Shown piece by piece: positions 1 to 46,030 of a stretch of DNA of 46,030 nucleotides (position 1 is its first letter; each line of letters opens with the position of its first letter). The translations under genes were made by a program, and so were the position numbers. Under the pieces are notes generated by a model. It was not told the origin of the DNA and did not search any database. It was given only the letters and a program-made list of their open reading frames with translations. The DNA comes from an uncultured bacterium (GTDB lineage Bacteria > Verrucomicrobiota > Kiritimatiellia > CAIKKV01 > CAIJXV01), in assembly GCA_903824675.1 (NCBI GenBank), contig CAIJXV010000048.1, forward strand, positions 1 to 46,030, in the 5' to 3' direction.

Positions 1-1
1 G

Positions 2-3000
2 GGCACAGGCACCTTATGTCGATTGGGCGGAAATTTGCACGTTGGAGAATCCCTGTCCACGGGGAATGTGTTCACCATTGACGGACTCGGGGTGGCGGGG
101 GGCGCGGTGGTGACGAATGCGAGCTCGTTGCAGGTGGGAAGATTGGCGGGCGCCACTGGGAACCGGATGGTGATTACCAATGGGGGGCGTTTATTCAGCT
201 CAGTGGTGTCCTATTTGGGAGTATGGTCGTATTCCAATGCCGTCGAGGTGTCGGGTGGCGGGGCGCTTTGGAATTTGGGTGCGCAACCGTTGGTGGTGGG
301 GTATCTGACGGGGGGCAATGGGAATCGCCTGGCCATTGATGGAGCCGTCGGTGGCGCGCGGGTGACGAATATCTCCACGCTCACGGTGGGGAATCTGGCG
401 AGTAACTCCTTCAATGAGATAGTCATTACGAACGGTGGTCAATTATTCACGGCCGGGGCGACGCTGATCGGATATACCTCGTCGTTTAACCGGGTGAGTG
501 TGGCCGGGGGTGGGGCCTTGTGGCATTTGAATGGCCAGACGCTGACCATCGGGCGCGGCACTTCCGCGACGACCGGAAACGTGCTGACGGTCAATGGCCA
601 GGGGGTGTCGGGTGGCGCGCTAGTGACGAATGCGGGTGCGATCACGGTGGGCACGCTGGCGGGGAGTACGCTCAATGAACTGGTGGTGACGAACGGCGGA
701 CAGGTGGCCAGCCAGGGCCCCTCGTTCATCGGTAACGTCTCATCGAACAACACGGCGCGGGTGGTGGGAGCGGATTCGCTGTGGAATCAAGCGGGCTCCA
801 ACCTGACGATCGGGACGGCTGGGTATGTCGGGAATCAACTGTTGATCGACCAGGCCGGGACGGTGGCCAATGTGGGGACCCTGACGGTATTGACGGGGAA
901 TGATCTGGTGTTGCGGGGCGGGACGTTAACGGTGTCGAACCTGCTCAACACGAAGGATTCGATTTTTGCGGTGGGCGACGGTGTGCAAGCGGCGACCTTG
1001 AGCGTAATAGGAGGAGGAGCGCACTCCAATCTCAATGGACTGGTCGTGAGCGGGAATGGGATTTTGGCGGGCCGGGGCCTCGTGAACGGGGGGAGTCCGG
1101 GGGTGGTTCTCGCAGGGGGATCAGTGATCGCGCCGGGATTGGCGGGAGTGGGTACACTGACGATCAGGGGGAGCAACCTGACGTGGAACGGGGGAGCAAT
1201 CTACCGGTGCGACATCACGAATATGATCACCGGCCCGGGAGTGGGCTGGGATGTGATCAATGTGAGCACGCAACTGGCCCTGGCGCCGGGCGTCACCCAG
1301 TGCCTGATTTCAGTCGAGTCGCAGGGTCCGGTGGTGGACGGATTCCGGGGGGGCTCGGATTATAATATTTTAATCATGACCCTGGGCGACCCCAGTGGAT
1401 TTAATGCGAGCCAGATCGGGATCCAGACGGGTAATTTCCTGCCGCCGGCGACGGGCACGTGGGGGATCACGAATCTCGGAACGAATGTCTATCTGACGTA
1501 TCGGGCGAGCGCGTCGGAGGCGGCGGTGTATACGTGGGATTCGCCGAGCAATGGGAACTGGACGGCGGGGATGAACTGGACGAACCGGAGCGCGCCGCCG
1601 GCGAACAGCCTGTCGATGGCCCTGACCTTCGGGGGGACGGGGAGCGATCCGAGGTATTTTGCGAGCAACAATAACGCCGGAATTTTCATATTGAACCAGA
1701 TGACCCTGACGAATGGGAATGGGGCGGTGACGAATTGCGTGAAGGGGAATACGCTGGAGTTCTGGAATCCCAACGCACGGATCGATCAGGGGGGTAGCAG
1801 TGGGTTCGCGATCAGCAACGCGTTGAATCTGCAGACGGATTTGACGCTGAGCGGGAATGGATCCGGGGTGGTGACCTTGTCGGGAGCGATCGGCGGATCG
1901 GGTGCCCTGACCAAACAAGGGTCCTCGACGATGATCCTGCCGGTATCGAATAATTTCACGGGCGCAGTGACGGTGAATGGGGCGGGGGGAACCCTGCGGG
2001 TGGATCACACGAATGCGCTGGGGACCAATTCCTTTGTGGTGAATAACGGGACATTGTGGGTGACGAATATCTTCCCGTTTGGCTTCGGCCTGTATCGGAC
2101 GGCGCGGGTCTCGGGGTCGGACTCGGTGTGGAGCAATTCGCAGGCGATGACACTGGGGACAAATGGCTTGATTACGGTGGCCAATGGGGGCCGGTTCACC
2201 TCTGCGGCGTTGACGATTGCGAACGAAGGATTTCCGGCGACCGGTTTCAGCGTGACCAACGGCGGCCAGGTCTATAGTACGGGGATCGCGAATATCGGGA
2301 ATGCGCGGTCCAATTGCGCGATGACGATTCAGGGCGGGAGCTCGGTCTGGAATGCGAATAACCAGACGCTGACGATCGGGACGGGAGCGGCGACGGGGAA
2401 TGTGTTGCGGGTGGACGGACTGGGAATGGCCGGTGGGGCGTGGGTGACGAATGTGGGGGCCATTACGGTCGGTTCAGGGGCGGGGAGTTCGCTGAACGAG
2501 ATGAATCTCGCCAATGGCGGGCAGGTGTATAGCCGAGGCGTTTCGGCCATCGGAAATACTTCGTCGAATAACACGGTGCGCGTGGTGGGCTCGGGATCCC
2601 TATGGGATAACGGGAATTTCAATCTGACGATTGGATCGGCGACCTTGACGAATAACCTGCTCTGGATCGAGCAGATCGGCGCGGTTTTGAATGTGGGCAC
2701 CCTGACCCTTTACCCGACGAACGATGTGGTCCTGCGGGGAGGGACGTTGACGGTCTCGAACCTGACGAGCACCAAGGAGTCGGTGTTTGCGGTGGGGGAT
2801 GGCGTGCAAACGGCGACGCTGGGTTCATGGGGGAGCGGGGTGGTCTCCGCCGTCAACGGAATTTTAGTGAATAACAAGGGGACCGTGACAGGGCGCGGGA
2901 GTCTGAATGGCGGTAATCCGGGCGTGGTCCTGGCGGACGGAGCGACGATTGATCCGGGTCTTGCGGGCGCAGGGCCGGTGACAGTCGGGGGCAGCAATTT

Positions 3001-6000
3001 GACCTGGAACGGCGGGGCGACGTATCGGTGTGACGTGACCAACATGTATACGGGGCCCGGAGTGGGCTGGGATGTCCTTAACGTGAGCACCCAACTGATC
3101 CTGTTGCCGAACGCCTCGCAATGCTTGATTTCAGTGGATTCCCGGGGTCAGGTGGCGGAGGGAGCGGCCTCGGGCTCCGATTTCAATTTATTGATCATGA
3201 CGGTCAAGAATGCCGGGGATTTCAATCCCGGGAGCGTGGATGTCCGGACGAATAACTTCGTAAATGGGGCGAACGGGACCTGGGGGATCACGAACTTCGG
3301 GACGAACATTTATCTGACATACCGGTCGGCCGCGCCGGCGGTTTCGACGTATACGTGGGATGCGCCGAGCAACGGTAACTGGACGGCGGGGATGAACTGG
3401 ACGGGTCGGAGCGCGCCGGTTTCGTATAGTCCGTCGATGGCCCTGGAATTTGGGGGCGGCGTGGCGGGAGCGGCGTACTCGTCGACGAATAACAATACAG
3501 GGTATTTTGCGCTAAACCGGATGACGCTGACGAATGAGAATCCGGCGGCGACGAATTATCTGGTGGGGAGTCCACTTGAGATTTGGAATACCGGGGCGCA
3601 GTTGGATCAGGGCGGGAGCGGATTGTTCGTGATCAGCAATGCGGTGAATCTGCAAACCGACCTGCTGTTGACGGGGAGCGGCTTGGGATCAGTGACGTTG
3701 GCCGGGGCGATCAGCGGGACGGGCACCCTGACCCAGCAGAGTTCCTCGACGGTGGTTCTACCGGTATCGAATAATTTCACAGGCGCGGTGACGGTGAATG
3801 GGGCGGGGGGAACCCTGCGGATGGATAACTTCAATGCCTTGGGGAATAATTCCTTTGCGGTGAGCAACGGTACGTTGTGGAATACCACGGCTTGGACTTT
3901 TGGACTGGGTCCGTATCGGACGGCGCGGGTCTCGGGGTCGGGTTCGGTCTGGAGCAATACGCTGGCGCTGACCCTGGGTTCGAATGGGTTGATCACGGTG
4001 GCCAACGGCGGGCGGCTGGCCTGTGCGGCGCTGACGATCGCCCATGCGGGGACCGACAATACGGGATTCAGTGTGACCAATGGCGGGCAGGTGTATAGCC
4101 GGGGCATCTCGGGAATCGGGAGCGCCACGTCGAACAATATGGTCCAGATATTAGGCTCGGGATCGGTGTGGGATAACGGGAATTTCAATCTGGCGGTCGG
4201 GTCGGCCAGTTACACGAATAACCTGCTCCGGGTCGACCAGGACGGATCGGTTCTTAATGTGGGGGTTCTGACCGTCTATCCCTCGAACGATGTGGTGGTG
4301 TTGGGCGGGACGCTGACGGCGACGAACCTCACGAGCACGAAGGGGACTTTATTGACGGTGGGCGACGGCGTTCAAGCCGTCAGCCTGGGAATGCTGGGCG
4401 GGACATGGACCAACAATGCGGGAATTTTGATCCAAACCAACGTGACGGTTTCGGGAAATGGCCGGTTGACGGGCGGCAGTGGCGGGGTGAGTTTCAATAA
4501 TGGTTCGACCTTGATTCCGGGAGCGGCGGGAAGCGCCACGAATACGATGGGGACCCTTCATCTGGGGAATCCCACTTTATATGGCGGAATAACGCTGGAA
4601 CTGAACGTCACGAATGTGGCGGGGACCAACGGATCGGGATGGGATCTGGTGCGGGTGGTGGGGAATCTGAATTTTGTGCCGGCGGGTGGGAAGCTGAAGA
4701 TTAATTTGGATTCGCTGGGAGAGACCAGTGGGGGATTCAACGTCAATACGAGCCAGTTCATCAACTTAATTAATTTCTCATCGGCCTCCCTCACCACCAA
4801 TGACATCGAATTGAACACCAATAAATTTCTGATCGGTAGCGGTTGGTTTTTGGAGGTGACCGCCACCGATATCCGCTATGTATATCGACGACAAGCGCCG
4901 GGGATTTACGTGTCGACTAATGGCGACAACTCGGCGGGGACCAACTGGACGACCGCCTTCACCACGTTATCGAATGCCATGACCTATGTGCAGAACTACG
5001 ACACCGTCTATCTGGCGGGGCAGACTTTCAATATCACCAATCAGGTCGTTTTGAGCGGAAGAGTGGGAGTCTCGATAGTGGGCGGATATCAGGCCGCGAG
5101 TGATGCGGTTTTGCCGGGACCCAACAACCTGGTGCAATGGCCGTCGATCTTGAAACGAACGGGGGGAACCGGGCGAATTATGGCGATGACGGGTGTCACC
5201 AATGGCGTAATAAGAAATCTGGGGATCACGGGGGGGAATGGCATTTCAAGCGGTGGCGGCTTGTATGTGTCGGGTTCCCGGCTGACGCTGGACGGATGCA
5301 AGATTTATGGCAACTCGATCAATGCGGGAAATCTGAATGGCGGCGGCATATTCTGCGATCAAAGCATTCTGACCATCACCAACTGCCAGATCGTGGGCAA
5401 CCAGAATAACGGCGCGCAATACATGTCCAGTTATGGAGGGGGGCTCTACGTTGGAAGCAGTGCGGTGGAGATTTTCAATACCGTTGTCGCGACGAACAAA
5501 ACCTGGGCTTCCCGCTGGGTGCCCGATCTGCGAGGGGGAGGAATCTTCATTGCTGGCGCCAACAGCACCTTGTTGGCCCGCAATTGCCTGATTACCCGGA
5601 ACGACAGCACCTGCGATGATGGAACCGGCACGATTCGAAGCGATGGTATCGAAATTGGCGGGGGCACGGGTGTGCTGGTCAACTGTACGATCGCGAATAA
5701 TTATGGAGAAGGCCTGCGGCAAGTCGGGGGTACGGTCCTGGTCACGAATTCCATCCTCTGGGCCAACGGGGTCGATCTGACCGGAACGGTGTCTGTGGCG
5801 TATTGCGACATCAAAACGCCGAACAGTTTCTGGACTAATCTGGTCGACGGTTGCATGCTGGATGTCGATCCACAATTTGCTGACACCACCTATTATCATC
5901 CGAAATCCCGCGCGGGCTTTTATACCAACGGCTTTTTCAGTGGCGGAGGCTGGTCCACCAATTCGGCGGTGACCAACAATCCAGTGATCGATGCGGGTGA

Positions 6001-9000
6001 TCCGAACAGCGATTGGTCGCTCGAGCCCCAGCCGAGCGGGCATCGCGTCAACCTGGGCGCCTATGGCAACACCGAAGTGGCCTCTAAGACCTTCCTGGAG
6101 GAGCCGGCGGTGTTCACCAACCTGACGGTGTACGCATATCCGCCGGCCGATGTGGGGCCATCCGAAGGGACGTTGCGCGGGGAAGTGGTGAATGATGGCG
6201 GTCAAGGCGATCCGGCCGCCTTCATCTGCTGGGGAAATACGGATGGCGGAACATCTTCCGGCACCAGTTCATGGAAATACGCCCTCGCCATGGGACCCCA
6301 ACCGATGTGGCAGATCTTTTCGAACCATCTCACGGGGATTTCCGGCGTCACGGCCTACCGCTGTTATGTGACCAATGCCGCCGGTGAGGATTGGTCCGGG
6401 CTCCAGAGTTTCGGGGTTTCCGCGCCGCCCGGGGTGACCAATAACGGAGCCTTCCCCGTGTATCGCCGAACCGCCACCCTTCGGGGCGAGATCACGGATG
6501 TCGGCGGCGATGATCCCTATGTGTGGTTCTATTACTGGCTGGAGGGGTCTGCGACGACCAACCAGGTCGCTATACCGGGGCAACCGACCGGTCCTTTTAG
6601 CGCCACCGTAAGCGGATTGCTCGCCGGCAGTAACTACCAATATCAGGCGCTGGCCTCCAATTCGGCCGGAGCGAGCTGGTCGACCGTGAGTAACTTCACT
6701 ACGGTCGCCTCGCCGGTCACCTGGTATGCGGCTACCAATGGAACCGGCCTGCTGGGGACCAACTGGTCGGGAGCGTTCCCGACGATTCAGACAGCGCTGG
6801 ATCTTTCGGAGAGTGGCGACAACATTTATCTGGCGGGCCACTCGTTCGGAATAACGAATGCACTCAACTGGGTGGTTCGATCCAATATGACCCTCCGCGG
6901 CGGATACCAGGCGGCGAACGATACCGCGCTCCCGGGACCGAACGATCCGCTCCTGTGGCCGACGTCCATCCGCCGCTCGAGCGGGACGATTAGAATCCTG
7001 CTGATTTCTTCGGTAATCAATAGCCGGCTTGAGAAAGTGAATCTTTCCGGGGGAAATGGTTTTGCCAGTGGGGGTGGCATCAGTATTTCCGGATCCAGCC
7101 TGACCCTGGACACCTGTTCCATTTCGAACAATAGCGCCTCGGTCTATGGATACGGGGGCGGTATTTACTCGGCCTCCAGCGCGCTCACGATCACCAATTG
7201 CCTGATCCGAAATAATTCTGTTTCGTGCGGAAATTATCAGAGCGCCTACGGGGGCGGCATTGCGATCGGCGGCGGTCAGTTGAATATGGTGCGAACGGTC
7301 ATAACCCGCAACACGGTGGGGGGGTCCGCGGCCTCCTACTCCGCACACGGTGGCGGTCTTTATATGGGCGGCGGCACAACGGGCGTGATCAATAATTGCC
7401 TCTTTACGTTTAACGACGCGACGATCGCCGACGTGGGCCAATATGTGGGGGATGGACTTTATATTGGCGGCAAAGCCTCAATCATGAACTGCACCCTCGC
7501 GGGTAATTTGGGACAAGGTATTTATAACGCGGGAACGGTGGGGCTGACGAATTCAATTCTCTGGAACAACGGCGATGATCTGACCGGAACCGTGGCGGTG
7601 GCTTATAGCCTCATCCAGACGGCGGACGCGTTTTGGACGAATCTGATCAACGGCTGTATGTTGGGGACCGACCCGCAATTTGGGGATACCACGAATTGCC
7701 ACCTGAAATCCCGCGCGGGTTTTTACACCAACGGTTATTTCAGCGGCGGGGGCTGGTCCACCAATTCCGGGGTGACCAACAATCCGGCAATCGATGCGGG
7801 TGATGCGAGTGATTTCTCAAATGAGCCCCAGCCGAGCGGGCATCGCATCAACCTGGGTGTCTATGGCAATACCGCAGTGGCCTCCAAGACGTTTTTGGAA
7901 GAGCCGGCGGAGTTCACCAGTTTGACGGTTTACGCCTACCCGCCGGCCAATGTGGGGCCGTCTTCCGGGACACTGGCCGGAGAGGTGTTGAATGACGGCG
8001 GACAGGGCGATCCGGACACCTACCTGTGCTGGGGTAATGCGGACGGCGGAACGTCCCTCACCGGGTTGTGGCAGTACGCCATCGCGATGGGCACCCAACC
8101 GCTCTGGCAGGTATTTTCGACCAATCTCACAGGACTCGCCGGCAACACGTTCTACCGGTGCTATGTGACCAATGGCGCGGGAGAGGATTGGTCCGGGCTC
8201 CAGAGTTTCGGGACGGCCGAGCCGCCCGGTGTGACGAATAACGGCGCCTTCCCCATCTATCGCCGCACTGCGACGCTGAGAGGAACGGTCACGGAAACCG
8301 GCGGCGATGATCCTTACGTATGGTTATATTACTGGGTGGATGGGGCGGCGACCACCAATATCGTCGCGGTTCCAGGCCAGCCGACCGGGCCCTTCAGCAC
8401 GACCGTGAGCGGATTGCTCGCGGGCAGTAACTATCTGTATCAGGCCTTGGCCTCCAATTCGGCGGGGACAACCTGGTCGTCGGTGAGCAATTTCAACACC
8501 GTTGCCCCGGCGATTACCTGGTATGTGGCGACAAACGGAACCGGGTTGTTGGGCACCAACTGGTCGGGGGCATTTCCGACCGTTCAAGAAGCCCTGAACA
8601 TTTCCGAAAATTATGACAACATTTATCTGGCGGGCCATTCGTTCGGGATTTCGAATCAGTTGATTTGGTGGCCGCGGACAAACATGGTCGTCCGCGGCGG
8701 CTACCAGGCGGCGAACGATACGGTCCTGCCGGGGCCGAACGATCCGACGCAATGGACCACCACGATCCGCCGCGTGAGCGGAACGATCCGCATTCTGGCG
8801 ATCAGTTCCGTGACCAATAGTGTATTGGAGAATATCGGGTTCACAGGTGGGAATGGCACCGGGAGCGGCGGCGGTCTCTCGATTTCGGGTTCCCAATTGA
8901 CGATGGCCGGGTGCAAAATCTGGAATAACGCGGTCAATATCATCAACGCCTATGGCGGCGGTATATACAGCTTTAAGAGCATGTTGGTCATTTCCAATTG

Positions 9001-9736
9001 CCAGATTGTGTTTAACCAGAATAATGGTGGGCAGTACGCATTTAGTTACGGAGGGGGACTCTACATCGGAGAGAGCGATGTGGTCCTTTTGAATTCCCTG
9101 ATTGCGACCAATACGGTGTATGCTTATCGTTGGCTTCCCGAATTGGCTGGTGGCGGAATTGCGATGGGCGGCGGGAGCCGGTTATTGGCTCGAAACTGTC
9201 TGATTTATCGGAACAACTGCGTTTGCGACGATGGGTCCGGGACGATTCGGGGCGACGGTATCGATATCAATGGGGGAATCGCGTCCTTTGTCAACTGCAC
9301 GATCGCGAATAATTACGGGGAAGGTCTCCGTCAGGTCAGCGGCACAGTGACGGTGACCAATTCAATCCTGTGGAACAACACGGGCGGCGACTTGACCGGA
9401 ACGGTGTCCGTGGCCTACAGCGACATCCAAACGGCAAACAGCTTCTGGACCAACGGGGTCAATGGTTGTTTCTCGGCCGATCCGTTGTTTGTGGACACGA
9501 CCTATTATCATTTGCAATCCCGCGCGGGCCAATACGTGGGCGGTTATTTCAGCGGGGGCAGTTGGAGTGTCTCGCTCACGAACGACAGTCCCTGTATCGA
9601 TGCCGGGAACCCGGCCAGTCCATGCACCCTGGAACCCGCTCCCAATGGAAATCGGGTGAATCTGGGAGCCTATGCGAATACCGAAGTGGCCTCGATGCGA
9701 TATCTGCAAAAAGGCGCGGTCTTTACGATTTATTGA
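2..9736 (+). CDS. Giant repeat-built surface/secreted protein (5'-partial): autotransporter-type beta-strand repeats plus right-handed beta-helix domains
   Basis: The frame is open from base 2 with no stop, and the first start-like codon (TTG at 23) has no convincing ribosome site, so the true start and signal peptide lie upstream. At least 3237 codons are present. Counting from base 23, residues 1-1600 are three blocks of about 600 aa rich in short G/N/T/V strands ending in phrases such as GGTLTVSNL and NNFTGAVTVNGAGGTLRV, typical of autotransporter-associated beta-strand repeats. Blocks restart at Y503 and Y1110 with the shared phrase SNGNWTAGMNW. Residues 1628-3237 are three beta-helix blocks (restarts near 1628, 2234 and 2833, phrase GTNWSGAFPT), each closing with an INLGAYGNT-like phrase; the first two are followed by a fibronectin-like linker. 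No outer-membrane barrel, PEP-CTERM signal or terminal helix is visible. Likely a secreted or cell-surface stalk or adhesin-like protein; its ligand is unknown. Confidence 0.8.
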   Translation, partial: GTGTLCRLGGNLHVGESLSTGNVFTIDGLGVAGGAVVTNASSLQVGRLAGATGNRMVITNGGRLFSSVVSYLGVWSYSNAVEVSGGGALWNLGAQPLVVGYLTGGNGNRLAIDGAVGGARVTNISTLTVGNLASNSFNEIVITNGGQLFTAGATLIGYTSSFNRVSVAGGGALWHLNGQTLTIGRGTSATTGNVLTVNGQGVSGGALVTNAGAITVGTLAGSTLNELVVTNGGQVASQGPSFIGNVSSNNTARVVGADSLWNQAGSNLTIGTAGYVGNQLLIDQAGTVANVGTLTVLTGNDLVLRGGTLTVSNLLNTKDSIFAVGDGVQAATLSVIGGGAHSNLNGLVVSGNGILAGRGLVNGGSPGVVLAGGSVIAPGLAGVGTLTIRGSNLTWNGGAIYRCDITNMITGPGVGWDVINVSTQLALAPGVTQCLISVESQGPVVDGFRGGSDYNILIMTLGDPSGFNASQIGIQTGNFLPPATGTWGITNLGTNVYLTYRASASEAAVYTWDSPSNGNWTAGMNWTNRSAPPANSLSMALTFGGTGSDPRYFASNNNAGIFILNQMTLTNGNGAVTNCVKGNTLEFWNPNARIDQGGSSGFAISNALNLQTDLTLSGNGSGVVTLSGAIGGSGALTKQGSSTMILPVSNNFTGAVTVNGAGGTLRVDHTNALGTNSFVVNNGTLWVTNIFPFGFGLYRTARVSGSDSVWSNSQAMTLGTNGLITVANGGRFTSAALTIANEGFPATGFSVTNGGQVYSTGIANIGNARSNCAMTIQGGSSVWNANNQTLTIGTGAATGNVLRVDGLGMAGGAWVTNVGAITVGSGAGSSLNEMNLANGGQVYSRGVSAIGNTSSNNTVRVVGSGSLWDNGNFNLTIGSATLTNNLLWIEQIGAVLNVGTLTLYPTNDVVLRGGTLTVSNLTSTKESVFAVGDGVQTATLGSWGSGVVSAVNGILVNNKGTVTGRGSLNGGNPGVVLADGATIDPGLAGAGPVTVGGSNLTWNGGATYRCDVTNMYTGPGVGWDVLNVSTQLILLPNASQCLISVDSRGQVAEGAASGSDFNLLIMTVKNAGDFNPGSVDVRTNNFVNGANGTWGITNFGTNIYLTYRSAAPAVSTYTWDAPSNGNWTAGMNWTGRSAPVSYSPSMALEFGGGVAGAAYSSTNNNTGYFALNRMTLTNENPAATNYLVGSPLEIWNTGAQLDQGGSGLFVISNAVNLQTDLLLTGSGLGSVTLAGAISGTGTLTQQSSSTVVLPVSNNFTGAVTVNGAGGTLRMDNFNALGNNSFAVSNGTLWNTTAWTFGLGPYRTARVSGSGSVWSNTLALTLGSNGLITVANGGRLACAALTIAHAGTDNTGFSVTNGGQVYSRGISGIGSATSNNMVQILGSGSVWDNGNFNLAVGSASYTNNLLRVDQDGSVLNVGVLTVYPSNDVVVLGGTLTATNLTSTKGTLLTVGDGVQAVSLGMLGGTWTNNAGILIQTNVTVSGNGRLTGGSGGVSFNNGSTLIPGAAGSATNTMGTLHLGNPTLYGGITLELNVTNVAGTNGSGWDLVRVVGNLNFVPAGGKLKINLDSLGETSGGFNVNTSQFINLINFSSASLTTNDIELNTNKFLIGSGWFLEVTATDIRYVYRRQAPGIYVSTNGDNSAGTNWTTAFTTLSNAMTYVQNYDTVYLAGQTFNITNQVVLSGRVGVSIVGGYQAASDAVLPGPNNLVQWPSILKRTGGTGRIMAMTGVTNGVIRNLGITGGNGISSGGGLYVSGSRLTLDGCKIYGNSINAGNLNGGGIFCDQSILTITNCQIVGNQNNGAQYMSSYGGGLYVGSSAVEIFNTVVATNKTWASRWVPDLRGGGIFIAGANSTLLARNCLITRNDSTCDDGTGTIRSDGIEIGGGTGVLVNCTIANNYGEGLRQVGGTVLVTNSILWANGVDLTGTVSVAYCDIKTPNSFWTNLVDGCMLDVDPQFADTTYYHPKSRAGFYTNGFFSGGGWSTNSAVTNNPVIDAGDPNSDWSLEPQPSGHRVNLGAYGNTEVASKTFLEEPAVFTNLTVYAYPPADVGPSEGTLRGEVVNDGGQGDPAAFICWGNTDGGTSSGTSSWKYALAMGPQPMWQIFSNHLTGISGVTAYRCYVTNAAGEDWSGLQSFGVSAPPGVTNNGAFPVYRRTATLRGEITDVGGDDPYVWFYYWLEGSATTNQVAIPGQPTGPFSATVSGLLAGSNYQYQALASNSAGASWSTVSNFTTVASPVTWYAATNGTGLLGTNWSGAFPTIQTALDLSESGDNIYLAGHSFGITNALNWVVRSNMTLRGGYQAANDTALPGPNDPLLWPTSIRRSSGTIRILLISSVINSRLEKVNLSGGNGFASGGGISISGSSLTLDTCSISNNSASVYGYGGGIYSASSALTITNCLIRNNSVSCGNYQSAYGGGIAIGGGQLNMVRTVITRNTVGGSAASYSAHGGGLYMGGGTTGVINNCLFTFNDATIADVGQYVGDGLYIGGKASIMNCTLAGNLGQGIYNAGTVGLTNSILWNNGDDLTGTVAVAYSLIQTADAFWTNLINGCMLGTDPQFGDTTNCHLKSRAGFYTNGYFSGGGWSTNSGVTNNPAIDAGDASDFSNEPQPSGHRINLGVYGNTAVASKTFLEEPAEFTSLTVYAYPPANVGPSSGTLAGEVLNDGGQGDPDTYLCWGNADGGTSLTGLWQYAIAMGTQPLWQVFSTNLTGLAGNTFYRCYVTNGAGEDWSGLQSFGTAEPPGVTNNGAFPIYRRTATLRGTVTETGGDDPYVWLYYWVDGAATTNIVAVPGQPTGPFSTTVSGLLAGSNYLYQALASNSAGTTWSSVSNFNTVAPAITWYVATNGTGLLGTNWSGAFPTVQEALNISENYDNIYLAGHSFGISNQLIWWPRTNMVVRGGYQAANDTVLPGPNDPTQWTTTIRRVSGTIRILAISSVTNSVLENIGFTGGNGTGSGGGLSISGSQLTMAGCKIWNNAVNIINAYGGGIYSFKSMLVISNCQIVFNQNNGGQYAFSYGGGLYIGESDVVLLNSLIATNTVYAYRWLPELAGGGIAMGGGSRLLARNCLIYRNNCVCDDGSGTIRGDGIDINGGIASFVNCTIANNYGEGLRQVSGTVTVTNSILWNNTGGDLTGTVSVAYSDIQTANSFWTNGVNGCFSADPLFVDTTYYHLQSRAGQYVGGYFSGGSWSVSLTNDSPCIDAGNPASPCTLEPAPNGNRVNLGAYANTEVASMRYLQKGAVFTIY
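1943..3820 (+). repeat. Long in-gene direct repeat, period 1821 nt
   Basis: The stretch at about 1943-1999 recurs almost base for base at about 3764-3820, exactly 1821 nt (607 codons) later. The restart phrases at 1529 and 3350 have the same spacing. The C-terminal blocks repeat less exactly, about 599-606 codons apart. This marks tandem duplication of whole protein modules within one gene. Confidence 0.85.
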
Positions 9737-9772
9737 TGGGTTTCACTGGCGTCCCATAGGGCCGCCCAGGTT

Positions 9773-9793
9773 ATAGGGGCTTAGGCTATAGGC
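9773..9793 (+). repeat. Dispersed intergenic repeat, copy 1 (ATAGGGGCTTAGGCTATAGG-type)
   Basis: This 21-mer matches the reverse complement of 13577-13597 at 18 of 21 positions. A looser relative (GGCGGTAGGCGGTTAGG) lies at about 13357-13373. All copies sit in gaps between genes, in both orientations, which suits a small dispersed repeat family. Confidence 0.55.
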
Positions 9794-10249
9794 TGTTAGG
9801 TCAAACCACAAAACGAGGTGCGTGCGAAATCGGAAATGGCGCGCAGGTCCCGCTCGCCCGTTCAGCCATGCGATACGCGGGGCTGAACTTCCCCGCAGAA
9901 TGCCGCTGTCCATAAGCTGAACAAAGACGACGCCGTAGCTCTTGGGGAAAAGGGCGCGAAAGATGGCTTTCAGGTTTCAATCGATGTCGGCCCATCCTCT
10001 GTGGCGGGTGTCTGGAAATGGAGGGGGTGGATCAGCCGGACGCCGGGCGCAGAGGCTCGGCCTACAACAACGGGGAATCGGGTTGGGGGCGAAGCCTCTC
10101 TGGGTGTGGTTTATCGGGGAAATAGGCGAATTTGCACCGAATCGCAGATGCGCCCCTGGCGGCCCGGGCACTGACGTATTCTCCTTGTTTTTTACCCGGC
10201 AAAACTGGTTAAATATCAAGCACTACCGGTCGTATCATACCGCCCGGTC

Positions 10250-10256
10250 AAGGAGG
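10250..10256 (+). promoter_or_regulatory. Strong Shine-Dalgarno site for the lemA gene
   Basis: AAGGAGG lies eight bases before the ATG at 10265. It is the closest match to the anti-Shine-Dalgarno sequence among the starts examined in the window and fixes the start of this gene. Confidence 0.85.
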
Positions 10257-10264
10257 ATTGAACC

Positions 10265-10852
10265 ATGGCCCTATGGATTGTACTCGGTGTAGTGGTAGTT
10301 TTATTTTTCTTCGCCATCGGGATTTATAACCGGCTGGTCGCCTTGCGCAACCGTTTTAAAAACGCGTTTGCCCAGATCGACGTCCAACTCAAGCGGCGTT
10401 ATGACTTGATTCCCAACCTGGTGGAAACCGCCAAGGGATATCTCCAGCATGAACGCGGAACGCTGGAAGCGGTGATTGCCGCGCGGAATCAGGCGTCGGC
10501 AGCCGGTGCGCGGGCGGCCGCCAATCCCGGTGATCCGGCCGCCATGCAGGGCCTGGTGGGCGCCGAAACGGCGTTGACCGGCACCTTGGGCCGGTTCTTC
10601 GCCCTGGCCGAAGCCTATCCCGATCTGAAAGCCAATCAGACCATGATGCAGTTGTCCGAGGAACTGACCTCCACCGAGAACAAGGTGGCTTTTTCGCGGC
10701 AGGCGTTCAACGATGCGGTCATGGAATATAATACCGCGCGGGAAACGTTCCCGAGTGTGGTCCTTGCCGGCATGTTCGGATTCCAGCCCGCCCAATTGTT
10801 CGAAATCACCGCGGCCGCCGAACGCGAGGCTCCCAAAGTCTCCTTTAAGTAA
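10265..10852 (+). CDS. lemA: LemA family membrane-anchored protein
   Basis: A 195-aa protein of normal LemA length. Residues 2-22 form one hydrophobic helix (LWIVLGVVVVLFFFAIGIY), followed by the family signature around 35-60 (AQIDVQLKRRYDLIPNLVET) and an alpha-helical, coiled-coil-prone body with NQTMMQLSEEL and FSRQAFNDAVMEYN further on. LemA proteins are inner-membrane proteins with a cytosolic or extracytosolic helical domain and poorly known function. The gene sits 133 nt upstream of an M48 protease gene on the same strand. That pairing is seen in many bacteria and suggests that the two act together, perhaps in membrane-protein quality control (inference). The start is set by the AAGGAGG site. 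Confidence 0.93.
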   Translation: MALWIVLGVVVVLFFFAIGIYNRLVALRNRFKNAFAQIDVQLKRRYDLIPNLVETAKGYLQHERGTLEAVIAARNQASAAGARAAANPGDPAAMQGLVGAETALTGTLGRFFALAEAYPDLKANQTMMQLSEELTSTENKVAFSRQAFNDAVMEYNTARETFPSVVLAGMFGFQPAQLFEITAAAEREAPKVSFK

Positions 10853-10985
10853 TCCCGGGCTCCAGTTTTTAAATGGCCTGAGACAGATACACGACCGGCC
10901 GCGCGTCGCACGGCCCTGTTGAGCTTGGCGACCTCGGCGACTTTGCGTGAGATAAATCGGGTAATGCGAGGTCTTCTTTAATTCC

Positions 10986-12959
10986 ATGAATTTTTTCGAA
11001 CATCAGGAAGTCGCCCGGCGCCGGACTTCGGAACTGATCGCCTATTACGCGCTGGCGATCGTTCTGATCGTGGTGGCCATTTATGCGGCGGTGATGGCCA
11101 TATTCAATGAGGCCGCCAGTTCCAGCGGTACATTCCGGGTGGAGACCTTTTGGAATCTCCAGGTGTTTTTAGAGGTGTCGGTGTCGGTGGGGCTGATTAT
11201 CCTCTTTGGCACCTTATACAAGATCGCGGTTTTATCTCACGGTGGGGGCGCGGCGGTTGCCGAGATGCTGGGGGGGACGCCGGTTCCAGCCAATACGCGC
11301 GATTTCGAACAGCGCCGGCTGTTGAACGTGGTGGAAGAAATGGCCCTGGCGGCCGGAGTGCCGGTGCCGCGGGTGTTTGTTTTGGAGGCGGAGGAGGGAA
11401 TCAACGCCTTTGCCGCCGGATTTACTCCGGCGGATGCGGTGATTGGGGTGACCCGGGGATGTCTGCGGGCCTTGAATCGGGATGAACTTCAGGCGGTGCT
11501 GGCGCATGAATTCAGCCATATTTTAAATGGCGATATGCGTCTGAATCTGCGCCTGATCGGAGTTCTTAACGGAATTTTAGTGATCGCCCTGTTGGGCTAT
11601 GGTCTTTTCCGGGTTTTCATTTATAGCGATTCGGGTAGCCGGGGATCCCGGTCCTCTTCCCGCGGCAAAAAAGAGGGCGGGCTCGGAATGGCCTTGCTCT
11701 TGTTCGGTCTGGCCCTGATGGCCATCGGATATATCGGTGTCTTTTTTGCCAAACTCATCAAGAGTGCGGTCTCTCGTCAGCGCGAATTTCTGGCGGATGC
11801 ATCCTCGGTTCAATTTACCCGGAACCCGTCCGGCCTGGCCGGCGCGCTCAAGAAAATTGCCGGATACCAGCCGGCGGGTCGGATCACCAGTCAACGGGCA
11901 GAAGAAGCCAGTCATCTGTTTTTTTCCAACGGGTTGACCGCCAGTTGGATTTCGCTCATGGCGACGCATCCCCCCCTGGAGGAACGGATCCGGCGGATCG
12001 ATCCAACCTTCGACGGTCAGATCCCTTCGTTCGAGGGAGTGAATCCCGAGGAAGAGCGGGAGGAGGCCATCAGCGCTTTGGCGGGTGGCGCCCGCCCGGT
12101 GTTGGCGCCGCCCCCGATTCCCCCGTCGGCCCGAAAGATCCAACTGACCCCGGGTCAACTCATGGCGAAGGTGGGGGTTTTGGATGCGGATCATCTGGAT
12201 CAGGCGACCCGGCTGTTAGCCCGTCTGCCACCGCGGGTGCGTGAACGAATCCGCGAAGCGGAAGGGGCACAGGCCCTGGTGTTGAGTCTGTTGATCGGCA
12301 CGGATTCATCCTTGCGAACCCGGCAGATGGATTATGTAACGGCCCGCAATCCGGCGCTCCAGGTATCGGTGAATGAAACCCTGGGCGACCTGTCACACCT
12401 GTCGGCGGAGATGAGGCTGCCGCTGGTGGATCTGGCTTTTGGCGCGCTCAGCGGTTTGACCGCACTGCAATATGAGACTTTCCGGGAAACGGTGCTGACG
12501 TTGGCGGGAATGGATCAGGCCATTGATTTGTTCGAATATGCCCTGATGCGATCCATGGTTCGCCGGCTCGATCCGTTGTATCGCAAGGTCAAGCGCCCGA
12601 CGATTCAATATTACGATCTGACCGGTGTCTCGGCGGTGGCGGTCGACTTGCTGGCCACCCTGGCTTGGACCGGTGCGGCTTCGCCGGATGCCGCCGCGGA
12701 GGCTTTCCATAAAGGAGTGGGCCTGTTGACGGCAAAACGGATCCCCCTGCCGGATGCGGCGTCGTGTACCCTGGAACATCTGGATCAGGCCTTAGAGAAG
12801 ATGTTGACCGCGAGCCTGCCGGTGCGAGGGCGGGTCCTGGAGGCTTGTGCCGCGTGTGTGGCCCAGGATGGCGAGGTGACGGTTGAGGAGGGGGAACTGC
12901 TCCGGGCGATTGCCGATTCCATGGAGTGTCCGGTACCGCCGTTTCAATCGGCGGCCTGA
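10986..12959 (+). CDS. M48 family (HtpX/Ste24-like) zinc metalloprotease with TerB-like C-terminal domain
   Basis: A 657-aa integral membrane protease. Two hydrophobic segments lie near residues 20-40 and 62-80, the zinc motif HEFSH is at 174-178, and two more membrane segments follow (about 193-208 and 236-258). The downstream glutamate region (REFLADASSVQFTRNP) carries the usual third zinc-ligand sequence of M48 enzymes. M48 enzymes cleave membrane or misfolded proteins. From about residue 375 on there is a long helical domain ending with ACAACVAQDGEVTVEEGELL, which resembles the TerB-like acidic helical fold. This makes the protein about twice the length of a plain HtpX. It follows lemA and probably shares its transcript. 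The ribosome site is weak (GAGG some distance upstream). Confidence 0.88.
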   Translation: MNFFEHQEVARRRTSELIAYYALAIVLIVVAIYAAVMAIFNEAASSSGTFRVETFWNLQVFLEVSVSVGLIILFGTLYKIAVLSHGGGAAVAEMLGGTPVPANTRDFEQRRLLNVVEEMALAAGVPVPRVFVLEAEEGINAFAAGFTPADAVIGVTRGCLRALNRDELQAVLAHEFSHILNGDMRLNLRLIGVLNGILVIALLGYGLFRVFIYSDSGSRGSRSSSRGKKEGGLGMALLLFGLALMAIGYIGVFFAKLIKSAVSRQREFLADASSVQFTRNPSGLAGALKKIAGYQPAGRITSQRAEEASHLFFSNGLTASWISLMATHPPLEERIRRIDPTFDGQIPSFEGVNPEEEREEAISALAGGARPVLAPPPIPPSARKIQLTPGQLMAKVGVLDADHLDQATRLLARLPPRVRERIREAEGAQALVLSLLIGTDSSLRTRQMDYVTARNPALQVSVNETLGDLSHLSAEMRLPLVDLAFGALSGLTALQYETFRETVLTLAGMDQAIDLFEYALMRSMVRRLDPLYRKVKRPTIQYYDLTGVSAVAVDLLATLAWTGAASPDAAAEAFHKGVGLLTAKRIPLPDAASCTLEHLDQALEKMLTASLPVRGRVLEACAACVAQDGEVTVEEGELLRAIADSMECPVPPFQSAA

Positions 12960-12978
12960 GTGGAGAAAAGAGGAGAGC

Positions 12979-13335
12979 ATGGCGACGAATAAAAAACAAA
13001 AAGCGGCGGGTGTGCTGGCCAGTCGCGCCCGGATTCTGGCGGATGCGCACCGATCACGGTCGTCCACGCGGGTGGTGGTGGCGGTGATCGGGCGGGATCG
13101 GCCCGGAATTATGGCGGGGGTTACCGCGATTATGGCCGCGCATAAGGCCAATATTGTCGATGTCAGCCAGACGATCATGAGCGACCTGTTTACGATGCTG
13201 ATGCTGGTGGAAATCGACGGGTTGCGGGGCACGTTTGCCGATCTCAAGCACGAGTTGGAGACGCATGGGGGACGTGAGGATTTATCGATCCTGATTCAAC
13301 GGGAAGATATTTTTCGGGCCATGCACCGGGTGTAA
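12979..13335 (+). CDS. ACT domain protein, UPF0237 family
   Basis: A 118-aa protein. Residues about 30-118 match the UPF0237 type of ACT domain: a first strand RVVVAVIGRDRPGIMAGV, the phrase NIVDVSQTIMSDLFTMLMLV, and the ending IQREDIFRAMHRV. ACT domains bind amino acids or other small ligands and regulate partner enzymes. The next gene, the UPF0210/DUF711 protein, is the usual genomic partner of UPF0237, so this is probably its regulatory subunit or modulator. The start is the ATG after AGGAG at 12971; longer in-frame starts would run back into the M48 gene. Compared with the usual length of about 90 aa there is a basic N-terminal extension of about 29 residues (KKQKAAG and onward). Confidence 0.88.
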   Translation: MATNKKQKAAGVLASRARILADAHRSRSSTRVVVAVIGRDRPGIMAGVTAIMAAHKANIVDVSQTIMSDLFTMLMLVEIDGLRGTFADLKHELETHGGREDLSILIQREDIFRAMHRV

Positions 13336-13627
13336 TCCCGGAAGGGAAGGGTTTAGGCGGTAGGCGGTTAGGATTTTAGCCGTCTGGAATCGGGCAAAAC
13401 CAATAACATAACCACGGATGGTACGGATTATACTGATATGAAATGGCTTGAAGAACAAGTGTAGCCCCGCTCTATGAGCGGATCGGGGGCAGACCAGGCT
13501 GAACGGGGTGAGGCACCCTGGCTCCAATTGACAGAGTAAACGGATCCCAATGATGGATGAACTTCAAAATTCTGCTGCCTACAGCCTCAGCCCCTACAAC
13601 CTCAGCCCCTGATTCTGGAGATAAACA
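13336..13627. other. Gene-free gap with several repeat relics
   Basis: This 292-nt gap holds no credible gene. It contains a TAGG-rich repeat relative (about 13353-13375), an ACCACGGATGG phrase near 13409, the 14-mer GGCACCCTGGCTCC at 13512-13525, and a copy of the dispersed repeat (reverse orientation) at 13577-13597 followed by a second shorter unit to about 13612. The ribosome site of the next gene (GGAG near 13617) ends it. Confidence 0.5.
13577..13597 (-). repeat. Dispersed intergenic repeat, copy 2 (inverted relative to copy 1)
   Basis: The reverse complement, GTAGGGGCTGAGGCTGTAGG plus C, matches the repeat at 9773-9793 at 18 of 21 bases. A partial second unit (ACAACCTCAGCCCCTGA) follows directly, as if part of the element were tandemly duplicated. 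Confidence 0.55.
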
Positions 13628-14992
13628 ATGGCCATCAGTGCGGAAGAAATTTTTGAAACCCTGGGAATGGTTCATGCCCAGCATCTGGATATCCGAACCG
13701 TAACGCTCGGCATCGATTTGCATCCCTGTGCCGGGCCCGATGTGCGACAGGTGGCGCGACAAGCCTATGAGCGCATCATGCGGCTGGCCGGCAACCTGGT
13801 GAAGGTGGCGGGCGAAGTCGAGGCGGATTATGGGATTCCGATCGTCAATAAACGCGTCGCGGTGACGCCCGTGGCCTGGTTTGCCGCCGCCTGCCGGACG
13901 GAAGATTATCACCCGATCGCCTTGGAACTGGATCGCGCGGCCCGGGAACTGGGCATCGATTTTATCGGGGGATGGACCGCCACGGTCGAAAAGGATTTGA
14001 ACACCTCGAGCCGGACACTGATCCGGTGCATTCCCCGGGCGCTGGCGGAAACCCAACGGCTCTGTTCTTCGGTCAACATCGGCACCACCCGGGCGGGGAT
14101 CAACATGGATGCGGTGGCCCTGATGGGGCAGGTGATCAAGGAAGCCGCGGAGTTGACGGCGGACAGCGGCGGCAGCGCCTGTGCACGCCTGGTGGTGTTT
14201 TGCAACGCGGTACAGGATAACCCGTTCATGGCCGGGGCTTTTTGCGGGATTGGCGAAGGGGACTGTTCGTTGTCGGTGGGAATTTCCGGGCCGGGCACCG
14301 TGCGCGCGGCCATCCAGACGTTGGGCCGGTCTTGCGATCTGTTGCAGGTGGCCGACGAAGTCAAGCGGGTGTCATTCAAAATCACCCGGGCCGGGGAGTT
14401 GATCGGGCGGGAATGCGCGCGGCGGTTGAATGTGCCCTTCAATATTGTGGATCTATCGCTGGCGCCGACGCCGGCGCCGGGAGACTCGGTGGGGGATATC
14501 ATCGAGGCGATCGGTCTGGATCGGGTCGGGGGACCTGGAACGACAGCTGCGCTGGCCCTGCTCAACGATGCCGTCAAGCGCGGGGGGGCGATGGCGACCA
14601 ACCATGCCGGAGGAATGAGCGGGGCGTTCATCCCCGTGACGGAAGACGCCACCATGGCCCGGCGGGCGGCTGAGGGGTCCCTGGTCATTGAAAAACTTGA
14701 GGCGATGACCTCTGTGTGTTCGGTCGGGTTGGATATGATCGTGATCCCGGGCGACACGACGCCGGAAACCATCAGTGGCATCATTGCCGACGAAGCGGCG
14801 ATCGGCATGGTCAATAAAAAAACCACAGCGGTTCGCGTGATTCCCGCGCCCGGTAAACGGGCGGGGGATACGGTCTCGTTTGGCGGACTGCTGGGCGCGG
14901 GCCCCGTCATGGCGGTGAATCCGCACTCCTGTGCGGTCATGATCCGACGAGGTGGCCGGATTCCGGCGCCCTTGCAGGGATTGAGTAATTGA
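13628..14992 (+). CDS. UPF0210 / DUF711 (PFL family) protein
   Basis: A 454-aa soluble protein of normal length for the UPF0210 family. Recognisable stretches are the N-terminus (SAEEIFETLGMVHAQHLDIR), the middle with NIGTTRAGINMDAV (about residue 155), the SVGISGPGTVR segment (about 217) and the glycine-rich NHAGGMSGAFIPVTEDATM (about 325). The family shares a fold with PFL-like glycyl-radical barrels but lacks proof of that chemistry; the reaction is unknown. The ACT (UPF0237) gene lies just upstream on the same strand, the family's characteristic arrangement, so the two are probably subunits or enzyme and regulator. The start follows CTGGAG with good spacing. Confidence 0.92.
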   Translation: MAISAEEIFETLGMVHAQHLDIRTVTLGIDLHPCAGPDVRQVARQAYERIMRLAGNLVKVAGEVEADYGIPIVNKRVAVTPVAWFAAACRTEDYHPIALELDRAARELGIDFIGGWTATVEKDLNTSSRTLIRCIPRALAETQRLCSSVNIGTTRAGINMDAVALMGQVIKEAAELTADSGGSACARLVVFCNAVQDNPFMAGAFCGIGEGDCSLSVGISGPGTVRAAIQTLGRSCDLLQVADEVKRVSFKITRAGELIGRECARRLNVPFNIVDLSLAPTPAPGDSVGDIIEAIGLDRVGGPGTTAALALLNDAVKRGGAMATNHAGGMSGAFIPVTEDATMARRAAEGSLVIEKLEAMTSVCSVGLDMIVIPGDTTPETISGIIADEAAIGMVNKKTTAVRVIPAPGKRAGDTVSFGGLLGAGPVMAVNPHSCAVMIRRGGRIPAPLQGLSN

Positions 14993-15073
14993 TATTCTGT
15001 TTTGATCTATGATGACTATTGGTTTTCCTTCGATGGAGCCGGGGTGCCCCATACGGGTTAAGCTAAGACTATG

Positions 15074-15114
15074 AAAACGCCCCCGTTGGTCGCGCTTTCA
15101 TTGGTGGCGTTTTT
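15074..15114 (+). terminator. Possible intrinsic terminator after the DUF711 gene
   Basis: AAAACGCC at 15074-15081 pairs with GGCGTTTT at 15106-15113 and the second arm runs into a short T tract. The 24-nt loop is long, so the call is tentative. Confidence 0.35.
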
Positions 15115-15153
15115 GGGTTCCTCCCTCCCCTCGGCGTGGGGGAGGGAAAAACC

Positions 15154-15187
15154 AGCATCGCTTAATCGCCGATGCTCTCTCGGCGAT
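15154..15187 (+). promoter_or_regulatory. Two mutually exclusive stem-loops (possible attenuator-like leader)
   Basis: AGCATCG (15154-15160) can pair with CGATGCT (15170-15176). Alternatively ATCGCCGA (15065+100, i.e. 15165-15172) can pair with TCGGCGAT (15180-15187). The two stems share bases 15165-15176, so only one can form. They lie about 100 nt before the start of the three-gene hydrolase cluster. Confidence 0.35.
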
Positions 15188-15288
15188 ACGGCCACTGAAA
15201 AAGGGCGACGGCACCCGGCTCCAGCCGGCACAATGCCTATGTGCTGACCGTGTTGGGTTATTGGCGAAGCCATATAAGAGGAGTCTGC

Positions 15289-16638
15289 ATGCAAATCGGT
15301 TTTGGGAAAGTGGATATTACCCCCCGTGTCGGGGTTGAGCTCTGTGGGTTTGGTCCGCACCTGCACCGGTATTCGGTGGGGGTTCGCGACCGCCTGGAGG
15401 CGCGGGCGATGGCCGTACGGGAAGGGAATATCACCTTGGTGTTGATCAGTTGTGACTTGGTGGGGTTTCCCCTTGCCCTGACCCGGGAGATCCGCCGACA
15501 AATCCACGCCGCGACCGGAATTTCGGCGGATCAGGTTATGGTTCACGGCACTCACACCCATAGCGGGCCCAATACCATCCCTGAATTGGCGGGCTGGGGT
15601 GCCTTGGATGAACCCTACCTGGCGATTTTGCCGGGTCGGGTGGCGTCCGCCGGCATCGAAGCGGTGTCCCACCTGGAACCGGCAACACTGGCGTGGGCGG
15701 AGGTTCCCTGTATCGGCGTGTCGCTCAATCGGGAATACGATCGCGACGCGCCGCCGTTGGAAGAGGTTTTACGGGAGGATTGGCGTCCGGCCAAACCCGA
15801 GCACGTCGACACCACCTGCCAGGTGCTGAAAGCCGTGGCGAAGGACGGGCGTCTGCTGGGATTCGCGAGTTATTTTGGCTGTCATCCGGTGGTGTGTTGT
15901 CAACAGACGAGATGGATCCATGGCGATTTTGCGGGAGTGGCCTCTCATTTGATCGAACGGGAAAACCCGGGTGCGGTGGGTTTGTTTTTACAAGGGGCAC
16001 TGGGCGACATCAATAGCTGTGTGGTGCATAAACCGGAAGCGGAATCGCTGGCCGCCCTGGATGTGATCGCAGAACGTTATGCGCGGGCCGTGCGCGCGGG
16101 ATTGGCCGCGGCCCGGCCGGTAGCGCCGGGTCCCCTGGGGGCGATTCGACGGGAGCTGTCTTTCAGCCGGATCCAAGTGAGTCGCGCCGAACTGGAACGC
16201 CTGCTGGCGGAACAGGAGGCGGTGTTCACTGCCCCGGGAGCCAGCGACACGGATGACGCGGTCCGGATGGCGGCGGTCAAGGTGGCGGCCTATCGAAAAA
16301 TACTGGCGGCTCAAACGCGCGGCGAAAACCTCAATCCACCGACGGAACTGCAGGGTTTCCGGATCGGACCGGTGAGTCTGCTGGGAACGCCCTTTGAGAT
16401 TTTTCATGCCGTCAAGGAAGAGGCCTTGACGCGGTTGAAATCGGAACATCCGCTGATTTTGGGATTGAGCAATGATGAGTTGGGCTATGCGCCAGACCGG
16501 GCGACAGCCATCCGAGGCGGATATGCGGCGCAACAAGTGCCATTGATGCTGGGCCGCCTGCCCTTTGCCGCAATCCACGACGAACTGGTGTCGGCCCTGG
16601 TGGATCTGGGAGGCGCATTGTCCCAAGCCAGAAAATGA
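15289..16638 (+). CDS. Neutral/alkaline ceramidase N-terminal-domain-like hydrolase
   Basis: A 449-aa protein resembling the catalytic N-terminal domain of neutral/alkaline non-lysosomal ceramidases, which are zinc amidases. Visible family marks are GFGKVDITPRVGVELCG at the N-terminus, the zinc-site phrase GTHTHSGP (about 87-94), ASYFGCHPVVCC near 200 (second histidine site) and FLQGALGDIN near 235. It lacks the C-terminal immunoglobulin-like domain of true ceramidases (usually 640-700 aa) and has no signal peptide, so a cytosolic amidase or esterase acting on another substrate is more likely. Its stop overlaps the start of the lyase gene by 4 nt (ATGA), showing translational coupling. The start is the ATG after AAGAGGAG; an upstream in-frame GTG lacks such a site. 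Confidence 0.8.
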   Translation: MQIGFGKVDITPRVGVELCGFGPHLHRYSVGVRDRLEARAMAVREGNITLVLISCDLVGFPLALTREIRRQIHAATGISADQVMVHGTHTHSGPNTIPELAGWGALDEPYLAILPGRVASAGIEAVSHLEPATLAWAEVPCIGVSLNREYDRDAPPLEEVLREDWRPAKPEHVDTTCQVLKAVAKDGRLLGFASYFGCHPVVCCQQTRWIHGDFAGVASHLIERENPGAVGLFLQGALGDINSCVVHKPEAESLAALDVIAERYARAVRAGLAAARPVAPGPLGAIRRELSFSRIQVSRAELERLLAEQEAVFTAPGASDTDDAVRMAAVKVAAYRKILAAQTRGENLNPPTELQGFRIGPVSLLGTPFEIFHAVKEEALTRLKSEHPLILGLSNDELGYAPDRATAIRGGYAAQQVPLMLGRLPFAAIHDELVSALVDLGGALSQARK

Positions 16639-18857
16639 AAACGCCCATCATCTTTCCTGAAATTATCACTCCGAAATCTTATCCGGAACGATTGGTTTCG
16701 CTGGCTCACGATCCTTATGCCGTGGTTCCGACGGTCTTTCCTGCGCGTCCCTATCTGCAGGCGACGACGGAGCAGGTGCGGATGGTTCGCGCCCGCCTGC
16801 GCGAAGGAGCCTGGCACCGCCAGGCTTTTGCGCATATCCGCGAACAGGCGGCCGGTCCGGCACCGGAGTTGGATATCCAGGACCTCCAGCTAAAGCCCCT
16901 GTTGGCATCGGCCGGGCATGCGTTGCAAAATGCGATGGTTGCCCATGTCGCCGGTGATGGCGCCAGTCGCCAAAAAGCGCTTCGCGTGCTCCGGACTCTG
17001 GCCCGGATATATCCCGAACTGCCGATCCGGCCGGGGTGTGGGCGTTTGCCGGGCGGATGCGATTTTGACGAGGCCGCGTTCATTTCTCAGGCGGCAAAGA
17101 CCTATGATTTTCTGGCCGCAGACGGCTTGTCACGGGTCGACGACGTCTTGTTTCGCGATTTTTTAAAAGCTACGGCGGCGGGGAGCGATGCCGGCAATCA
17201 CCGGTATTGCAATAATCATCATACCGGCGGTCTCGCGGGGCGGTTGGCCGCCGCCCTGGCCCTGCAGGATCGCCAGGCCATCCATGACACGCTCTATGGG
17301 CATAACCCGGGGGGCACCTGGACCTATGGATTAATTCACCAGCTTCGCCACGAATTTCTCGCGGATGGATTGCAATGGGAACGGGCCATCTCGTATCACG
17401 CCTATACCTTGACCCACTTTGTCGAAATGCTCGATTTGCTATTGAATGTCGGGGTCGATCTATGGAATGCGAAACTTCCGCCTCTCTGGCAAAACGATGG
17501 TTTTGACGAACATCGCGATTATGGAGTGTACGCCGATGAAAGCCGATCCTTTAAGGCAACTTTCGAGATTCTGTTGTATCTGGCCTTTCCGAACGGCCAG
17601 TTATCCATGATCGGGGACTCGAACTTCGGCGCCCTTCAAGGCATCGCACACGCTTGTGGCACGTTGTTCGAACGCGCGTGGCAAGTGTATCGCGATCCGC
17701 GCTTCGCCTGGATCATTCGCCGCGTGGAAGCCGAGGCGCCGTCTGCCGGGCAGAGCCTTCCCGGTGTTCCGATGGCTTTGTGGTTGTCGGGTTGTCGGGA
17801 TCTTTTCCGGGTCGAACGAAAGAATCTGCCCCGCGGACAATTCGACTTGAGCCGGGAGGTTCGCATTTCTTCCGCTGGTGAGCATCGCCACGGCTGTTCC
17901 TGTTTCAATGCCATCGGGGCCACCTTGCTGCGATCCCGGGGGGGCGATCTTCAGGCGCCGGCCGCCTATGTCTTCTGGGGGCCGCATTCCGCCGGACATC
18001 AAAATCCCTGTCCGTTACATCTCGAACTCTACGGCGGCAATGCCACCCGAGTCCCGGCGCCGCGCTCCGCCCTGTGGAACGAATCCGATCCTTTGTATCC
18101 CAACTGGAAACGAACGACGGTGGCGCATAACACGGTTACGGTGGATCAGACTCCCGCGTTCCCGTATGATGTTGAAACCGGGTCCATCTGGGAGGCCGAT
18201 ATTTGGCGCGACCGGATTTCAGATGGCGAGCGAATCTGGTTCGAGCCGGATGCCGCAGCGTTTAAGGCGCTTAGAGTCCGGAATAGTCGAGTTTATCCCG
18301 GTGTTGTTTTGGACCGTACGGTGGTGGTCACGCCCCATCTGGCTCTGGATGTCTTTCGATGTCATTCCTCCGTGGTTCACACCTTCGATTGGGCCATGCA
18401 CGTTATCGGGACTCCCGTTGGGTTGAGCGCTTTATCCAACGCGCCGCCGCTGAAGGGGAGAGGCTATGCGCAATTGAAAGATCTCCGGCGGGTGCCGATA
18501 TCCCGTAATACCCTCGACCTGACGTGGGAAGCCCCGGAAGGTCCGACTCGGACCGCGATCCGGACCGTCAGCCCCTCCAGGGCTTTTCTGGGGCGCGATC
18601 CGGAGTCCACCTTCCGGGCCGTGGGGCAGGCGACCCCTGCCGGGGTCCGGCATGCCGTGATCGTTCGGACCCACGGAAAGGAAGCGCTGTTCGTTTCGGC
18701 CTGGACGTTCGACGGGACACCCATCGCCATCACCGGGCTCACCGGAACAGCACAAACGGCATTGCGCTTCCGTCTTCGCGCGGGCCAACGCCGGACCGAT
18801 TGGACGATTCCATTTGATGATCAGGCTCGAATTCGTGCAGGCATCGCCAGGAGTTGA
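16635..18857 (+). CDS. Heparinase II/III-like polysaccharide lyase family protein
   Basis: A 740-aa protein. The N-terminal half is an alpha-helical (alpha/alpha toroid) domain with CNNHHTGGLAGRLAAALAL (about 193-211) and the phrase FLADGLQWERAISYHAYTL (about 242-260), which resembles the catalytic region of heparinase II/III and alginate lyases with its Tyr-His pair. The C-terminal half (from about 410) is beta-rich and holds WKRTTVAHNTVTVDQ (about 492), the usual heparinase beta-sandwich phrase. Such enzymes cleave uronic-acid-containing polysaccharides by beta-elimination. No signal peptide is seen, so it probably acts on imported oligosaccharides. It is coupled to the hydrolase upstream (4-nt overlap) and the oxidoreductase downstream (3-nt gap). 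The exact substrate is unknown. Confidence 0.82.
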   Translation: MKTPIIFPEIITPKSYPERLVSLAHDPYAVVPTVFPARPYLQATTEQVRMVRARLREGAWHRQAFAHIREQAAGPAPELDIQDLQLKPLLASAGHALQNAMVAHVAGDGASRQKALRVLRTLARIYPELPIRPGCGRLPGGCDFDEAAFISQAAKTYDFLAADGLSRVDDVLFRDFLKATAAGSDAGNHRYCNNHHTGGLAGRLAAALALQDRQAIHDTLYGHNPGGTWTYGLIHQLRHEFLADGLQWERAISYHAYTLTHFVEMLDLLLNVGVDLWNAKLPPLWQNDGFDEHRDYGVYADESRSFKATFEILLYLAFPNGQLSMIGDSNFGALQGIAHACGTLFERAWQVYRDPRFAWIIRRVEAEAPSAGQSLPGVPMALWLSGCRDLFRVERKNLPRGQFDLSREVRISSAGEHRHGCSCFNAIGATLLRSRGGDLQAPAAYVFWGPHSAGHQNPCPLHLELYGGNATRVPAPRSALWNESDPLYPNWKRTTVAHNTVTVDQTPAFPYDVETGSIWEADIWRDRISDGERIWFEPDAAAFKALRVRNSRVYPGVVLDRTVVVTPHLALDVFRCHSSVVHTFDWAMHVIGTPVGLSALSNAPPLKGRGYAQLKDLRRVPISRNTLDLTWEAPEGPTRTAIRTVSPSRAFLGRDPESTFRAVGQATPAGVRHAVIVRTHGKEALFVSAWTFDGTPIAITGLTGTAQTALRFRLRAGQRRTDWTIPFDDQARIRAGIARS

Positions 18858-18860
18858 AAG

Positions 18861-19877
18861 GTGAACCAACCTCTATCATTGGCGATCTGTGGATGCGGCC
18901 GGATCGCCGCGGCACATGCCCGGGAACTCCGGACGATGCCCGGGGTGACCTTGTGTGCCTATTGGAATCGGCCGGAGGACTTTTATCTGGCGGAAAACCT
19001 GATGAAAGAATTCGGAGGTCAATATTGTACGCCTGAACTGGCGGACATCGCCGGGGATCCAACCCTTGATGGGGTTCTTGTTTGCACCATGCATAATGAT
19101 CGCCTGCGGATTCTGGAAGCGATGGCGAAGGCCGGCAAACCCGTGCTCATGGAAAAACCCCTGGCCCACTCGCCGGAACCCTTGCGGGCTATGCATCGCC
19201 TGTTGCGTCAATTCCCGATCTTGTTTCAATCCGCTTACAAAATCCGATTCCACTCGCTCATGGAACGGGCGCGCCAATTGATCCCGCACCCCGAAATCCT
19301 TTGCGCCCATGTCTGGGATGGAATGTGGCCCGACAACCATCTGAATCAAAAAGAGATCGGCGGTGGCAACGTTCGCTCGCAAGGCGTTTATGGCGCGGAA
19401 TCGCTCCATATTCTGGCGGGAAACCGGCCGGTTGCCGTTAATGCGATGGTGCGGAATGGTCGGCAACCCAGCGGAATTGAAGACACCCTTGTGGCGGTTT
19501 TTGAATTTGCAGGGGGGGCTTTGGGAACACTCTCCGTTGCCGATGCAGGGGCTGGGCCCGGCTGGGTATCCAAATTTTTAGTTGAAGCTGCGGGCGGGGG
19601 AGGTGGGGTGGCATTGGGAACCCGGTTTACCCAATTGGACTACCAGGCCAGTCCCGGCGCACCTCAGCAGACCTTTCAGGGTGTGGAAGACGGATTCCGC
19701 CGTCAAACTGAAGCCTTTCTGAGCGCCCTGCGGAACGGTACTCCCAGTCCCTGCGATTTCATTCAGGGCGCCATCCCGTCGATCATGATTGAGCAAGCCA
19801 TTGCGTCCGCGCGAGCGGGGTGTCGTCTGCCGATCGATATTGAAGGCTGGCTGGGGGAAGTGGCGGAGCCGGTTTAG
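18861..19877 (+). CDS. Gfo/Idh/MocA family NAD(P)-dependent oxidoreductase
   Basis: A 338-aa protein starting with GTG, preceded by AGGAG at 18849-18853. The N-terminal Rossmann fold shows SLAICGCGRIAAAHARELR (dinucleotide-binding GxGxxA) and the strand-turn phrase GKPVLMEKPLAHSPE around residue 95, with the lysine that is conserved in the family. The C-terminal half carries the GGGNVRSQGVYGAESLH segment, where most relatives have a GG...H signature. These enzymes oxidise or reduce sugars, inositols or sugar acids. As the third gene of the cluster it probably handles the monosaccharide released by the two hydrolytic enzymes. The exact sugar cannot be read from sequence. Confidence 0.88.
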   Translation: MNQPLSLAICGCGRIAAAHARELRTMPGVTLCAYWNRPEDFYLAENLMKEFGGQYCTPELADIAGDPTLDGVLVCTMHNDRLRILEAMAKAGKPVLMEKPLAHSPEPLRAMHRLLRQFPILFQSAYKIRFHSLMERARQLIPHPEILCAHVWDGMWPDNHLNQKEIGGGNVRSQGVYGAESLHILAGNRPVAVNAMVRNGRQPSGIEDTLVAVFEFAGGALGTLSVADAGAGPGWVSKFLVEAAGGGGGVALGTRFTQLDYQASPGAPQQTFQGVEDGFRRQTEAFLSALRNGTPSPCDFIQGAIPSIMIEQAIASARAGCRLPIDIEGWLGEVAEPV

Positions 19878-19886
19878 ATCCGGGAT

Positions 19887-19980
19887 CCGTCATTCGGGTG
19901 AGTGGGGTTGTTTCCTCTTCACCCCACAATGTTTCTGTGCTGGGGTCCTGGGGCCTCCCTTTATCCGGCATGAATGACGG
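19887..19980. terminator. Convergent-gene stem-loop region (possible bidirectional terminator)
   Basis: GTGGGGT (19902-19908) pairs with ACCCCAC (19921-19927) across a 12-nt loop. Outside it, CCGTCATTC (19887-19895) is the exact inverse of GAATGACGG (19972-19980), the latter inside the last codons of the kinase gene. The structure sits between the oxidoreductase and the kinase, which are convergent. There is no T tract, so the terminator role is inferred from position. Confidence 0.4.
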
Positions 19981-20977
19981 TGGCGGCCGTACGGGCATCG
20001 AGCGTGAGGGGGGGCGAAGTAAGGGACGATTCGGGAAAATACAAGGCGGGGAAGTGATGGCGCAAGTAATCTTCCACGGTCTGAATAGTGGGCCCATACC
20101 CATCTTTGTAAATGTAATATTCCAAAGCTTGGGCGGCTTCCCGGGCACTGTCAAAACGACGGGCGGGATCAGGATCCAGAAAGCGCTTGAGCAGGGACAC
20201 CAAAGCCGGATCGACTTCCGCCGGCAATGCTTCCCACGGTACCGGCAGTTCGGCAAAATTGTCGCGTTCGGGATCGGCGTCCAGTGGGCGGTGAGTGACT
20301 CCGGCGATCATTTCAAAGAGGACGGCGCCGAGGGAATAAAGGTCCGCCCGGAAATTCACGGGTTGGCAAGCGGCTTGTTCCGGTGACATATAGAGATCTT
20401 TTCCGATAAGCCAGTCGTCTTTGATGATGGAAAGATCGACGGCTTTGGCGATGCCGAAGTCGGTCAATTTGGCGATCCCTTCGGTGGCGATCAGAATATT
20501 ACGGGGACAGACATCGCGGTGAACGATGCCGAGGGGGGTTCCCTGGCGGTTTTTAAAGGTATGGGCATAGGCCAGCCCGCGGGCGATACGGCTGACGATA
20601 TGGACGGTGAGCGGCAGGGGAATGCTCTGGCAACGTTGCTGGTGATAAAGGATGAAATCATTCAGGGATAGGCCATGGACATATTCCATGATGATGTAAT
20701 AGGCGCCGTTCGGGGCGCGGCCGAGCTGGTAAATCTGCACGATGTTTTCATGCACCAGGTCCGAAACCAACTTGGCTTCGGCCCGGAAGAGGTTCATAAA
20801 ACGGTCATTTTCGCTCCATTGCCGCAGAAGCATTTTGACCGCCACTCTTTTTTCGAACCCTTCGACCCCGAGTTTGCAGGCCTCGTAGACGATGCTCATG
20901 CCTCCCTCGGCGATTTTGCGGGTGAGAATCAGGATCGATTCATCCTTGAAATCCAAAGAAATGGGGTCAGACGTCAT
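19961..20977 (-). CDS. Cytosolic serine/threonine protein kinase (PknB-type fold)
   Basis: A 338-aa eukaryotic-like kinase. Counting from the ATG at 20977: glycine loop IAEGGMSIVYEA (22-33), ATP lysine K48 in VAVK, E66 of helix C, catalytic loop HRDVCPRN (153-160), DFG at 173-175 and SPE at 198-200. The catalytic-loop lysine (HRDxK) is replaced by cysteine. Similar non-lysine forms (HRDVSP) occur in bacterial kinases, so activity remains plausible. There is no transmembrane helix or extracellular PASTA/NHL domain; about 90 residues follow the kinase core. An in-frame extension to 21145 would run into the promoter of the divergent fucosidase operon, so the shorter start was chosen, though no clear ribosome site precedes it. 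The target is unknown. Confidence 0.85.
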   Translation of the reverse strand: MTSDPISLDFKDESILILTRKIAEGGMSIVYEACKLGVEGFEKRVAVKMLLRQWSENDRFMNLFRAEAKLVSDLVHENIVQIYQLGRAPNGAYYIIMEYVHGLSLNDFILYHQQRCQSIPLPLTVHIVSRIARGLAYAHTFKNRQGTPLGIVHRDVCPRNILIATEGIAKLTDFGIAKAVDLSIIKDDWLIGKDLYMSPEQAACQPVNFRADLYSLGAVLFEMIAGVTHRPLDADPERDNFAELPVPWEALPAEVDPALVSLLKRFLDPDPARRFDSAREAAQALEYYIYKDGYGPTIQTVEDYLRHHFPALYFPESSLTSPPLTLDARTAATVIHAG

Positions 20978-21066
20978 GCGGCAGATTAACCGAAAAAGGG
21001 ACGCAACGGTCAATCTTAATATTGGCGTGAAATCGCCATACGAAAAAACTTGTTTTTCGGAGTCAA

Positions 21067-22080
21067 ATGAGGCAATCAATACGAATGAATAACCGACAAT
21101 TGATCGAAGTTGAAGATACCTCCCGGGCCCGGCTTCAGGCATCACCCGAAGGGTTGCGCCGCTTTCAGGAGTCGAAATTCGGAATGTCCGTCCATTGGGG
21201 ATTATATTCTTTGAGTCACCATGGGCGGGAATGGATTTACTTCGACGATCGGATTCCCTACGAGACCTATCGACAACGGATGGAGAAATTCAATCCCGTC
21301 CGGTTCAACGCCGAGGAATGGGCGGATTTGATGGTCGAAGCGGGGCAGAAATTCCTGCTGATCACCTCCAAGCATCACGATGGATTTTGCCTGTGGGATA
21401 CGGATCACACCGATTTCAAAATCAGCAACACGACCTTTAAGCGTGATGTGTTGGCTGAATTGGCGGACGCTCTACGGGAGCGGGGCATCGCCTTGCATTT
21501 TTATTATTCCCTGATCGACTGGACCCATCCGTCCTATCGTACGGACTGGCCGTCCTATATCGCCTATTATCAGGCCCAACTGCGGGAACTGTGCACCCAG
21601 TATGGTCCGATCGGCGGAATCTTGTTCGATGGCTACTGGCCGCGCATGACATTCGAGGGTGAGTGGATCGATTTCATGAAGCCCCGCGGGCCTTGGGATC
21701 TGGCCGGAACCTACGATCTGATCCACGGGCTCCAGCCGGATGCCGTGATTGTCAACAACACCCATCTGCTGCCACTCAAGGGTGAAGACTACCAGATCTG
21801 GGAGTTGGATTTGCCTGGGGAAAACACGATCGGCTTCAATGGGACCGAAATCGGCGACAACCCGCTCGCCTGCTGGTGGAACGTGAATCAATGGTCCTAT
21901 CAACCTTGGAATCATTGTGTCAGGAGTGCCGAAGAGTTGTTGACCACCTATCGTAAGTTGCGCGAAAAGAACGGCATTCTATGCCTGAACGTGGCACCGC
22001 GTCCGTTCGGAGATATTCATCCCGAAGAACAACGCGTGTTGCGTGAAATGGGACAAATGATTCGCAAGTGGAATTTATAA
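21067..22080 (+). CDS. Alpha-L-fucosidase (GH29 family)
   Basis: A 337-aa enzyme that removes alpha-linked fucose from glycans. Family marks: FGMSVHWGLYS (about 38-48), ITSKHHDGFCLWDTDHTDF (about 99-117), YYSLIDWTHPSY in the middle, and GGILFDGYW (183-191), where D188 is the predicted nucleophile. It ends shortly after the barrel, so the C-terminal beta-sandwich of longer GH29 enzymes is absent. No signal peptide is seen, so it is probably cytosolic. The ATG at 21067 follows GGAG at 21058; a second ATG at 21085 is a weaker alternative. It leads an operon with a UroD-family gene (8-nt gap) and a six-hairpin-glycosidase gene, and is divergent from the kinase. Confidence 0.9.
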   Translation: MRQSIRMNNRQLIEVEDTSRARLQASPEGLRRFQESKFGMSVHWGLYSLSHHGREWIYFDDRIPYETYRQRMEKFNPVRFNAEEWADLMVEAGQKFLLITSKHHDGFCLWDTDHTDFKISNTTFKRDVLAELADALRERGIALHFYYSLIDWTHPSYRTDWPSYIAYYQAQLRELCTQYGPIGGILFDGYWPRMTFEGEWIDFMKPRGPWDLAGTYDLIHGLQPDAVIVNNTHLLPLKGEDYQIWELDLPGENTIGFNGTEIGDNPLACWWNVNQWSYQPWNHCVRSAEELLTTYRKLREKNGILCLNVAPRPFGDIHPEEQRVLREMGQMIRKWNL

Positions 22081-22088
22081 GGAGATCT

Positions 22089-23099
22089 ATGACCCCGCGC
22101 GAACGAGTTTTAGCCACCTTACATCATGAACAACCGGACGAGACGCCCTATTGCATTTCTTTTACCCAGGATGCGCGCGAGCGGCTGATCCGCCACACGG
22201 GCGATCCGGATTTCGACCGGGTTTTGCGCAATGCCATCCTGGGTTTGGATATCCAACTGCCCGACGGCTGGCGGGAGATCGAGCCGGGAATCTGGCGGGA
22301 TGAGTTCGGGGTGGAGTGGAATCGGACGATCGACCGCGATATCGGCGTGGTTCGCAATACCCCCATCACGCCCGAGAACGTCTTGTCCTATCCCTTCCCC
22401 GATCCCCGCGATTCCTCCCGCTTCGCCGGGTATCCCGCGCGCCTGCGGGAACATCCCGATTTGTTTTCCTCCGTGTGCATCGGGTTCAGCCTGTTCGAGC
22501 GGGCGTGGACGCTGATCGGCATGGAAAACCTGCTCATGGCCATGATGGAGGCTCCCGATTATGTCGACGCATTGTTGGATCGCATTGTGGCGCACAACCT
22601 GGCCCTGATCGACGGCGCCTGCGCCCATCCGGTCGACGCGATTCATTTCGGCGACGACTGGGGCCAGCAAACCGGCTTGATCATGGGGCCGGATTTATGG
22701 CGGCGTTTCATCAAGCCGCGCTTCGCGGCCCAGTGCGCACGGGTCCGCCAATACGGCAAGTTCGTGAGTCTCCATTCCTGCGGATGCGTGCAATCCGTTT
22801 TTCCGGATCTGATCGAGTGCGGTTTGCATATTTTCAATCCCTTCCAGCCCGAGGTCATGGACCCGTTCGAGATGAAAAAAAGATTTGGACAACATTTGAC
22901 GTTTCATGGCGGAATCAGCACCCAGAAGACTCTGCCGTATGGCACGCCCGAACAAACGCGGCAGGAAGTCCGACGCCTGATTCGGGAGGTGGGGAAAGAC
23001 GGCGGCTATATCGCCGCGCCGGCCCATTGTATTCCGGGTGATGCCAAACCGGAAAATATGCTGGCGATGATCGATGAACTTAATCACCAGAGCCGGTGA
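22089..23099 (+). CDS. Uroporphyrinogen decarboxylase (UroD)-family protein, probably not heme-related
   Basis: A 336-aa protein starting at the ATG after AAGGAG. The N-terminus MTPRERVLATLHHEQPDETP is the standard opening of UroD-fold proteins. The body has IHFGDDWGQQTGLIMGPDLW (about 183) and the ending GGYIAAPAHCIPGDAKPENM (about 305), typical of the branch that resembles methylcobalamin:CoM methyltransferases. No other heme gene is nearby; it sits between two glycosidases with 8-nt and 1-nt spacings. In PVC-type genomes such UroD paralogues are common in carbohydrate loci. They may act on a methoxylated or decorated sugar or be a corrinoid-type methyltransferase (inference). Confidence 0.85.
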   Translation: MTPRERVLATLHHEQPDETPYCISFTQDARERLIRHTGDPDFDRVLRNAILGLDIQLPDGWREIEPGIWRDEFGVEWNRTIDRDIGVVRNTPITPENVLSYPFPDPRDSSRFAGYPARLREHPDLFSSVCIGFSLFERAWTLIGMENLLMAMMEAPDYVDALLDRIVAHNLALIDGACAHPVDAIHFGDDWGQQTGLIMGPDLWRRFIKPRFAAQCARVRQYGKFVSLHSCGCVQSVFPDLIECGLHIFNPFQPEVMDPFEMKKRFGQHLTFHGGISTQKTLPYGTPEQTRQEVRRLIREVGKDGGYIAAPAHCIPGDAKPENMLAMIDELNHQSR

Positions 23100-25444
23100 T
23101 GCATCCCATGACCCAAAACACTTATGAAGCGGCCCGTCGTATGTCGTGGCCCGATCTGATTAAAGCCGCAGGTCCCGTCTTTGCTCCGCCGCTCACCATT
23201 CACCACCCGATTCATCCGCCTTACAGCCGTGATTTTGTGCATGTGGAACCCTCCTTGTGCGCTATTCGGCGGAGGATCTATCCCGATCTATCCGTGCTCG
23301 ATCAGGAAACCGTAACTAAAACCGTCCAGAGCAATCCCCAATTGTATGTCCAGTTCGCGCTGGGCGACCCCCCCTTCGTGCCCGATTTCCGGCTGACCCG
23401 GTTGAATTTGCCCGACTCCGATTCTCCAAGGGTCCAGGCGGATTATTGGGCGTATGACCGGGCGTATCGGTTGGATTATACCTGTTGTCCTCTGGATTCA
23501 GCGCAATCCCTTCTGGCGATTCGCGGCACCGTGCGGAATGAAGGGGACGGGCCGTTCCCCGTCTCGATCTGGATCAAGCTCAATCTTCAATGCGAATGGG
23601 ACATGGATCCCTATCATTACGAACCCTACCGGTGGAACCAGGCCCAATGGCGACCCTGCAAGACCTTTGATTATCGCGGATCGCAATTTTGGATCGGATC
23701 CACGCCCGTCGCCCGTATCCAGCCGTACTCTTTTACCGCCCGGTGGCATCGGTCGGTGGCCTTTCCCAAGGCTGACTACAAAAGCGCTCACATATGGAAT
23801 CAACCGTATGTCGTGGAGCCGATTTACCGGTTACCCAAACTCGATCATGTGCTTCACTTGACGCGGATTTTGAAACCCGGCACCAGCGCCGACTTCGAAC
23901 TATTTGTCGCATTAGACGAAAAGAACATCACGCCACGTCACGCCGCTGCCCTGCGACAAGCCCGCTTTGAATCCTGCCACCAACGCGCCCGACGCCATTT
24001 CAAAAAAATGGATCCCCCCCAGGGCACCCGTCTCGAATTTCCCACCCAACAATGGTCCCGCATTTTTGACGAAGCTCGTCAATCCACGCTTCAGTTGCTG
24101 GTGGATTTTCAGGATGGGCGGGGCTTGATGCCCACCCAGGGGGGCTCCAGCGAACGGTATTATGTGTGGACGTGGGAGGCGATGTGTATGCTGGCGCCCA
24201 TGCTCCCGCTGGGTTATTCCACACCGGTTCGAAAAGCCCTGGAATTTCTTTTTCACCTCCAGGACGGAGGGTGTCCGCCCCAGGGCCGCTTCACCAGCCT
24301 TGCCGGTGCCATCGGCACCACCGGTCCCCGCTGGATCAATGCGACCGGCTCCGCCTTAACCCTCGCCGCTGATTATTGCCGAATGACCCGGGACCCCGGG
24401 TTCATCAAGCACTACCTTCCCCGTATGATCCGTGCCGCCGATTGGATCGTCGGCGAAATCAAGGCCACCCGAAAACTCCATCCGGATGGGACTCGCCCGC
24501 CCACCTATGGGTTGATGCCCTTCGGACACGCCACCGATGGCGATGTCGGGTTCATCTATGCTTTTACCGATGCGTATTCCTTCATGGGCCTGGACCGCCT
24601 GGTCACCCTGTTGGAGGAACTCCAACATCCCCGGGCAGCCGACTTGGCTGGGGAACGCCGGCGATACCGGTCCGATATTCGTCGGACCATCCGGGCCATG
24701 GCCCGTCCCAATGGGTGGATCGAACGGCGGGTTCCGGTTCCCGAAGAACAAATCACGCTGAAGTTCGAAACATTGATCGGTCCCACGCCATTGGCGGCGG
24801 CGGGGTTGTTGGATGTCTTTTCCCCGCTTTTCAAACGGTTCCAACGCTATCAGGAAACGACGCTGGTCCGGGATGGTTTCATGGGGAATATGGATCGGGA
24901 AGTGGCCTACGTCGGCATCGGCGAGTGGTATTGGCAGGATATTTATTTGCGACGGGGCGAATGGAAAAAGGCTTTTCTCGCCCTTCAAACCTACTTGAAT
25001 TACGGCGTTACGCCCGATACCCATCAGGTTCAGGAACGGTTTTCGCGGTTAAATCCCGCCTTCTTCCCCTGGCAGCCCAATGGAAGTGGAAACGGACGCT
25101 TACTCGAGATGATGGTCAAGGCCATCTATTTTGAAGCCGACGGCCAGGTTACTCTTTTGGGTGGCATTCCCTTCGACTGGCTGCAACAGAATGGAAAAAC
25201 CGCCCTGCGCCATCTGCGAACTCCCACCGGGCGCGTTTCGGTTATCGTGCGGATGCTCACCCCGGATCGCTGCCAGGTGACGTTGATGTCCGCCCCGGCC
25301 GCCGGCGAGCTCCGGCTCCGGTTTCCCTCTCATCTAAAGGCGCAACCGGTGTCACCGGCCGTGAAAAAGGTGGGCGATAATTTATTTGCCGTTTCAGCAT
25401 CCCTGACCCAGGTCAGTTTTATTTTAGGGTCGGCGAGGGATTAG
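23099..25444 (+). CDS. Six-hairpin (alpha/alpha-barrel) glycosidase-like protein
   Basis: A 781-aa protein. The first 300 residues are beta-rich and resemble the N-terminal beta-sandwich of alpha/alpha-barrel glycosidases. From about 330 on there is a helical toroid with FQDGRGLMPTQGGSSERYYVWTWEAMCML and KFETLIGPTPLAAAGL, as in GH63/GH78-type folds. Near the end DGQVTLLGGIPFDWL recalls the C-terminal beta-sheet of these enzymes. I cannot name the substrate. The start codon ATG overlaps the UroD stop by one base (TGATG); a GTG one codon earlier and an ATG at 23108 are alternatives. No signal peptide is seen. As last gene of the fucosidase operon it probably cuts the backbone or another linkage of the same glycan. 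Confidence 0.7.
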   Translation: MHPMTQNTYEAARRMSWPDLIKAAGPVFAPPLTIHHPIHPPYSRDFVHVEPSLCAIRRRIYPDLSVLDQETVTKTVQSNPQLYVQFALGDPPFVPDFRLTRLNLPDSDSPRVQADYWAYDRAYRLDYTCCPLDSAQSLLAIRGTVRNEGDGPFPVSIWIKLNLQCEWDMDPYHYEPYRWNQAQWRPCKTFDYRGSQFWIGSTPVARIQPYSFTARWHRSVAFPKADYKSAHIWNQPYVVEPIYRLPKLDHVLHLTRILKPGTSADFELFVALDEKNITPRHAAALRQARFESCHQRARRHFKKMDPPQGTRLEFPTQQWSRIFDEARQSTLQLLVDFQDGRGLMPTQGGSSERYYVWTWEAMCMLAPMLPLGYSTPVRKALEFLFHLQDGGCPPQGRFTSLAGAIGTTGPRWINATGSALTLAADYCRMTRDPGFIKHYLPRMIRAADWIVGEIKATRKLHPDGTRPPTYGLMPFGHATDGDVGFIYAFTDAYSFMGLDRLVTLLEELQHPRAADLAGERRRYRSDIRRTIRAMARPNGWIERRVPVPEEQITLKFETLIGPTPLAAAGLLDVFSPLFKRFQRYQETTLVRDGFMGNMDREVAYVGIGEWYWQDIYLRRGEWKKAFLALQTYLNYGVTPDTHQVQERFSRLNPAFFPWQPNGSGNGRLLEMMVKAIYFEADGQVTLLGGIPFDWLQQNGKTALRHLRTPTGRVSVIVRMLTPDRCQVTLMSAPAAGELRLRFPSHLKAQPVSPAVKKVGDNLFAVSASLTQVSFILGSARD

Positions 25445-25502
25445 GGAAAGCCCAATCCCATTTTGAAGAATGGCCGTAGCTGGCTTTCCGCAGGCCCGGC
25501 AG

Positions 25503-25521
25503 AGGGGTGCTTCACACCCCT
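25503..25521. terminator. Terminator-like hairpin between convergent genes
   Basis: AGGGGTG (25503-25509), a 5-nt loop CTTCA, and CACCCCT (25515-25521) followed by TTT. It lies between the glycosidase operon (plus) and the symporter gene (minus), whose last codon is next to it. Termination in the plus direction is the better fit because of the T run. Confidence 0.5.
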
Positions 25522-25522
25522 T

Positions 25523-27220
25523 TCAATCGGCATCCGGTTTATGTGCCAACGCCAGGAACCCGGCTGAATCCTTGCCCGTATCGCGGGTCCAGAGGCTGAC
25601 GACAATCAGCACCAGAAAGGCGCCGCTAACGCCAAATACGCCGGGTCCGCCAGCTGTTGGCAGACCGAATATCGGATCGTTTTTGACTCCCGTCAGCAAC
25701 ATATAAATGAAGACCACCGAAATGGATAAACCGGTCAGAATGCTGGCAATGACCCCCTGACGCGTGGCGCGTTTCCACCAGAGCGTCGCCAGCATGGCCG
25801 GGAAAATGGCACTGGCGGCAATCCCGAAGGCCAGCATCACGAGCCAGGCGATATTTTCTTTTTTCAGCCACACCGCCAGGATGACGGCAATGGCCGACAT
25901 CACCAGCGTGGTGATTTTGGCGATACCGAGCTCCTGTTTTTCGGTTGCGCCCGGATTGATATAGACCTTGTAAAGGTCATGGCTGATGGAGGAGGCCACC
26001 GTAATCATCAGGCCTGCGGCGGTGGAGAGAATCGCGGCCACTGCGCCCGCCGCGCCGATGGCCATGAGCCAGGGCCCGCCGACCATCTGGCTGATTTCCA
26101 ATACGGCCATATTTTTAGCCAACCCGACGCCGGTCGGTCCCTGGGATATCCAACTCACCAGTTTGGGATAAATGGCGGGGAAGAGCAGGAACCCGAGGAG
26201 AATAGCGCAGAGGTAAAAGATCCCCAAGGCGGCGATACAAAAGGTCACGCTTTTTTTCGCGGCCCGGGCGCTGGGCACGGTAAAAAACATAATCAGAATA
26301 TGCGGGAGACCGGCGGTCCCGAAAATCAGGGCAATCACGGTGCTGATCATGGCCAGGGTGTTGTTGCTCTTGACCCCGATCGTCATAACGCTGTCGGCCG
26401 CGGGCATTAGACTCCGGGTGACGGTAATGGCCTGGTCGGCCGGCAGATTGGCAATGGCCGAAACAACGGCGGGGTTCTTCCCGGCCAGAATGGGGGGGAC
26501 CGCCTGATGGGCGGTGGCCAAAATGCCGGCAAAGGAACCATGTCCCACAATGAAAAAAGCCATGACCACCAGGACGACCATGGCCACCCATAAGAAGAGC
26601 GCCTGGATCACCTGGTTGTACAGCGTCGATTTCATGCCGCCGAAGATGATGTAGATGCTCATCAGAACACCCAGGCCGATCAGCACGGCGAGGTAGTTCC
26701 AGCCGAGAAGCATTTCAAAGAGCAGCCCCGCACCGAGCATTTGCGGCACCAGATAAAAAGTCGAAATAACCACGGTGCAGACCATGATCACGAGCTTGAT
26801 TTTGTTGTCCGGGTAACGGCGGTGGAGGGCACCGGCGACCGTATAGGATCCGACATTTCGCAACGGACCGGCAATCAGGAGCAGGACCGCCATGTATCCG
26901 CCAAAAAAACCGATGGACAACCAGATCGAATCGATCCCGAAAACACCGATGTCTCCCGCACAGCCCAGAAAACTTGCGGCTGACAGATAACTGCCCACCA
27001 TGGCAATGCCGACCTGGATCCAGGGGATCCCTTTTCCGGCGACATAAAAGTCGCTGGCTGATTTACTCGAACGGCTGGTCCACCAGGTAATGACAATACT
27101 CGCTATGACAAAAAAGAGAATAAACCCGACTACGATGGCGGTATTGAGTTTGGAGGATTGCGCGGCAGGTCCCGCGGTTGCCAGAAGCAAGGCTTGACTT
27201 AAAAGAGGGGCGGTGATCAT
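25523..27220 (-). CDS. Sodium:solute symporter family permease (acetate-permease/ActP-like)
   Basis: A 565-aa polytopic membrane protein with about 13 hydrophobic segments. The phrases SKSASDFYVAGKGIPWIQVGIAMVGSYLSAASFLG (about 52-85) and IYIIFGGMKSTLYNQVIQALFLW (about 194-217) are typical of the SSS family, which couples sodium import to uptake of acetate, other carboxylates, sugars or amino acids. The gene lies 5 nt after a small membrane subunit, as in acetate-type symporters. The ATG at 27220 was chosen; a GTG at 27265 would overlap the upstream gene by 40 nt. The substrate cannot be read from the sequence; a short carboxylate is the best guess from the small subunit and the DUF294-type regulator. 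Confidence 0.88.
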   Translation of the reverse strand: MITAPLLSQALLLATAGPAAQSSKLNTAIVVGFILFFVIASIVITWWTSRSSKSASDFYVAGKGIPWIQVGIAMVGSYLSAASFLGCAGDIGVFGIDSIWLSIGFFGGYMAVLLLIAGPLRNVGSYTVAGALHRRYPDNKIKLVIMVCTVVISTFYLVPQMLGAGLLFEMLLGWNYLAVLIGLGVLMSIYIIFGGMKSTLYNQVIQALFLWVAMVVLVVMAFFIVGHGSFAGILATAHQAVPPILAGKNPAVVSAIANLPADQAITVTRSLMPAADSVMTIGVKSNNTLAMISTVIALIFGTAGLPHILIMFFTVPSARAAKKSVTFCIAALGIFYLCAILLGFLLFPAIYPKLVSWISQGPTGVGLAKNMAVLEISQMVGGPWLMAIGAAGAVAAILSTAAGLMITVASSISHDLYKVYINPGATEKQELGIAKITTLVMSAIAVILAVWLKKENIAWLVMLAFGIAASAIFPAMLATLWWKRATRQGVIASILTGLSISVVFIYMLLTGVKNDPIFGLPTAGGPGVFGVSGAFLVLIVVSLWTRDTGKDSAGFLALAHKPDAD

Positions 27221-27225
27221 GGGGA

Positions 27226-27477
27226 TTATTTCGCTTTCAAAAACCAGATGCAAATGACCAGCCACGATACCGGGAAAATGGCCAGCGACAGCAGCAGGCC
27301 CAACGGCATACCCAACACCGGCAGTACGGCAACATTTTTGCCGAGCGGAGTTTGCACCACGGCGGCACCCATGTAGAAGATGAAGAAAACGCCAAAAAGG
27401 CCGAAATCGATAGCTCCTTTGCGCCGCATATTCACCGGCCCTGCGGTTTTGACTTCAGACGATACCGGCTGACTCAT
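27226..27477 (-). CDS. Small membrane subunit of the symporter (DUF485/DUF4212-like)
   Basis: An 83-aa protein with two predicted helices, around residues 28-42 (FGVFFIFYMGAAVVQ) and 58-78 (GLLLSLAIFPVSWLVICIWF), and a soluble N-terminus. Short two-helix partners of this kind precede SSS permeases in acetate (yjcH-actP) and related loci. The stop codon is 5 nt before the symporter start, so the two are co-translated and probably assemble. I cannot tell DUF485 from DUF4212 by eye. Confidence 0.75.
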   Translation of the reverse strand: MSQPVSSEVKTAGPVNMRRKGAIDFGLFGVFFIFYMGAAVVQTPLGKNVAVLPVLGMPLGLLLSLAIFPVSWLVICIWFLKAK

Positions 27478-27597
27478 GGTTCATCCCCCAATCGACTCGG
27501 TTTAACTGCCTCATTCCTAATGTTTTAAAAAGTTATCCCAGAACGTCTTCCGAAGCAAGGAATTTTGACATGAAGTCGCGCCTGGCGCACGAAGGCC

Positions 27598-30474
27598 TTA
27601 AAGGCTGGGTTCGCCTCCCAGAAAATCCCGGGTAATACGTTCCTGCATCCGATCAATTTCCTTGAAACATTCCTTAAGAACGGCTTTGTCGATATGCCCG
27701 AGCCAGGTCGGATCAATCAGATTATCCGGGGCACCCCCGTTTTGAATCGTTGCGGACTGATGTCGCAATCGCAATCGCAACAGGGTCTCGAAGGCGGTCA
27801 GGAGATCGTGATACTGAGAGGGCAGAAGCACGCCCTGATCGGTGAGTGCGGACAGGCGGTCCTGGGTGGAGGTGAAAAGGATATTCTTTTGAAGGGCATA
27901 GAGCCGGGCAAAACTGACAATGGGCATCATCGCGGTTTTCAGGTCGAGATGGCCCGCCTTCTCCTTGGACCCCCCGGAGGCGACCAGATTCCCGAATAGT
28001 CGGACCGGCGGCTTGAACGAGAGTGCATTTCTGGCTGCCTGAGTGAAAAAAACAGGGGGGGGAGCGAGTTCCGTCTGCAGGTGCGTGCGCAGGATCTGAA
28101 TCAAATGGGTGTCACCGTAAACGCACCGCAAATCGAAGAAGGTTCCGAATTCCATCATTTCATGTGCTTCGGGTTGGGTAATCCAGTTTTTGAAATAGTC
28201 CTTCCACACCTCCACGGGCTGGCACCATTTAAGATTATGGGCCATCACCAAACCTTTGCATTCCCGATAGCCCGATTGGGTCAGGGTTTCACAAACCCGC
28301 TCAGCCAAAGCGGCAAAATAATTTCCCGTGTGGGTTTCCAGGCCCAGGGGAGGGGTGTCATACACAATCGCATTGTCTTGATCTGTGAAGAGCGTCTGCT
28401 CTTTTCGGCCTTGACTGCCCAAGGCGACAAACGCAAAGCCGACCGGCGGAGGGCCTAAATCGGCCTGGGCGAACTCGATGAATCGGATGGTGGCTGAGTC
28501 GGTGATGGAGGAGATCATGCCCGCAATCGCGATGGGGGGGGATCCACTTTCCAGCATGGCGCGGACTAATTCAGGGGACCGCCGGCAAAGGTCCACCACA
28601 TCCTGTGCCGTGGCCGCCGTCGCAATCTCACGGGCGATATCCTCCGCGGTGGCCGCCGGCACATTCAGTAACCGTTTCAGCAATCCTTCGGCGGCCGCGA
28701 TGGATCGGATCCCCTCCTCCGAACGCCGGACCAGAATAACGAATCCGCTCCCGCCATTGCCCGCTGTTCCCTTGTGAGCAATGCGACATTTCAAAACGGT
28801 TCCATCGCGTCTCCGCAGCCGCGCATCGGTGTAAACTTCGGCGCCGGTTTCCCTGAACAACGGATCCTGTCCTGAGATTTCAGGAAAGAGGTCCTGCCAA
28901 TCAAACAACGTCAATTCCTCCGCGGAACAGCCCGCCAATTCAAGAAAGACGGGGTTGGCATAGGCACACCGATGGTTCCGAACAAAAAGAACCCCTTCGG
29001 CGGCGGCCTGAACCAGGGTGAGATACCGCTCATGTGATTCCTGTAGCCGCCGTTCGGCGGACGCTCGCAGTCGGTCTGATCGCCATCCGCCCTGTAAGAT
29101 GACGAGCAGGAGTAGAATCAGGACCGCGATGATGCCGCCCATGGCATAGATCAGCCGGAGTTTCAAGGCGTGAATCTCGGCGACCACATCCTGAATATAC
29201 AATCCGGTGCCAATGACCCAGCCCCACGGTTCGAAGAGGCGGATGTAGGACTCCTTCGCTTCCAAGCGGGATGGGTCATCCTTCCATTGCCAGACATAGT
29301 CCACATACCCTTCCTTGTCTTGACGGATCTTGTCGGCGAAAACCGTGAAAATATGAATCTTTCGCGCGTCCACGAAGGAGGATAAATCCTGACCTTCCAG
29401 ATCCTTGCGGTAGGGGTGCATGAGCATCCGGGGGGACAGATCTTGCAGCCAGAAATAATCTTTTCCTTCGCGCCCGTATCTCAACGAGCGGACCCGTTCA
29501 ATCACCTGATTTTGCGCCTCCGCAGAGGACAAGCGACCCGCTTGTACTTGCTTTTCCGCCTCATCCAACAAGCTCCAGACGGTGCGGGTTAATTCCTGGA
29601 TCATCTCGCGCTTGCGATCCATGAGTGCCTTTTCGTATCCGGGAAGGAAAAAACCGAATAACGCGAGGGTGAAGAGGAATACGGCGGCTAAGGCCGGCAA
29701 AACCATCCCGATGAGCAGGTGCATCCGTCCGTGACCGGGCATAATGGGCGAAGCGGGAGGCTGCGTGAGATTTTGGGATTCGATCGCCGGACGCACTTTT
29801 TTTCGCTGTTGGAGGAGAAGCTCACGAAAAGTTTTCCATTCCTGCACGGGGAGATCGAGTCCCAGGGTCCCTCTCTCCCCCGGCGGCGGGCCATGATGAT
29901 CCGTGCCGCCTGAAACGACCAGTCCGTTTGAGCGGGCGAGTTCACGCAAAAACGCCTGCTGTTCCAACCCCACGAGGGGGTGGTAAATTTCGAGGCCATC
30001 CAATCCGGCCGGCACTAAGGCCGCAACCCGTCGGGTCAAGGACGCGACATCGGGTTCGGTCACCATCGGATGTGCCAAAACAACAATTCCGCCCGCCTGA
30101 TGAACGGCCTCGATCATCTCCGGCAGGTCTTGTTTGGGGGTCATGGAGTAGGTGGGGCTGTTGCGTAACTGGGCCTCTCTCGCCGCCAGCACCGCGTGAA
30201 TCAAGGCGGTATTCGTTCGGTCAAATCCGTAACAAAGCAGATGAATTTCCTTTTGACCCTGTAAAACAGTCAACTCCAGGCCATTAAAAACCCCTACTCC
30301 CAGTCGCTCACACGCGGCTTCAAACCGATCCAATCCATCCAAGGTGGCGTGATCGGTCAGGGCGGCATACCGGACCCCTGCCTCGGCGCAGTGCTGAGCC
30401 AGTGTTTCCGGATCCCCTTCGCCATCACTGAAGGCGGAATGACAATGGAAATCAACTTTTATGGTCGCCTGCAT
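27598..30474 (-). CDS. PHP phosphoesterase - Cache sensor - PAS - DUF294/GlnD-like nucleotidyltransferase fusion, membrane-bound
   Basis: A 958-aa protein. From ATG 30474: residues 5-230 form a PHP domain with a complete-looking metal set (H10, H12, D17, H42, E67, H78, H135, D192, H194 in the phrases DFHCHSAFSD, LTDH, VLAHP and GGTDHHG). A membrane helix at about 252-277 is followed by an extracytoplasmic single-Cache sensor (about 283-433, with GREGKDYFWLQD and GWVIGTGLYIQDV), a second helix (about 441-461), a PAS domain (about 478-588), and a nucleotidyltransferase (about 640-955) with ALGSQGRKEQ and TDQDN (D698, D700). The C-terminal part resembles DUF294/DUF294_C, usually found fused to CBS or cyclic-nucleotide domains beside acetate-type symporters. 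It heads the operon, 120 nt before the symporter subunits, and probably senses an external ligand and controls transport or metabolism. The enzymatic targets are unknown. Confidence 0.85.
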   Translation of the reverse strand: MQATIKVDFHCHSAFSDGEGDPETLAQHCAEAGVRYAALTDHATLDGLDRFEAACERLGVGVFNGLELTVLQGQKEIHLLCYGFDRTNTALIHAVLAAREAQLRNSPTYSMTPKQDLPEMIEAVHQAGGIVVLAHPMVTEPDVASLTRRVAALVPAGLDGLEIYHPLVGLEQQAFLRELARSNGLVVSGGTDHHGPPPGERGTLGLDLPVQEWKTFRELLLQQRKKVRPAIESQNLTQPPASPIMPGHGRMHLLIGMVLPALAAVFLFTLALFGFFLPGYEKALMDRKREMIQELTRTVWSLLDEAEKQVQAGRLSSAEAQNQVIERVRSLRYGREGKDYFWLQDLSPRMLMHPYRKDLEGQDLSSFVDARKIHIFTVFADKIRQDKEGYVDYVWQWKDDPSRLEAKESYIRLFEPWGWVIGTGLYIQDVVAEIHALKLRLIYAMGGIIAVLILLLLVILQGGWRSDRLRASAERRLQESHERYLTLVQAAAEGVLFVRNHRCAYANPVFLELAGCSAEELTLFDWQDLFPEISGQDPLFRETGAEVYTDARLRRRDGTVLKCRIAHKGTAGNGGSGFVILVRRSEEGIRSIAAAEGLLKRLLNVPAATAEDIAREIATAATAQDVVDLCRRSPELVRAMLESGSPPIAIAGMISSITDSATIRFIEFAQADLGPPPVGFAFVALGSQGRKEQTLFTDQDNAIVYDTPPLGLETHTGNYFAALAERVCETLTQSGYRECKGLVMAHNLKWCQPVEVWKDYFKNWITQPEAHEMMEFGTFFDLRCVYGDTHLIQILRTHLQTELAPPPVFFTQAARNALSFKPPVRLFGNLVASGGSKEKAGHLDLKTAMMPIVSFARLYALQKNILFTSTQDRLSALTDQGVLLPSQYHDLLTAFETLLRLRLRHQSATIQNGGAPDNLIDPTWLGHIDKAVLKECFKEIDRMQERITRDFLGGEPSL

Positions 30475-30583
30475 TCTCAAACCCTGCTGAAAGTCGACGG
30501 TGGAGCCGTAGTGGCCGATCTGGTGGAGGGGTCATTTTCAGGTAAAGGGAAATTAATCTCGAAAGAGGGAAGAATCAAGGAGT

Positions 30584-30796
30584 TTCTTCGCTTGCCCTCG
30601 GCCTGCGGTGGATTGTAAAGTTAAATGCCGCACAAAATGCGGCCAGAAACTGTGCAACCTCATGAGATCCCTCGACTTCGCTCGGGATGACAATGGGTAG
30701 GGCGAGTTCTCCGAGCGAGCCGGAGCTGAATATAAGAGGGCTTACAGCACGCAGTTACAAAACGGCATTTCACATTACAATTCTTCGCTTGCCCTC
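30584..30796 (+). repeat. 16-bp direct repeat bracketing about 180 nt
   Basis: TTCTTCGCTTGCCCTC occurs at 30584-30599 and again, identically, at 30781-30796; the bases after it are also alike (GGCCTG against CGTCTG). The enclosed stretch has two palindromic elements and no gene. This could be a duplication left by an insertion, or two copies of a dispersed repeat. Confidence 0.6.
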
Positions 30797-30814
30797 CGTC
30801 TGTAAATAATTGGC

Positions 30815-32510
<1,696 letters not shown>

Positions 32511-32522
32511 TCTGGTGAACCC

Positions 32523-35500
32523 ATGCCCAAACGAACCGACATCCATAAAATCATGCTGATCGGGTCCGGCCCGATCGTCATCGGCCAAGCCTGTGAATTC
32601 GACTATTCCGGGGTCCAGGCCTGTAAGGCCCTGAAGGAGGAAGGCTTCGAAGTCGTCCTCGTCAATAGCAACCCGGCGACGATCATGACCGATCCTGAAT
32701 TTGCCGATCGGACCTATATCGAGCCGCTGAATGTCGATATTTTGCATGAAATCATCCGGCGCGAGCGGCCGGACGCGATCTTACCCACGCTGGGCGGCCA
32801 GACGGCGCTGAATTTGGGCGTGGAATTGTGGGATCGGGGGATTTTGAAGCGCTACGGAGTGCAGATGATCGGGGCCAATGCCGAATCGATTCGCAAGGCG
32901 GAAGACCGATTGTTATTTAAGAAGGCGATGATCAAAATCGGTCTCGATGTGCCGGAAAGCGGATCAGCCCATACCTTGGAAGAGGCGCGGGTGGTTCGGG
33001 ATACGATCGGGAGCTATCCCCTGGTCATTCGGCCGGGATTCACCCTGGGGGGGACCGGCGGCGGGATTGCTTATGACGACCGGGAATTCGAGGAGATCGT
33101 TACCCGGGGGCTTTTTTACAGTCCGACCTCCGAGGTGTTGATCGAGGAATCCGTGCTGGGCTGGAAGGAATTCGAGTTGGAAGTGATGCGCGATCACAAG
33201 GACAACTGCGTGATCGTCTGTTCGATCGAAAACCTGGATCCGATGGGCGTGCATACAGGGGACAGCATTACCGTGGCGCCGGCCCAGACCCTGACGGATC
33301 GCGAATATCAGCGCATGCGCGATGCCTCCCTCGCGGTGATGCGCGAGATCGGCGTCGAAACCGGTGGCTCCAACGTGCAGTGGGCCTTGAATCCCGCGGA
33401 TGGGCGCATGGTCATCATCGAGATGAATCCCCGCGTATCGCGGTCCAGCGCCCTGGCCTCCAAGGCGACGGGATTTCCGATTGCCAAAATCGCGGCCAAG
33501 CTGGCGGTGGGTTATACGCTGGACGAGTTACGCAACGATATCACCCGCGAAACCCCGGCCTGTTTTGAACCCTCGATCGATTACGTCGTGACCAAGGTGC
33601 CGCGGTTTGCCTTCGAAAAATTTCAATCCGCCGACGACACGCTGGGGACCCAGATGAAGTCGGTGGGCGAGACGATGAGCATCGGACGGACGTTCAAGGA
33701 ATCCCTGCAGAAAGCCTGCCGCTCCCTGGAAAAAGGCCGGTTTGGATTCGGTGCCGACGGCAAAGATGGGCCGGTTGAGGCCCTCTCCGACGACCGGATG
33801 GCGTCCGAACTCCGGCGGCCTCACGCCCTGCGTCTGTTCGTGATTCGCGCGGCTTTCCGGCGGGGGTGGTCGGTTGAAAAAATTCACGGACTCAGCAAAA
33901 TCGACCCCTGGTTTTTACGGCACATGGAAGAACTGGCGGCCTTCGAAGATGAGATTAGCGCCGCCGAAAGTCTGGCCCAATTGGCGAAGGATCCCGCTCG
34001 GTTCCGGCAGGTCAAGGAATTCGGCTATTCCGACCGGCAGATCGCCCACTTACTGAAAACGACGGAAGCTTCTGTCCGCCGGGCTCGTGAAGAACAGGGC
34101 TTGATCCCGGTCTACGGATTGGTGGACACCTGCGCCGCGGAATTTACCGCGTTTACCCCTTATTTTTATTCGACCTATTGCGGAACTTTGGATGAGAGCC
34201 GCCCGACCCAGCGCCGGAAGGTGATGATTCTCGGGGGCGGTCCCAACCGGATCGGGCAGGGGATCGAATTTGATTATTGCTGTGTGCATGCTTCGTTCGC
34301 CCTGCGTGAGGCGGGTATTGAGACGATCATGGTCAACAGCAATCCCGAAACCGTCAGCACCGATTACGACACCAGCGACCGGCTCTATTTTGAACCCTTG
34401 ACGCTCGAAGATGTGCTCAACATTTACCAGCGCGAGAAATGCTGGGGTGCCATCGTGCAGTTTGGCGGACAAACGCCTCTCAACCTGGCCAAGGAACTCG
34501 AGGCGAACGGGGTGAATATCATTGGTACCAAGCCCGCCAGCATTGAAGTGGCCGAGGATCGCAAGCTCTTTCACGAGATGGCGCAACAATTGGGAATTCT
34601 TCAGCCGGATGGCGGAATCGCGACGACGGTGGAGCAGGCCGAAGTCATTGCCGCGCGGATCGGCTATCCGGTCCTGATGCGGCCGTCGTTCGTCCTCGGC
34701 GGACGTGCGATGGTGATCGTGTACGATGACGCCATGCTCCGCACCTACATGGCGGAGGCGGTCGAGGTGTCCGAAAAACGGCCGGTCCTGGTCGATCATT
34801 ATTTGGAAAATGCCGTGGAAGTAGATGTCGATTGTATCTCGGATGGCGAGACCTCGGTGATCGGCGCGATCATGGAGCATGTTGAACTGGCCGGGATCCA
34901 TTCCGGGGACAGCGCCTGCACGATTCCCGCCCCCAGTTTGTCGGAAGCCGCCCGCCATACGATCCGGCAGAACACCTTCGCCATGGCGAAGGAATTGAAG
35001 CTCTGTGGATTGATGAATGTACAATATGCGATTCAGGATGAACGGGTGTATGTCCTCGAAGTCAATCCCCGGGCTTCGCGAACCGTGCCGTTTGTGAGCA
35101 AAGCCATCGGCGTCCCCTTGGCCAAGCTGGCGGCGTTGGTGATGGCGGGACACAAGCTCAAAGCTCTGGGTTTTACCGCCGAAGTCACTCCCCGGCATTA
35201 CTCGGTCAAAGAGGCGGTTTTCCCGTTCTCCCGGTTCCCCGGAATCGATGTCATTCTGAGTCCGGAAATGAAATCAACCGGTGAAGTGATGGGGATCGAT
35301 GCCTCACCGGCACTTGCCTTTTTGAAGAGTCAGGTGGCCGCGGGAAGCGCCTTACCTGAATCCGGAAATGTCTTCCTGAGTATTCGCGACAAGGACAAGC
35401 AACCGTCTGTCGGCCTGGCCCGGCGCCTGATCGATATGGGATACACCCTGTATGCCACATCGGGAACCAGCACGGTTTTGCGTCAAAATGGAATTCGGAG

Positions 35501-35804
35501 CCAGGCCCTCTTCCGGATTTCCGAAGGACGCCCCAACGTGGTGGATCTGATCGAGGAAAAACTGATCCGCTGGGTGGTCAACGTGCCATCGCCGGGCATT
35601 TCTCCCAAGATCGACGAGATCAAAATGCGCGCCCATGCCACCATTCGGAACGTTCCTGTGACGACTACTCTGGATGGCTTCGAGGCGGCCGTCAGCGGAT
35701 TGGAAGCCTTGCGCGAAATGAAGCGCTTCGAGGTGTGCAGTCTCCAGGAATATCATCGGCATGCCCCGGTGATCAACTGGGCTGCCGCTAAAGCTAAAAT
35801 CTAG
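32523..35804 (+). CDS. carB: Carbamoyl-phosphate synthase large subunit
   Basis: A 1093-aa enzyme making carbamoyl phosphate from bicarbonate, ammonia (from the CarA partner) and two ATP, for pyrimidines and arginine. The two homologous ATP-grasp halves begin with [17 protein letters not shown] (near residue 11) and [20 protein letters not shown] (near 569). Both contain the VNSNPxT phrase, and [20 protein letters not shown] and [20 protein letters not shown] are the two metal-binding loops. A C-terminal MGS-like allosteric domain (about 945-1085, [18 protein letters not shown]) is present. It is slightly longer than the E. coli protein (1073 aa). carA is not in this window. The start lacks a clear ribosome site and follows pyrG by 12 nt. 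Confidence 0.98.
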
Positions 35805-35917
35805 CCTCCGGTCGTGGAATCAGGCGCTCGCTACGGCTCTTGAGTGCCCAACCCTTGCGTCCGGTAGACCGAATAATGCCCACCGGATCCACTCCTTGCG
35901 GCCGGTGATTTCTTAAA

Positions 35918-35995
35918 GTGATTTGACATCGGATGATTCGGAAGATTACTATTTGACGCAAATGGATGTGTCATCGAATGTTTCCGTCAAATCAC
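35918..35995. promoter_or_regulatory. Perfect 10-bp inverted repeat upstream of the glycosyltransferases
   Basis: GTGATTTGAC (35918-35927) and GTCAAATCAC (35986-35995) are exact inverses separated by 58 nt; another ATTTGAC lies at 35951. The array sits 30-110 nt before the first glycosyltransferase start, so it may be operator sites or a loop-forming regulatory element. The 222-nt gap (35805-36026) otherwise holds nothing recognisable. Confidence 0.4.
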
Positions 35996-36026
35996 CCCAT
36001 CAACCGGCAAGGGACATTTCTATACC

Positions 36027-36797
36027 ATGGACCCGCAAGGCGTTGATATATCGGCCGTGCTAACACTTCATTCCGAGGGTCTTCTGGCCCACAGAACACT
36101 GAAGTCGATCACGCGAACGATGCGCTATGCTCAGGAGCGAGGGTTGGTGGTGGAACTCGTGATCGTCTTGGACAGTTCGGATGAGGCAACGGAGGCCTAT
36201 CTCCGCCGTTCGCCCTTCGCACGGTCGGCGGCCCGGATCCTCAGCACCCGATTCAGCGACAGCGGACCAGCGCGAAACGCCGGCATTCAGGAAGCGCGGG
36301 GACGTTTCGTCGCCATCTTTGATGGCGACGACCTGTGGTCCGAAAATTGGCTCTTCCGTGCACATCAGCTAGCCCATGTCAATCCGCGGTATGTGGTTCA
36401 CCCTGAAATGCAGGTTACCTTTGGCCGGGAGGGAACGGGCGGGATTCTATACAACTACCAGATGGACCAGCAGTTGACTCAGGTGCGTCTGTCGTCACTC
36501 CTTTTTGCGAACCTCTGGGCGATTGCATGCGTGGCTCCGCGGCAAACGTTCATCGATGTTCCTTACGCCCCAACGTCGGAGCAATCCGGTTTTGGGTACG
36601 AGGATTGGCACTGGAACTGTGAGTTGGTGGCGCACGGTTTCGTTCACAAGACGGCTCCCCGCACCGCACTTTTTTATCGTAGCCGGCAAGAGGGAAGATG
36701 TTTTCAGCAAGTCCGGGCAAATTGCATCGTGAGGCATTCCCGTCTATTTGACGATATCGTTACCCTTTCGCATCCTCGATCCGGAGATGCAGAATGA
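36027..36797 (+). CDS. Glycosyltransferase family 2 (GT-A fold)
   Basis: A 256-aa GT2 protein. The N-terminal nucleotide-binding part has ISAVLTLHSEGLLAHRTLKS and ELVIVLDSSDEATE. The segment DSGPARNAGIQEARGRFVAIFDGDDLWSENW (about residue 75) includes the DxD-type metal motif DGDD. The later WHWNCELVAHGFVH holds the acidic base region. No membrane helix is seen. It probably transfers a sugar from a nucleotide-sugar during capsule, O-antigen or exopolysaccharide synthesis. Its last base triplet overlaps the next gene (ATGA), which is also a glycosyltransferase, so the two act in one pathway. There is no other polysaccharide gene nearby. Confidence 0.85.
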   Translation: MDPQGVDISAVLTLHSEGLLAHRTLKSITRTMRYAQERGLVVELVIVLDSSDEATEAYLRRSPFARSAARILSTRFSDSGPARNAGIQEARGRFVAIFDGDDLWSENWLFRAHQLAHVNPRYVVHPEMQVTFGREGTGGILYNYQMDQQLTQVRLSSLLFANLWAIACVAPRQTFIDVPYAPTSEQSGFGYEDWHWNCELVAHGFVHKTAPRTALFYRSRQEGRCFQQVRANCIVRHSRLFDDIVTLSHPRSGDAE

Positions 36798-38266
36798 TCA
36801 ACGTCTTCGGGGCGCTTCGTCGGATTTTGCAAAGGCGTCGTGCGGGCCCTTCTTTTCCCCCTCCTCCGGACGACTGGGATGAGGACCTCTATCTTACGTT
36901 TCACCCCGATGTGCGCAACGCCGTCAATCGCGGAATTATCGGAAGCGGATTCGAGCATTACGAGAGGTGTGGTCGGCAGGAGAAGCGACGAATCGGATTT
37001 CCGATGTGGCTTAAGGGCGAGATGCGCGCCTTGTCCGATATCGAGCCGCTACTGTTTCCCTCTGTTTCTTTGCTGATGGGAAGTGCCGAGTATCGCGCCG
37101 AACCACAGCCGGCGGAAACGGCCTATATTTCGATTATGCGTTCGCTGGGTGACCAAAAGTTCACGCACGTATTTCTCCTGCCCTGGCTCAAGCGGGGGGG
37201 CGCGGATATCGTGGCAAAGAATTATATCAACGTGCTAACCGACGTTTTTGGCGCCAAGGTTGCGGTGATTCTCACGGAAGATGCCGACCATCCCTGGATC
37301 GATGGAGTATCGGCTTCAGCCACGATTCTGGAATTTGGCAAGGCGGTTGCGGCTCTATCTGAAGAGATGCGTTTGCAAGTGTTGATGCGCCTGCTTCTGT
37401 CTGTGCAGGCGCCGGTATGCCACAACATTAACTCTCGCCTGGGCTGGAACGCATTTTGCCGCCATTCAGCGGCATTGTCGCAGACCTCAAAGTTGTATGT
37501 TTCACTTTTTGCGTTTAGTTATTCGCCCGATGGCGAGATGGTCGGATATCCGCGGGAGTTGGATAAAATTGCCGGCGTTCTCCAGGGAGTATTTACGGAC
37601 AATCAGCCGATCGTCGACAAATTAGTCGATCTGTATGCCGTCCCCAGGGATTTGTTTTCGGTCCATCATAGTCCCGTCAACGAGGCGCCCCGTTTCGTGT
37701 TTTCACCACAGAAGCCCCAGAGAATTTTGTGGGCCGGGAGGCTGGACCGCGATAAACGCCCGGATCTATTGTTGGCGATCGCCCAAGCGCTTCCAGACTG
37801 CACCTTTGACGTCTTCGGCGAATCGATCCTGGATTGCAACGACGCTGAGATTTTAGACACGATTTCAAAATTACGGGCGCTGGAAAATGTCGTCCTGCAC
37901 GGAGTCTACGATGGCTTCAAAAGTATTCCGACGGGCAACTATTCTCTTTTTCTTTATACGAGCCAAAGTGACGGCATGCCCAATGTCGTCCTCGAGGCGC
38001 TGTCTTCAGGTCTTGCGGTGATCGCTCCCGATGTGGGTGGGATCAAGGATGTGATTCCGCCCGATTCAGGTTTTCTAGTCGAACAGCATGATGACGTGGA
38101 TGGCTATGTTGCGGTAATTCGTTCCTCGATTCAGCATCCGGAAAGAATCGAGGCCGAGCGCAATGAGCGAATGCGGCAGTTGAGAGACCGCCACTCTCTG
38201 AAACGTTTTGTGGATGAGATCGCCCACCTTCCCCCCTATGCCACGCCGACGGGTGTCTCTGATTAG
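36794..38266 (+). CDS. Glycosyltransferase family 4-type (GT-B fold)
   Basis: A 490-aa protein. The last 220 residues match GT4: PQRILWAGRLDRDKRPDLLLAIA (about 300), ENVVLHGVYDGFKSIP (about 363), and the donor-binding EX7E-type segment SQSDGMPNVVLEALSSGLAVIAPDVGGIKDVI (about 390-420). The first 250 residues are unlike simple GT4 enzymes and include a DLYLTFHPDVRNAVNRG phrase seen in sugar-transferase-linked regions, so this may be an extended acceptor domain. GGAG lies eight bases before the ATG at 36794, and the start overlaps the upstream gene by 4 nt. It probably adds a sugar to a surface glycan in the same pathway as its neighbour. Confidence 0.85.
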   Translation: MINVFGALRRILQRRRAGPSFPPPPDDWDEDLYLTFHPDVRNAVNRGIIGSGFEHYERCGRQEKRRIGFPMWLKGEMRALSDIEPLLFPSVSLLMGSAEYRAEPQPAETAYISIMRSLGDQKFTHVFLLPWLKRGGADIVAKNYINVLTDVFGAKVAVILTEDADHPWIDGVSASATILEFGKAVAALSEEMRLQVLMRLLLSVQAPVCHNINSRLGWNAFCRHSAALSQTSKLYVSLFAFSYSPDGEMVGYPRELDKIAGVLQGVFTDNQPIVDKLVDLYAVPRDLFSVHHSPVNEAPRFVFSPQKPQRILWAGRLDRDKRPDLLLAIAQALPDCTFDVFGESILDCNDAEILDTISKLRALENVVLHGVYDGFKSIPTGNYSLFLYTSQSDGMPNVVLEALSSGLAVIAPDVGGIKDVIPPDSGFLVEQHDDVDGYVAVIRSSIQHPERIEAERNERMRQLRDRHSLKRFVDEIAHLPPYATPTGVSD

Positions 38267-38411
38267 AAACGCTTCCCGGCCGGTTCGGGTACGCGTTCTA
38301 TGCAACATCGGGGTGAGATGCTAAACGGCAATGATCGGCCTGGCCCTTTTAGAAACCCGAGAAATAAGAATAATATTGAAATCGGATGAGAGGGACCGTA
38401 GGGTCAGCGTT

Positions 38412-39581
38412 ATGGCGAGACCCCTGATTTTGAAAGCCTGTCTTTTCGGATTGGCACTCTTGAGCTTGCTGGGGGTTCAAGCTGGGGCGAGGGAGCCGGT
38501 CCCTTCCGAAATTTCAGTCCGGATTGAATTCTTTTACGAACCCGGCTGTGACGAATGTGACCGGGTTCGCTCGCAGGTGTTACCCGATCTCGACCGCCGA
38601 TTTCGCGGGCAGGTAGCCATTGTGGACCGCGATCTGGGAATGTTGACCAACTATGCCCGCCTGGTCCAGCTTCAACAAAATGAGCCAACCCCACTCAATG
38701 CCCATGTGTTTATGGCGGTGGAGGGGGGGCGGCTTTTGCAGGGCTATGACGAGATCAGCAGCGGGCTAACGGGTGCGGTTGCCGGCCGTTTGGCCGGAAC
38801 GAAATCAGACGCGGCGTCGGAATCGGGTGGCGAACCCGGCGGACGATTATTGAAAGAGCGTCTGGCCGGGTTCCGCTGGGCGGGGGTGGCTGTAGCCGGG
38901 TTGGCGGACGGCTTAAATCCCTGTGCTTTTTCAACTTTGGTATTTTTCATGAGCCTGTTATCGGTTGCCCGGGTGCGGGGGCGGATGTTGCTCCTGGTGG
39001 GGGGATTGTTTTGTCTGGCATCGTTCCTGACCTATTTCATATTGGGCCTCGGCTTATTGCGGGTGTTACATCTCCTCGAAGGATTCCGGTGGTTACGCGC
39101 GTTGTTCGAGTGGGGAATGATCGGGATATTGCTGGCATTGGCGGCGCTATCGTTTCGTGATGCCCGACGGTTTGCGGTCCGGCAGGATCCGAATGAGGTG
39201 GTCTTACAAATGCCGGAGACCTTCCGGCGCTTGACGCACCGTTTGTTGAAACGGGGCATGGCCGCCCGGCATCTAGGGGTGGCGGCCTTCGGTTTGGGGG
39301 TGGTCGTGACGGCGCTGGAGAGCGTCTGCACCGGGCAATTATATGTTCCGACCCTGGTTTTCGTGATGAAATCCGGACAGATGTGGCGCGCAGGTCTTCC
39401 GCTTCTGCTTCTCTACAACCTGTGCTTCATAATGCCGTTGATGGTTGTTTTCGGGTTGACCTGGGCCGGACTCCGCTTCGCGCAATTGATGCATTGGAGC
39501 ATCCGGAATGTGATGATCAGTAAGATTCTGTTAGGCCTGTTGTTTGTGGGAATGGCGGCTTTACTGTGGGGGGTGATGTGA
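38412..39581 (+). CDS. Thioredoxin-like domain fused to CcdA/DsbD-type membrane domain
   Basis: A 389-aa protein. A signal peptide or N-terminal helix (MARPLILKACLFGLALLSLL) is followed by a thioredoxin-like segment with the motif CDEC (C46/C49) in IEFFYEPGCDECDRV. A linker leads to about six membrane helices, with GLADGLNPCAFSTLVFFMSLL early in the membrane part, matching the CcdA/DsbD cysteine-proline motif, and a second conserved cysteine in LESVCTGQLYVP. Such proteins pass electrons across the inner membrane to periplasmic thiol proteins. The upstream ATG at 38331 is in frame but would put 27 charged residues before the signal peptide, so the later ATG is preferred. The DUF1573 gene follows by 88 nt. 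Confidence 0.82.
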   Translation: MARPLILKACLFGLALLSLLGVQAGAREPVPSEISVRIEFFYEPGCDECDRVRSQVLPDLDRRFRGQVAIVDRDLGMLTNYARLVQLQQNEPTPLNAHVFMAVEGGRLLQGYDEISSGLTGAVAGRLAGTKSDAASESGGEPGGRLLKERLAGFRWAGVAVAGLADGLNPCAFSTLVFFMSLLSVARVRGRMLLLVGGLFCLASFLTYFILGLGLLRVLHLLEGFRWLRALFEWGMIGILLALAALSFRDARRFAVRQDPNEVVLQMPETFRRLTHRLLKRGMAARHLGVAAFGLGVVVTALESVCTGQLYVPTLVFVMKSGQMWRAGLPLLLLYNLCFIMPLMVVFGLTWAGLRFAQLMHWSIRNVMISKILLGLLFVGMAALLWGVM

Positions 39582-39669
39582 AGGAGGGCGGGCAGAGTTC
39601 AGGCGCGAATGCCCGGCGGCCTTCCGGAGTTGAACGTTTTTTGCGAAAAATGCCGAAAGCAGGTGATCG

Positions 39670-40473
39670 TTGAAATTGCACAAACGGACGCGAACAGGAG
39701 GGGCGTGGATAACGGCCGTTGTTTGCGGTATCCTGCTAGGGACCCGGATTGGGTTGTGTGTCGAGCCGACAGCCACAAACGGGCCGCGATTGGTGTGCGA
39801 TGCGCCGGAATTCGATTATGGCCGGGTGGTCAACACGCAGGAAGTCGAGCATACTTTCCTCCTGCGCAACACCGGGGATGTGGAGGCCGTGATCGGTCGC
39901 ATTCATTCCGGATGCGGGTGTACCCGGACTCAGGCCAGCGCCACGACGATTCCGCCCGGAGGAACGGGGACCGTGTCGGTGGTGATTAATTTGCGGGGTC
40001 GTAGCGGTGAACGGGATATCAACGTGTTCGTCAATTCGAATGATCCCGTGAATCCGATCTGCTCCTTGCGCTGTCGCGGCACGACTTATTTTTCAGATCA
40101 GGATCGGGTGACAGGGTTGGGGATAGAGGCCGTGCCGATCGCGCAATCAGGGGCGGATGAACCGGTGGTTGCGGGGATTACGGTGATCCCCCCGGGGGTT
40201 GTGTTGGTCGAATCCGACGCGGGCCGATTTCCCGCGCGCTACGTGATGGTGCGCGCGGCGGGCCAACAGCCCTTCCGGGTATTATCGATTGCGACCGAAG
40301 GGGTTGAAGATTTGGTGAAAATTCATCAAACCGGCACCAGCTGGGTGATTTTGCGGGTAGGCCCTCTGACGGCGCGCCCGGCCTGGAAAACCGCGACGAT
40401 TCGATTGACCACGGATCGTCCTGGATTTGAAACGATTTCCATTCAGGTGATCCTCAAAATCCTGCCGTCATGA
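39670..40473 (+). CDS. DUF1573 domain secreted protein
   Basis: A 267-aa protein with a TTG start preceded by AGGTGAT. The basic N-terminus and hydrophobic stretch (AWITAVVCGILLGTRIGLC) form a signal peptide, perhaps with a lipobox-like cysteine. The DUF1573 domain (about 40-130) has the phrases FDYGRVVNTQEVEHTFLLRNTGD and SGCGCTRTQ, then NVFVNSNDPVNP. This immunoglobulin-like domain is often secreted or periplasmic and contains a CxC pair. It follows a CcdA/thioredoxin protein, a combination seen in other environmental bacteria, so a thiol-handling partner role is possible (inference). Confidence 0.85.
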   Translation: MKLHKRTRTGGAWITAVVCGILLGTRIGLCVEPTATNGPRLVCDAPEFDYGRVVNTQEVEHTFLLRNTGDVEAVIGRIHSGCGCTRTQASATTIPPGGTGTVSVVINLRGRSGERDINVFVNSNDPVNPICSLRCRGTTYFSDQDRVTGLGIEAVPIAQSGADEPVVAGITVIPPGVVLVESDAGRFPARYVMVRAAGQQPFRVLSIATEGVEDLVKIHQTGTSWVILRVGPLTARPAWKTATIRLTTDRPGFETISIQVILKILPS

Positions 40474-40488
40474 GGGGCAGGGTGCCCC
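40474..40488 (+). repeat. Small GC hairpin (GGGGCA-GGG-TGCCCC)
   Basis: A 6-bp stem with a 3-nt loop, right after the DUF1573 stop codon. There is no T tract. It shares the GGGTGCC core with the micro-repeat at 13512, 15035 and 15210. Confidence 0.4.
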
Positions 40489-40569
40489 CATTCAATTGGG
40501 CGCACCAGATTTGTTTTGTATTGCAGGGCAAAGCCTGTTATATGGTTCCGGTTTGCGGGAGATGATTTT

Positions 40570-41022
40570 ATGAATATGTGCCGTTTGCTCGAAGAAGAAA
40601 ATATTATCATGGAGCTTCAGAGCAATACCAAGGAGGGTATCATTGAAGAGATGCTCGACTTGTTGGTCCGTAATGGCAAGGTTAAGGATCGGGATTCGGC
40701 ATTAAAGGCCATTCTCGACCGCGAACGCAAAATGTCCACCGGTATGCAGCACGGCATCGCCATCCCCCACGGCAAGACCGATTCCCTGACCGGCTCCAAA
40801 CTGGTAACGGCGCTGGGGTTGAAGAAGACGGGGGTGGATTTCGGCGCGTTGGATGCCAAACCCTCGACCATTTTCATCATGACCTTGTCGCCGCTGAACC
40901 GGACCGGACCGCATATTCAGTTTCTCGCCGAAATGAGCCAGATTTTAAACGAGCCCCAGAAGCGGGAAGCGATTCTCAAAGCGGTCACCTCCCACGAGGT
41001 CATGTCGCTGTTGTCGACCTGA
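40570..41022 (+). CDS. PTS EIIA domain protein (fructose/nitrogen type)
   Basis: A 150-aa protein, the usual size of a free-standing EIIA of the fructose-mannitol/Ntr type. The phosphorylated histidine is in GIAIPHGKTD (H67). FIMTLSPLNRTGPHIQFLAEMSQIL is the conserved later stretch. EIIA accepts phosphate from HPr or NPr and either passes it to a transporter or acts as a regulator. No EIIB or EIIC gene is in the window, so a regulatory role of the PTS-Ntr kind is more likely. The ATG at 40570 follows GGGAG at 40557 with good spacing; an earlier in-frame ATG at 40516 has none. Confidence 0.85.
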   Translation: MNMCRLLEEENIIMELQSNTKEGIIEEMLDLLVRNGKVKDRDSALKAILDRERKMSTGMQHGIAIPHGKTDSLTGSKLVTALGLKKTGVDFGALDAKPSTIFIMTLSPLNRTGPHIQFLAEMSQILNEPQKREAILKAVTSHEVMSLLST

Positions 41023-41056
41023 ACCGGCCGACAGGGTCCAGACCCTCAACCGACCC

Positions 41057-42181
41057 TCAATCCGTTTGAGGGTTAAGCCCTTGCACGAGCTGCAGTAGAA
41101 AATCACGATTATCCATCGACAGGTAGCGCAACGTTCCGCCCATCCGGCTGAACGATTTATTAAACCGCTGGTAATAGGCCGGGTTATTTTCCGGAGGTTC
41201 CCCTTGGGTCCAATCCCACCCGGCCTGGGCCAGGTCGACGGTAACAATCAATAGATCCTGGATGGTTTTTCCGGTTGCTTGAAGGGCGACATTCTGGGCC
41301 ATGGAAAAGGATTTTTCAAAAATCATGGGCGACATGACGGCGGACCCGACGGAGAGATAAACCCCTCCCTGGATGCGGGTGACACTTTCGGCAAAGCTCA
41401 GGAAATCGCGTTCAGCGGCGCGGCCGATGGAGGCGCCGTGGTTCATCGGGTGGTTATAGATGATGTCATGACCGAACATGGGATGACCGGTGAAAGGGAC
41501 GCTCAATTCAAACGCCCGGGCCTGAATGCTGCAGGATTTCCAAGGGTGCGGAATGGCCAACCAGCCGGGTTTCAGGTTGAAACGCTGGAGAAGTGCCCGG
41601 CAGTCAGCGGCTGCCGCCCGGTGTTCAAAGGCCTCTGGCGTATCCGGCAGGGGACTGATCAGTATTCGGTCGAGATCGGCTGGATCCGGGATTTGTAACC
41701 CTTCCTGGGCGATCATCCGGCCGACGGATTCGCCGTAACCGCAGCCTTCGAAGGCGCCAAGATTGAGAGCCAGATTAAGGTTGAACCCGGTTTCCTGCCA
41801 GTTGCCGAATTCGCCGCGAGCGACATTCCCCCGCACATCCTCACTACTGGCGCCTTGGAAGGCGAATTCCCAATCATGAATGATACCGGCTCCGTTGGTG
41901 GCCAGGTGGGTGATCCAGCCGCGTTCAATCAGACGGATCAGGACCGGGGCCAGTCCGTTTTTAATGGTATGGGCCCCGAAGGTCAGCATGACGGGGCGTT
42001 TGTTTTTTCGAGCGGTGACGATGCGTCGCAAGATTTCGGCAAAAACCATTCGTTCAGACTCCACCAAAGGACGGGGCGTTTGCGCGGGATCGATTTGATC
42101 CTGTTCGATGTCCTTCTTATTGGGGCGGTCTGTAAGGGGTTTAAAATGGACCTGGCGACGGTCAAACTGCGGATAGGGCAT
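41057..42181 (-). CDS. Conserved protein of unknown function, deoxyhypusine-synthase-like
   Basis: A 374-aa cytosolic protein from the ATG at 42181 (an ATG at 42196 is possible; GAGGA upstream of 42181 favours the shorter form). The core PVMLTFGAHTIKNGLAPVLIRLIERGWITHLATNGAGIIHDWE (about 63-105) has the glycine-rich GAH and NGAGxIHD pattern of a Rossmann-like fold, loosely like the deoxyhypusine synthase nucleotide site; the lysine-bearing motif of true deoxyhypusine synthase is not evident. Its 5' end overlaps the GH13 gene by 20 nt, so both are made from one message. I do not know the function; a sugar- or nucleotide-linked role with GH13 is a guess from context. Confidence 0.6.
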   Translation of the reverse strand: MPYPQFDRRQVHFKPLTDRPNKKDIEQDQIDPAQTPRPLVESERMVFAEILRRIVTARKNKRPVMLTFGAHTIKNGLAPVLIRLIERGWITHLATNGAGIIHDWEFAFQGASSEDVRGNVARGEFGNWQETGFNLNLALNLGAFEGCGYGESVGRMIAQEGLQIPDPADLDRILISPLPDTPEAFEHRAAAADCRALLQRFNLKPGWLAIPHPWKSCSIQARAFELSVPFTGHPMFGHDIIYNHPMNHGASIGRAAERDFLSFAESVTRIQGGVYLSVGSAVMSPMIFEKSFSMAQNVALQATGKTIQDLLIVTVDLAQAGWDWTQGEPPENNPAYYQRFNKSFSRMGGTLRYLSMDNRDFLLQLVQGLNPQTD

Positions 42182-43898
42182 GGGAGGAATCCTCATAGTG
42201 CAGGTGATATACGCCGGCGCCGCAGGGATCGAGCCGGATTTCGAAGGGTTCGGAGGTGTCGATTTTTCGAAGAGCGGGATGGAGGAGGTCGGTCACGACG
42301 AGCGGGGTGGGCCGCAAGGGGGCGGGGAGTTTGACGCTCACCGTATGCGCCCGGGTGGTGTCGAAATTGGCGACGATGAGAAACCCGCCTTCGATACCCT
42401 TGGGAGATTGGCGCAAGGCGGCGAGGACGGCCGGGTGACCGTCATCGACGAAGACCACATTCCCGAGTTGATGAAAGGCCGGGTGTTCATCGAGGATCTG
42501 ATGGATGCGCCGAATGAAGGCCCGGTAATCGGCGGACGGTTTTTCAACAAGAGGTTCAGGGGCGCCGATGAAATGAATTTTTTCAACCTGGCCCCATTCG
42601 ACCCCCTGAACCATTCCGGTCTGACCGGTACTCAACAGGGCGTTGACGGCATAGCGGGGTCGGGTGGAGTCGGCGGAGCCGAACAGATGGGCGGGCGTCC
42701 CGGTGTCGTGCGTGGTGATCGGGGTCAAATACCGCAGACGGGGGGAACGGGAGTGCAGATCGGTCAGGTAGCGGCGCAAATCGGGGACGAACGGATATTC
42801 CCACGTGGTGGCGAGAAGCAGGTTGATCCCGCCCTCCGTCACCGACTGTTCGAGCGCGTCGGCGTCGGCAAAATATTCGGCCAACATCAGGAGATCCGGA
42901 TACTGCTGGCGCAAACGCCGGGTGAGTTGGGCGATAAACCGTTCAGGCCGACTATGGTAATTGTCGAAGCGGACCAATCCGCCGGTTTCATTGGCGAAAC
43001 GGCTCCAATACAGGGCGTATTGGGTCATATAAGCCCAGAGTTCCTCGCGGACCGCAGGATCCGGATGGTCATAATTGAGGAGCACGAGATCTTCCCACCG
43101 GATCCAGGAATTCTGGTGCCAGCATCCGGCGCGTTTGAAGCCATCGGGTTCGCTGGCGTCAGTCAGGATCCAATCCGGGCGGAGTTCCGCGACCCGGCTG
43201 TCGCGGGCGATATGATTGAGGACCAGGTCGACACAGAGCCGGATGCCGAGTTGGCCGGCCGCCGCGACGAAGGCGGCCCACTGCTCGGTGGCGCTGCCCG
43301 GAAGCGAGGGGTCTCTGAAGAAGGGATCGGGTTCGAAGAGGTCGCGGGCCGAATAGGGACTCAAGGAATGTCCCATCTGGGTGATAGGCAGGAGGTGGAT
43401 GGCGTTGAACCCCATTTCATGGATGGCGTCGAGGCGGCGGGTCCAATCAGAGAAGGTGCCCGATACCCGGGGGAGGAGAGTGTAGAGCTTGAGCGATTTA
43501 ACAGCCGGGGGGTCGACGAACAGGATATGATGGGGTTTGGGTTCGACGAACCAGGTGTGGCCGGCATCCGGGGAATATTTGACCCGGCAATAAAAGAGGC
43601 CGCAATGCGGCAAAGGCAGATGCAGATGACAACTCCGGTCAGAATCCCGCTGAAACGGGATGTCTTTCCATAAATCGCCCCGCTCATCCAGGCTGAGCAG
43701 GAGGGTGATCATTTTGGGAAGGGGGCGTTCGTCGACGGACTCCAGGATGAAATCCAACGGGATATCCCGGATCGTTCGGATGAAATGGTCATTGAAAAGG
43801 GGTGCCACCCAGCGGAAGGGCGCCGGATTGGCAAAACGATATCCTCCCGACGGCAGGGGGGCGGGCGCCGGGTTAGAATAAGATTTCACCGGTTGCAT
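42162..43898 (-). CDS. Alpha-amylase family (GH13) enzyme
   Basis: A 578-aa enzyme. After an N-terminal beta domain (about 1-135), the (beta/alpha)8 barrel has all four GH13 regions: DLVLNH (224-229), RFDNYH with nucleophile D312, LLMLAEYF with acid/base E341, and THDTGTP with H397 and D398. A C-terminal beta domain follows from about 490. The RFDNYH and AEYF forms resemble maltosyltransferases of the GlgE type more than classic amylases, but this cannot be settled by eye. No signal peptide is seen, so it works on glycogen or maltodextrin inside the cell. The downstream gene overlaps its end by 20 nt. Confidence 0.88.
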   Translation of the reverse strand: MQPVKSYSNPAPAPLPSGGYRFANPAPFRWVAPLFNDHFIRTIRDIPLDFILESVDERPLPKMITLLLSLDERGDLWKDIPFQRDSDRSCHLHLPLPHCGLFYCRVKYSPDAGHTWFVEPKPHHILFVDPPAVKSLKLYTLLPRVSGTFSDWTRRLDAIHEMGFNAIHLLPITQMGHSLSPYSARDLFEPDPFFRDPSLPGSATEQWAAFVAAAGQLGIRLCVDLVLNHIARDSRVAELRPDWILTDASEPDGFKRAGCWHQNSWIRWEDLVLLNYDHPDPAVREELWAYMTQYALYWSRFANETGGLVRFDNYHSRPERFIAQLTRRLRQQYPDLLMLAEYFADADALEQSVTEGGINLLLATTWEYPFVPDLRRYLTDLHSRSPRLRYLTPITTHDTGTPAHLFGSADSTRPRYAVNALLSTGQTGMVQGVEWGQVEKIHFIGAPEPLVEKPSADYRAFIRRIHQILDEHPAFHQLGNVVFVDDGHPAVLAALRQSPKGIEGGFLIVANFDTTRAHTVSVKLPAPLRPTPLVVTDLLHPALRKIDTSEPFEIRLDPCGAGVYHLHYEDSSHALSAV

Positions 43899-43979
43899 GA
43901 TGTCTTCAAATTATCATAATTTCGCCCGGCCGACATACGAAATTATTAAGAATCTGGCTTGTCAGTCCACCGGGAATCG

Positions 43980-44639
43980 ATGTACGATAAAACCATGGAA
44001 CAACCTCGAATCCATTTAAGTCAGCTGAAATCCAACCAACCGCAACGCATGGGCCCGCCCCCGGGGTTCGAAGCGCCCTCGAAAAAATGGTATGGACTGG
44101 CGGCGTTGCTGTTTGTCGTCGGCGTGCTTGGGGGAACGACATGGATCATTCTGACTTTACATTTCGTGCGGCCGGAGGTTTTGGAAATGGTCGTGCCCGG
44201 GACGATGAGCTATGAGGCCTCGGAGCCAGGTCGGTACAGTCTGATCGGCCGGTTGGACGAGGACTTGGGCCGGGCGAATTGGACGGAGGATGCGGCTGTT
44301 TCAGGCCTACAGATCATGTTGACCGAGGAACAAACCGGGGTCAGAATTCCCGTGCAAGCGACTCTCGGTTGGCGGGAGAAGGGCGAAGTGGGGGATACGC
44401 GGTTTTCATTGGGTTCATTTCAAATGAAGGCTCCGGGCCGGGTTGTGATTCGGGCGCAAGGCATCACCCCGATCCGATCGCTGGGCGTGCAACGGGCCCA
44501 GGCGGACCGTCTGATGTGGGCTTTGGTCGGCGGGTTGTTATTGAACGCGATGGGTTGGCTGGTGGCGCCCATCGTGGTTTTCCAAGTGTATTATCGGCGG
44601 GCCCGGGCTGAATTTTTGGCGGCCGAATACGGCGCATAG
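43980..44639 (+). CDS. Two-helix membrane protein of unknown function
   Basis: A 219-aa protein with a proline-rich cytosolic N-terminus (residues 1-36), one helix at about 37-60 (LAALLFVVGVLGGTTWIILTL), an extracytoplasmic beta-like middle and a second helix near the C-terminus (GGLLLNAMGWLVAPIVVF). I recognise no family. It starts 82 nt from the GH13 gene on the opposite strand. ATGs at 43980 and 43995 are both possible; GGGA four bases before 43980 favours the longer form. The last residues (RRARAEFLAAEYGA) form a charged cytosolic tail. Confidence 0.6.
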   Translation: MYDKTMEQPRIHLSQLKSNQPQRMGPPPGFEAPSKKWYGLAALLFVVGVLGGTTWIILTLHFVRPEVLEMVVPGTMSYEASEPGRYSLIGRLDEDLGRANWTEDAAVSGLQIMLTEEQTGVRIPVQATLGWREKGEVGDTRFSLGSFQMKAPGRVVIRAQGITPIRSLGVQRAQADRLMWALVGGLLLNAMGWLVAPIVVFQVYYRRARAEFLAAEYGA

Positions 44640-44753
44640 CAGGCGATCGGACTCTGGCTCCTCGCGAAGCCCATGGGCTTATTCTGCGAACGGTACTTGC
44701 GTCAACAGGGACAGCGGGCAATCTCACCATGGACGCCGTAGTTCGTTGCTGAA

Positions 44754-44797
44754 TTGTTGAGTTGCTGGTTCTGAAACTAACAACCGACAACTAACAA
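44754..44797. repeat. Imperfect A/C-rich stem-loop (dispersed-repeat-like)
   Basis: TTGTTGAGTTGCTGGTT (44754-44770) is nearly the inverse of AACCGACAACTAACAA (44782-44797), leaving an 11-nt loop. Phrases built of AACAAC and AACTAAC are typical of small dispersed palindromes. The surrounding gap 44640-44827 has no gene. Confidence 0.45.
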
Positions 44798-44827
44798 CTT
44801 CTCCCGGGCGGGCCACCGGTGCAGGTC

Positions 44828-45212
44828 TCACCAAAACAGCTTTACCGGATACCGCCTGAAGTTCTCATCTCCCGTGCAAATAGCCATGTTCTCCACCATG
44901 GCCTGGCAGACGATCAAGCGATCGAACGGATCACGGTGATGGAAGGGCAATTCAACGAGAGGCAGAAGATGCTGAGACTCAAGGGGCAGGAGTCTGAACC
45001 CCTCGCCGGTGCGTAGCTTCATGAATTCGTCCAACGGGTCGTCGATACTCAACTTCCCGAGACTGCACTTGATGGCGATCTCCCACCAAGACGCCAGGCT
45101 GACGTAATTGACGGTATCCTCCGCTTCGATCGCCTGCCGGCCCTGACGAGTGAGGCGCGCATCTCCGGCAACGAACCAAAGCATGGCGTGGGTATCGAGG
45201 AAGGAGATTCAT
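44828..45212 (-). pseudogene. VapC-type PIN-domain toxin, frameshifted at codon 5
   Basis: PIN-domain ribonuclease. After the shift the frame reads DTHAMLWFVAGD, then ASWWEIAIK, DPFDRLIVCQA and TGDENFRRYP, giving three of the four PIN acidic residues; the first one (D of DTHA) lies just after the break. The natural start, ATG at 45212, overlaps the antitoxin stop (ATGA) and reads MNLL, then leaves frame. Deleting one C in the CTTCCTC at about 45197-45203 restores MNLLLDTHAMLWF, the canonical VapC opening. As it stands the only in-frame ATG is 45184, downstream of the first catalytic Asp. The gene may be inactive or may contain a sequencing error. Confidence 0.75.
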
Positions 45213-45442
45213 GCTTCATACTCCGCCATATCCGCCAGTGGTGCGTCAAAATCGACGGTCATACGCACGCGGCCTTTCGCACTGCCGAACCGGGGACGTG
45301 CACCGCGCTGGTCGGTTGGCCCCAACTGCGCCACCGGGTGCCCGCGTTTCGTCACAATAAACACGGTTCCCTGTTGCGCCTTTTCCAGTAAGGCGGCAAA
45401 ATGGGTTTTCGCCGCGAACGAGCCTATCGTCTCAGTTTTCAT
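45209..45442 (-). CDS. Phd/YefM-family antitoxin
   Basis: A 77-aa protein with the Phd-type N-terminus: KTETIGSFAAKTHFAALLEK (2-21) and TVFIVTKRGHPVAQLGP (about 26-42), which form the DNA-binding dimer domain. The C-terminal third (residues 45-77, ending ADMAEYEA) should bind the toxin. It is followed directly by the VapC-type PIN toxin, with stop and start overlapping (ATGA), so the pair is one autoregulated operon. If the toxin is truly broken, this is an orphan antitoxin that could still counter related toxins elsewhere. Confidence 0.85.
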   Translation of the reverse strand: MKTETIGSFAAKTHFAALLEKAQQGTVFIVTKRGHPVAQLGPTDQRGARPRFGSAKGRVRMTVDFDAPLADMAEYEA

Positions 45443-45639
45443 GCAACTTGGATAACAAACCAGTCTATCATGTCAAGCGCCCTGAGAACGGGCGCATGGC
45501 AGTTCCGTGGGTACTGGTCTGGGGCTAGCAAAAAGGCGAAGTGAAAGTTTTTTAGCACAACAGAAGCAAGGGGGGAATCGCCAAGAGGAGACCCGAATTT
45601 TTTTCACGCAAAGCCGCAGAGCACGCCAAGATCCAGAAA

Positions 45640-45684
45640 GCCGCGCGACGAGTCCCGCCTGGAGGGCGGGATGCCTCGCGCGGC
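45640..45684. repeat. Strong two-stem palindrome (REP-like)
   Basis: GCCGCGCGA (45640-45648) pairs with TCGCGCGGC (45676-45684), and inside it TCCCGCC (45653-45659) pairs with GGCGGGA (45665-45671). The loop is five bases. This strong compact structure in a gene-free region is typical of REP-like dispersed elements. Confidence 0.7.
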
Positions 45685-45880
45685 TACTGCTCTTGAAAGA
45701 TCCTACGAAACGGGAACCGGACGCGCGGTGCACGATCACGTCCCGTGAGCGCTCACTGCACGGCCAGGCTCCTCTTCCCCGCTCAACTCCACGACCTTGG
45801 CCTGCCCTGCGAAGCCATCCGGGCGTAGGAGGGCGCCTCCGCGTGAGACCTCCCTTTTGCTGGTGCGGAAGGAACCCGTA

Positions 45881-46008
45881 GAAGGTGTAAAAAAATTGGC
45901 CAGAAGCGGTCGGGGTGGCACCCGACCCTCCCAATTCCTAAGAATATCCGCCGGTTTTTACACGGGAGGGACGGCTGCCACGCCGTCCGTCGATTTTTTT
46001 ACACCTTC
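45881..46008. repeat. 128-bp inverted duplication: 16-bp perfect arms around two REP-like hairpins
   Basis: GAAGGTGTAAAAAAAT (45881-45896) is the perfect inverse of ATTTTTTTACACCTTC (45993-46008). Each arm is followed inward by a hairpin. The left one is GGTCGGGGTGGCACCCGACC plus CTCCC at about 45908-45932; the right one, on the opposite strand, is GGACGGCGTGGCAGCCGTCC plus CTCCC at about 45964-45988. The two hairpins share the pattern GG-CGG-GTGGCA-CCG-CCCTCCC, and several stem differences are compensatory. This is a head-to-head pair of one small element. Confidence 0.7.
45969..46000 (+). terminator. Terminator-like hairpin with T tract inside the inverted duplication
   Basis: GGACGGC (45969-45975), loop TGCCAC, GCCGTCC (45982-45988), then seven Ts (45994-46000). 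It fits an intrinsic terminator in the plus direction; the mirrored copy gives the same in the minus direction (A tract at 45889-45895). No gene ends nearby on the plus strand, so the repeat explanation is at least as good. Confidence 0.4.
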
Positions 46009-46030
46009 GTACCGGGTGCGAAATCAAAGA

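Follow-up and report, generated by a model that had tools for sequence, protein, structure and literature searches.

GlnD is a cytosolic enzyme that modifies PII and combines a nucleotidyltransferase (NTase) writer, an HD eraser and ACT sensors, with a metabolite signal setting the balance between writer and eraser. In GlnE, two NTase-fold halves add and remove AMP, with neither a PHP domain nor a membrane sensor. To our knowledge, DUF294 proteins, which are common beside acetate-type symporters, have no assigned function, and we found no published biochemistry for any of them in the open literature. The protein described here resembles GlnD in that one chain joins a metal phosphodiesterase domain to an NTase from the GlnD superfamily. 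It differs in carrying a putative PHP eraser and a periplasmic Cache sensor, whereas HD and ACT domains, the counterparts in GlnD, were not detected by Pfam, and no PII gene was seen next to its gene. GlnE, together with DrrA, provides the closest fold for its NTase and helical substrate domain.

Several further systems resemble parts of the protein. With those of the pp_0354/pp_0353 type, which pair a cNMP/CBS-DUF294 protein with a DnaQ-like exonuclease, it shares DUF294 and DUF294_C, the symporter neighborhood and a phosphodiesterase partner; there, however, the input is cytosolic cNMP/CBS rather than Cache, and the exonuclease is a separate gene rather than a fused PHP domain. RNase AM (YciV) and the 3',5'-nucleoside bisphosphate phosphatase (NBPase; CV1693) have the PHP fold and nine metal ligands in common with it, but are standalone cytosolic enzymes whose insertion of ~70 residues and phosphate-binding Arg the present protein lacks. 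The single Cache domain shares all seven contacts to C2/C3 carboxylates with PscD and McpP, in which the output is a chemotaxis signaling domain instead of an NTase and a phosphoesterase.

None of DUF294, PHP and Cache is new in itself, GlnD is a known kind of writer-eraser enzyme, and the PHP-Cache-(CBS)-DUF294 architecture may well be listed already in domain databases. Nevertheless, in 5.39 million open papers we found no description of such a receptor or of a pattern of interchangeable erasers, and nothing relevant on DUF4212, on PHP plus Cache plus nucleotidyltransferase or on adenylylation of acetate symporters, in keeping with the statement of an earlier note on this DNA that it knew of no comparable system.

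The receptor-enzyme and its neighbors

The window, i.e., the whole analyzed stretch of 46,030 nucleotides, contains, among others, three genes in the order receptor-enzyme, small subunit and SSF symporter on one strand. Their features, with the basis for each, are the following:

27598..30480, minus strand: PHP-Cache-PAS-DUF294 receptor-enzyme gene (uninterrupted ORF, Pfam, full-length relatives)
29776..30462, minus strand: PHP phosphoesterase domain, residues 7-235 (Pfam, PDB matches, Foldseek, conservation)
29644..29715, minus strand: transmembrane (TM) helix 1, residues ~256-279 (hydrophobic stretch within predicted helix 252-313)
29170..29637, minus strand: periplasmic sCache_2 domain, residues 282-437 (Pfam; 4k08 and 5g4y by sequence and predicted fold)
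29092..29160, minus strand: TM helix 2, residues ~441-463 (hydrophobic stretch within predicted helix 429-491)
28711..29031, minus strand: cytoplasmic PAS domain, residues 484-590 (PAS_8, PAS matches in relatives, predicted fold)
28168..28581, minus strand: DUF294 NTase, residues 634-771 (Pfam, motif conservation, structural kin DrrA and GlnE)
27622..28053, minus strand: DUF294_C helical substrate-binding domain, residues 810-953 (Pfam; clan according to PMC3710099)
27226..27477, minus strand: DUF485-like membrane protein of 83 aa, small subunit of the symporter (relatives have homologous short genes next to SSF)
25523..27220, minus strand: SSF sodium symporter, probably of the acetate/monocarboxylate type (Pfam SSF, NCBIfam, neighbor conserved across relatives)

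The receptor-enzyme ORF encodes 960 aa from a TTG at 30480 or 958 aa from an ATG at 30474; the latter is the likely true start and agrees with the coordinate given for the gene in the earlier note. In a single chain, the domains follow the order PHP - TM - sCache - TM - PAS - DUF294 NTase - DUF294_C. Pfam places PHP at residues 10-96 (E=1.6e-13), with the fold running on to ~235, sCache_2 at 286-436 (E=1.5e-33), PAS_8 at 484-540 (E=1.4e-4, barely above the cut-off), DUF294 at 634-771 (PF03445; E=2.2e-43, 147.9 bits against a cut-off of 21) and DUF294_C at 810-953 (PF10335; E=1.3e-37, 129.3 bits against 22.5). Because two TM helices flank the Cache domain, this domain would lie outside the cell and both PHP and NTase in the cytoplasm. 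The predicted structure (mean pLDDT 89, pTM 0.54) is not trustworthy for the relative arrangement of the domains. The protein is the sole DUF294 protein of its 4.24-Mb genome and has full-length relatives at 71, 67 and 56% identity.

Downstream, the 83-aa ORF gives a weak DUF485 match (E=0.015), which is clear in the counterparts from relatives, and the symporter ORF is open from 27265, with a likely ATG at 27220, 5 bp past the stop of the small ORF. The symporter matches SSF with E=3.9e-73 and 247 bits (Pfam); its best NCBIfam models are ActP, MctC and VC_2705, and it reaches 184.9 bits against the superfamily model TIGR00813 (cut-off 184), all substrate-level models scoring below cut-off. 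Thus, the intact ORF and its Pfam domains confirm that PHP, Cache, PAS and nucleotidyltransferase domains coexist in one protein beside a sodium symporter, as the earlier note had claimed.

We scanned 84,980 species genomes, kept the best 80 of the 299 relatives obtained and, once duplicates had been removed and whole-genome samples added, arrived at 61 non-redundant PHP-fused relatives from a dozen or more phyla. Their records are labeled Chloroflexota, Armatimonadota, Spirochaetota, Latescibacterota, Lentisphaerota, Verrucomicrobiota, Omnitrophota, Myxococcota, Hydrogenedentota, Aminicenantes, Atribacterota and others, although some of the phylum labels of metagenome-assembled genomes (MAGs) may be wrong. 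The nearest relatives of the window protein come from Lentisphaerota-labeled and PVC-group MAGs. Since the same fusion occurs in all 61 relatives, with conserved sites, an assembly join of two genes near residue 240, raised in the earlier note as a possible undoing of its claim, is excluded, and we reject a pseudogene as well; that the conserved receptor-enzyme is real is virtually certain. The idea that PHP, Cache and PAS take the place of CBS domains is not supported by the comparison: most PHP-fused relatives hold PHP, Cache, PAS and CBS together, the commonest form (~1225 aa) having a CBS pair added ahead of the NTase, and the clade of the window protein having a short form without CBS. 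At one Lentisphaerae locus (L077:1040-3695), a break within the Cache domain separates a PHP-Cache ORF from a Cache-PAS-NTase ORF, probably owing to a frameshift or sequencing error.

The nine apparent metal ligands noticed earlier in the PHP domain (H12, H14, D19, H44, E69, H80, H137, D194 and H196) correspond by alignment to the nine of RNase AM, which bind three Mn ions in structure 7UG9 (PMC9410882). Each is kept in 67 to 69 of 69 sequences, one of which is a fragment without the first half, so that the loss of ligands in relatives, put forward as a counterargument, is not borne out, and we reject the domain as a degenerate structural remnant. Sequence searches of the PDB matched the domain to 3e0f, 9etk, 2yb1 and 7ug9, and its predicted fold superimposes on RNase AM 7ug9 with a TM score of 0.84 (Foldseek). 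Its scores against the RNase AM/NBPase models NF047791 and NF041577 (86.4 and 95.5 bits) are below the cut-offs of 375 and 400. In the PHP-DUF294 family, only 2-41 residues stand where RNase AM and NBPase have their insertion, and a conserved equivalent of Arg201, which binds phosphate in RNase AM, is missing from the PHP-fused proteins, with no Arg at position 140. The domain thus has the catalytic core of RNase AM and probably a different substrate, and the missing Arg201 counterpart means that the chemistry may differ too.

The NTase motif G688-S689...R692-x-E694...D700-x-D702 is intact in the window protein. GS and R are present in 61/61 sequences reaching the domain, as is D700, and D702 is found in 59/60. 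Given that the PHP ligands and the NTase motif are both nearly invariant, the two sites are under selection, in support of the earlier description of an external sensor, a PHP domain with nine apparent metal ligands and a likely NTase in one symporter-linked membrane protein. A PDB sequence search with the NTase region gave no match; the predicted fold of the NTase and helical domain matches DrrA and GlnE (1v4a, 3k7d), which are protein AMP-transferases, and DUF294_C shares a clan with the C-terminal domains of GlnD and GlnE (PMC3710099).

The Cache domain of PscD, a C2/C3-carboxylate sCache sensor like McpP and Adeh_3718, binds acetate, glycolate, propionate and pyruvate by seven contact residues (PMC5062169). 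By sequence alignment, these map to Y342, W344, H355, F378, Y395, W397 and K409 of the window protein, and all seven are invariant in 72/72 aligned members, PHP-less ones included. Together with the matches of the domain to 4k08 and 5g4y, this conservation argues that it very probably senses short monocarboxylates, a predicted ligand type that agrees with the type of the neighboring transporter.

An SSF gene directly adjoins the receptor in 34 of the 41 PHP-fused loci with both flanks longer than 2 kb; at some PHP-fused loci, no SSF was detected. At one locus (L137, 3765-5366), an MFS transporter stands in place of SSF, with 317.3 bits against the L-lactate model (cut-off 320); it ends in an appended small-subunit-like tail. 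The SSF genes at most long-form loci (e.g., L107:4957-6894 and L082:5527-7608) have ~100-180 extra residues in one loop (region of residues 225-300 in the window symporter), in which no Pfam domain was found.

Partners of DUF294 nucleotidyltransferases

Our survey of partners covered 153 non-redundant DUF294 loci: 61 PHP-fused, 29 with Cache and without PHP, and 63 Cache-less. All 90 Cache-DUF294 loci have exactly one kind of partner (PHP, calcineurin-type or DUF6915-like), and another detected partner accompanies none of the 61 PHP-fused proteins. Among the 29 Cache proteins without PHP, 20 have a calcineurin-type phosphoesterase, in most cases with an overlap of a few bases between its gene and the NTase stop, 7 have a DUF6915-like partner, either as an adjacent gene (3 loci) or fused at the N-terminal position of PHP (4 loci), and in 2 PHP is split off or lies in trans on a separate PHP-Cache-PAS protein. 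Beside the Cache-less CBS-DUF294 genes, a DnaQ-like exonuclease was found at 46 loci and none at 17. No locus mixes partner kinds, and three Cache-NTases from other phyla (L264, L270 and L273), sampled after the rule had been seen, obey it. The partner HMMs were built from the partner sets found and would miss other kinds of eraser. Because the partner types fall into a few clades, with their labels needing 3 changes on a tree of Cache and NTase, these counts are not independent events.

The plainest case of a swap is that of L084. Its NTase lies within the calcineurin clade (support 99/93), yet its genome (94% complete) lacks a calcineurin homolog and has a separate PHP-Cache-PAS protein, which makes this a genuine swap of the calcineurin enzyme for PHP in trans. 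At L084/L065 (351-2186, minus strand; 4433-6580, plus strand), the NTase-less PHP-Cache-PAS protein is divergent from a symporter and a PHP-less Cache-NTase, the putative writer and eraser functions residing on two separate receptors. An exchange between PHP and DnaQ-type exonucleases has occurred in replicative polymerases (PMC5636811). The PHP-exonuclease of Mycobacterium tuberculosis DnaE1, as opposed to DnaQ, is a precedent for PHP/DEDD exonuclease replacement beside a nucleotidyl-transferring enzyme, although that case concerns DNA proofreading and the present one would concern signaling.

The DUF6915-like proteins (weak PF21866 match), encoded as adjacent genes at L156:5651-5986, L161:5274-5612 and L162:6149-6487 and as N-terminal fusions of ~120 residues at L069:5294-7903, L157:5503-8088, L158:4134-6743 and L160:3857-6415, have invariant His/Asp residues and are sited exactly where other loci have a phosphoesterase. 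A model of the protein (pLDDT 86) gave no fold match in the PDB, and we consider it a candidate new phosphodiesterase. A PDB sequence search with the calcineurin-type partner gave no match. Two further families of ~255-aa neighbors (L166 and L177 groups) were dropped, as they have no Pfam match and lie antisense to real exonuclease genes. On plasmid 1 of Paracoccus denitrificans (L298, 41-8902), acs, DUF4212, symporter, DUF294, a hypothetical gene, a response regulator and a 3'-5' exonuclease follow one another, representing the classic DUF294 form in an acetate-use operon.

Published genetics concern the exonuclease-linked relative rather than the PHP-Cache form. In Pseudomonas putida, pp_0354, encoding a CBS-domain protein, and pp_0353, encoding an RNase_T exonuclease, form one operon; deletion of pp_0353 impairs growth on pyruvate and deletion of pp_0354 does not, and deletion of the symporter gene actP-I impairs growth on pyruvate, not on acetate (Henriquez et al. 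2022, PMC9927547). The same study places the P. aeruginosa homologs beside actP and yjcH; mRNA decay was proposed for pp_0353, with other mechanisms left open. In a P. aeruginosa record, genes for DUF485, a symporter, cNMP-CBS-DUF294 and an exonuclease follow one another, and from this arrangement and the actP/yjcH neighborhood we infer that pp_0354, for which only the CBS domain is named in the paper, also belongs to the DUF294 proteins. The P. putida operon sits near glcB, not near actP. If the mark inactivated its target, loss of the eraser should mimic loss of the target and loss of the writer should be silent; the phenotypes would therefore fit a symporter-inactivating writer and a reactivating eraser, a reading that is ours and not that of the authors of the study. 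The opposing activities suggested in the earlier note thereby gain indirect support, in that Cache-DUF294 always occurs with one of several unrelated partners, mostly phosphoesterases, and the P. putida genetics would fit an eraser.

A possible switch for carboxylate uptake

We propose that the receptor is a transmembrane, carboxylate-responsive version of a GlnD-type bifunctional enzyme. The outward Cache domain would bind short monocarboxylates (e.g., acetate, propionate, pyruvate or lactate), and the signal, relayed by the TM helices, by PAS and, in members that have it, by CBS as a reporter of adenine nucleotides, would set the balance between NTase and PHP. As the writer, the DUF294 NTase would transfer a nucleotide, probably AMP, onto a protein; as the eraser, the N-terminal PHP domain would hydrolyze the phosphodiester bond so made. 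The likeliest target would be the neighboring SSF symporter or its small subunit, inactive when marked. In the absence of external carboxylate, the writer would dominate and uptake would be shut; with carboxylate, the eraser would dominate and uptake would open. The sequences establish the domain architecture, the conservation of the two active sites and the carboxylate pocket, the link to a transporter and the exclusivity of partners; the chemistry, direction of control and target of this scheme are what we infer, and for the scheme as a whole we regard the case as close to evenly balanced. Its parts differ in strength: the NTase probably modifies a protein, we lean slightly towards PHP as the remover of the NTase's mark, and the choice of the symporter as target is tentative, falling somewhat short of even. 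The related minimal NTase MntA adds AMPs to tyrosine via a GSX10DXD motif (PMC7641770), which makes AMP on tyrosine a reasonable guess for the mark; among the symporters, several columns of conserved Tyr/Thr are shared as possible sites and do not discriminate.

Alternatively, the NTase might make a small nucleotide signal (cyclic, or a linear di- or oligonucleotide) that PHP degrades and that controls the symporter or metabolism. The pairing of unrelated phosphodiesterases with one NTase would suit such degradation too, nucleic acids or nucleotides are the substrates of RNase AM-type PHP and DnaQ-type enzymes, and CBS domains could bind the signal. However, GlnE and DrrA, which the NTase and helical domain resemble in structure, modify proteins, the 50 fold matches listed include no messenger synthase, and we found no conserved receptor gene for a nucleotide signal beside the transporter, making a second messenger unlikely.

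Control at the RNA level, with PHP (and, in relatives, the exonuclease) degrading or processing RNA for the transporter or central carbon metabolism and the NTase either modifying RNA ends or being accessory, draws on the closeness of PHP to RNase AM/NBPase and on the mRNA idea stated for pp_0353 (PMC9927547). It is nevertheless quite improbable: PHP lacks the insertion domain and phosphate-binding Arg of RNase AM, the C-terminal domain groups with those of GlnD and GlnE, which act on protein substrates, and the recurrent tie to one NTase and a transporter would be left unexplained. We give as little credence to PHP and NTase not being antagonists, with PHP directed at a different substrate, be it a phosphorylated protein or metabolite, and the fusion doing no more than placing it under the same receptor; PHP domains do have diverse substrates, and the conserved phosphate-binding Arg is absent, but such a reading is at odds with the L084 swap and with the limit of one partner that Cache-NTases strictly keep to. 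Finally, a target encoded away from the locus, namely a regulator of transcription or metabolism, with gene adjacency reflecting co-regulation only, might account for the glcB location of the P. putida pair and for the PHP-fused loci without a detected SSF, but is very unlikely in view of the SSF adjacency in 34/41 well-flanked loci, the non-homologous lactate-type transporter at L137 and the phenotype shared by the exonuclease and actP-I deletions.

Extended to the whole family, the writer-eraser scheme becomes more speculative: DUF294 NTases may be widespread, unrecognized switches for carboxylate uptake that act by reversible protein nucleotidylation and are served by at least three unrelated erasers (PHP, calcineurin-type and DnaQ-type), with DUF6915-like proteins as a fourth and a new phosphodiesterase fold, a generalization that we hold to be doubtful. 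Under it, the PHP-Cache form is self-contained, one chain holding the sensor, the writer and the eraser. If true, monocarboxylate uptake would have a post-translational on/off switch common to many phyla, the puzzling need for a nuclease in growth on pyruvate would be explained, and a new family of erasers might come to light in the DUF6915-like proteins. With the swapping of partners and the carboxylate pocket, the gap in DUF294 function becomes testable, in terms of nucleotide, protein, partner and acid.

Elsewhere in the window, a 3237-aa ORF at 23-9736 with a beta-helix and autotransporter-type PATR repeats probably encodes a giant surface protein. A same-strand run at 13628-25444, comprising DUF711, ceramidase-like, alginate-lyase-like, Gfo/Idh/MocA, alpha-L-fucosidase and URO-D-like genes and a 782-aa protein without a Pfam match, looks like a carbohydrate-use cluster.
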